From assembly GCA_021823405.1 (NCBI GenBank), contig JAKAOA010000013.1, positions 1 through 36,857 on the forward strand: a DNA stretch of 36,857 bases, given 5' to 3'. The notes beneath the pieces were generated by a model, which was not told where the DNA came from, made no database searches, and saw only the letters and a list, made by a program, of their open reading frames with translations. This document shows, one piece after another, positions 1 to 36,857 of this stretch. This DNA comes from Bacteroidota bacterium. Its GTDB lineage: Bacteria > Bacteroidota > Bacteroidia > JABEUT01. Numbering within the stretch: position 1 is the stretch's first letter; every line of letters begins with the position of its first letter. The position numbers and the translations under genes are program-made.

Positions 1-80
1 CGGGATAAGGGGTAGTGTAAAAATTGCTGAAGCAAATTCAAACCTTAATAAATCCTACCGAGACCGGAGACCGACTGGCT

Positions 81-3000
81 ATGAATCCTCATTTAAGTAA
101 ATGGTTTAATCATGTCTTATGTTTCGGACTTATCATCCTGTCAATTATAGTCAATTTTCCATTACAAGCACAAAATTCTCCCGGTTCTGAAGCCCAACTC
201 ATAAAGGACGCCGACGCCTGTTTTAATAATGATGATTATTCGGATGCATTCCCATTGTATTCGCAGCTTTTAAGTTTATACCCCACAAATCCGAAGTACA
301 ACTACCGGCTGGGAGCATGTATGCTTTTTATAAAAGCCGACAAAGAAAAACCCATTGATTATATAGCTAATGCCGTACATCAACCCGGCGTAGACGCTAT
401 CGCCTGGTATTATCTCGGCAGGGCGTACCATCTAAACTACAAATTCGATGCTGCAATAAGGGCATATAAGCAGTTTGCCCAGATCGCCTCTGCTTCCGAA
501 ATAAAAAAATACCCTGTAGACCATTTGATAGACATGTGCAATAACGGCAAAACACTGCTGAAGAATATGCAAGAACTGGATGTTCTGGTAAAAAAAGAGG
601 TGAATATCTCCGATTATTTTCAGGGCTATGATTTAAGCAATAACGGCGGCAGCGTTATAATAGAACCTGATGATTTTAAAACACGGCTCGATAAAAAGAA
701 AGGCGCCACCTCGGTGATGTATCTCTCGGCAGACAAAAACATCGTATTTTTCTCAAGTTATGGCGATAACGATAAGGACGGAAAAGATATTTATGAGAAA
801 AAACGATTACCTGACGGCAGTTTTGGCAAACCCGTAAATCTTGGCAAGGTGATTAACACTCCATACGATGAGGATTACCCCTTCTACGATGAACCCACGC
901 ATACCCTCTATTTCTGTTCAAAAGGTCATAACAGTATGGGAGGATATGATGTATTTAAATCAAATTTTGACGATGCATCCCAAACATGGTCATCTCCGGT
1001 TAATATGGATTTCCCTATTAATACCCCTGACGATGATATTCTATTTATAGCTGATACGATGAATCAGACCGCATATTTTGCATCCACCAGAGAGAGCCCG
1101 ATGGGTTCAATCGATATTTATAAAATTAAGATTCAGCCCCATCCGCCTGAATTTATCGTTCTGAACGGCATTACATACAGCGATAGCGGATCCGTTATAA
1201 CTTCATCCAGAATTACTGTGAAGGATTTCAAAAGCGACCAGGTGACGGGTATTTATAATTCTTCATCGCAATATGGAACCTACCTGATGAACCTTACCAA
1301 CGGCGGTAAATTCGTTTTTACGGTAGAAACTGAAGGTCATAAGACGCAATCAGCGCCCGTTCTACTACCCCCTGAACCAACAGAGATAACGCTGAAACAA
1401 ACGATTAGTTATGAACCTGGGACTGATAAACTTATTATCAAAAACAACTTCCAGTCAAGCGATTCCGACTATTTGCTGGCGCTTAATTATATTAAGCAAA
1501 AAGCGCAGATGGAAGTGCATACGGATACCGCCTCGCATGCCTTACAGAATAATGCGCAACAGGTCGCCTCGACCGCCGGTGCCAACAGCGCAGCTTCCTC
1601 AAACCAACAGCAACCTGCTGCCGATACAGGAACAAACACTAATGGGAAGAGCTATATACCTGATTTTACGAGTTCATCGAACAACGGAAATCTGACCAAC
1701 AGGCAACTTGTCAAAATTGACTCGGAAGATGCAGGGCAGCAGGAACAAACGGCAAAAAACATGAAAGAAGATGCGGATAAAACAACTTCATTTGCAAATG
1801 ATAAGCTTATGCAGGCGGAAGACCTAAAGGAAAAAGCCCTGCTTTTAGCCGACAGCGCCAATAATATTTCCAATCTTTCTTCAAAAAACGATAGCATTGC
1901 TAAATCTGCCGCCCTTCTCGCCCATGCAAACGAGCTGGAGAAAAAAGCAATGGAGGCATACCAACTTGCCGCCGAGGAGCAAACGGATGCCTCGACGAAG
2001 CAGCAGCAGGCAGATCTAAGCGTCAAGTACTCCATGAAACTGGACTCTGCTTCACGTACATCAGACAATATTAAGGCGATAAAAGAATTACAAAAACAGG
2101 AAACGGAACTGCGATATCAACAACAGTCATCGCCGCCGGCAAAAACCACACCGGCAGACCTCATCCGCCGGCAAGCTGATAACGTAAAACTGGATTCGGT
2201 TCAGCTTGCAAAGCAATCGGAAGAGATTGAGAAGGAAATACCCCAACTTGAGCAACAATCGCAAGGTTACGTAAATCAGGCGCAGACCACGAATAATGCG
2301 CAGGAGAAAATTGCACTGTTGCAACAAGCAAAGGACCTTACTGAAAGTAAAAAACAAAAAGAACGGGAGCTTGCCGACAATGCAATAAGGGAAAAACAAC
2401 TTGGCGAGGAGCATATGCAAACGCTTGCCGCAGCAAATTCAGCCGACAGCGCTAAAAATGCCGTTTCGCCGCAGGGAGTCGCTTCGCAGTTTGCCGACAG
2501 CGCGGGATTGAAGCAGGAAATTGCCGGCTATACTCCCGCTTCCTCAAATGTTTCCGGTTCTACCCAAAATCAACAACCGGAAAACCTTGCATTGACAACC
2601 ACCGTTAATAATAACTCTGCTACTATACAAAACAGCGACAATAATCTACAATCTTCCAATCAGAATATTTCAACAGGTCAAAATGTTCAAACGATTAACA
2701 CGAACGCTCAAAATTCAGGCGTTCAGACAGGTGAGGTATCTGCAAACAGTCAATCGAATAATCCTTCAATTAATCAACAGGGTAAAAACATAAACAGCAA
2801 TAATTCAAGCGGTTCCGATAGCTTAAAACATGCCATACAGAATAGCGGGCAGATGGCTACGGGAACCGCAGATAATGAGACCACACAAAATCAGTCCTCT
2901 TCCGCATCAAGTTCGCCAACAACTCTTTCTACTACTAAGGTCTTTTATTCCGATCCCGGCGCAGGCAAGGCAGGTACTGAAGGAGCAAAACTAATCGCCG

Positions 3001-6000
3001 ATGCCACTATACTTTCGCAAGAGGCAGGCGATGCGCGAAGACAGGCGGAAGAATCAAAAGATACCACCATACAACGTATTCTCTACCACCGGGCTGATTC
3101 ACTGGATAATGTAGGAGATAAAGAAAAGCTGCAAGGGGCAACGGTTTCAGTGATTGCCGACTCTAACCAATACCAGTCCAACGCCCAAAAACTTGGCGCA
3201 TGGAAAACGTACAAGATACATACCGACGATTCGGATAAAATTACCACGGCAAGATTATTAATGGAGGATGGAGGATTTTACTTTACCAAATCGCTTTCGG
3301 AGAAACAGAGGGCAGACAACATGAGCAAATCATATTTAAAGGAAACTTTTATGGAACTCGCCAAACAGGATGTTGAAACAGCTCTGTTAAAGCAGCAAAC
3401 CGCCGAAAACATATATCTTGGATTCAATCCGGCGCTTGCAAACATTAACACCCCGAATCCGGCTAATGCTTCCAATTCTGCTGTAATACAGGCAGAACAA
3501 ACTGTCGCGAACGCTTCACAAAACCCCTCTGGTTCAGAACCGGTTTCTGCAAATAATACAAATCAGCAATTAAACAATGTTAATGGTTCACAAAATCCGG
3601 TAACAGGTGCGGGTCAGAACAACTCTTCATCGATGCAAAACGGGAATAATAATTCGGAAAATACTTCCCCATCCGCCAACAATACAAATACAGGAACGGT
3701 TAACGGTTCACAGAATCAGGTAACTGTTGCGAATCAAAACAACTCTTCATCAATGCAAAACGGGAATAATAATTCGGAAACTACTTCCCCATCCGCCAAC
3801 AATACAAATACAGGAACGGTTAACGGTACAACAAATCAGGTAACTGCATTGGGTCAGAACAACTCTTCATCAATGCAAAACGGGAATAATAATTCGGTAA
3901 CTACTTCCCCATCCGCCAACAATACAAATACAGGAACGGTTAACGGTGCAACAAATCAGGTAACTGCATTGGGTCAGAACAACGCTGTATCAGGGCAGAA
4001 CAGCAATACGCAATCTGCCGCAGGTAACAGCCCACAGAATAATGGAAACGCTTCATTTCAGCAAGCTAAGCGAATAGATTCTGCTCTCTCCGGTTCAAAT
4101 GCAGTAGATACACAGCGACTTGCTTCACTAAACCGGAACATGAATACAACTGTTCCGCAACCCCCCGCCCCTGTCAGCACTCCAACCCTTACTGCATCGC
4201 AGGACAGCAGTGTAACGGCAAGCAGGGCGCTATCAGCATTATCAGTTGCTCCGGCTGCCGATTTAACAGTTACGGTAACAATAAACCATAAATCCAATAT
4301 CAAAGGTTTTGCCAAACTGGAGGAAACAATACCTGATGGTTTCACCGTTCAGCCATTAAAGAAGTCAGGATCTTCCTTTTCGGTTGACAATAATAACGTG
4401 AAATTTGTCTGGTTTACGGTCCCTCCTGAACCCACCTTCACAGTTTCTTATATCCTTACCCCGAAATCCACTACATCCGGAGCACAAACAATCAAAGGAG
4501 AATTTTCTTACCTTATGGATGAGAGCGCGACCTCACTAAACTTGCCTTTAAGTACTGTTCTTGTTCAAAATGGTTCTATGCCCGTTACAGCTAACATTCA
4601 GGAAAATAACGGTGCCCAGAACGGACAGAACAATAGCGTTAGTCAACCGACAAACAATAACCCTCCAACTGCCAGCGCTTCTTCCCAGCAGAATAGCAGC
4701 AACGAAGGCAATGCACAAAGCGGACAGAACAATAGCGTTAGTCAACCGACAAACAATAACCCTCCAACTGCCAGCGCTTCTTCCCAGCAGAATAGCAGCA
4801 ACGAAGGCAATGCACAAAGCGGACAGAACAATAGCGTTAGTCAACCGACGAACAATAACCCTATAACTGCCAACGCTTCATCCCAGCAGAACACCAGCAA
4901 CGAAGGCAATGCACAAAGCGGACAGAACAATAGCGTTAGTCAACCGACGAACAATAACCCAGCAACTTCAAACACTTCAGCCCAGCAGAACACCAGCAAC
5001 GAAGGTAATGCACAAAGCGGACAGAACAATAACGTTAGTCAATCGACAAACAATAACCCTGCAACTGCCAACGCTTCTTCCCAGCAGAACACCAGCAACG
5101 AAGGCAATGCGCAAAGCGGACAGAACAATAACGTTAGTCAGTCGACAAACAATAACCCTGCAACCGCCAACGCTTCATCCCAGCTGAATAGCAGTAACGA
5201 AGGCAATGCGCAAAGCGGACAGAACAATAGCGTTAATCAATCGACAAACAATAACCCTGCAACCGCCAACGCTTCATCCCAGCTGAATAGCAGCAACGAA
5301 GGCAATGCACAAAGCGGACAGAACAATAGCGTTAGTCAGTCGATAAATAATAACCCTGCAACTGCCAACGTTACTGCGCCGCCGACTAATGAGAACAACA
5401 TGCCGGACGCCAACAGTAACAATTCTGAAATAGGAAATAATGCTACTACGGTCTCCATTATCTCCGATGTATTCGAGGAGTTACCGGCATCGCCATATTC
5501 TAAAGCAAAGCCAATACCTGTTAACCCTCCCCTGCCATCCGGTTTAATATATAAGGTACAAGTGGGCGCTTTCAGGAATCCTATTGCTCAAAATTTGTTT
5601 AAAGGGCTTAATCCCATTTCAGGGGAGAAGACAGCAAACGGGCTGACACGATATACTGCAGGTCTTTTTAAAGAATACGGCGGTGCGAAAGATGCGGAGG
5701 ATAAAATTCATCAACTCGGCTACCGCGATGCCTTTATAGTGGCGTTCCTGAATGGTAAACGCATACCTCTTGCCCAAGCCGAAGGCGTTCCGGCTACTAC
5801 TTCGAAAAGTAATCCTGTTGCTGCAGTAAATCCGCCGGCTGAAGCGGCGACAAACGGGGTGCCTGCAGCGCCATCCACATCGGTTAAGGAGGTAAAGGGT
5901 TTGTTTTATACGGTGCAGGTTGGGGCATTCGAACATCCTGTTTCTTCCTCTCGTCTGTATAATTTAACCCCATTATTCTCCTACAATGCCACTAACGGCT

Positions 6001-6575
6001 ATATACGCTATAACTGCGGCATTTACAGCACGGCAGTTAAGGCAGGCGATGCGAAACGAGTCATCATAGGAAACACTCCTGTTAAAGATGCCTTTGTTAC
6101 GGCATATTACAACGGCGAAAGAATTAATATTGATAAAGCAGGGCAGCTGTTAAAAAACGATTCAGCTGTAATACCCCAAGATCAGAACCTTGACCGGATG
6201 CCGCCGTTAGGAAATAACAACGGATTGCAACAAAATGCGCCACTACCTTCAGAAAACCCGCAACCTGCCGTAATCCCTTCGTCTAACGCCTCAACAGGGA
6301 AGGTTATATTTAAGGTACAGGTGGGTGCATACGCCGGCTCGATACCCATTGATATGGCGAATAACCTTTTGAAAATCTCCAATCAGGGTTTGCAATCGCA
6401 TAAGGAAGCAAACGGCATTACCACTTACACAGTAGGAGAATATCCGGACTATACCTCCGCCAACCTCCTGAAGAAGGAATTAATAAAGGGCGGATTTCCC
6501 CAGTCATTCATTGTTGCTTATAGCAATGGCAAAAAAATAACCCTTCGCGAGGCGCAGGCATTGCTAAATAAATAG
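81..6575 (+). CDS. Giant PorE-like TPR–PD40 protein with three C-terminal SPOR domains
   Basis: This 2164-residue protein is probably periplasmic or outer-membrane associated. I chose ATG 81 because it starts a clean signal peptide (short basic start, hydrophobic core, ending in LQAQ). The TTG at 24 would add 19 polar residues before it. Domains in order: TPR-like helices (about 40-160); PD40 propeller blades (about 200-350); a carboxypeptidase-regulatory-like beta fold (about 357-437); an Ala/Glu/Lys-rich, probably coiled-coil stretch (about 550-795); a second helical stretch (about 965-1115); Asn/Gln/Ser-rich repeats of 40 residues (about 1168-1304); a beta-sandwich-like domain (about 1393-1495); repeats of 33 residues (about 1508-1770); and SPOR domains at about 1820, 1940 and 2075, each opening with a VQVGAF/Y motif. 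TPR-PD40-CRD is the layout of the T9SS protein PorE, which ends in an OmpA-like domain. Here SPOR domains, known to bind denuded glycan strands, take that place. A structural tether is inferred; the exact role is unknown. Confidence 0.9.
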   Translation: MNPHLSKWFNHVLCFGLIILSIIVNFPLQAQNSPGSEAQLIKDADACFNNDDYSDAFPLYSQLLSLYPTNPKYNYRLGACMLFIKADKEKPIDYIANAVHQPGVDAIAWYYLGRAYHLNYKFDAAIRAYKQFAQIASASEIKKYPVDHLIDMCNNGKTLLKNMQELDVLVKKEVNISDYFQGYDLSNNGGSVIIEPDDFKTRLDKKKGATSVMYLSADKNIVFFSSYGDNDKDGKDIYEKKRLPDGSFGKPVNLGKVINTPYDEDYPFYDEPTHTLYFCSKGHNSMGGYDVFKSNFDDASQTWSSPVNMDFPINTPDDDILFIADTMNQTAYFASTRESPMGSIDIYKIKIQPHPPEFIVLNGITYSDSGSVITSSRITVKDFKSDQVTGIYNSSSQYGTYLMNLTNGGKFVFTVETEGHKTQSAPVLLPPEPTEITLKQTISYEPGTDKLIIKNNFQSSDSDYLLALNYIKQKAQMEVHTDTASHALQNNAQQVASTAGANSAASSNQQQPAADTGTNTNGKSYIPDFTSSSNNGNLTNRQLVKIDSEDAGQQEQTAKNMKEDADKTTSFANDKLMQAEDLKEKALLLADSANNISNLSSKNDSIAKSAALLAHANELEKKAMEAYQLAAEEQTDASTKQQQADLSVKYSMKLDSASRTSDNIKAIKELQKQETELRYQQQSSPPAKTTPADLIRRQADNVKLDSVQLAKQSEEIEKEIPQLEQQSQGYVNQAQTTNNAQEKIALLQQAKDLTESKKQKERELADNAIREKQLGEEHMQTLAAANSADSAKNAVSPQGVASQFADSAGLKQEIAGYTPASSNVSGSTQNQQPENLALTTTVNNNSATIQNSDNNLQSSNQNISTGQNVQTINTNAQNSGVQTGEVSANSQSNNPSINQQGKNINSNNSSGSDSLKHAIQNSGQMATGTADNETTQNQSSSASSSPTTLSTTKVFYSDPGAGKAGTEGAKLIADATILSQEAGDARRQAEESKDTTIQRILYHRADSLDNVGDKEKLQGATVSVIADSNQYQSNAQKLGAWKTYKIHTDDSDKITTARLLMEDGGFYFTKSLSEKQRADNMSKSYLKETFMELAKQDVETALLKQQTAENIYLGFNPALANINTPNPANASNSAVIQAEQTVANASQNPSGSEPVSANNTNQQLNNVNGSQNPVTGAGQNNSSSMQNGNNNSENTSPSANNTNTGTVNGSQNQVTVANQNNSSSMQNGNNNSETTSPSANNTNTGTVNGTTNQVTALGQNNSSSMQNGNNNSVTTSPSANNTNTGTVNGATNQVTALGQNNAVSGQNSNTQSAAGNSPQNNGNASFQQAKRIDSALSGSNAVDTQRLASLNRNMNTTVPQPPAPVSTPTLTASQDSSVTASRALSALSVAPAADLTVTVTINHKSNIKGFAKLEETIPDGFTVQPLKKSGSSFSVDNNNVKFVWFTVPPEPTFTVSYILTPKSTTSGAQTIKGEFSYLMDESATSLNLPLSTVLVQNGSMPVTANIQENNGAQNGQNNSVSQPTNNNPPTASASSQQNSSNEGNAQSGQNNSVSQPTNNNPPTASASSQQNSSNEGNAQSGQNNSVSQPTNNNPITANASSQQNTSNEGNAQSGQNNSVSQPTNNNPATSNTSAQQNTSNEGNAQSGQNNNVSQSTNNNPATANASSQQNTSNEGNAQSGQNNNVSQSTNNNPATANASSQLNSSNEGNAQSGQNNSVNQSTNNNPATANASSQLNSSNEGNAQSGQNNSVSQSINNNPATANVTAPPTNENNMPDANSNNSEIGNNATTVSIISDVFEELPASPYSKAKPIPVNPPLPSGLIYKVQVGAFRNPIAQNLFKGLNPISGEKTANGLTRYTAGLFKEYGGAKDAEDKIHQLGYRDAFIVAFLNGKRIPLAQAEGVPATTSKSNPVAAVNPPAEAATNGVPAAPSTSVKEVKGLFYTVQVGAFEHPVSSSRLYNLTPLFSYNATNGYIRYNCGIYSTAVKAGDAKRVIIGNTPVKDAFVTAYYNGERINIDKAGQLLKNDSAVIPQDQNLDRMPPLGNNNGLQQNAPLPSENPQPAVIPSSNASTGKVIFKVQVGAYAGSIPIDMANNLLKISNQGLQSHKEANGITTYTVGEYPDYTSANLLKKELIKGGFPQSFIVAYSNGKKITLREAQALLNK
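3581..3990 (+). repeat. Tandem array of 120-bp units (40 residues) inside the giant protein
   Basis: About three and a half copies with an exact 120-bp period. Matching blocks begin near 3601, 3721, 3841 and 3961. Each unit encodes an Asn/Ser/Thr-rich segment containing NNSSSMQNGNNNS and SPSANNTNTGTVNG. The copies are nearly identical at nucleotide level, including synonymous positions, which points to recent duplication. The period is a multiple of three, so gain or loss of a unit keeps the frame. Confidence 0.9.
4603..5390 (+). repeat. Tandem array of about eight 99-bp units (33 residues)
   Basis: The block 'acgaaggc' or a one-base variant recurs at 4702, 4801, 4900, 4999, 5098, 5197 and 5296, always 99 bp apart. 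Each unit encodes an Asn/Gln/Ser-rich, almost uncharged segment containing AQSGQNNSVSQ and TNNNP. The first two units are essentially identical and later ones differ at a few positions, as expected from expansion by slippage or unequal recombination. The array lies between a beta-rich domain and the SPOR domains and probably acts as a flexible spacer. Confidence 0.92.
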
Positions 6576-6617
6576 TCATTAACTAATTTCCTTCTTGAAC
6601 CGCTAATTCGGTAATTG

Positions 6618-7259
6618 CTAAAATTTAAAGTTAACGCCGAGGGAAAGATTTGTATAACCATATCCCAGTTCCGCCCATATCCCGATTTTGGGGCTAACAT
6701 AATACCGGCAGCCCAAAAATAAACTGATGGCGGTATAGCTGTTGTATGAGCCATTATATACGTTATAAAATGGATCATTCGGATTATTCCAACCCGGGTC
6801 ATTGCTGGAACTGCTGTAATTTATAAAATAATAACCAATCATAATTCCTGCGTAGGGGTCAAATTTTGCATTGTTTGTAAAATTCCAATGATAGGCGCCT
6901 CGCAAGCCAATAATAAAATAAGACCAATCCTGTTTATAAAAGTAGTTGGAGTATGGGTCGGTGTAAGTATAGCCAATATCTTTATAAGACAGCAGTCCAC
7001 CTATGCTGATTGTTCCCGGACCTACTTTACCGTTCCCAATAATTCCATTTTCATAGGATAGTACAATATTGGGGGATGATGAATAACCGGGTCCCCACCA
7101 ACCGTAAGTGCCGCCGATACCAACGCCAATGGCAAGCGCGTTCGTCCCTTGCGGAAAACTTTCTTCACCTGCGCTGGCACCCTGCGCATCGTGCTGTGCA
7201 TTGGCGCTATTGGTAATAAGAAGCGGGGATATTGCGAGAGCTAAAAGTAGTTTTTTCAT
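6618..7259 (-). CDS. Outer-membrane beta-barrel protein
   Basis: This 213-residue protein starts with a clear Sec signal peptide (MKKLLLALAI... ending ANAQ). The rest consists of alternating aromatic, glycine-rich strands typical of small outer-membrane barrels. It ends in the strand LSLGVNFKF, with the terminal Phe that is usual for substrates of the barrel-assembly machinery. It resembles the next gene (7393-8256) in several places: an early GVG strand, a PNIVLSYENGI-like strand, a 'PYAG..IGY' strand and the final strand. The two are therefore probably diverged duplicates. A promoter box lies 33 bp upstream, so it may be transcribed on its own. I cannot assign a substrate or function. Confidence 0.85.
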   Translation of the reverse strand: MKKLLLALAISPLLITNSANAQHDAQGASAGEESFPQGTNALAIGVGIGGTYGWWGPGYSSSPNIVLSYENGIIGNGKVGPGTISIGGLLSYKDIGYTYTDPYSNYFYKQDWSYFIIGLRGAYHWNFTNNAKFDPYAGIMIGYYFINYSSSSNDPGWNNPNDPFYNVYNGSYNSYTAISLFLGCRYYVSPKIGIWAELGYGYTNLSLGVNFKF

Positions 7260-7292
7260 AATTCATGGGATTTAATTTATTTCTATGAACTG

Positions 7293-7300
7293 CAAATTTA
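7293..7300 (-). promoter_or_regulatory. -7 box for the barrel gene at 7259
   Basis: On the minus strand this reads TAAATTTG, an exact match to the Bacteroidota -7 consensus TAnnTTTG. Transcription would begin about 25 nt before the ATG. A TTGAC lies upstream, with 23 bases between it and the box, and could serve as the -33 element. Confidence 0.5.
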
Positions 7301-7335
7301 ATAAACTGATAAAAATACCGGCAGTCAATTTTCAA

Positions 7336-7369
7336 CATAAAAAAGCGTCCGGTGGTAGCCGAACGCCTT
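7336..7369 (-). terminator. Probable terminator after the barrel gene at 7393-8256
   Basis: An imperfect hairpin (aagcgtccgg paired with ccgaacgcctt, with one mismatch and one bulge) is followed on the minus strand by a T-run (CTTTTTTATG). It sits about 25 bp past the stop codon of the gene at 7393 and ahead of the promoter of the next barrel gene, so it would separate the two transcripts. Confidence 0.6.
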
Positions 7370-7392
7370 AAACTGAAAATAAAATTTAAAAT

Positions 7393-8256
7393 TTAGAACT
7401 TAGCAGCTAAACCGAGGTTAAAAATAGCGCCGAACAAGCCATGCCAGCCGCCATCAACCCATGCACCGAAGTTATTCGAAAACCAAATTTTTGTGCCGAA
7501 GTATATTCCCCAGCAAGGCAATCCGCCTGCTATCGAACCCGCAGCTACATTCCCATCCCAAGTTGTATTCGGGTCATTTGTTGACCAACCAAAAGTAATT
7601 GGCTCATATCCAATGCGAAAACCCAGATAAGGTTGAAAAACGCCGCTGGTAACAAAATAATAATCGCCGGTAACAGCAATTTCCATTCCGCTTAACGATA
7701 GTTTATCAGTCCAATTATATACCTGTCCGATATTATGAGGATAAAATCCTGCAGTATTATCTGTACTCCCGTTCAAGTTCATGGTAACGCTGCTATATAC
7801 AAATGCTAATCCAAATGTAAAGTTAGAACTCAATCCCCTCTCGTATTGAATGGTAATTGGCAACACTGATGAACCAGAATAACCCGCCGTAGTATAGGCA
7901 GATGCCATGAGGCTTGTTAAGCTAAGAAATCCTACTCCTGCGGATATTATGTTCTTACCTTTCAAATCCCCATCATCGCCGCTTCCTCCACTATGGTGTG
8001 GTGGCGGAGCCATATCATCAAGATTATCGCTTATATCAGAATTACCGGATACCGAGGTCATCACCACAGGAGTAAAGCATGTATTCGTAATCAACATGCC
8101 GTTAAATGAGATATTCTGAAAGGTCTTCAGATTGTCCGGTGTATTAAGGATGGTCTTTATGCGCTCGGCATTCTGGTTAGGCAGAATTGTACCGTATGCC
8201 GCAGGTGCAGCTAAAATAGCAGTACAAAATAGCAATTTTTGAAGTTTTGATTTCAT
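7393..8256 (-). CDS. Outer-membrane beta-barrel protein (paralogue-like)
   Basis: This 287-residue protein has a signal peptide (MKSKLQKLLFCTAILAAPAA...). An N-terminal stretch of about 75 residues follows, containing a Pro/His/Gly/Asp-rich linker, MAPPPHHSGGSGDDGD. The remainder is a barrel ending in NLGLAAKF. The barrel part aligns by eye with the protein of 6618-7259, but the linker region has no counterpart there. It has its own -7 box upstream and a hairpin terminator downstream, which suggests a single-gene transcript. The family is recognised only as a generic outer-membrane barrel. Confidence 0.83.
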   Translation of the reverse strand: MKSKLQKLLFCTAILAAPAAYGTILPNQNAERIKTILNTPDNLKTFQNISFNGMLITNTCFTPVVMTSVSGNSDISDNLDDMAPPPHHSGGSGDDGDLKGKNIISAGVGFLSLTSLMASAYTTAGYSGSSVLPITIQYERGLSSNFTFGLAFVYSSVTMNLNGSTDNTAGFYPHNIGQVYNWTDKLSLSGMEIAVTGDYYFVTSGVFQPYLGFRIGYEPITFGWSTNDPNTTWDGNVAAGSIAGGLPCWGIYFGTKIWFSNNFGAWVDGGWHGLFGAIFNLGLAAKF

Positions 8257-8285
8257 AATTAGATTTAGTTAATTGGTTAATAGGA

Positions 8286-8293
8286 CAAATATA
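8286..8293 (-). promoter_or_regulatory. -7 box for the barrel gene at 8256
   Basis: The minus strand reads TATATTTG, a full match to TAnnTTTG, 29 bp upstream of the ATG. I saw no convincing TTTG or TTG at the -33 distance. Confidence 0.48.
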
Positions 8294-8383
8294 GTGATTT
8301 ATCAATAACTGAACCTTTCGCACTGTTCATCCATCAAAGGCGATACAAATGGCTAATCGATAAGAGAATAATCTTTGGACAGA

Positions 8384-8414
8384 ACAAAAAAAGTCCCGCA
8401 CTAATGCGGGACTT
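8384..8414 (-). terminator. Intrinsic terminator downstream of groEL
   Basis: A perfect 10-bp GC-containing stem (aagtcccgca / tgcgggactt) with a 4-base loop is followed on the minus strand by TTTTTGTT. It lies 28 bp past the groEL stop codon. This is a textbook rho-independent terminator closing the groES-groEL operon. Confidence 0.9.
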
Positions 8415-8442
8415 TTACTTTAAGTTCCTAACGCTTACCTGA

Positions 8443-10092
<1,650 letters not shown>

Positions 10093-10121
10093 TTATTGTT
10101 AATGATTAGAGGTTCAGACAA

Positions 10122-10409
10122 TCAGTCAAAATTGCCGAAAATGTCGTCCTGGCGCATAATGAGATACTCCTTTCCGTCAATTGCAATTTCCGTGCCGGAG
10201 TATTTACCATACAGCACCTTGTCACCGACTTTTATGGTCATCGGCTCATCCTTCTTTTTACCCGGACCAACTGCCACCACTACTCCCTTTTGTGGTTTTT
10301 CTTTGGCGGAATCGGGTATTATTATACCGCCTGTTGTCTTCTCTTCCGCCGATGCCGGCTCCACCATAATGCGGTCGCCTTGCGGAACAAAATTTACTTT
10401 TTTTGCCAT
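10122..10409 (-). CDS. groES: Co-chaperonin GroES (10 kDa)
   Basis: This 95-residue protein caps the GroEL ring. It shows the typical N-terminal [19 protein letters not shown] with a mobile loop leading into [22 protein letters not shown], and the later [13 protein letters not shown]. It is the first gene of the operon with groEL. I looked upstream (10410-10520) for a CIRCE operator (inverted TTAGCACTC) and for a TAnnTTTG box and found neither, so its heat-shock control is not evident from sequence. Confidence 0.98.
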
Positions 10410-10577
10410 GTTATGTTTAATTTTAAAGGTTATAAATTATTGAGTTCTTCGATGCAATTTTTCCTTATACAAATTCTGTGCCAAACCGAAAAAGGGTGAC
10501 AAAATTAATCTTTATTCTGACAAAACATGACAGGAGTACTGATGAAGTGTAACCAACTGTCTTTCAATAAAAAGCTA

Positions 10578-10919
10578 TTACTCTATTTCTGTTTCTGCAT
10601 TTATTCCGGTAAATTTTTCTGCGCTGTTCCATTTTTTTGCCGTTTTCTTTTTCAATTGCTTTATCATTGCCCGAACCGATTCGTTTATTGCTTCTTCGAA
10701 TGTTGAACATCGTCTTGATGCAAAGAACTGTGAGCGCCGTTGATTTATAATTATTTCACATTCTTTGTTATTATCCGTGTCCGATTTATCGAGTTTCAGC
10801 GTTATTTCGCATTTTAAAATCCTGCTGTCGTATTTCAATAACTTTTCGGCTTTTGCTTGAGTGAATTCTTTGAGCTTGTCATTAATTATAAAATGCGGTG
10901 ATTGAATTATAATTTCCAT
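10578..10919 (-). CDS. hpf: Short ribosome hibernation promoting factor (HPF/RaiA family)
   Basis: This 113-residue protein begins MEIIIQSPHFIINDKLKEF, the usual opening beta-strand and helix of the HPF/YfiA fold. The second helix carries a basic patch (RAMIKQLKKKTAKKW). Family members bind the 30S decoding region and silence ribosomes in stationary phase or stress. Its length fits the short class, which lacks the C-terminal dimerisation domain of long HPF. It lies 60 bp downstream of the J-domain gene on the same strand, possibly in one transcript. Confidence 0.85.
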   Translation of the reverse strand: MEIIIQSPHFIINDKLKEFTQAKAEKLLKYDSRILKCEITLKLDKSDTDNNKECEIIINQRRSQFFASRRCSTFEEAINESVRAMIKQLKKKTAKKWNSAEKFTGINAETEIE

Positions 10920-10979
10920 ATTCTTTGATTTTATTGTTTTTATTTAACTTGATAATTTATTAGCATCCTTAAGTAATAA

Positions 10980-11894
10980 TTACTTCTGCTTCCCTAATTT
11001 TGAAAGTTCTCTGAACAATTCCTCTTCCTTTGCAGAAAGATTTTTGGGTAACTCAACCTTGATTTTAGCGTAAAGATTGCCAAACTCCCCCTGATGACCG
11101 AACTTAGGCATACCCAGATTCTTCAATCGCAGTGTTTTGCCATTTTCTGTTCCTTTTGGCAGGTCTATTCTTATCTCGCCTTTGAAAGTTTTAATTATTT
11201 GTTTACCGCCAAGTATAAGCGTATACAAGTCAACAGGAATGGTGCAATAGAGATCTATTCCTTTTACTTTAAAAGAATGATGCTCTTTTATATTTACCGT
11301 AAGATATAGGTCGCCATGAGTTCCGCCATTGATACCTCTGCCGCCTTTTCTGGGCAAACGAAGCAACTGCCCGTTTTGAACGCCGGGCTGCACTTTTATT
11401 CGCAGCGTTTGTCCGTTAACCGATACATTTACATTCGCTCCGTAATAGGCATCTTCCAGCGTCAGATTTAACTCGCCCTTGAAGTCCTGTCCTTTTGTCT
11501 GTTCATTTTCTCTCCTGCCGAATTGCGACCCAAAGATAAAGTCGAAAAAATCAGAAAACTCACCCTGTTCTCCAAAGCCGCCTTGCTGATGAGCGCCGGA
11601 ACCGCCTCCGGAATTGCCTGACCACTGCGACCAGTTAAAATCCTGCCGGGCATCGGGGCTTTTTTTATGATATTTCCAACTATCCCATAATTCGTCGTAT
11701 TTCTTTCGTTTTACGGAATCGCTTAATACCTCATTCGCCTCGTTTATCTCTTTGAATTTATCTTCCGCCGACTTGTTGTTTGGGTTTTTGTCTGGATGAT
11801 ACTTCAGGGCGAGTTTGCGGTAAGTCCGCTTAATTTCTTCAAGAGAGGCATCCTTTTTTATTCCCAATATCTCGTAATAATCCTTGAAATTCAT
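10980..11894 (-). CDS. CbpA-like DnaJ-type co-chaperone (no zinc finger)
   Basis: This 304-residue protein has an N-terminal J domain (about 1-70) with the HPD motif at residues 33-35, needed to stimulate DnaK. A Gly/Phe/Gln-rich linker follows (about 85-130), then the two-barrel DnaJ C-terminal substrate-binding region (about 140-300). The four CxxCxGxG zinc repeats of true DnaJ are absent, which places it with CbpA-type class B J proteins. ATG 11894 fits the family start ([11 protein letters not shown]). A TAnnTTTG box ends only 4 bp upstream, so the mRNA may be leaderless. It is divergent from dps. Confidence 0.9.
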
Positions 11895-11898
11895 GCTT

Positions 11899-11906
11899 CA
11901 AAATTA
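11899..11906 (-). promoter_or_regulatory. -7 box abutting the start of the CbpA-like gene
   Basis: The minus strand reads TAATTTTG, followed by AAGC and then the ATG at 11894. It matches TAnnTTTG fully, but it is so close that transcription would start at or next to the start codon. No -33 element is visible, so chance is possible in this AT-rich spacer. Confidence 0.3.
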
Positions 11907-11915
11907 GGGGAAAAA

Positions 11916-11927
11916 CTAAATATTTAG
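11916..11927. promoter_or_regulatory. 12-bp palindrome in the CbpA-like/dps divergent spacer
   Basis: CTAAATATTTAG is a perfect palindrome placed just upstream of the -7 box of the J-protein gene and about 70 bp before dps. A second short inverted repeat (ATGAT-ATAA-ATCAT) follows at 11929-11942. They could be operators for a stress regulator, but AT-rich palindromes of this size also arise by chance. Confidence 0.25.
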
Positions 11928-11995
11928 CATGATATAAATCATCCGTCCGCCTGACAGGTCTCATTCAATAACGGATAAGGTATTAGTTTATTTGT

Positions 11996-12487
11996 ATGCA
12001 AATAACCAATCCATATAGTACTATGACACCCGAAGAAGTTTTAAACAAGAACAGGCAAACCGTAGCCGATATATTGAACACCCTGCTTGCCGACGAGTTT
12101 ATATTATATACCCAGACGCGCAATGCACATTGGAATATTACAGGACCGAATTTTAGGGAATTACATGCATTCTTTGAGGAGCAGTATGAGATGCTTGATA
12201 AAATGGTGGATGATGTGGCAGAGCGTGTGCGCGCCATCGGTCATTTTGCAATAGGCACTATTACCGAATTCTCTAAACTGACCCAGATTGACGAGAAACC
12301 GGAGTTGAGCACGCCTAAAGATGCTATTACTACCCTTTTATCGGCGCACGAAACTATCATCCATAATATAAGGAAACAGCTAAACACAGTTGCTGCAAAA
12401 TATGGCGATGCTACAAGCGCGGATTTTATAACCGGCATAATGGAACATCACGAGAAGATGGCTTGGATGTTAAGATCATATCTTTAA
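11996..12487 (+). CDS. dps: Dps-family DNA-protection ferritin-like protein
   Basis: This protein has up to 163 residues and forms dodecamers that oxidise and store iron using peroxide. The ferroxidase residues H45, H57, D72 and E76 fall in the segments RNAHWNITGPNF and DKMVDDVAE. Their spacing matches the Listeria enzyme (H31, H43, D58, E62). The start is uncertain: ATG 11996 is given, but a near-consensus -7 box (TTTATTTG, 11987-11994) ends one base before it. That would put transcription start inside the first codons and favour the in-frame ATG 12023 (154 residues). It is divergent from the J-protein gene and convergent with the universal stress gene. Confidence 0.93.
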   Translation: MQITNPYSTMTPEEVLNKNRQTVADILNTLLADEFILYTQTRNAHWNITGPNFRELHAFFEEQYEMLDKMVDDVAERVRAIGHFAIGTITEFSKLTQIDEKPELSTPKDAITTLLSAHETIIHNIRKQLNTVAAKYGDATSADFITGIMEHHEKMAWMLRSYL

Positions 12488-12626
12488 TCGCACCATTAAT
12501 CTTCCGCTTTAAAATAATTCTGTTATGTGTCCTGAATCAATATGAACAGTATTACAGGCGGGGGATTATATTGTTACAATACTGCTCGTAAGTGATTTTA
12601 CGAATGTAAAATACCTCTACGAGGAG

Positions 12627-12697
12627 TTATACCGATGCTTTGAATTTGTGCATTTTAACAACCCGATAGCTATCGGGTTCAATTGTAGTCGGTATAA
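12627..12697. repeat. Dispersed palindromic repeat, copy A
   Basis: This 71-bp element is bounded by inverted ends TTATACCGA (12627-12635) and TCGGTATAA (12689-12697), with inner TTGAA/TTCAA arms. At its heart is a perfect 20-bp palindrome, AACCCGATAGCTATCGGGTT (12660-12679). It ends one base before the stop codon of the universal stress gene, in the convergent dps/usp spacer, where it may also act as a terminator. A related copy without the central palindrome lies at 23581-23638. Upstream in the same spacer are two small hairpins (12595-12612 and 12614-12624). Confidence 0.75.
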
Positions 12698-12698
12698 T

Positions 12699-13520
12699 TT
12701 ACTCGTGTATGCTAAGTAGAGGGATATGCGTGTGCAAAGCCATCTTCTTGGTTACACTGCGGTGAAAAAGCTTAGTAATAAAGCTATAATTATGCGGTAT
12801 CATTACCAGCATATCAATATTATTCCTATCAATAAAATCATTGGTTTCAGCCACCGGGTCATCGCCCGAAGGGAAAAAGAAAGAATGTTTTAAATCGCCC
12901 AACGAGTTTTCGAGATTCACCTCTGCAGCGGCTTTTGTATAAGACACCAGTTCCGTAGTTCTTAATACATCGAATACAGCTATTTTACATTTAAAAAGCC
13001 GCACCATTTCTTTAAATTTATCCACTACCTTGTCCGGTATTATAGATCTAAAATCGGCGGCAAGGGCAATTTTCCCCGGTATACTAAATTTAGCGTTCTT
13101 AGGCACTATAATAATAGGCGATTCCGAAAGTTTTTGGAGTGTAGTGGCATTACTGCCAAAAAGCGCTGCAGCCCTGCCTGCTCCGGTAATACCCATAACG
13201 GTCAGCCATGTTTTTTTCTCCTCCTGTACTTTCAAAATTTCATCGGCAACGAATCCTGCTCTTGAAACGAGTTCTATTTCCAATCCCGGGTGCTTATTTG
13301 TTAGCTTTTTCTCCAATGCCTTAAGTTGTTTCATGCTCTCCGCCTCCAGTTCATCAAATGGTATGGTAACTATAGGTACGTCTGATGAAACCGGAACCGG
13401 AATAGCGTAGCCGTTAAAAAGAATCAATCGCGCCTTTGCAAATACGGCAAATGCGGAGGCATAATCAACAGCGTTATCTGCAACATCGGAGAAATCGGTG
13501 GCGGCAAGTATTGTTTTCAT
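12699..13520 (-). CDS. Tandem-domain universal stress protein (UspA family)
   Basis: This 273-residue cytoplasmic protein consists of two Usp domains, about 1-145 and 148-273. Domain 1 starts MKTILAATDFSDVADNAVDYA and carries a recognisable nucleotide-binding loop (GAGRAAALFGSNA) before the strand IIIVPK. Domain 2 ends in MLVMIPHNYSF...HIPLLSIHE and its equivalent loop lacks the glycines, so only the first domain is likely to bind ATP. It lies 19 bp downstream of the DoxX gene on the same strand, probably co-transcribed from the box at 14006-14013. Confidence 0.9.
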   Translation of the reverse strand: MKTILAATDFSDVADNAVDYASAFAVFAKARLILFNGYAIPVPVSSDVPIVTIPFDELEAESMKQLKALEKKLTNKHPGLEIELVSRAGFVADEILKVQEEKKTWLTVMGITGAGRAAALFGSNATTLQKLSESPIIIVPKNAKFSIPGKIALAADFRSIIPDKVVDKFKEMVRLFKCKIAVFDVLRTTELVSYTKAAAEVNLENSLGDLKHSFFFPSGDDPVAETNDFIDRNNIDMLVMIPHNYSFITKLFHRSVTKKMALHTHIPLLSIHE

Positions 13521-13539
13521 AATTAATGTAAGTTTGATA

Positions 13540-13983
13540 TTATATAGAGTGGATAAACTTAATTAGCGACCAGATGTAGTCAATTGATATCACATTCCAC
13601 TGCGAAGGAGCGATAAGCAGAAAAATGAGAAGGGCAAGACGGGGAAAAATATGTTTCATGTCCCACATGGGCTCTACAATACTAAAGACGAGAACGGCAA
13701 ATAGCATATCGAATCCCAGTAAATAGAGATTCCAATAAGTTGCAAAACCCAGTATGAGCATTGCGCCGCAAATCAGTTCAACATAAGATGTTCCATAGGC
13801 GCCCATTACGCTAAAAAATTCAGGTACACCACGCGTTTTTAATGGTGTATGTATGGTGTCTATTACATTAGGCACCTTCAGACGGAATACCTTATCATAT
13901 CCTTGTAAAAAGAATAATACGCCGAGAAATACTCTCGCTAAAAAGGCAGCGCCTATTTCTCTTATATGAATAGCTTCAAGCAT
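13540..13983 (-). CDS. DoxX-family membrane protein
   Basis: This 147-residue protein has four predicted membrane helices. It shows the DoxX family layout, with an early FLARVFLGVLFFLQGYDKVF segment and a GAMLILGFATYWNLYLLGF segment. The biochemical role of most DoxX proteins is not settled; some are linked to redox stress. It is the first gene of a likely two-gene unit with the universal stress protein, which fits a stress-related role by context only. Confidence 0.8.
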   Translation of the reverse strand: MLEAIHIREIGAAFLARVFLGVLFFLQGYDKVFRLKVPNVIDTIHTPLKTRGVPEFFSVMGAYGTSYVELICGAMLILGFATYWNLYLLGFDMLFAVLVFSIVEPMWDMKHIFPRLALLIFLLIAPSQWNVISIDYIWSLIKFIHSI

Positions 13984-14005
13984 ATTAATTTTACTTTTGA
14001 TGTAA

Positions 14006-14013
14006 CAAATTTA
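14006..14013 (-). promoter_or_regulatory. -7 box for the doxX–usp unit
   Basis: The minus strand reads TAAATTTG, a full match to TAnnTTTG, 22 bp before the DoxX ATG. A TTTG lies 26 bp further upstream, somewhat farther than the usual -33 spacing. Confidence 0.48.
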
Positions 14014-14155
14014 TATTTAGTATCTCCGGATGTTGCTGACAAATATCGTTTAAAAGAATGATATATGTCAGCCGGTAAAATAACACCCGATAAATCTAAA
14101 ACCTAAAATAGAAACGAAAGAGTGGGGCGATTTAATATTCCTTTGTTTAATTTAC

Positions 14156-14163
14156 TATATTTG
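14156..14163 (+). promoter_or_regulatory. -7 box for the acyl-CoA synthetase gene
   Basis: TATATTTG matches TAnnTTTG and lies 18 bp before the ATG at 14182. A TTTG at 14142-14145 is too close to be its -33 partner. Confidence 0.48.
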
Positions 14164-14181
14164 TAAATAACGACGCAGAAT

Positions 14182-15984
14182 ATGGAACCAACCAGAATAT
14201 TTGACATTCCCCGCCTGCAACAACAGAAATACCCGAAAACAGATGCCATTGCCACCAAAGTGGCGGGCAAATGGACACTTATAAGCACCGATACCTATAT
14301 TAAAACTTCGGAACAGGTGGCTTGCGGAATGTTAGATCTTGGGATTAAAAAAGGAGATACTATTGCAACCATTTCATCAACTAATAGAAGCGAGTGGAAT
14401 TATATAGACATGGCAATACAGATGACCGGCGCAATTCATGTGCCTGTGTACCCGACCATCAGCGACAGCGATTTTCGTTTTATCTTTAATGAAGCGGGCA
14501 TTAAATGTATTTTTGTATCGGATGAAGGACTCTTTAAACGAGTCGTCTCAATATGCAATGACATCCCAACTTTGGAAGCTATCTATACCTTTAATGAGGT
14601 GAAAGGAGCAAAATCGTGGAAAGACATACTCCCGATGGGGAATAAACCGGGGCTCGCACAAGCGCTCGAGGAGGTAAAAAACACTATAACCTCCGACGAT
14701 ACCGCAACAATAATTTATACCTCTGGAACCACCGGAATACCTAAAGGCGTTATGCTGTCGCATCAAAATATATTAAGCAACGTAATCGCTTCGCATCCTC
14801 TTGTACCGGTAAGTTATACCGACAAGGCATTAAGTTTTCTTCCCCTATGTCACATATATGAGCGCATGTTAAATTATCTATATCAGTATTCGGGTATTTC
14901 CATCTATTATGCCGAAAATTTTGATACTATCGGAGACAATCTTAAGGAAGTAAAACCCGCTATATTTGTGGCTGTACCGAGGGTATTAGAGAAAATATAT
15001 AGCAAAATAATGGCGGTTGGCAGTCAGCTTACGGGCATAAAAAAATCATTATTCGACTGGTCGCTTGATCTTGGTGCAAAGTATGAACATTATCATGCCA
15101 ATGGGGTCTGGTACGATATGAAATTGTTTGTCGCCCGCAAGCTGGTATTCAGTAAATGGAAAGCCGCGGTAGGCGGTAAGTTAAAGGTAGTTGTTTCGGG
15201 CGGTGCAGCATTGCAGCCGAAGATTGCCCGTCTATTCTGGGCGGCGGGAATACCTGTTTTAGAGGGATACGGGCTTACCGAAACTTCACCTGTAATAGCT
15301 GTAAATAACCTTATCCCGGGCAATTTATGCTTTGGTACTGTAGGCCCTGTACTTCCGGGCGTTGAGGTGAAGATTGCAGACGACTGTGAAATACTATGCA
15401 AAGGACCCAACATTATGAAGGGTTATTACAAACATCAGGATACCACAGCCGAAGCAATTAGTTCCGGAGGATGGTTTCATACAGGAGATATAGGGATGAT
15501 GGTGGATAATAAATTCCTAAAGATAACTGATCGCAAAAAAGCCCTGCTTAAAACATCGGGCGGAAAATACATTGCGCCGCTGCCCATTGAAAGCGCCCTT
15601 AAGGAATCGCCTTATATTGAACAGGTAATGGTGATAGGCGATGGGCAAAAGTTCACGGCTGCCCTAATAGTTCCTAACTTTCAGAACCTTGAAAAATGGT
15701 GTGAAGCAAAAAAATTAAAATTCGCCGGTCATGCTGAAATGATTACATCGGAACAGATACTGGCGCTTTTCAATAGTGAGATTGAGAAATACAACAAAAA
15801 TTTCGGACATATAGAACAGGTAAAACGCTTTGAACTCATAGCGAATGAATGGACTGTAGAGGGTGGTGAGATTACTCCCAAGCTTGACATAAAACGAAAG
15901 GTTATAATGCAAAAATATAATGCTCTGGTTGACAAAATATATAACAGCATTCCGCCTCCGGAAATCAAGAATCCGTCAATCTGA
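14182..15984 (+). CDS. Long-chain acyl-CoA synthetase (AMP-forming, FadD type)
   Basis: This 600-residue member of the adenylate-forming family activates fatty acids to acyl-CoA using ATP. It has the P-loop-like motif TIIYTSGTTGIPKGVMLSHQ, the YGLTETSP motif, HTGDIG, and the C-terminal hinge region DRKKALLKTSGGKYIAPLPIE. The insertions and the roughly 600-residue length fit the bacterial long-chain (FAA1/FadD15-like) group. It is transcribed alone, divergent from doxX. Its last 9 bases overlap the convergent membrane-protein gene at 15976-17478. The exact chain-length preference cannot be read from sequence. Confidence 0.93.
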   Translation: MEPTRIFDIPRLQQQKYPKTDAIATKVAGKWTLISTDTYIKTSEQVACGMLDLGIKKGDTIATISSTNRSEWNYIDMAIQMTGAIHVPVYPTISDSDFRFIFNEAGIKCIFVSDEGLFKRVVSICNDIPTLEAIYTFNEVKGAKSWKDILPMGNKPGLAQALEEVKNTITSDDTATIIYTSGTTGIPKGVMLSHQNILSNVIASHPLVPVSYTDKALSFLPLCHIYERMLNYLYQYSGISIYYAENFDTIGDNLKEVKPAIFVAVPRVLEKIYSKIMAVGSQLTGIKKSLFDWSLDLGAKYEHYHANGVWYDMKLFVARKLVFSKWKAAVGGKLKVVVSGGAALQPKIARLFWAAGIPVLEGYGLTETSPVIAVNNLIPGNLCFGTVGPVLPGVEVKIADDCEILCKGPNIMKGYYKHQDTTAEAISSGGWFHTGDIGMMVDNKFLKITDRKKALLKTSGGKYIAPLPIESALKESPYIEQVMVIGDGQKFTAALIVPNFQNLEKWCEAKKLKFAGHAEMITSEQILALFNSEIEKYNKNFGHIEQVKRFELIANEWTVEGGEITPKLDIKRKVIMQKYNALVDKIYNSIPPPEIKNPSI

Positions 15985-17478
15985 ATGGTTCGTTTTCCCT
16001 TCCGGTGCGAATAACCGCCCCCTTATTCTCCATAGGGGATAAACTGCAAGCAAAAGCATAAAAGGGTACGCAGGAACAAAATATCGTTTTTCGCATGCGC
16101 CGAGAATCACAGGATGTATTAAAATGGTGTACACCACTATCCCTATCGGCAGAACTATAAGGAAATTTCTGACACTTTCCTTAGAAAGCATCAAACAGCC
16201 CACCGTTCCAAAGATCAGTACAAACCAATAAAAAAGAGAATAAAAACCTTTTATACACAGTCGGTATAGCCCCAAATGATTCACAGAAGCGGTAAATAGG
16301 TTATTCGTACCCGAATGCAAAAGGAACTCCTTAGTTCGTATAATAGGCGCTATTACATAATACAAAAAGGGTTTCTCTTCCTTTACAGAATGGGCATAAA
16401 GCAAGCATTTATTACGTATTGTTTCAAGTTCCGGCTTCAATTTAGCAGAATCCGCGTCCTTATTCTTAATCGCGGTTACATAGTTTTTTAACTGGCTTCT
16501 CAATAACACCAGTGAGTCATAATTGAACTTTGAGGTATAAATATACCCCGGTAACGACACCTTGACATTGTGCATTTCGGATGGCAGTCCGTCATCCAGA
16601 CCGAACCAGCGTATTACAGCATGCGGTTCAAAATATTGGTCAGTGCCTCCCCAGCTATTAACAAATGTGAAAAGCGGTCCCCAATATGAGTTTTCAATTC
16701 CCGGATATAAAAGGGTTCTGGTTACCGGTAAAAATTTACTGTATTTGAGATAATTTCTTCCTATCCATAACCCATCGCACAAAATAATAGGAAGCAGTAA
16801 AACAATAATTGTTCGAGAGACCTTCTTAAATGTAAGCGTTTTTTTAAGGTAGAGGAAAATAACAACACCGAATAAAAGATATAAAGGAAAAAAGACAGGG
16901 CGCATAAATATCACCCAGGTAAGAAAAATACCTGAAAAGACCAGAAACTGCCCCCGCCCCGACTCATTGGTCAATCCTTTTACAAGAAAGAAGACGGAGA
17001 ATATTAGAAATGAAGTGGTAAAACTTTCGGTAAGGATAAAAGTATCATACATATTGGAATAGGTACTTAATGCAAACAGATAGAAAGTGAGATAGAACAG
17101 GAAATCAGAGCGAAAAATATATTTAGCGGTAAGCGCGAGGCAATATACCGAAAACGCGGCGGCGGTAAGCTGCAGCAGGATTAGGATATTGTACGCCACA
17201 GGCATTCCGAACATTAAGGCAAAGGGTAAATAGATAACCCCATAACCTGGCATCCTGAAATCGGGATTATAGGCATGAAAATGAATCAGGTTCTCAATAG
17301 GAGAGATATAACTCCACGTATCGCCCTCGCTTACGCCCCAGAATCCATCTACTCTGTGCGGAAGCCAGCGCGTTAAACGCAAAGCGAAAATTACACCTTT
17401 GAACAACAATGCCAGAATTAACCAAAATTGCCATTGTAATGGGTTTCTTAGTAAATTCCTTCTGATAAATTGTCTCAA
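15976..17478 (-). CDS. GT-C-fold multi-pass membrane glycosyltransferase-like protein
   Basis: This 500-residue protein has about ten or more hydrophobic helices. Near the N-terminus the motif EGDTWSY (D53) and the loop PDFRMPGYGV (about 73-81) resemble the catalytic Asp and R-x-PGYP loop of ArnT/PMT-type transferases, which use polyprenyl-phosphate sugars. The start is TTG 17478: an in-frame stop lies 36 bp upstream and the first ATG inside would delete the first helix. The substrate is unknown. It lies 43 bp after the LOG-family gene on the same strand and converges on the acyl-CoA synthetase gene, overlapping it by 9 bp. Confidence 0.75.
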   Translation of the reverse strand: MRQFIRRNLLRNPLQWQFWLILALLFKGVIFALRLTRWLPHRVDGFWGVSEGDTWSYISPIENLIHFHAYNPDFRMPGYGVIYLPFALMFGMPVAYNILILLQLTAAAFSVYCLALTAKYIFRSDFLFYLTFYLFALSTYSNMYDTFILTESFTTSFLIFSVFFLVKGLTNESGRGQFLVFSGIFLTWVIFMRPVFFPLYLLFGVVIFLYLKKTLTFKKVSRTIIVLLLPIILCDGLWIGRNYLKYSKFLPVTRTLLYPGIENSYWGPLFTFVNSWGGTDQYFEPHAVIRWFGLDDGLPSEMHNVKVSLPGYIYTSKFNYDSLVLLRSQLKNYVTAIKNKDADSAKLKPELETIRNKCLLYAHSVKEEKPFLYYVIAPIIRTKEFLLHSGTNNLFTASVNHLGLYRLCIKGFYSLFYWFVLIFGTVGCLMLSKESVRNFLIVLPIGIVVYTILIHPVILGACEKRYFVPAYPFMLLLAVYPLWRIRGRLFAPEGKTNHSD

Positions 17479-17521
17479 TTTAAATAACGCGTTTATCGTT
17501 ATACATTGGAACTATATTGTC

Positions 17522-18232
17522 TTAAAAGTTCGGTTTCAACAGATACTTGGAATAAAAATTATCAATAATATCAACTACCTCGTCGGAGGTATCTACAAAA
17601 TGAAAAAGGTTCAGGTCAGCCGGGTCTGCATTCTTTTCCTGTTCAATCAGAGTTCTCTTTATCCAATCGATAAAACCGCCCCAATAACTCCTTCCTACAA
17701 GTACAATGGGGAAGTGCGCAGTTTTATTGGTCTGTATTAGCGTCAGCGCCTCGAACAATTCGTCGATGGTGCCATAGCCGCCGGGCAGAACAATGAAACC
17801 CTGGGCGTATTTTACAAACATCACCTTCCGCACAAAGAAATAATCGAAACTGATTAGCTTGTCATAGTCAATAAAAGGATTTGGTTTCTGTTCCATAGGC
17901 AATGCAATATTCAAGCCAACTGATCTGCCGCCTCCTGCTTTTGCGCCTTTGTTGGCTGCTTCCATAATGCCAGGTCCTCCGCCTGTTATTATACCATAGC
18001 CCTTTCTTGTAAGTTTAAAAGCAATCTCTGAAGCCAGCTTATAATATTGGTTATCTGGTTTGGTTCGGGCTGAACCGAAAATTGAAACGCAAGGACCCGC
18101 CTTCGCCATTTTCTCGAATCCTTGCACAAATTCAGAGGTTATTCTGAATATCTGCCATGAATCTATAGCTTTTGTCTCATTCCAGGATTTATCCTGAAAC
18201 GCTTTTTTTATCTGTTCTTCTTCGTTGAACAT
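17522..18232 (-). CDS. LOG-family (TIGR00730) nucleotide phosphoribohydrolase-like protein
   Basis: This 236-residue Rossmann-like protein contains the family hallmark PGGYGTIDELFE together with GGGPGIMEAANKGA and an N-terminal SIFGSARTKPDN. LOG enzymes cleave ribose 5-phosphate from N6-modified AMP. Many bacterial members act as general nucleotide 5'-monophosphate nucleosidases, and older annotations call them 'lysine decarboxylase', which is misleading. It has its own -7 box upstream (18270-18277). The physiological substrate cannot be decided from sequence. Confidence 0.88.
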   Translation of the reverse strand: MFNEEEQIKKAFQDKSWNETKAIDSWQIFRITSEFVQGFEKMAKAGPCVSIFGSARTKPDNQYYKLASEIAFKLTRKGYGIITGGGPGIMEAANKGAKAGGGRSVGLNIALPMEQKPNPFIDYDKLISFDYFFVRKVMFVKYAQGFIVLPGGYGTIDELFEALTLIQTNKTAHFPIVLVGRSYWGGFIDWIKRTLIEQEKNADPADLNLFHFVDTSDEVVDIIDNFYSKYLLKPNF

Positions 18233-18269
18233 AGTGTTTTAATTTATTTGTTTTCCGCTTGTTTTGGCT

Positions 18270-18277
18270 CAAAAATA
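18270..18277 (-). promoter_or_regulatory. -7 box for the LOG-family gene
   Basis: The minus strand reads TATTTTTG (TAnnTTTG match), 37 bp upstream of the ATG at 18232. A CTTG is found about 21 bp further upstream, close to the expected -33 position. Confidence 0.5.
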
Positions 18278-18315
18278 GTTAAGATTCCTTTCTAAAAACA
18301 AGGTTAAATATTCTA

Positions 18316-21177
18316 TTATTCTAGTTCCTTTGCTAAGTATATGGCGGTACAGCTTTGCTTATTATCAAGTAATTCTTCGGGCGTACCCTGTGCGACAATT
18401 TCGCCTCCTTTAGCACCGCCTTCGGGACCCAAGTCAATTATATGGTCAGCCACTTTTATCACATCCATATTATGCTCTATTACTATCACAGTGTTACCGT
18501 AGTCAACTAGTTTATTCAATACATCAAGAAGCATCCGGATATCCTCAAAATGCAACCCGGTCGTAGGTTCGTCGAGCAGATACAGCGTACTGCCCGTTTG
18601 CCTTTTGGAAAGTTCAGTTGCCAGTTTAGTACGCTGCGCTTCTCCGCCCGACAAAGTTACCGATGATTGCCCAAGCGTTAAATATCCTAGTCCTATCTGA
18701 TTAAGCGAAGTTATCTTTTGTGTAATAGAGGGTATTTCAGAAAAAAACTCAACTGACTGTTCAATTGTCATATTGAGCACATCATTAATGGACTTGCCTT
18801 TGAATCGGACTTCAAGCGTCTGCCGGTCATATCTCTTACCGTTACATTCGTTACATAGCACGTATACATCCGGAAGAAAATTCATTTCAATGCTTTTAAT
18901 ACCTGCACCGCTGCATCCTTCACACCTGCCTCCCTTCACATTGAACGAGAACCGTCCCGGCTTATACCCTCGTACCTTCGATTCGGGAAGTGATGCAAAA
19001 AGATTTCTTATATCATTAAATACACCCGTATAGGTGGCTGGGTTTGATCGAGGCGTCCGTCCTATAGGGCTTTGGTCTATATCCACTATTTTATCTATAT
19101 ACTGCAACCCCTTGACCGACTCGTATTCCAGAGGCATAATATCAGATTTATAAAGATGCCGGCAGAATATGGGATAAAGAGTTTCATTTATCAGCGACGA
19201 CTTTCCGCCGCCGGAAACGCCGGTTACGCATATAAGCTTACCGAGTGGAAATTTAACGCTCACATTCTTCAAATTATGTCCCCTTGCCCCGTTCAGTTCA
19301 ATCACTTTTCCGCTGCCTTTGCGGCGTTTCTTCGGTACGGCTATCTTTTTCTTGCCAACCAGATACTCGGCTGTTATTGTGTTGAATTTCTTAAAATCAG
19401 CTGGCTTGCCTTCGGCAACTATTTTCCCGCCAAGAATACCTGCTCCTGGTCCTACATCAATAAGCCAGTCACTGGCTAACATCATTTCTTTATCATGTTC
19501 CACTACCATAACCGAGTTTCCCGAATCACGCAGCCGGCAGAGGGTATCAATCAGTTTCGCATTATCACTTTGATGCAGCCCGATGCTGGGTTCATCCAGA
19601 ATATAAAGCACTCCTACAAGTTGTGAACCAAGCTGTGTGGCAAGACGAATCCGTTGGGCTTCGCCTCCTGACAATGTTCGTGCTGTAAGATTAAGATTTA
19701 AGTAACCAAGCCCCACATTTTTCAAAAATTGTATGCGGCTCTCCAATTCTTTAAGAATATCCTTAGCTATTAAACCGCTTTTCGGATCCAGTTTTAAACG
19801 AATTTTATTTACCCAGCAGCTTAATAAGTCAATATCGAGAGATGCAACTTCTGCTATGTTCATACCATCTAATTTGAAAAACAGGGCTTCCTTTTTGAGC
19901 CGCGCCCCCTTGCATTCGGGACATGCCACCTTATTCATAAACCCCGATACCCATTGGTTAAGCCCTTCCGTTTCGCTGTCATTACGTTGCCTTTCCAAAA
20001 AATTAACGATTCCTTCAAAGCTCAATTCGTAATTGTGCGAACTGCCGCTCAAGCTTTGGCGTACCTTAAGAAGTTCGTTAGTTCCGTATAGTATAGTATG
20101 AATCGCTTCGGCAGGTATTTTATTTACCGGTGTATCAAGCGTGAAATGATATTTTTCTGCAATGGCATCGAGTTGCAGGAATATCCATGTATCCTTTCTC
20201 TTTCCGGCGGGAAGAATGGCGCCTTCGTTAATTGACAAATGCGGATGGGGCATCAGTTTCTTCTCGTCTATCTGCGAGATTTCACCCAGCCCGTTACAGC
20301 GCGGACAGGCGCCATAAGGCGAATTAAAGGAAAACAAATTCGGCGCCGGTTCATCATACGAAATACCGGAAGTCGGGCACATCAGAAAACGGCTGAATGG
20401 TCGCGCCATATTCACTTCATCAATTATAATTAACATCCCTTTGCCTTGCTTTAAAGCAAGGCGCACCGATTCCGTAACGCGGTTCTTCGCAGCGTCATTT
20501 ATAAATACTGTATCTACTATTACCTCTATGTTGTGCACTGAATACCTGTCGGTATGCATACCGGGTTTCAGTTCTTTTATTGTACCATCAATGCGGACCT
20601 TAAGGAATCCGCTCTTTCGGCATTGTTCAAATAGTTCGCGATAATGTCCCTTTCTGCCTTTCACAAGAGGGGCGAGAATTTGAATTTTTTGTTCTAAATA
20701 GTTTTTCAGAATGAGGTCAATAATTTGCTGTTCGGTGAAACGAACCATCCTTTCGCCTGTTACATAAGAATAGGCATCGCCGGTGCGCGCGAAAAGAAGA
20801 CGCAGAAAATCATATATCTCCGTAATAGTACCCACCGTAGAACGCGGGTTCCTGCCTACTGTTTTCTGCTCTATTGAAATAACAGGGCTTAAGCCCTCAA
20901 TCTTATCCACATCCGGTCGCTCCATGCTTCCTATGAACTGACGCGCATAAGAAGAAAGCGTTTCAACATAACGCCGCTGTCCCTCTGCATATATAGTATC
21001 AAAGGCGAGCGTTGATTTCCCGCTTCCGCTCAATCCGGTAACTACCACAAGTTTGTTGCGGGGAATCTTCAGGTTTATATTTTTCAGGTTATGCTCCCTT
21101 GCCCCTGTAATATCTATGTACTCATCCCCAATATCAGGATATCCTTTCAATACATCCATCTTATTCTCCTTTTTCAT
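18316..21177 (-). CDS. uvrA: Excinuclease ABC subunit A
   Basis: This 953-residue damage-recognition ATPase belongs to nucleotide excision repair and acts with UvrB and UvrC, neither of which is in this window. It has two ABC ATPase halves. The first Walker A is GLSGSGKS (48-55) and the second is GVSGGGKSS. Two signature motifs begin LSGGEAQR. Zinc modules include CPRCNG, CPECKG and the pair CEGC/CNEC. The length is normal. The start is ambiguous: ATG 21177 lies 3 bp after the lytic transglycosylase stop, while ATG 21159 is preceded by AAGGAG at ideal spacing and would give 947 residues. It is the last gene of a unit with the two genes upstream. Confidence 0.97.
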
Positions 21178-21180
21178 AAT

Positions 21181-22473
21181 CTATTTTACGAACATCATCA
21201 GTTCGTCTCCCGGTTTTATAATTAAGGTATCACTGATGTTGTTCCACGCCCTTATTTGGTCAACCGTTACTCTGAACTTTTCGGCAAGGCACTCGATTGT
21301 CTCCCCGCTTTGCACAATGTGAACTATTATTTTGGGTTCTGAAGTGTCAGGCGTTGACGCGCCGGTAATCGACTTAACGCTGCATTGCGCCGGCGTTACT
21401 TTAGCGGAATCTATTTCTACTTCGGTTTTTGCATTGCCGCCGGTATTTAACGGCTGAACGGATTCAAGAGAATCGTTGTACACTATGTCTTCGCCGAGTT
21501 CTTCAAAAGGAACGTTTTTTCTCGGCAGTGTAATAACATATTCTGTCCCGCCTGTATTATTCAGTTTGTCACTCATTAGCCACGGATTAAAGAACTTGAG
21601 GGTATGAAAATTTATTCCATAATTTTCGGCTAAGGAGGCAAGTACCACTGTTGAATCTACAGTTATGGTATAAGTTGGTAAGGGTTGATAGTAATCCGCC
21701 TTGTTCAAGTAATATCCATACCAATCGGGATGGGCAGTTAACTGTTTGAGTGCCAGAATACGGTATATATATCGGGAGGTTTCAAGATTGAGTGACAGGT
21801 TATAATAGTTGGATTCTCTTTCGCGTTCTACATCTTTTCTCAAACCTTCAATACCCATGTTATACGAAGCCGCAACGAGCGTCCAGTTATGAAAAACATC
21901 ATACGCATCCTTAAAATAGCTGCATGCCGCCTCGGTACTTCTCTCAAGATTATATCGTTCATCCACTTCCTTGTTAATTTTCAGATTATATGCAAGCGCA
22001 GTACTTTTCATTAGCTGCCAGAACCCTGCCGCCCCGGCAGGCGATACTTTGTACCCGAAACCGCTTTCAGCCATTGCAAGAAATTTAAAATCATCGGGAA
22101 TTGAGTATTTTTTCAATACCCTCTCTATAACCGGAAAGTAGCGCGATGAGCGCTTTAACATTAATAACGACTGCGACTGCCAGTATGTATTTACCAAAAT
22201 CTCCTGTTCCATGCCCTCTTTTACACCCAGATGATTCATTGGAACTTCTTCTCCGGCAAAATTCATGGTGTCGGGTAACGGAACATCATATACCTTAAAC
22301 CTTTGGTTGAAAGGGATATCATCGGTAGTCAGATTTTTTGAAAAACTTAATGTTTCTATCAGGAGTACAATTAAAACCATAATCCCCGCGGCATAGAGAA
22401 TGCTTTTAACGCCTTTCGACAATTTAACGGGAGCGCTTACGCGAATTCTCTTGGAAAATTTATGACCCTTCAT
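21181..22473 (-). CDS. Membrane-anchored lytic transglycosylase with C-terminal LysM (MltD-like)
   Basis: This 430-residue protein has a basic N-terminus and one membrane helix (about 24-43), placing the rest in the periplasm. The SLT domain (about 110-280) carries the catalytic Glu in AMAESGF (E136) and the conserved GAAGFWQLM and SYNMG motifs. A LysM domain (about 380-430, [16 protein letters not shown]) would bind peptidoglycan. Such enzymes cleave the glycan strand to 1,6-anhydro ends. It overlaps the WecA-like gene by 14 bp and is followed by uvrA after 3 bp, so the three genes are likely co-transcribed. Denuded or modified glycan ends made by amidases and such enzymes are what SPOR proteins recognise elsewhere. 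Confidence 0.92.
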
Positions 22474-23557
22474 GAACCCTCTTCTTTATCCTGGTAACCA
22501 CAAAAAAAGAAATAAGCGATAATATGAAAAAACTCCCAAAAATGAGGCAATCCGGCATCGTCCATATCTCTATATATTTATTTATGATTACCACGCATAT
22601 AAAACATATTGCCGAATAACCGGCATAAACAAGAGCAATCCGTGGCTCTTTAATGCCAAGATAAAAAAGATGGTGGGTGGTATGGTCCTTCCCGCCGATG
22701 AAAGGTGAAGCTCCTTTCAACAGCCGGTTAATGAAAACCACAGTGGTATCAATTACAGGAAGTGCAAAGGTGAGAAGTACTGAAATGAAGTTCTTGGTTA
22801 ATAATATTCCTTGAACTGGTAGGTGAGCATTGTCTGGCGCCATTGGAGTATTCCATAAAAACAAGATGCTTACCGCCGAAAGAAATGCGCCAAGAAATTG
22901 GGTGCCTGTATCTCCCATGAACATTTTGGATGGATACCAGTTAAAAAGCAAAAAGGCGAATACGGCGGAAAGCATGCCCAATACCATAGTAACGAAAATG
23001 GAGGTGGCGCTATGTCGGATAAGTAAAACAGAAGTAATTGAGGCAAGAGCCCCTATTACAGCCACTGAAGAAACAGCATCCATATTATCAAGAAGATTGA
23101 TGGAATTCATTAGTCCTACCACCCACAGCATAGTGAGACCGTAATTAAGATACATATTCGGAAAAATATTGATATAAATACCACTGAAGATAAGTATAAA
23201 ACCACAACATACCTGCGATGAAAATTTAAGCATCGGGTTGGTATCATACGCATCATCAGCCAACCCCATTAGGAATGCAACAGTGCAGACGCACAGTAAT
23301 CCTATTGTTTGTGAATGTAGCAGCACAGTGGTAGGTTGAAAATAAAGGGAGTACACAATAAGTGAAACCAGAAAAGCGATATAAAAAGTAATTCCTCCCA
23401 AAGCCGGCTTGGAAGTTGTATTCCATCTTATTATTTTTTCATCTTTACGAATACCAAGGGTACCGGCAAATTTCAGGAATAAGCTGTTCAGCAATATGGA
23501 TAAGCCAAAAACTACAATGAAAAATGTGAAATAAAACAGGGGCAGGTTGAATGTCAT
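22460..23557 (-). CDS. WecA/MraY-family undecaprenyl-phosphate glycosyl-1-phosphate transferase
   Basis: This 365-residue polytopic membrane protein has about eleven hydrophobic segments. The motifs are GLADDAYD (about 92-99), NLLDNMDAVSS (usually NxxDNMDGLA, with Ala in place of the Gly here), MGDTGTQFLG and the HTTHHL loop, which together define the WecA/TagO branch. It would transfer a sugar-1-phosphate from a UDP-sugar to undecaprenyl phosphate, starting polysaccharide or O-antigen-like glycan synthesis. It follows the exopolysaccharide genes on the same strand after a 137-bp gap that holds a dispersed repeat. The sugar is unknown. Confidence 0.9.
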   Translation of the reverse strand: MTFNLPLFYFTFFIVVFGLSILLNSLFLKFAGTLGIRKDEKIIRWNTTSKPALGGITFYIAFLVSLIVYSLYFQPTTVLLHSQTIGLLCVCTVAFLMGLADDAYDTNPMLKFSSQVCCGFILIFSGIYINIFPNMYLNYGLTMLWVVGLMNSINLLDNMDAVSSVAVIGALASITSVLLIRHSATSIFVTMVLGMLSAVFAFLLFNWYPSKMFMGDTGTQFLGAFLSAVSILFLWNTPMAPDNAHLPVQGILLTKNFISVLLTFALPVIDTTVVFINRLLKGASPFIGGKDHTTHHLFYLGIKEPRIALVYAGYSAICFICVVIINKYIEIWTMPDCLIFGSFFILSLISFFVVTRIKKRVHEGS

Positions 23558-23580
23558 AAAAGGTATCAGCGTCTTGATTC

Positions 23581-23638
23581 TTGTAAACCAATGCTTTGAA
23601 TTAGTGAATTATAGCGTATTCAATCGCGGTCGGTATAA
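23581..23638. repeat. Dispersed palindromic repeat, copy B
   Basis: This element shares ACCRATGCTTTGAATT.GTG.ATT and TTCAAT.G..GTCGGTATAA with copy A at 12627-12697 (about three mismatches in each arm). It lacks the central 20-bp palindrome of copy A. Its arms are inverted (TTGAAT/ATTCAA, and a decayed outer end against TCGGTATAA). It fills most of the spacer between the rmlC-like and WecA-like genes. Confidence 0.7.
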
Positions 23639-23694
23639 AAAGCAAATTTACGCTAATTTTCTCTTGTCCTTAACTCCTTTGCCCCATTCAAATT

Positions 23695-24237
23695 CTAAAA
23701 CATAGTTTGGAAATCAGCGAAACGCTTCCCTTTAAGATCCTTTTCGGAAAGTACAGGATGCTGAATGTTCCAATGAATCCCTATATCGGGGTCGTTCCAT
23801 ACAATACAATCTTCCGACTGCTTATTGTAAAAATTCGAGCATTTATAAAAGAATACAGTATTATCTTCGAGGGTTGCAAAACCATGTGCAAATCCGGCAG
23901 GAATATAGAAAATGGTATGGTTGCCCGAATTTAACTCTATTCCGAAATGCTTGCCGTAAGTAGGTGAATGCTTACGTATATCAACTGCCACATCCCAAAC
24001 AGCGCCTTGGATAACTCGCACCAGTTTTGCCTGCGCAAAGGGCGGATTCTGGAAATGCAACCCTCTTATTACACCCTTTTGCGATAACGATTGGTTATCC
24101 TGAACAAACTCGTCCATGATGCCAACTGCATGAAACGCCATTTTATTGTATGGTTCGTAAAAATATCCCCTTTCGTCCCGAAATACCTTTGGCTGTATTA
24201 TTGCCAGTCCTTCTATATTGGTACGCAAAACTTGCAT
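23695..24237 (-). CDS. rfbC: dTDP-4-dehydrorhamnose 3,5-epimerase
   Basis: This 180-residue cupin enzyme (RmlC/RfbC) performs the third step of dTDP-L-rhamnose synthesis. It has the active-site His in VIRGLHFQ (H61), the VWDVAVDIRKHSPTYGK strand and IPAGFAHGF, all typical, and its length is standard. It is the last gene before the repeat at 23581 and lies 20 bp after wzc. RmlA, RmlB and RmlD are not in the window, so they must be elsewhere, or this member may serve another deoxysugar. Confidence 0.95.
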   Translation of the reverse strand: MQVLRTNIEGLAIIQPKVFRDERGYFYEPYNKMAFHAVGIMDEFVQDNQSLSQKGVIRGLHFQNPPFAQAKLVRVIQGAVWDVAVDIRKHSPTYGKHFGIELNSGNHTIFYIPAGFAHGFATLEDNTVFFYKCSNFYNKQSEDCIVWNDPDIGIHWNIQHPVLSEKDLKGKRFADFQTMF

Positions 24238-24257
24238 ATTTAATACATTTAAGATTA

Positions 24258-26669
24258 TTAATACGCCTGATAATAGCTGCCCGTGCCATAGTGGGTTCCA
24301 TAGCCGTAAGAAGACATCTTCTGTTTCAGATCCATTCCGTTAAGGATAATGGAGAGGCTATGGAAGTTGTTCTCAAAATAAAGCCGGTCTATAAAATGAA
24401 TAAACTCCCTTTTAGAATAGCCGGCGCGCATTACATATAAAGGATAATCTGCCTTCTGGAGCATAGCAATACCGTCTGTAACCAGGCCAACCGGTGGATT
24501 ATCAATTATAATGGTATCGTACTGCAGTTTTAGCTTCTCCAGAATCTGATCCATCTCTTTACTTATAACAAGTTCGGAAGGGTTAGGTGGAATGGGTCCG
24601 GCAGTAATTATATTCAATTGGTCCGACTCCGTTTTTTGAACCACTTCGTCAATCAAATGTTTTCCTATTAAGAGCGTACTCATCCCTTTAGAGTTATCCA
24701 ATCCAAGAACTGTATGGATTCTTGGCTTTCGCATATCTAAATCCAGAATAATCACCCGTTTGCCCGAATAAGCTATAATGCCTGCCAGATTGATAGCGAT
24801 AAATGTTTTGCCTTCACCCGGAATGGTAGATGTAATAGCTATTATTTTGGGGTTATTGCTGCTTGCCCTTATAAATTGTAATTTAGTGCGGAGAGCTCTG
24901 AACGATTCGGCGAGAATTGATTTAGGAAAGTGATTTATAATGAGTTGCGATACCGGTATCTCCTTATTATAAAATGGAACAATTCCCAGAATGCTTACAG
25001 CGCTTTGGGTAAGCCGCTCAATTTCTTCAACAGAATTTACTTCGTTATAGAAGAGATAAATAATAAAAAGTAGCAGGATTGATATGCTTGTCGATATCAG
25101 GGCGGATACTCCGAGGGTAGATGACTTTTTCGGCGTCACCGGCATCTGTTCAGGAATTGCCGACTCAAGCACCTGACTTTGCGAAACATAACCCGCCTTT
25201 TCCAAAGCAAATTCTGTCTTTTTATCTAACAGGTCATCATAATATTTTTCATCAATGGAGAAAAGATGCTGCAGCCGCAGATACTCGATATTATTGGCAG
25301 AAGTGCCCGGACCAAGATATTGCGCCTTGATTCTGTCCGCTTCAACCTCAAGGTCTTCCTTCTTTGCATTTAGTCGTTGAATAGTAGCATCCAGCGATTG
25401 TAATATTAACTTATATTGGTCTTCTATCTGTTGATTCAAATGAAGCATTTCCTGATTGTTAGCCGTAACATCGTACGATTCTTGCTGCTTTGCGGTTATA
25501 AGATGATGCAATGAATTTAAATAATCATCAATTGTTGCACCATAATCATAGCCGCTTAAAAGACCTATTGTATTAGTAGGGTCAATATCCTTTTTTCCCT
25601 CTATTTCCTTGCGTATATAGCCCAACAGCTTTTCTTCTTCGGCAGTTGCGGCAACCTGGTCGTCCAGCGAGAACAATCTGCTGATGTTTTCCTTCGCATA
25701 CTCCACCGCCTCATCAGTTTTGTTGCCTTTATGCATCGTATCCAGTTGTTCTTCAGACGATTTTATTCTTCCATATACTGTATTCAACTGTTCGTCTATA
25801 AAATTCAATACATTTTCTGCGCTTTTCCTCCGGTTTTCAAGATCGAATTCAATATATCCTTCGGCCAGTTTATTCGCAACATCTGCGGCTATCGCATCCG
25901 ACGGGTCGGTGCATGAAATACTGATAGTTTTCGCTTCCGGGTTAAGCAATTTTACTGTAATGCGGGAGTAAAATTTATTTGCTAAAGCAATACTGTCGTT
26001 TATCCTAAAAAACCAAGGGTTTTTCTTAACCTTGCTTGTCATGCTTTCTATTTCACGCCTGTCTTCAAAATGCACCTTTAACCTTCCCCGGTGGGTGTCC
26101 GCCCATCTGTCTTCTTTAAAGGGTATCGAGTATGCAGAATCATTGATATTATAGGATATAAAACCACCCGTGTCGATTTTCACATTCAAATAAATTTTAA
26201 TACCCGCAAGCGCTTTCATTGCATTGCTGTCGGGTATTACCGAATAGGGTATCTTTTTGTATAGCTGATGCGTTTTGAATGTTCCCTCATTGTAATAGGT
26301 TACCCTCATCGGAAGCATATTGAAGATATGCTCGAGAAAAAGTTTGGAATGAATCAGTTCAACAGCCGATGCCAATTCATCTTCATCGGGTTGAAATAAA
26401 CCATTGTTATTTTGAATAACCTTATTCGCATTGTTCTCGTAGCTTAACTGAATGGTAGTACTTTCTTCGTACCAGCGTTGGGCGTATCGAAGATACAATA
26501 AGGCGGTAAGAAATCCGACTAAAAAAATAAGTCCGACCCATTTCAGGTTCTTCCGTGTTATGAGTGCGAAAAGTGCGAGGTCGAACTCCTCGCTAAAGGT
26601 ACTTAAATTCTTAGGTTTTCTTTTCCTCAAATTGTCCGAAATAGAAGAACCCTGTGATGTTTCGGGCAT
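24258..26669 (-). CDS. Wzc-like polysaccharide co-polymerase/tyrosine autokinase
   Basis: This 803-residue inner-membrane protein has a Wzz-type chain-length domain between two membrane helices (about 38-60 and 508-530), with a long coiled-coil periplasmic part. The cytoplasmic BY-kinase domain follows, with Walker A TIPGEGKT (about 616-622), a Walker A' (ILDLDMRKPR) and a Walker B (TIIIDNPPVG). The C-terminus is a tyrosine cluster (SYGYGTHYGTGSYYQAY) for autophosphorylation. It controls export and length of capsule or exopolysaccharide with the Wza gene just upstream (2-bp gap). No Wzb phosphatase gene is present nearby. Confidence 0.95.
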   Translation of the reverse strand: MPETSQGSSISDNLRKRKPKNLSTFSEEFDLALFALITRKNLKWVGLIFLVGFLTALLYLRYAQRWYEESTTIQLSYENNANKVIQNNNGLFQPDEDELASAVELIHSKLFLEHIFNMLPMRVTYYNEGTFKTHQLYKKIPYSVIPDSNAMKALAGIKIYLNVKIDTGGFISYNINDSAYSIPFKEDRWADTHRGRLKVHFEDRREIESMTSKVKKNPWFFRINDSIALANKFYSRITVKLLNPEAKTISISCTDPSDAIAADVANKLAEGYIEFDLENRRKSAENVLNFIDEQLNTVYGRIKSSEEQLDTMHKGNKTDEAVEYAKENISRLFSLDDQVAATAEEEKLLGYIRKEIEGKKDIDPTNTIGLLSGYDYGATIDDYLNSLHHLITAKQQESYDVTANNQEMLHLNQQIEDQYKLILQSLDATIQRLNAKKEDLEVEADRIKAQYLGPGTSANNIEYLRLQHLFSIDEKYYDDLLDKKTEFALEKAGYVSQSQVLESAIPEQMPVTPKKSSTLGVSALISTSISILLLFIIYLFYNEVNSVEEIERLTQSAVSILGIVPFYNKEIPVSQLIINHFPKSILAESFRALRTKLQFIRASSNNPKIIAITSTIPGEGKTFIAINLAGIIAYSGKRVIILDLDMRKPRIHTVLGLDNSKGMSTLLIGKHLIDEVVQKTESDQLNIITAGPIPPNPSELVISKEMDQILEKLKLQYDTIIIDNPPVGLVTDGIAMLQKADYPLYVMRAGYSKREFIHFIDRLYFENNFHSLSIILNGMDLKQKMSSYGYGTHYGTGSYYQAY

Positions 26670-26671
26670 TA

Positions 26672-27433
26672 CTAAAGTTTGTAGGTTACAACTAGAACGT
26701 ATATAAGAAGCAGGCTACTCAAAAGCGACAGGGCAGGTGTCAACCGTTCAAGGAGTTTTTCGGAAACCCTGCGTTGCGGGGTAACGTAAATTATATCGTT
26801 CTCCTGTAAAATCATGCTTCCTGCTTTTATCCCGTTAATGGTAGACAGGTCAATAAGATACACCTTCGGATTAGCAGGATCGCCGCGTATAAGTTTTATC
26901 TGCCATGCCTTTCCGCTTTCCGTTAAGCCGCCCGATTGTGCAAGGGCTTCTATTACAGTGGTGTTGTTGTTTAGGAGCGGTACCACCTTGGCGGAACCCG
27001 GGTCTCCCGGAAAAACAATAACGCGCCTGTTAGTTACCTTCAGAAGTACATAGGGTTTAATATAGTATTGCGAATACTTCTTCTCAAGCATCTCGTATGC
27101 CTCTCTTATAGTCATTCCTTGTAATGGCGTACGACCTATAACCGGAAAAACAACTGTGCCGTCCTGTTCTACAAGATAATCAGTCCCTCCGCCGGTTACA
27201 TTTGTCACACTCGTATTGTCCAGATTTGAAAAGTCAACCAGACGAAAGCCGTCGTTGGAGTATAACCTGAAGTTTATAAGGTCGTTGGGTGAAATTTTAT
27301 ATTCCTCACTCTGAACTGAATCTGGCAGAGGTGTGAATTTATAGTTTCGGTTTGTTTCAAGCATCATGCTGGGATACAATGCCCGACATGCCGATAATCC
27401 AACTAATGCAAATAAATATATTAATCTCCTCAT
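26672..27433 (-). CDS. Wza-like polysaccharide export lipoprotein
   Basis: This 253-residue outer-membrane export protein starts at ATG 27433, which directly opens a lipoprotein signal peptide (MRRLIYLFALVGLSAC, lipobox LSAC with Cys16). The upstream TTG 27457 would begin at the transcription start predicted from the box at 27464-27471. The Poly_export domain has YKISPNDLINFRLYS, and SLBB-type repeats follow (VFPVIGRTPLQGMTIREAYE). A C-terminal hydrophobic helix (LSLLSSLLLIYVLVVTYKL) matches the membrane-crossing helix seen in Wza. It is paired with wzc. Confidence 0.93.
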   Translation of the reverse strand: MRRLIYLFALVGLSACRALYPSMMLETNRNYKFTPLPDSVQSEEYKISPNDLINFRLYSNDGFRLVDFSNLDNTSVTNVTGGGTDYLVEQDGTVVFPVIGRTPLQGMTIREAYEMLEKKYSQYYIKPYVLLKVTNRRVIVFPGDPGSAKVVPLLNNNTTVIEALAQSGGLTESGKAWQIKLIRGDPANPKVYLIDLSTINGIKAGSMILQENDIIYVTPQRRVSEKLLERLTPALSLLSSLLLIYVLVVTYKL

Positions 27434-27463
27434 ATTTTGGAAATGTATCTGTTTCAATCCTTA

Positions 27464-27471
27464 CAAAAGTA
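27464..27471 (-). promoter_or_regulatory. -7 box upstream of wza
   Basis: The minus strand reads TACTTTTG (TAnnTTTG match) in the 45-bp spacer between the glycosyltransferase stop and the wza ATG. It would give a leader of about 25 nt and allow wza-wzc-rfbC to be transcribed apart from the upstream genes. Confidence 0.4.
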
Positions 27472-27478
27472 ATAAAAA

Positions 27479-28684
27479 TCAGCTTGACGTTATTCTCTTC
27501 GCTCTCAAAAGCTCCATATAGAGTTTCCTTATATTTTCCACAAGTGCAGTATACCCAAACCGTCCTCTAACGAATCCGTTACCCTCAAGCGACATCTTCA
27601 ACCTCAATTCGGCATCTGCGGCTAATTTGCAAATATTATCAGCAAATCCTTCTATATCCTCGGTAGCGCTCAACAGAGCGGTTATCCCAGGAATAACTAC
27701 ATTTTCTATGCCCCCGGTACGTGTGGAAACAATGGGCTTGCCAGCCGCCTGCGCTTCTATCAAACTTACCGGCGTGCCTTCGTTCAAAGATGTGAGCGCC
27801 ACTATATCAAGCCCTGCAAGTGCCACGTCCGCGTCCTGTACCCAGGAGGTAAACACTACATCAGCCGACTGATTTTCTCTCCCCTGTATAGAGTAGGTCA
27901 AATGTAGTTCTTTGCATTTGTCTATCAAATGATTTCTTAATTCTCCATCTCCAATTATACAGCCCCTTAAAGGTTCACCAATCTTTCTCTTTGCATCCCG
28001 GAATGCTGTAAGAAACAGTTCATGATTCTTAACAGGTACTAATCTTCCTATTATTCCTATTACTATATCTCCTTCTTTAAACCTATATTTCTCACGAAAC
28101 TGCATTCTCTTCCCGGATTTATCTGTTTGGAACCTCTCCAAGTCAAATCCAAGTGGAATAACGCGGAATTTGCTTGATGGGGCAATATGATTGACTTTTG
28201 TAAGTTCTTCCAACTGCTTTTCGCTTAAAGCGATTAGAGCACTTGTTTTGCGCGCGAGGTAGATCTCAATATTTTTATACACAGACGTTTGCAAATTGCC
28301 AAAATAAGAATGAAATACATGACCGTGAAATGTGTGGACTGTGATAGGAACCTGTAAGGAAAATGCCGCCATTCGTCCTAAAAAACCTGCTTTTGAGGCG
28401 TGTGTATGAACTATATGCGGGTTAAAGTTTTTTATTATATTTTTTATCTTCCTGTAAGCCACGAAGTCGTTATAGGGTAATATCGACCGTCTCATTTCCG
28501 GAATTACTGTTGGCGTTATTCCGTATCGCTGAAAAATAAAATCGGAACTCGCCTCCGTATCATCCTTTTCGCCCCCGATAAGCATTGTTTCAAATTCGGG
28601 TTCGAGGAATCGAGTAAGGTAGGCCACATTATAAGCCGGTCCTCCAAGATTAAAGCGGTTTATTATTCTTAAAACACGATACAT
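27479..28684 (-). CDS. GT4-family glycosyltransferase
   Basis: This 401-residue cytoplasmic GT-B protein has an N-terminal domain opening MYRVLRIINRFNLGGPAYN, a glycine-rich acceptor-side loop typical of the family. It carries HTHASKAGFLGRMAA and a C-terminal domain with the E-x7-E region NEGTPVSLIEAQ (about residue 300) and GIIGRLVPVKNHELFL. It would add one sugar from a nucleotide donor to the growing repeat unit. Donor and linkage cannot be told. It lies between asnB and wza on the same strand. Confidence 0.92.
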   Translation of the reverse strand: MYRVLRIINRFNLGGPAYNVAYLTRFLEPEFETMLIGGEKDDTEASSDFIFQRYGITPTVIPEMRRSILPYNDFVAYRKIKNIIKNFNPHIVHTHASKAGFLGRMAAFSLQVPITVHTFHGHVFHSYFGNLQTSVYKNIEIYLARKTSALIALSEKQLEELTKVNHIAPSSKFRVIPLGFDLERFQTDKSGKRMQFREKYRFKEGDIVIGIIGRLVPVKNHELFLTAFRDAKRKIGEPLRGCIIGDGELRNHLIDKCKELHLTYSIQGRENQSADVVFTSWVQDADVALAGLDIVALTSLNEGTPVSLIEAQAAGKPIVSTRTGGIENVVIPGITALLSATEDIEGFADNICKLAADAELRLKMSLEGNGFVRGRFGYTALVENIRKLYMELLRAKRITSS

Positions 28685-28807
28685 GAATGCCTAAACTTAC
28701 AATTTTTTCAGAATGAATGATGATATTTTTGTCCTTATCCGCCCCGAAACAGTTCACGCTCTATTAAGAAAGTTCAGGGGGTAATACTTTTTGCTATGTT
28801 CCAACTT

Positions 28808-30709
28808 TCAAAAATATTTCCTGTACCAGTTCTGGAACGCTATTAGTCCCCAGATGCGGGCGACTGAATCACCTGGGCTTGCGGAGTAAAGAGATTGTTT
28901 CAATCCGGATATTTCATTTGCATCGAATAGTCCTTGCTCTTTAATAAATCCATCGTTTAGCCACTCCGATTCTATCGCGGAACGCAACCCTGTTCTGAAC
29001 CATTTTAGCAAAGGCGCCTCAAAGCCATGCTTTTTACGCTGAAGCACTTCTTCAGGAAGTAAATGAGCAACCGATTCGCGTAGTATCTTCTTTTGAACTG
29101 TCGCCGTTATTTTATACTCCGCCGGTAATGAAAAGCAGAACTCTACCAGCCGATAATCGAGTAAGGGCATACGCACTTCTAAACTGTTCGACATACTCAT
29201 CAGGTCGGTCTTTACAAGCATATCGTTCTGCAATACAAGCTTCATATCCGTATATAATAAAGAGTTAAAATCCTTACCAAGGTTGTAAAGTAATTGCTGT
29301 TTTCTTTTCACCTCCGTTTCAGCGGCAGTTTCACCAAATCGGTTTTTTTGCAATAGAGCGATTGCCTCGTTATACTTAGCGACAGATGCCCACCTCCAGT
29401 ATCTTTCAACTGCATTCATGGAAGCTCCCTCTGCAAATTTACTTGCTTTACGGACAAGATTGCCAAACGTATCGTTCCGGCTCATAGGTAATATTTTCAG
29501 AAGCGGTCCGGCAGCAATAGCTAACGGTTTAAAAAAAGGACTATGATTTAATCTTACCTCTGCCCGGTGTTTGTTGTATCCTCCCAGGAGTTCATCGCCC
29601 CCGTCTCCGGATAGCGCTACTTTTACATACGCTCTCGTTTTAGCCGAAAGTATGTACATCGGTACCGCCGACGAGTCGCCGAATGGTTCATCAAGCGCAT
29701 TGAGTACATTATATATATCCTCGAAGAGAGCGTTGTTATCGAGCATAAAGCAATGATGCTGCGTCTTAAGCTTCCTGCTTACAAGTTCTGCATAGCGGCT
29801 TTCATCGAATATTGGTTCATTTTTATAACCTATGCTAAAGGTCATCAGGTCCGGCTTATGCAGCGAGGCGATTGCTGTTACAGCCGACGAATCGAGCCCG
29901 CCGCTCAAAAAAGTTCCTAACGGAACATCAGCGATTAAACGTTTTTGAACAGAATCGTCGAGTAGCCGAAAAAATTCCTTTTTCGCGGCGCCGTATGTAT
30001 ACGCGGATGGCTCGTGCGGATAAGATTCCTTACAGTAGCGCCAAAATGAAATATCCTTTTCAACTATTTTGATTTTTGCGCAGCTCCCTGCAGGAATTTT
30101 TTTCACCCCCTCAAGCATACTGTCAGGCGCTGGTACATAATTAAGTTGCAAATATTGCAGCAATGATGAATAGTCCAAACGTCTTTCAACGGGATATTTC
30201 AGCAATGCCTTCATTTCGGAGGCAAAGTAGAAAACACCTTTGCTAATCGAATAGTATAATGGTTTCATTCCATAACGGTCACGGGCTATAAATAACGAGT
30301 TCTCAACTGTATCATAAACGGCAAAAGCAAAGAAACCGTTCAGCTTTTCCAACGACTGCCTGCCTTCGTGAATATATAAGTTAAGCAATACTTCCGTATC
30401 GCCGTTTGTATGGAATGCAATGCCTTTTTTTGCAAGGTCGGCGCGCAATTCTTTAAAATTAAATATTTCGCCATTGTAAACCAGTGCATATCTATTGTCC
30501 TTACTGTAAAATGGTTGGTCGGAGGCAGCTGTATTATCTATGATATTCAACCTTGTTTGACCTAATATGCAATACTCGCCGCAATAAATTCCATTACTAT
30601 CCGGTCCGCGATGCGCCAATGCGGCAATCGCTCCGGCTGCCTGTTCGCGTATATCCGGATTTTTAACCGTTTCCGGTGAAACTGTAAAAACACCTGTTAT
30701 GCCGCACAC
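28808..30709 (-). CDS. asnB: Glutamine-hydrolysing asparagine synthase (AsnB type)
   Basis: This protein has 633 residues from GTG 30709. The N-terminal glutaminase domain needs Cys as residue 2, freed by Met removal, and GTG-TGC-GGC gives exactly M-C-G-I-T-G. The longer reading from TTG 30736 would bury the Cys at position 11 and begins inside the promoter box. Motifs: HRGPDSNG, YNGEIFNF, the PP-loop LSGGLDSSAV (about 268) and SGDGGDELLGGY. The family makes asparagine from aspartate and glutamine. Copies inside polysaccharide loci often amidate sugar acids or other substrates, so its partner may be the exopolysaccharide. Confidence 0.93.
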   Translation of the reverse strand: MCGITGVFTVSPETVKNPDIREQAAGAIAALAHRGPDSNGIYCGEYCILGQTRLNIIDNTAASDQPFYSKDNRYALVYNGEIFNFKELRADLAKKGIAFHTNGDTEVLLNLYIHEGRQSLEKLNGFFAFAVYDTVENSLFIARDRYGMKPLYYSISKGVFYFASEMKALLKYPVERRLDYSSLLQYLQLNYVPAPDSMLEGVKKIPAGSCAKIKIVEKDISFWRYCKESYPHEPSAYTYGAAKKEFFRLLDDSVQKRLIADVPLGTFLSGGLDSSAVTAIASLHKPDLMTFSIGYKNEPIFDESRYAELVSRKLKTQHHCFMLDNNALFEDIYNVLNALDEPFGDSSAVPMYILSAKTRAYVKVALSGDGGDELLGGYNKHRAEVRLNHSPFFKPLAIAAGPLLKILPMSRNDTFGNLVRKASKFAEGASMNAVERYWRWASVAKYNEAIALLQKNRFGETAAETEVKRKQQLLYNLGKDFNSLLYTDMKLVLQNDMLVKTDLMSMSNSLEVRMPLLDYRLVEFCFSLPAEYKITATVQKKILRESVAHLLPEEVLQRKKHGFEAPLLKWFRTGLRSAIESEWLNDGFIKEQGLFDANEISGLKQSLYSASPGDSVARIWGLIAFQNWYRKYF

Positions 30710-30733
30710 TGTCCGATAGAATTGAATATTCTT

Positions 30734-30741
30734 CAAAAATA
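30734..30741 (-). promoter_or_regulatory. -7 box for asnB and the exopolysaccharide genes
   Basis: The minus strand reads TATTTTTG (TAnnTTTG match). A TTTG lies 24 bp further upstream as a candidate -33 element. The predicted leader to GTG 30709 is about 20 nt. Confidence 0.5.
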
Positions 30742-30824
30742 ACGATTTTAAGGTATCTTAAATTACAAAGTTTAATTTTGCCTTTCCTTCATTTAAGGAA
30801 CAAAAAACCTATTTAATACAGAAT

Positions 30825-32075
30825 ATGAAAACTCTCATCCGCAATATAAAAACCATTGTTGGCGCCGAAAGTAATCCAAAGGGGCGGGTATGCGGACAGG
30901 AGATGAACCGAGTACAGTGCATTCATAACGGCTGGATAAGCATAGCGGACGATATAATTTCGGGAGTTGGAGAGATGAAGGATATTCCTTCCGCCAACCA
31001 ATTTGATATGGTAAAGGACGCCGATGACAGGTTGATACTTCCGGCCTGGTGCGACCCGCACACACACCTTATTTACGCCGGAAGCCGCGAGGGTGAATTT
31101 ATTGACCGTATCCGCGGTTTAAGCTATGAAGAGATTGCACATAAAGGGGGGGGTATCCTGAATTCGGCTGAAAAATTAAATAACATCTCCGAAGATGAAC
31201 TCTTTATCGGGGCATTAAACCGCCTGAACGAAATAGCCCGCTACGGCACAGGGGCTGTAGAAATAAAAAGCGGTTACGGACTTACGGTTGAAGGCGAACT
31301 GAAAATGCTGCGCGTTATAAAACGCTTGAAGAAACATTCGCCTCTTACCATTAAAGCTACATTCCTCGGCGCACATGCCATTCCCCTGAAGTATAAACAG
31401 AACAGGAGCGGTTATATTGATATTATCGTTAATGAAATGCTACCTGAAATTGGCAGAGAAAAACTTGCCGATTACTGTGATGTATTCTGCGACAGGGGCT
31501 TTTTTACACCGGATGAAACAACTACCATTTTGCAAGCGGCGTCTAAATATGGTCTTCAGCCCAAAATTCACGCAAACGAACTCGATTATTCAGGCGGAAT
31601 TCAGGTTGGCGTAAGCAATAACGCGCTCTCGGTAGATCATCTGGAGTATACCGGAGATAAAGAAATAGAGGCATTACGCAACTCGACAACCATGCCAACC
31701 CTGCTTCCATCCACCGCCTTTTTCCTTAACCTGCCCTATCCGCCGGCAAGAAAGATGATTGACGCGGGATTACCAGTTGCACTTGCCACCGATTATAATC
31801 CGGGGTCTTCGCCATCGGGTAAAATGCAATTCGTACTTTCCCTTGCATGTATAAAATTAAAAATGCTTCCTGAAGAAGCCATTAACGCCGCCACATTAAA
31901 TGCTGCATACGCTATGGGTTTAAGCGCAACGCACGGTTCAATTACCGTCGGCAAGAAGGCAAATTTAATCATCACCAAACCGTTAGATAATTACAATCTT
32001 ATCCCCTACTCCTTCGGCAGCGAAGTGATTGACTGGGTGTTGATTGGAGGCAAGGCGCACAGTGATGATAAGTAG
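30825..32075 (+). CDS. hutI: Imidazolonepropionase
   Basis: This 416-residue amidohydrolase opens the ring of 4-imidazolone-5-propionate to N-formimino-glutamate, the third step of histidine breakdown. Metal and substrate motifs are WCDPHTHLIYAGSREGEF, the KSGYGL segment, a histidine in IHANELDYSGG and the Asp in LATDYNPGSSPS. Its length is usual for HutI. hutH, hutU and a formiminoglutamate-processing gene are absent from this window, so the pathway genes are dispersed. It is divergent from asnB and converges with the Rrf2 gene. Confidence 0.96.
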   Translation: MKTLIRNIKTIVGAESNPKGRVCGQEMNRVQCIHNGWISIADDIISGVGEMKDIPSANQFDMVKDADDRLILPAWCDPHTHLIYAGSREGEFIDRIRGLSYEEIAHKGGGILNSAEKLNNISEDELFIGALNRLNEIARYGTGAVEIKSGYGLTVEGELKMLRVIKRLKKHSPLTIKATFLGAHAIPLKYKQNRSGYIDIIVNEMLPEIGREKLADYCDVFCDRGFFTPDETTTILQAASKYGLQPKIHANELDYSGGIQVGVSNNALSVDHLEYTGDKEIEALRNSTTMPTLLPSTAFFLNLPYPPARKMIDAGLPVALATDYNPGSSPSGKMQFVLSLACIKLKMLPEEAINAATLNAAYAMGLSATHGSITVGKKANLIITKPLDNYNLIPYSFGSEVIDWVLIGGKAHSDDK

Positions 32076-32092
32076 TGCTAAAGACAGGCGCC

Positions 32093-32548
32093 CTATTTCG
32101 CTTTTCTCCTGCTCCTTTGTTTCGCTTTAAGCGTCCTCTCCCGCTTTACCATGTCATCAAGGGTGGTTTTGGCAAAGATGGCAAGTGTGGCATCCCTTAC
32201 TTTCATTACCGTGTCGCGCAAACTGCATGTTTCCTCATCTTCGCAATCCATACAGCGTTCGTAGTAGTTTAAGCTAACGCATGGCAGCAGGGCTATCGGA
32301 CCGCCGATAGTTCTCAATACCTCCGCAAGCTCTACTTCTTCAGGTTTCCTTTTAAGGTGGTAACCGCCGCCAATGCCTATCCTGCTGCCAAGTATCCCCT
32401 GCTTCTTCAGGTCCAGTAAAATGGTTTCGAGGAACTTTTTCGGAATATGTTCCTGCTTTGCAAGGTCAGATATAATCATCGGATTATTATAGTTCCTTGC
32501 CAACGCCACAAGCGCTTTTATAGCATATTTGGTTTTATTCGAAAGCAT
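32093..32548 (-). CDS. Rrf2-family transcriptional regulator
   Basis: This 151-residue winged-helix protein begins MLSNKTKYAIKALVALARN, standard for Rrf2. Four cysteines (C90, C99, C102, C108; spacing C-x8-C-x2-C-x5-C) could hold an iron-sulfur cluster, as in IscR, NsrR or RirA, but the spacing differs from IscR. The C-terminus is basic (KAKQRSRRKAK). It lies 45 bp upstream of no co-directional target and 17 bp from hutI, with which it converges. Its regulon cannot be told. Confidence 0.9.
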   Translation of the reverse strand: MLSNKTKYAIKALVALARNYNNPMIISDLAKQEHIPKKFLETILLDLKKQGILGSRIGIGGGYHLKRKPEEVELAEVLRTIGGPIALLPCVSLNYYERCMDCEDEETCSLRDTVMKVRDATLAIFAKTTLDDMVKRERTLKAKQRSRRKAK

Positions 32549-32593
32549 TTATTAAACTCTGAACTATTGGCAGCGATTGATTAAAATTTACTT

Positions 32594-34120
32594 CTAACTG
32601 CACAGAATCCTTCCGGTCATCTCAACCGGTATTTTCAATTTCATCATCTTTAATACCGTTGGGGCGATATCTGCAAGGCGACCTTCCGTTACTTTCTTGC
32701 AATCACTATCTATTATAATACAAGGTACCGGATTCGTGGTATGAGCCGTGTTAGGCGAACCATCTGGATTAATGGCGTAATCGGCGTTACCATGGTCGGC
32801 GATAATGACGAATGAATAACCCTTATTCAAACCTGCTTCCACCACCTGTTGCAGGCAGGCATCTACCGTTTCCACCGCCTTTACAATAGCCGGATAGACG
32901 CCTGTATGCCCAACCATATCGGCGTTGGCGAAATTCAGACACACAAAATCCGGTTCTGCTTTGTTTATTTCTTCTATAAGCGCGGTCGTAACTTCAGGAG
33001 CGCTCATTTCGGGCTTCAGGTCGTAGGTGGCAACCTTCGGCGAAGGTATTAGAATTCGCTTTTCTCCTTTAAAAACATCTTCCCTGCCGCCAGAGAAGAA
33101 GAACGTAACATGAGGATATTTTTCGGTTTCCGCTATGCGAAGCTGCGACTTTCCGGCGAGCGATACTGCCTCGCCAAGCGTCATTTTCAGGTCATCCTTA
33201 GTATATGCTGCCTTCACATTATGGAATTTCTCATCATAAATAGTCATAGTGATATAATCAAGTGGGATGGTTTTCATCCCTTGAACCGGTATATCTTCCT
33301 GTGTAAGTGCAATAGTTATCTCTCGACAACGATCGGTGCGGAAATTAAAACATATAACTGTGTCGCCTTCTTTAATACCCGGCAGAGGATTTCCTGCATT
33401 ATCGGTAATAACTATAGGTTTTATAAATTCATCCGTAACGTTGTCGGCATAAGATTCCATTATGGCTTCCAGGACATTGACAAATTTCTTACCGGTTCGG
33501 TTAACAAGCAAATCGTAGGCGAGCTTGACCCGTTCCCATCTTTTATCCCTGTCCATGGCATAGTAACGTCCGATAACCGAAGCAATTTTGGCAGTTCCTT
33601 TGGCGATATGTTTGTTCAAACGCTCAATAAATAACTTCCCGCTGTGAGGGTCGGTATCGCGACCGTCCATAAAACAATGGATAAGGACCTGCTTGCAGTT
33701 ATTTTCTGCTGCCATGTCGCATAGCGCCTCAAGGTGCGAAATATGAGAATGCACACCGCCGTCGGACACAAGTCCAATCAGATGAACGGCTTTGTTTTTT
33801 TTAGCTGCCGATTGAAATGCCTCCAGCAGGATCTTGTTTTTTTTAAATCCGCCGTCTCTTATTTCTTTATGAATGCGCACCAGATCCTGATACACTACTC
33901 TGCCGGCGCCTATATTTAAATGACCTACTTCCGAGTTACCCATCTGTCCGTCAGGCAAACCCACATCCTCGCCTGAAGTATGCAGTGTGGAATGGGGGTA
34001 TTTTTTATATAAACCGTTTATAAACGGCGTCCTTGAGTTCGCTATGGCATCTGCCTTTGATCCATCGCCTATCCCCCAGCCATCCAATATTACAAGCGCT
34101 ACCTTTTTTTTCTGCTCCAT
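32594..34120 (-). CDS. gpmI: 2,3-bisphosphoglycerate-independent phosphoglycerate mutase
   Basis: This 508-residue glycolytic enzyme interconverts 3- and 2-phosphoglycerate using two Mn ions. It belongs to the alkaline phosphatase superfamily: metal-binding D13 in VILDGWGIGDG, catalytic Ser63 in GQMGNSEVGH, and IIADHGNAD and TAHTTNPVP in the phosphatase domain. The length is typical. It lies 26 bp after the histidine kinase gene and 45 bp before the Rrf2 gene, all on the minus strand. Confidence 0.97.
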   Translation of the reverse strand: MEQKKKVALVILDGWGIGDGSKADAIANSRTPFINGLYKKYPHSTLHTSGEDVGLPDGQMGNSEVGHLNIGAGRVVYQDLVRIHKEIRDGGFKKNKILLEAFQSAAKKNKAVHLIGLVSDGGVHSHISHLEALCDMAAENNCKQVLIHCFMDGRDTDPHSGKLFIERLNKHIAKGTAKIASVIGRYYAMDRDKRWERVKLAYDLLVNRTGKKFVNVLEAIMESYADNVTDEFIKPIVITDNAGNPLPGIKEGDTVICFNFRTDRCREITIALTQEDIPVQGMKTIPLDYITMTIYDEKFHNVKAAYTKDDLKMTLGEAVSLAGKSQLRIAETEKYPHVTFFFSGGREDVFKGEKRILIPSPKVATYDLKPEMSAPEVTTALIEEINKAEPDFVCLNFANADMVGHTGVYPAIVKAVETVDACLQQVVEAGLNKGYSFVIIADHGNADYAINPDGSPNTAHTTNPVPCIIIDSDCKKVTEGRLADIAPTVLKMMKLKIPVEMTGRILCS

Positions 34121-34146
34121 CCTTTTTTTGATATACCGGTATCGGG

Positions 34147-35064
34147 TTATTCCTTTTCCTTGTAGCTGAATAAGACCTCAAATATACTTCCTTGCGGCGA
34201 ATTACCCGCTATCGTTATTGTACCTCTGTTTTTAGTTACCAAATAATGTGTAAGGTAAAGTCCTAGTCCTGTGCCTTTATATCCGTCCGATGTATTAAGA
34301 CGGTAAAACTTCTCAAATATTCTTTCCCTTTCAGCCGGCGGAATGCCAACGCCCCTGTCTTCGACAGTCAGACGAATCTTATCTTTATCCCGTATAAGCG
34401 TTACTTTCACATCTTTATCCGATGTTGAATAAATCAAGGCGTTATCGAGCAGATTGGTTACTATTGAATTAAACGCCCAAGGGTCTATAAATGCAATTAT
34501 GCCGTCTTCGATTTGCTTTTCTATCATCCTTCCCGGGTTTGCCCGCGAAATCTGGTCAATACTATCCTTCAGCTTTGATGATATATCCGTATTAACAGGG
34601 TGCATAGGTAATTCACCGTTATCGATACGCGCTGCCACAAGTATTTTTTCAAGAAGTTGATCAAGCCGGTCGGTGTCCTCCAACGCATTATTCAAAGCGG
34701 CGTTCTGTTGCTCGCCGGTCAGGTTTCTTTTAAGCAGGGTTTCGAGTTGCAGCCGCAGGGAGGCGATAGGTGATTTGAACTCGTGTGTGATGGAGTGTAA
34801 AAATGTTTTTTGACGCGCAACCAGAAGTATCTCCTTATTAAACGCCTTCCGAACCTGAAAAACGCCAATCAGCATAAGGGTGAGAAAAACGCTGCCCTCG
34901 CCGCCAATCATCCACCACCGGCGTTGCAATTCGTCAGGAGTATGGTAAATGATCCTTGTTTGAGCAACTATCAGGTACAACCACCAGAAAAATTGCAGCA
35001 AAACATATACTACCATTAAATAAAAAGACAACAAGGCGCGGCGGTAATTGTTATGGTCTTTCAT
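34147..35064 (-). CDS. Two-component sensor histidine kinase
   Basis: This 305-residue protein runs from ATG 35064; the upstream TTG 35085 lies before the -7 box and would not be in the mRNA. It has two N-terminal membrane helices (about 11-34 and 57-70) with a very short loop between them. Then come the H-box SITHEFKSPIASL (His94), the N-box NLLDNALIYS, and the G boxes VEDRGVGIP and GTGLGLYL. There is almost no periplasmic sensor domain, so the signal may come from the membrane or a partner. No response regulator gene is adjacent. gpmI follows after 26 bp. Confidence 0.92.
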   Translation of the reverse strand: MKDHNNYRRALLSFYLMVVYVLLQFFWWLYLIVAQTRIIYHTPDELQRRWWMIGGEGSVFLTLMLIGVFQVRKAFNKEILLVARQKTFLHSITHEFKSPIASLRLQLETLLKRNLTGEQQNAALNNALEDTDRLDQLLEKILVAARIDNGELPMHPVNTDISSKLKDSIDQISRANPGRMIEKQIEDGIIAFIDPWAFNSIVTNLLDNALIYSTSDKDVKVTLIRDKDKIRLTVEDRGVGIPPAERERIFEKFYRLNTSDGYKGTGLGLYLTHYLVTKNRGTITIAGNSPQGSIFEVLFSYKEKE

Positions 35065-35070
35065 CCGACG

Positions 35071-35078
35071 CAAATGTA
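35071..35078 (-). promoter_or_regulatory. -7 box directly before the histidine kinase ATG
   Basis: The minus strand reads TACATTTG (TAnnTTTG match), 6 bp upstream of ATG 35064. This implies a transcript with almost no leader and rules out the upstream TTG as start. Confidence 0.4.
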
Positions 35079-35133
35079 AGTACAATATTTAAGTGATAAA
35101 TAGCTTCTCAACCGCGGCTACACGATTTTCCAC

Positions 35134-35141
35134 TATTTTTG
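35134..35141 (+). promoter_or_regulatory. -7 box directly before the saccharopine-dehydrogenase-like gene
   Basis: TATTTTTG (TAnnTTTG match) ends 4 bp before ATG 35146. Together with the box at 35071-35078 it makes a divergent promoter pair within 81 bp. Confidence 0.42.
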
Positions 35142-35145
35142 AAAC

Positions 35146-36354
35146 ATGAATAAGATAAAACTGGGTTTACTTAAAGAATATAAGACACCGCCGGACAGGC
35201 GCGTATCCTTTTCTCCCTTGCAATGCGCCGAGATGTTGCGCATCTATCCTAACCTCGAAATACTCGTTCAACGTTCCGACATCCGTTGCTATCCTGATAG
35301 CGAATACTCTTCTTTCGGTATTCCGTTGAGCGATGAGTTGAGCGGCTGTGATATCCTGATGTGTATTAAAGAGATTCCCGTCGAAAAATTTATTCCGGGC
35401 AAGAAATACCTCTTCTTTTCTCATACTGCAAAACAGCAGTCGCATAACAGGGAAATGCTGAAAGCCATCCTCAAAAAAAACATTGAACTGATCGACTATG
35501 AATACCTGACCGACGTACATGGCTCAAGAGTAATCGGATTCGGTCGCTATGCCGGTATAATAGGTACCTACAATGGTATTATGGGTTACGGTAAGCGTTA
35601 TAACCTTTTCCAGATGAAACCCGCCATGGAGTGCCGCGACAGAAATGAACTTGAAGCGGAACTATCGAGGGTGCGGCTGCCCAATATTAAGATATTGCTT
35701 ACCGGCGGCGGACGAGTAGCCAATGGCGCCACAGAAGCTCTGGGGCTGCTTAAAATAAGAAAAGTAACGCCTTACGAGTTCCTCTATTGCTCGTTTCGCG
35801 AGCCGGTGTACTGCCAGCTCCATTCCAAAGATATGTATATGCGGAAGGACGGCTCCGCATGGAACACCGATGATTTTTACCACCATCCCGATAACTATGC
35901 ATCTGCCTTCCTGCCTTATACAAAAGTATGCGACCTGCTTATAACTGCACATTTCTGGGACGGAAAAGCTGCGCCCCTGTTCACCCGTGACCAGATGAAA
36001 CTGCCTGACTTCCATATAAGCGAAATAGCCGATATTACCTGCGATATCAACGGCTCCGTTCCAAGTACGCTGAAGGCAAGCACCATCAACGAACCATTTT
36101 ACGGCTATAATCCTATTACGGAACGTATGGATATACCTTTCAGCAAGAACGCAGTAACCATAATGGCTGTAGATAACCTTCCCTGTGAATTACCGCGCGA
36201 GGCATCGGAAGATTTCGGCAAGGAACTTATGGAAAGGGTTATGCCATCGCTGCTCGGCGTTGATAAAGACGGTATAATTGAGAGAGCCACTATAACAAAA
36301 AATGGTATCCTGACACCCCGCTTTGCATACTTAAAAGATTACGTGAACGGATAG
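35146..36354 (+). CDS. Saccharopine dehydrogenase (lysine-forming)-like oxidoreductase
   Basis: This 402-residue protein belongs to the alanine dehydrogenase/pyridine nucleotide transhydrogenase/LYS1 superfamily. K75 (in CIKEIP) and H93 (in FFSHTAKQQ) align by eye with the catalytic Lys and His of yeast saccharopine dehydrogenase, and GFGRYAGIIGTYNG matches its next conserved block. A Rossmann glycine loop lies in ILLTGGGRVANGA (about 183-195). Such an enzyme would oxidise or form saccharopine-type secondary amines with NAD. The true substrate in Bacteroidota is uncertain, and a general 'alanine dehydrogenase' label is weaker. A hairpin follows the stop codon. Confidence 0.8.
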   Translation: MNKIKLGLLKEYKTPPDRRVSFSPLQCAEMLRIYPNLEILVQRSDIRCYPDSEYSSFGIPLSDELSGCDILMCIKEIPVEKFIPGKKYLFFSHTAKQQSHNREMLKAILKKNIELIDYEYLTDVHGSRVIGFGRYAGIIGTYNGIMGYGKRYNLFQMKPAMECRDRNELEAELSRVRLPNIKILLTGGGRVANGATEALGLLKIRKVTPYEFLYCSFREPVYCQLHSKDMYMRKDGSAWNTDDFYHHPDNYASAFLPYTKVCDLLITAHFWDGKAAPLFTRDQMKLPDFHISEIADITCDINGSVPSTLKASTINEPFYGYNPITERMDIPFSKNAVTIMAVDNLPCELPREASEDFGKELMERVMPSLLGVDKDGIIERATITKNGILTPRFAYLKDYVNG

Positions 36355-36375
36355 CTGTAAAAATAATTTTTACAG
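36355..36375 (+). terminator. AT-rich hairpin right after the stop codon at 36354
   Basis: CTGTAAAAATAATTTTTACAG is a perfect 21-bp inverted repeat around one base, starting on the first base after TAG. It could act as a terminator, but the stem is AT-rich and no separate T-run follows beyond its own arm. Confidence 0.4.
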
Positions 36376-36671
36376 GATAAAAATATGTCATATTATTATT
36401 CAATTTCTGCATCTCTATTACCCTTCACCGGAAGGAGGTCATATCTAATTTTCGTTTTATATTGACATCATTATATTTACAGCAGAGCAAACGAATTTAC
36501 AGAAATGAAGATGTCTGAATTGTAATGTTTTATCAGGATGACATAAAATATTTGACACGAGCAGCATGCTCCCGCATATAGGAGGTGCTGTTTGCCCTGC
36601 CTTTAACTTTGTGGATAAACGAAGGAATGGTCAGATGTGGGGATAGGGAAATTGTGTAAGAAAGGGGGTGT
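36376..36671. other. Non-coding spacer between convergent genes
   Basis: I see no supported gene here. The longest ATG frame at 36388 has 26 codons and no recognisable product. A small hairpin (GAGCA-GCA-TGCTC, 36559-36571) could end the minus-strand gene, but lacks a T-run. The stretch belongs downstream of both flanking genes. Confidence 0.6.
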
Positions 36672-36857
36672 TCATTTTTGAATTACGAATTTGCCTTGTC
36701 CAACAAGTTCTCCTGTTTCAGTAATAACCCTATATAGGTAAAGTCCGTCTGCTTTGCAGCTCATTTCTATTTGGTTACTGGTAGCATTTAGGGATGATTG
36801 ATAAACTTGTTCTCCCAAAATATTGAATATGGTAATCTGATTTTTTGGGGAAATACC
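36672..36857 (-). CDS. C-terminal end of a T9SS cargo protein (type A sorting domain), partial
   Basis: The last 61 codons of a minus-strand gene that enters from beyond the right edge, ending at TGA 36672-36674. The translation contains ITIFNILGEQVYQSS, then MSCKADGLYLYRV and ends GQGKFVIQK. This is the usual type A (por secretion system) C-terminal sorting domain: an 'I.IFN..G..V' strand, a 'L..G.Y...' strand and a final 'G.F...K' strand. Proteins with this tail pass the outer membrane through the type IX secretion system and are anchored or released. The catalytic or structural part of the protein is not in the window. Confidence 0.9.
   Translation of the reverse strand, partial: GISPKNQITIFNILGEQVYQSSLNATSNQIEMSCKADGLYLYRVITETGELVGQGKFVIQK

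Follow-up and report, generated by a model that had tools for sequence, protein, structure and literature searches.

The window, a stretch of 36,857 nucleotides that comprises the entire contig G000:C9 of a Bacteroidota bacterium, carries a giant gene whose deduced product joins a head, composed of a TPR domain, a short PD40 propeller region and a carboxypeptidase-regulatory-like domain (CRD), to a very long spacer and a C-terminal series of three SPOR domains. The conserved ends of this protein, together with the residues retained in the SPOR domains, make it reasonably probable that it serves as a periplasmic scaffold or tether anchored in the peptidoglycan. Each of the domains is known already, as are TPR-PD40-CRD heads with a peptidoglycan-binding end, and it is the giant SPOR-ended form that appears to be new: it was not found described in the literature searched, and a search for SPOR proteins in connection with Bacteroidetes, Flavobacterium, the type IX secretion system (T9SS) or gliding returned nothing relevant. 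The features assigned to the gene are as follows.

81 to 6575, forward strand: whole coding sequence, 2164 aa (frames of relatives, 1640-3137 aa)
81 to 170, forward strand: type I signal peptide without lipobox, aa 1-30, read from the sequence
189 to 560, forward strand: TPR domain, aa ~37-160 (Pfam TPR_14, AlphaFold2 helices, VIA-align)
582 to 1178, forward strand: short PD40 propeller region, aa ~168-366, predicted (PD40 in 18 of 22 orthologues, AlphaFold2 strands)
1206 to 1448, forward strand: carboxypeptidase-regulatory-like domain, aa ~376-456 (CarboxypepD_reg, AlphaFold2 strands)
1701 to 2450, forward strand: helical module 1, aa ~541-790, weakly conserved (alignment occupancy 0.9-1.0, profile)
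2451 to 2945, forward strand: Asn/Gln/Ser-rich tract 1 (composition)
2946 to 3425, forward strand: helical module 2, aa ~956-1115 (alignment, profile)
3426 to 4232, forward strand: Asn/Ser/Thr-rich tract 2 with tandem array (composition, repeats)
4233 to 4580, forward strand: Ig-like domain, aa ~1385-1500 (phmmer)
4581 to 5465, forward strand: Asn/Ser/Gln-rich tract 3 with tandem array (composition, repeats)
5541 to 5795, forward strand: SPOR 1, aa 1821-1905, signature Q1827 and R1857 (Pfam SPOR, family profile 106 bits)
5898 to 6155, forward strand: SPOR 2, aa 1940-2025, ligand Gln and Arg retained (family profile 95 bits, AlphaFold2)
6300 to 6569, forward strand: SPOR 3, aa 2074-2163, Gln retained, ligand Arg replaced by Thr (family profile 88 bits, VIA-align)

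The coding sequence is one intact open frame with an ATG at position 81, located 80 bp downstream of the contig start that forms base 1 of the window; the stop-to-stop frame begins at TTG 24. The signal peptide ends in FPLQA-QN, and no lipobox was found at this place in the window protein or in the orthologues inspected. Separate genes joined by repeats or by a missed stop, that is, an artefact of assembly or gene calling, might be suspected from two tandem arrays within the frame and from the position of the contig start immediately upstream. The periods of both arrays are, however, multiples of three, and the frame of head, spacer and SPOR domains recurs in dozens of independent assemblies. 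An artefactual fusion was thus ruled out by the relatives with the same frame, and its probability is regarded as negligible.

With respect to the tail, a search of the full protein with the Pfam SPOR model (PF05036) gave a single above-threshold match at aa 1824-1887 (26.2 bits, cut-off 21), while the tail searched alone reached 35.6 bits; the same model matched all 20 of 20 aligned tails (best 1.5e-16). The three bit scores listed above were obtained with a family SPOR profile to whose training set the window domains belonged. The AlphaFold2 model of the tail consists of three alpha/beta domains connected by low-confidence linkers. A VIA-align comparison of the SPOR 3 model returned the SPOR domain of CwlC (Z 7.9), the complex of the RlpA SPOR domain with denuded glycan (Z 7.3), DamX (Z 5.9) and DedD (Z 5.4), and the SPOR fold of domains 1 and 2 was read from the sequence and the AlphaFold2 secondary structure.

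The conserved residues Q270 and R309 of RlpA contact the glycan, and R285 of FtsN is the equivalent of R309 (PMC6895207). A HMMER alignment to FtsN (1UTA) located the ligand positions at the Gln of a VQxG motif and four residues before a later conserved Gly; since FtsN R285 corresponds to RlpA R309, the Arg at the second position was equated with the latter, a comparison that is indirect because the profile search returned CwlC and FtsN but no RlpA. Among the 81 complete orthologues with at least two SPOR domains, the Gln is present in 81 of 81 and an Arg or Lys in 80 of 81 cases in SPOR 1, and both positions are retained in 81 of 81 cases in SPOR 2. The last domain of proteins with at least three SPOR domains retains the Gln in 44 of 58 cases and Arg or Lys in 4 of 58. 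SPOR 1 and 2 therefore look competent, whereas SPOR 3 is probably degenerate for the RlpA type of ligand mode. A preliminary description of this DNA had predicted three SPOR domains; all three were recovered by Pfam, family profile and AlphaFold2 taken together, but the third lacks the ligand Arg in 54 of 58 proteins. It had also proposed a tether to specific peptidoglycan sites, and this would be the most economical role, because the Gln/Arg signature of SPOR 1 and 2 is almost invariant in the 81 orthologues. On the basis of this anatomy and of the signature residues, anchoring in the peptidoglycan through SPOR 1 and 2 is considered likely.

An enrichment of the protein at the septum, as suggested by the SPOR biology of other phyla, has a nearly even chance of being correct. 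In a special form of the scaffold reading, the giant protein would be specific for division, with the SPOR domains gathering it at the septum, where the head would recruit outer-membrane proteins or hydrolases so as to coordinate outer-membrane invagination in the way of Tol-Pal or FtsN. The two SPOR domains with retained ligand signature are consistent with this idea, as are an amidase with the same SPOR type in the window genome and the fact that SPOR proteins of other bacteria work at septa (PMC6895207). However, no divisome genes adjoin the giant gene and the septal preference is drawn from other phyla, so that a role restricted to division is conceivable, with the balance tilting against it.

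The head searched alone matched TPR_14 with 28.6 bits (Pfam cut-off 23.5), and its structural model yielded Z-scores of up to 14 against TPR proteins in VIA-align. The Pfam PD40 model remained sub-threshold on the window protein (11 bits, E=0.44; gathering score 20.9 bits), but it matched 18 of 22 aligned orthologous heads at E<=0.01 (best 1.6e-11), and CarboxypepD_reg matched 10 of the 22. The AlphaFold2 model of the head (mean pLDDT 82) comprises the TPR helices, followed by a stretch of strands and a closing beta domain. A comparison of the whole head model with the PDB returned mostly TPR proteins and failed to pick out the beta-propeller part; a new fold is not claimed. The three-domain head named in the preliminary description was confirmed, with the qualification that its PD40 region was detected by HMM search in the orthologues and stayed below threshold in the window protein itself; structure prediction reproduced the TPR helices, strands in the predicted propeller region, the beta domain and the three tail domains. 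Three PD40 motifs were counted in the window head, whereas OmpA-ended paralogues from this genome have as many as five; the tally is approximate, since it was made with a rough regular expression that missed motifs in several sequences. From the usual roles of TPR and PD40 domains, and by analogy with CHU_0125 and PorE, the head probably binds a protein partner; a conserved outer-membrane gene that could name this partner was not found beside the giant gene.

The spacer comprises 1346 residues in the window protein and 786-2248 residues (median 1233) in 81 complete orthologues. An alignment of 24 sequences revealed conserved ends and a drifting middle; in blocks of 25 residues, the identity to the window protein amounts to ~0.2-0.7 within aa 50-475 and within the SPOR domains. 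The preliminary description had assumed a giant disordered spacer of about 1400 residues with helical and Asn/Gln/Ser-rich sequence. Its size and composition proved to be approximately right, but the spacer is not disordered throughout, since two helical modules and an Ig-like domain had been overlooked. Among the 63 long orthologues that had not been used for training, profiles recognised helical module 1 in 45 and helical module 2 in 33. Module 2 is moreover homologous to part of a 365-aa protein of the window genome (G000:C167) that combines this helical segment with one SPOR domain. Two tandem arrays are located in frame within the polar tracts, one at 3579-3983 in tract 2 (120-bp period, 3.4 copies) and one at 4622-5370 in tract 3 (99-bp period, 7.6 copies).

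A 469-aa Ig-Ig-SPOR protein encoded on G000:C10 provides, with its second Ig domain, the best match to the Ig-like domain (phmmer E=9e-34), and none of the 108 other giant proteins compared yielded a match. Two SPOR proteins encoded in one genome seem to have exchanged sequence recently, the domain having apparently passed as a copy from the C10 gene into the spacer of the window lineage. Charged residues make up a median of 30% of the orthologous spacers versus 14% of the window spacer, of which Asn, Gln, Ser and Thr account for 48%; the enrichment in Asn, Gln and Ser is therefore most pronounced in the window lineage. The contour length of the spacer is estimated at ~480 nm and a random coil of the same size at ~20-27 nm, which is of the order of the periplasm. 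These estimated dimensions would allow a loose reach, not a rigid spacing.

The order of the head domains had led to a comparison with PorE, a TPR-WD40-CRD-OmpA lipoprotein that is essential for the T9SS and binds a peptide fragment of peptidoglycan (PMC7192894). The PorE model (NF052230) scored 85.3 bits on the giant protein against a cut-off of 600, over model positions 286-485 only, so that the alignment is limited to the last propeller blades and the CRD. The CHU_0125 model (NF053607) scored 94.2 bits over 211-426, with a cut-off of 620. A separate PorE-type gene with an OmpA end is present in the window genome (G000:C145); it reached 532 bits, which is below the cut-off of 600, and the next-best score was 289 bits. 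A search of the giant protein for the OmpA_C domain of PorE gave no OmpA match, the tail being of the SPOR type. In a maximum-likelihood tree of the propeller-CRD region, 15 giants were placed on one side of a branch with support values of 96/86, and the PorE-type gene and all OmpA-ended or short SPOR-ended paralogues on the other side. Membership of PorE was rejected on account of the score, the separate PorE-type gene and the separate clade; judged by these sequence comparisons, the giant protein is a family of its own, and the postulated kinship with PorE is not supported.

PorE-type genes were detected in 165 of 198 sampled genomes, with and without a giant gene. The two genes coexist in most genomes, and a replacement of PorE by the giant protein, or a conversion of the one into the other, was rejected. 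A T9SS component, in which the giant protein would act as a PorE-like subunit placing the translocon or motor on the peptidoglycan, could be argued for with the common head order, the weak match to the PorE model and the T9SS (SprA) of the window genome. Against it stand the large distance from the PorE cut-off, the PorE-type gene of the genome itself, the separate clade of the giant heads, a gene neighbourhood devoid of por and gld genes and the frequency of SprA and PorE-type genes in genomes lacking the giant. SprA was found in 191 of 198 genomes irrespective of the giant gene; since it is nearly universal in the class, co-occurrence with the T9SS is uninformative and was rejected as evidence. 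A T9SS function is accordingly regarded as improbable.

The same architecture had been expected in other Bacteroidota, and it was found there. The search of named GTDB genomes gave 589 matches, of which the best 80 were evaluated; of the 60 relatives in this set with a frame that does not run off a contig, 58 carry 2-4 C-terminal SPOR domains. These 80 loci belong mostly to Flavobacteriales (Crocinitomicaceae, Cryomorphaceae, Salibacter and Brumimicrobium) and otherwise to Bacteroidota bins. The giant gene is present in 101 of 198 genomes that sample the class Bacteroidia evenly. About 14 of these 101 genomes encode a head orthologue with no clear SPOR series at the tail, and SPOR binding is therefore not universal to the family. 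The three loci inspected (L064, L066, L070) encode heads with long charged coiled-coil spacers and one degenerate SPOR-like end or remnant devoid of the VQxG motif, representing natural tail-loss variants. The frames of three further relatives with no detected SPOR domain (L072, L121, L151) are short. A SPOR domain was likewise not found in other parts of L121 and L151, but the L072 gene of genome G047 has a tail match downstream of its short frame, which suggests a frame break in this giant gene.

The gene neighbourhood was evaluated with single queries, and the resulting counts are lower bounds. The plsY gene is located within 400 bp upstream in at least 26 of the 76 loci that have sufficient flanking sequence, a gene for a ~1500-aa protein lies upstream in no fewer than 42 such loci, and a gene for an M48 peptidase lies downstream in at least 30 of 55 loci. 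The link to por and gld genes suggested in the preliminary description was not borne out, as none were found among the conserved neighbours, which indicate that the giant gene is inherited vertically and in stable chromosomal surroundings. The plsY gene was looked for in the window genome, but no copy was found; it probably lies in an assembly gap, because only 80 bp separate the giant gene from the contig start. Additional observations concern other parts of the window. Two short exported proteins with no Pfam match, which resemble small outer-membrane barrels, are encoded just downstream on the reverse strand (6618-7259 and 7393-8256), and a 500-aa reverse-strand frame at 15976-17478 has no Pfam match whatever. 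The region 22460-30736, likewise on the reverse strand, is an exopolysaccharide export locus encoding a Wzz/BY-kinase, a Wza-like protein, glycosyltransferases, an RmlC-type epimerase and an asparagine synthase, and it adjoins a gene for an SLT-LysM lytic transglycosylase (21181-22473).

A search of the window genome with the tail profile located other carriers of this SPOR type. They comprise an N-acetylmuramoyl-L-alanine amidase identified by its sequence (C96), a 751-aa beta-barrel protein with three SPOR domains encoded beside the Ig-Ig-SPOR protein (C10), two TPR-PD40-CRD-SPOR proteins (C171 and C40) and the helical SPOR protein of C167. The adjacent C10 genes are located at ~39.1-42.9 kb (L163:3095-4501 and 4608-6860, forward strand), and the 751-aa product appears as an OmpA-like barrel with SPOR as its wall-binding end. 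The gene pair recurs in L167, L168 and L169, with an added thrombospondin-3-like calcium-motif linker in the relatives in L168 and L169. A TPR-PD40-CRD-OmpA-SPOR protein from another family (L173:2420-5164; G076:C77) contains both peptidoglycan-binding types, and frames of similar size with SPOR-profile matches occur in other genomes of its family. The median number of tail-profile matches is 6 per giant-bearing genome, the match of the giant itself included, versus 1 in genomes lacking the giant; the co-occurrence follows the phylogeny, for which this count is uncorrected. The same heads and barrels are found with SPOR instead of OmpA, which shows that Bacteroidota can exchange the peptidoglycan-binding end as a module.

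A general envelope spacer, with SPOR domains that bind peptidoglycan anywhere and a head that binds a barrel, would staple the outer membrane to the wall in the manner of OmpA or Pal. This possibility is in line with head relatives such as CHU_0125, the loss of which impairs outer-membrane integrity (PMC5891637), and with the same-genome barrel that ends in three SPOR domains in the expected place of OmpA. However, ~1350 residues far exceed the need of a staple and SPOR instead of OmpA implies a restricted ligand, which makes a general spacer rather unlikely. As a tentative speculation, the amidase, the beta-barrel, the Ig protein, the PD40 proteins and the giant might form a hitherto undescribed SPOR-based anchoring set that performs OmpA/Pal-type wall attachment in a large part of the Bacteroidia and links it to the denuded glycan of the septum; the giant would then be a long-range hub coupling outer-membrane components to division.

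The preferred reading remains that of a Sec-exported, soluble periplasmic scaffold of Bacteroidia. The first two C-terminal SPOR domains, and to a lesser extent if at all the third, would grip glycan strands and anchor the protein in the peptidoglycan, with preference for sites that have been stripped of stem peptides by amidases, mainly the division site. The head would hold its partner either within the periplasm or on the periplasmic side of the outer membrane, and the partly helical, partly disordered spacer would provide a long and sequence-tolerant reach. The attachment of the outer membrane to the wall and its inward pull at division are little understood in Bacteroidota. The giant protein represents a concrete, testable candidate in this respect: a conserved, apparently undescribed protein of 1,600-3,100 residues with predicted glycan-binding ends that occurs in roughly half of the genomes sampled from the class.

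Among characterised proteins, CHU_0125 of Cytophaga hutchinsonii possesses the closest head by profile score (94 bits versus 85 for PorE); it likewise combines a TPR-PD40 head with a peptidoglycan-binding end, but has 656 aa and an OmpA end. PorE (PG1058) of Porphyromonas gingivalis shares with the giant protein the head of TPR, PD40/WD40 propeller and CRD followed by a peptidoglycan-binding C-terminus. It differs as an outer-membrane lipoprotein of ~670 aa with a propeller of ~270 aa, an OmpA_C end and an essential role in the T9SS, whereas the giant protein has fewer PD40 motifs by the rough count, no lipobox, the long spacer and SPOR domains. The giant may act like CHU_0125 or PorE with SPOR in place of OmpA, a change that would favour denuded glycan at the septum. 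FtsN, DedD and DamX resemble it in the flexible linker that precedes a C-terminal SPOR domain and in the Gln/Arg ligand signature. These proteins are anchored in the inner membrane and contain one SPOR domain each, whereas the giant is predicted to be soluble and contains a TPR-PD40 head and three SPOR domains. The 690-aa protein of G000:C171 and the 915-aa protein of G076:C77 differ in having no giant spacer, one SPOR domain and heads outside the giant clade, but share with the giant protein the same head type and a C-terminal SPOR domain of the same subtype.
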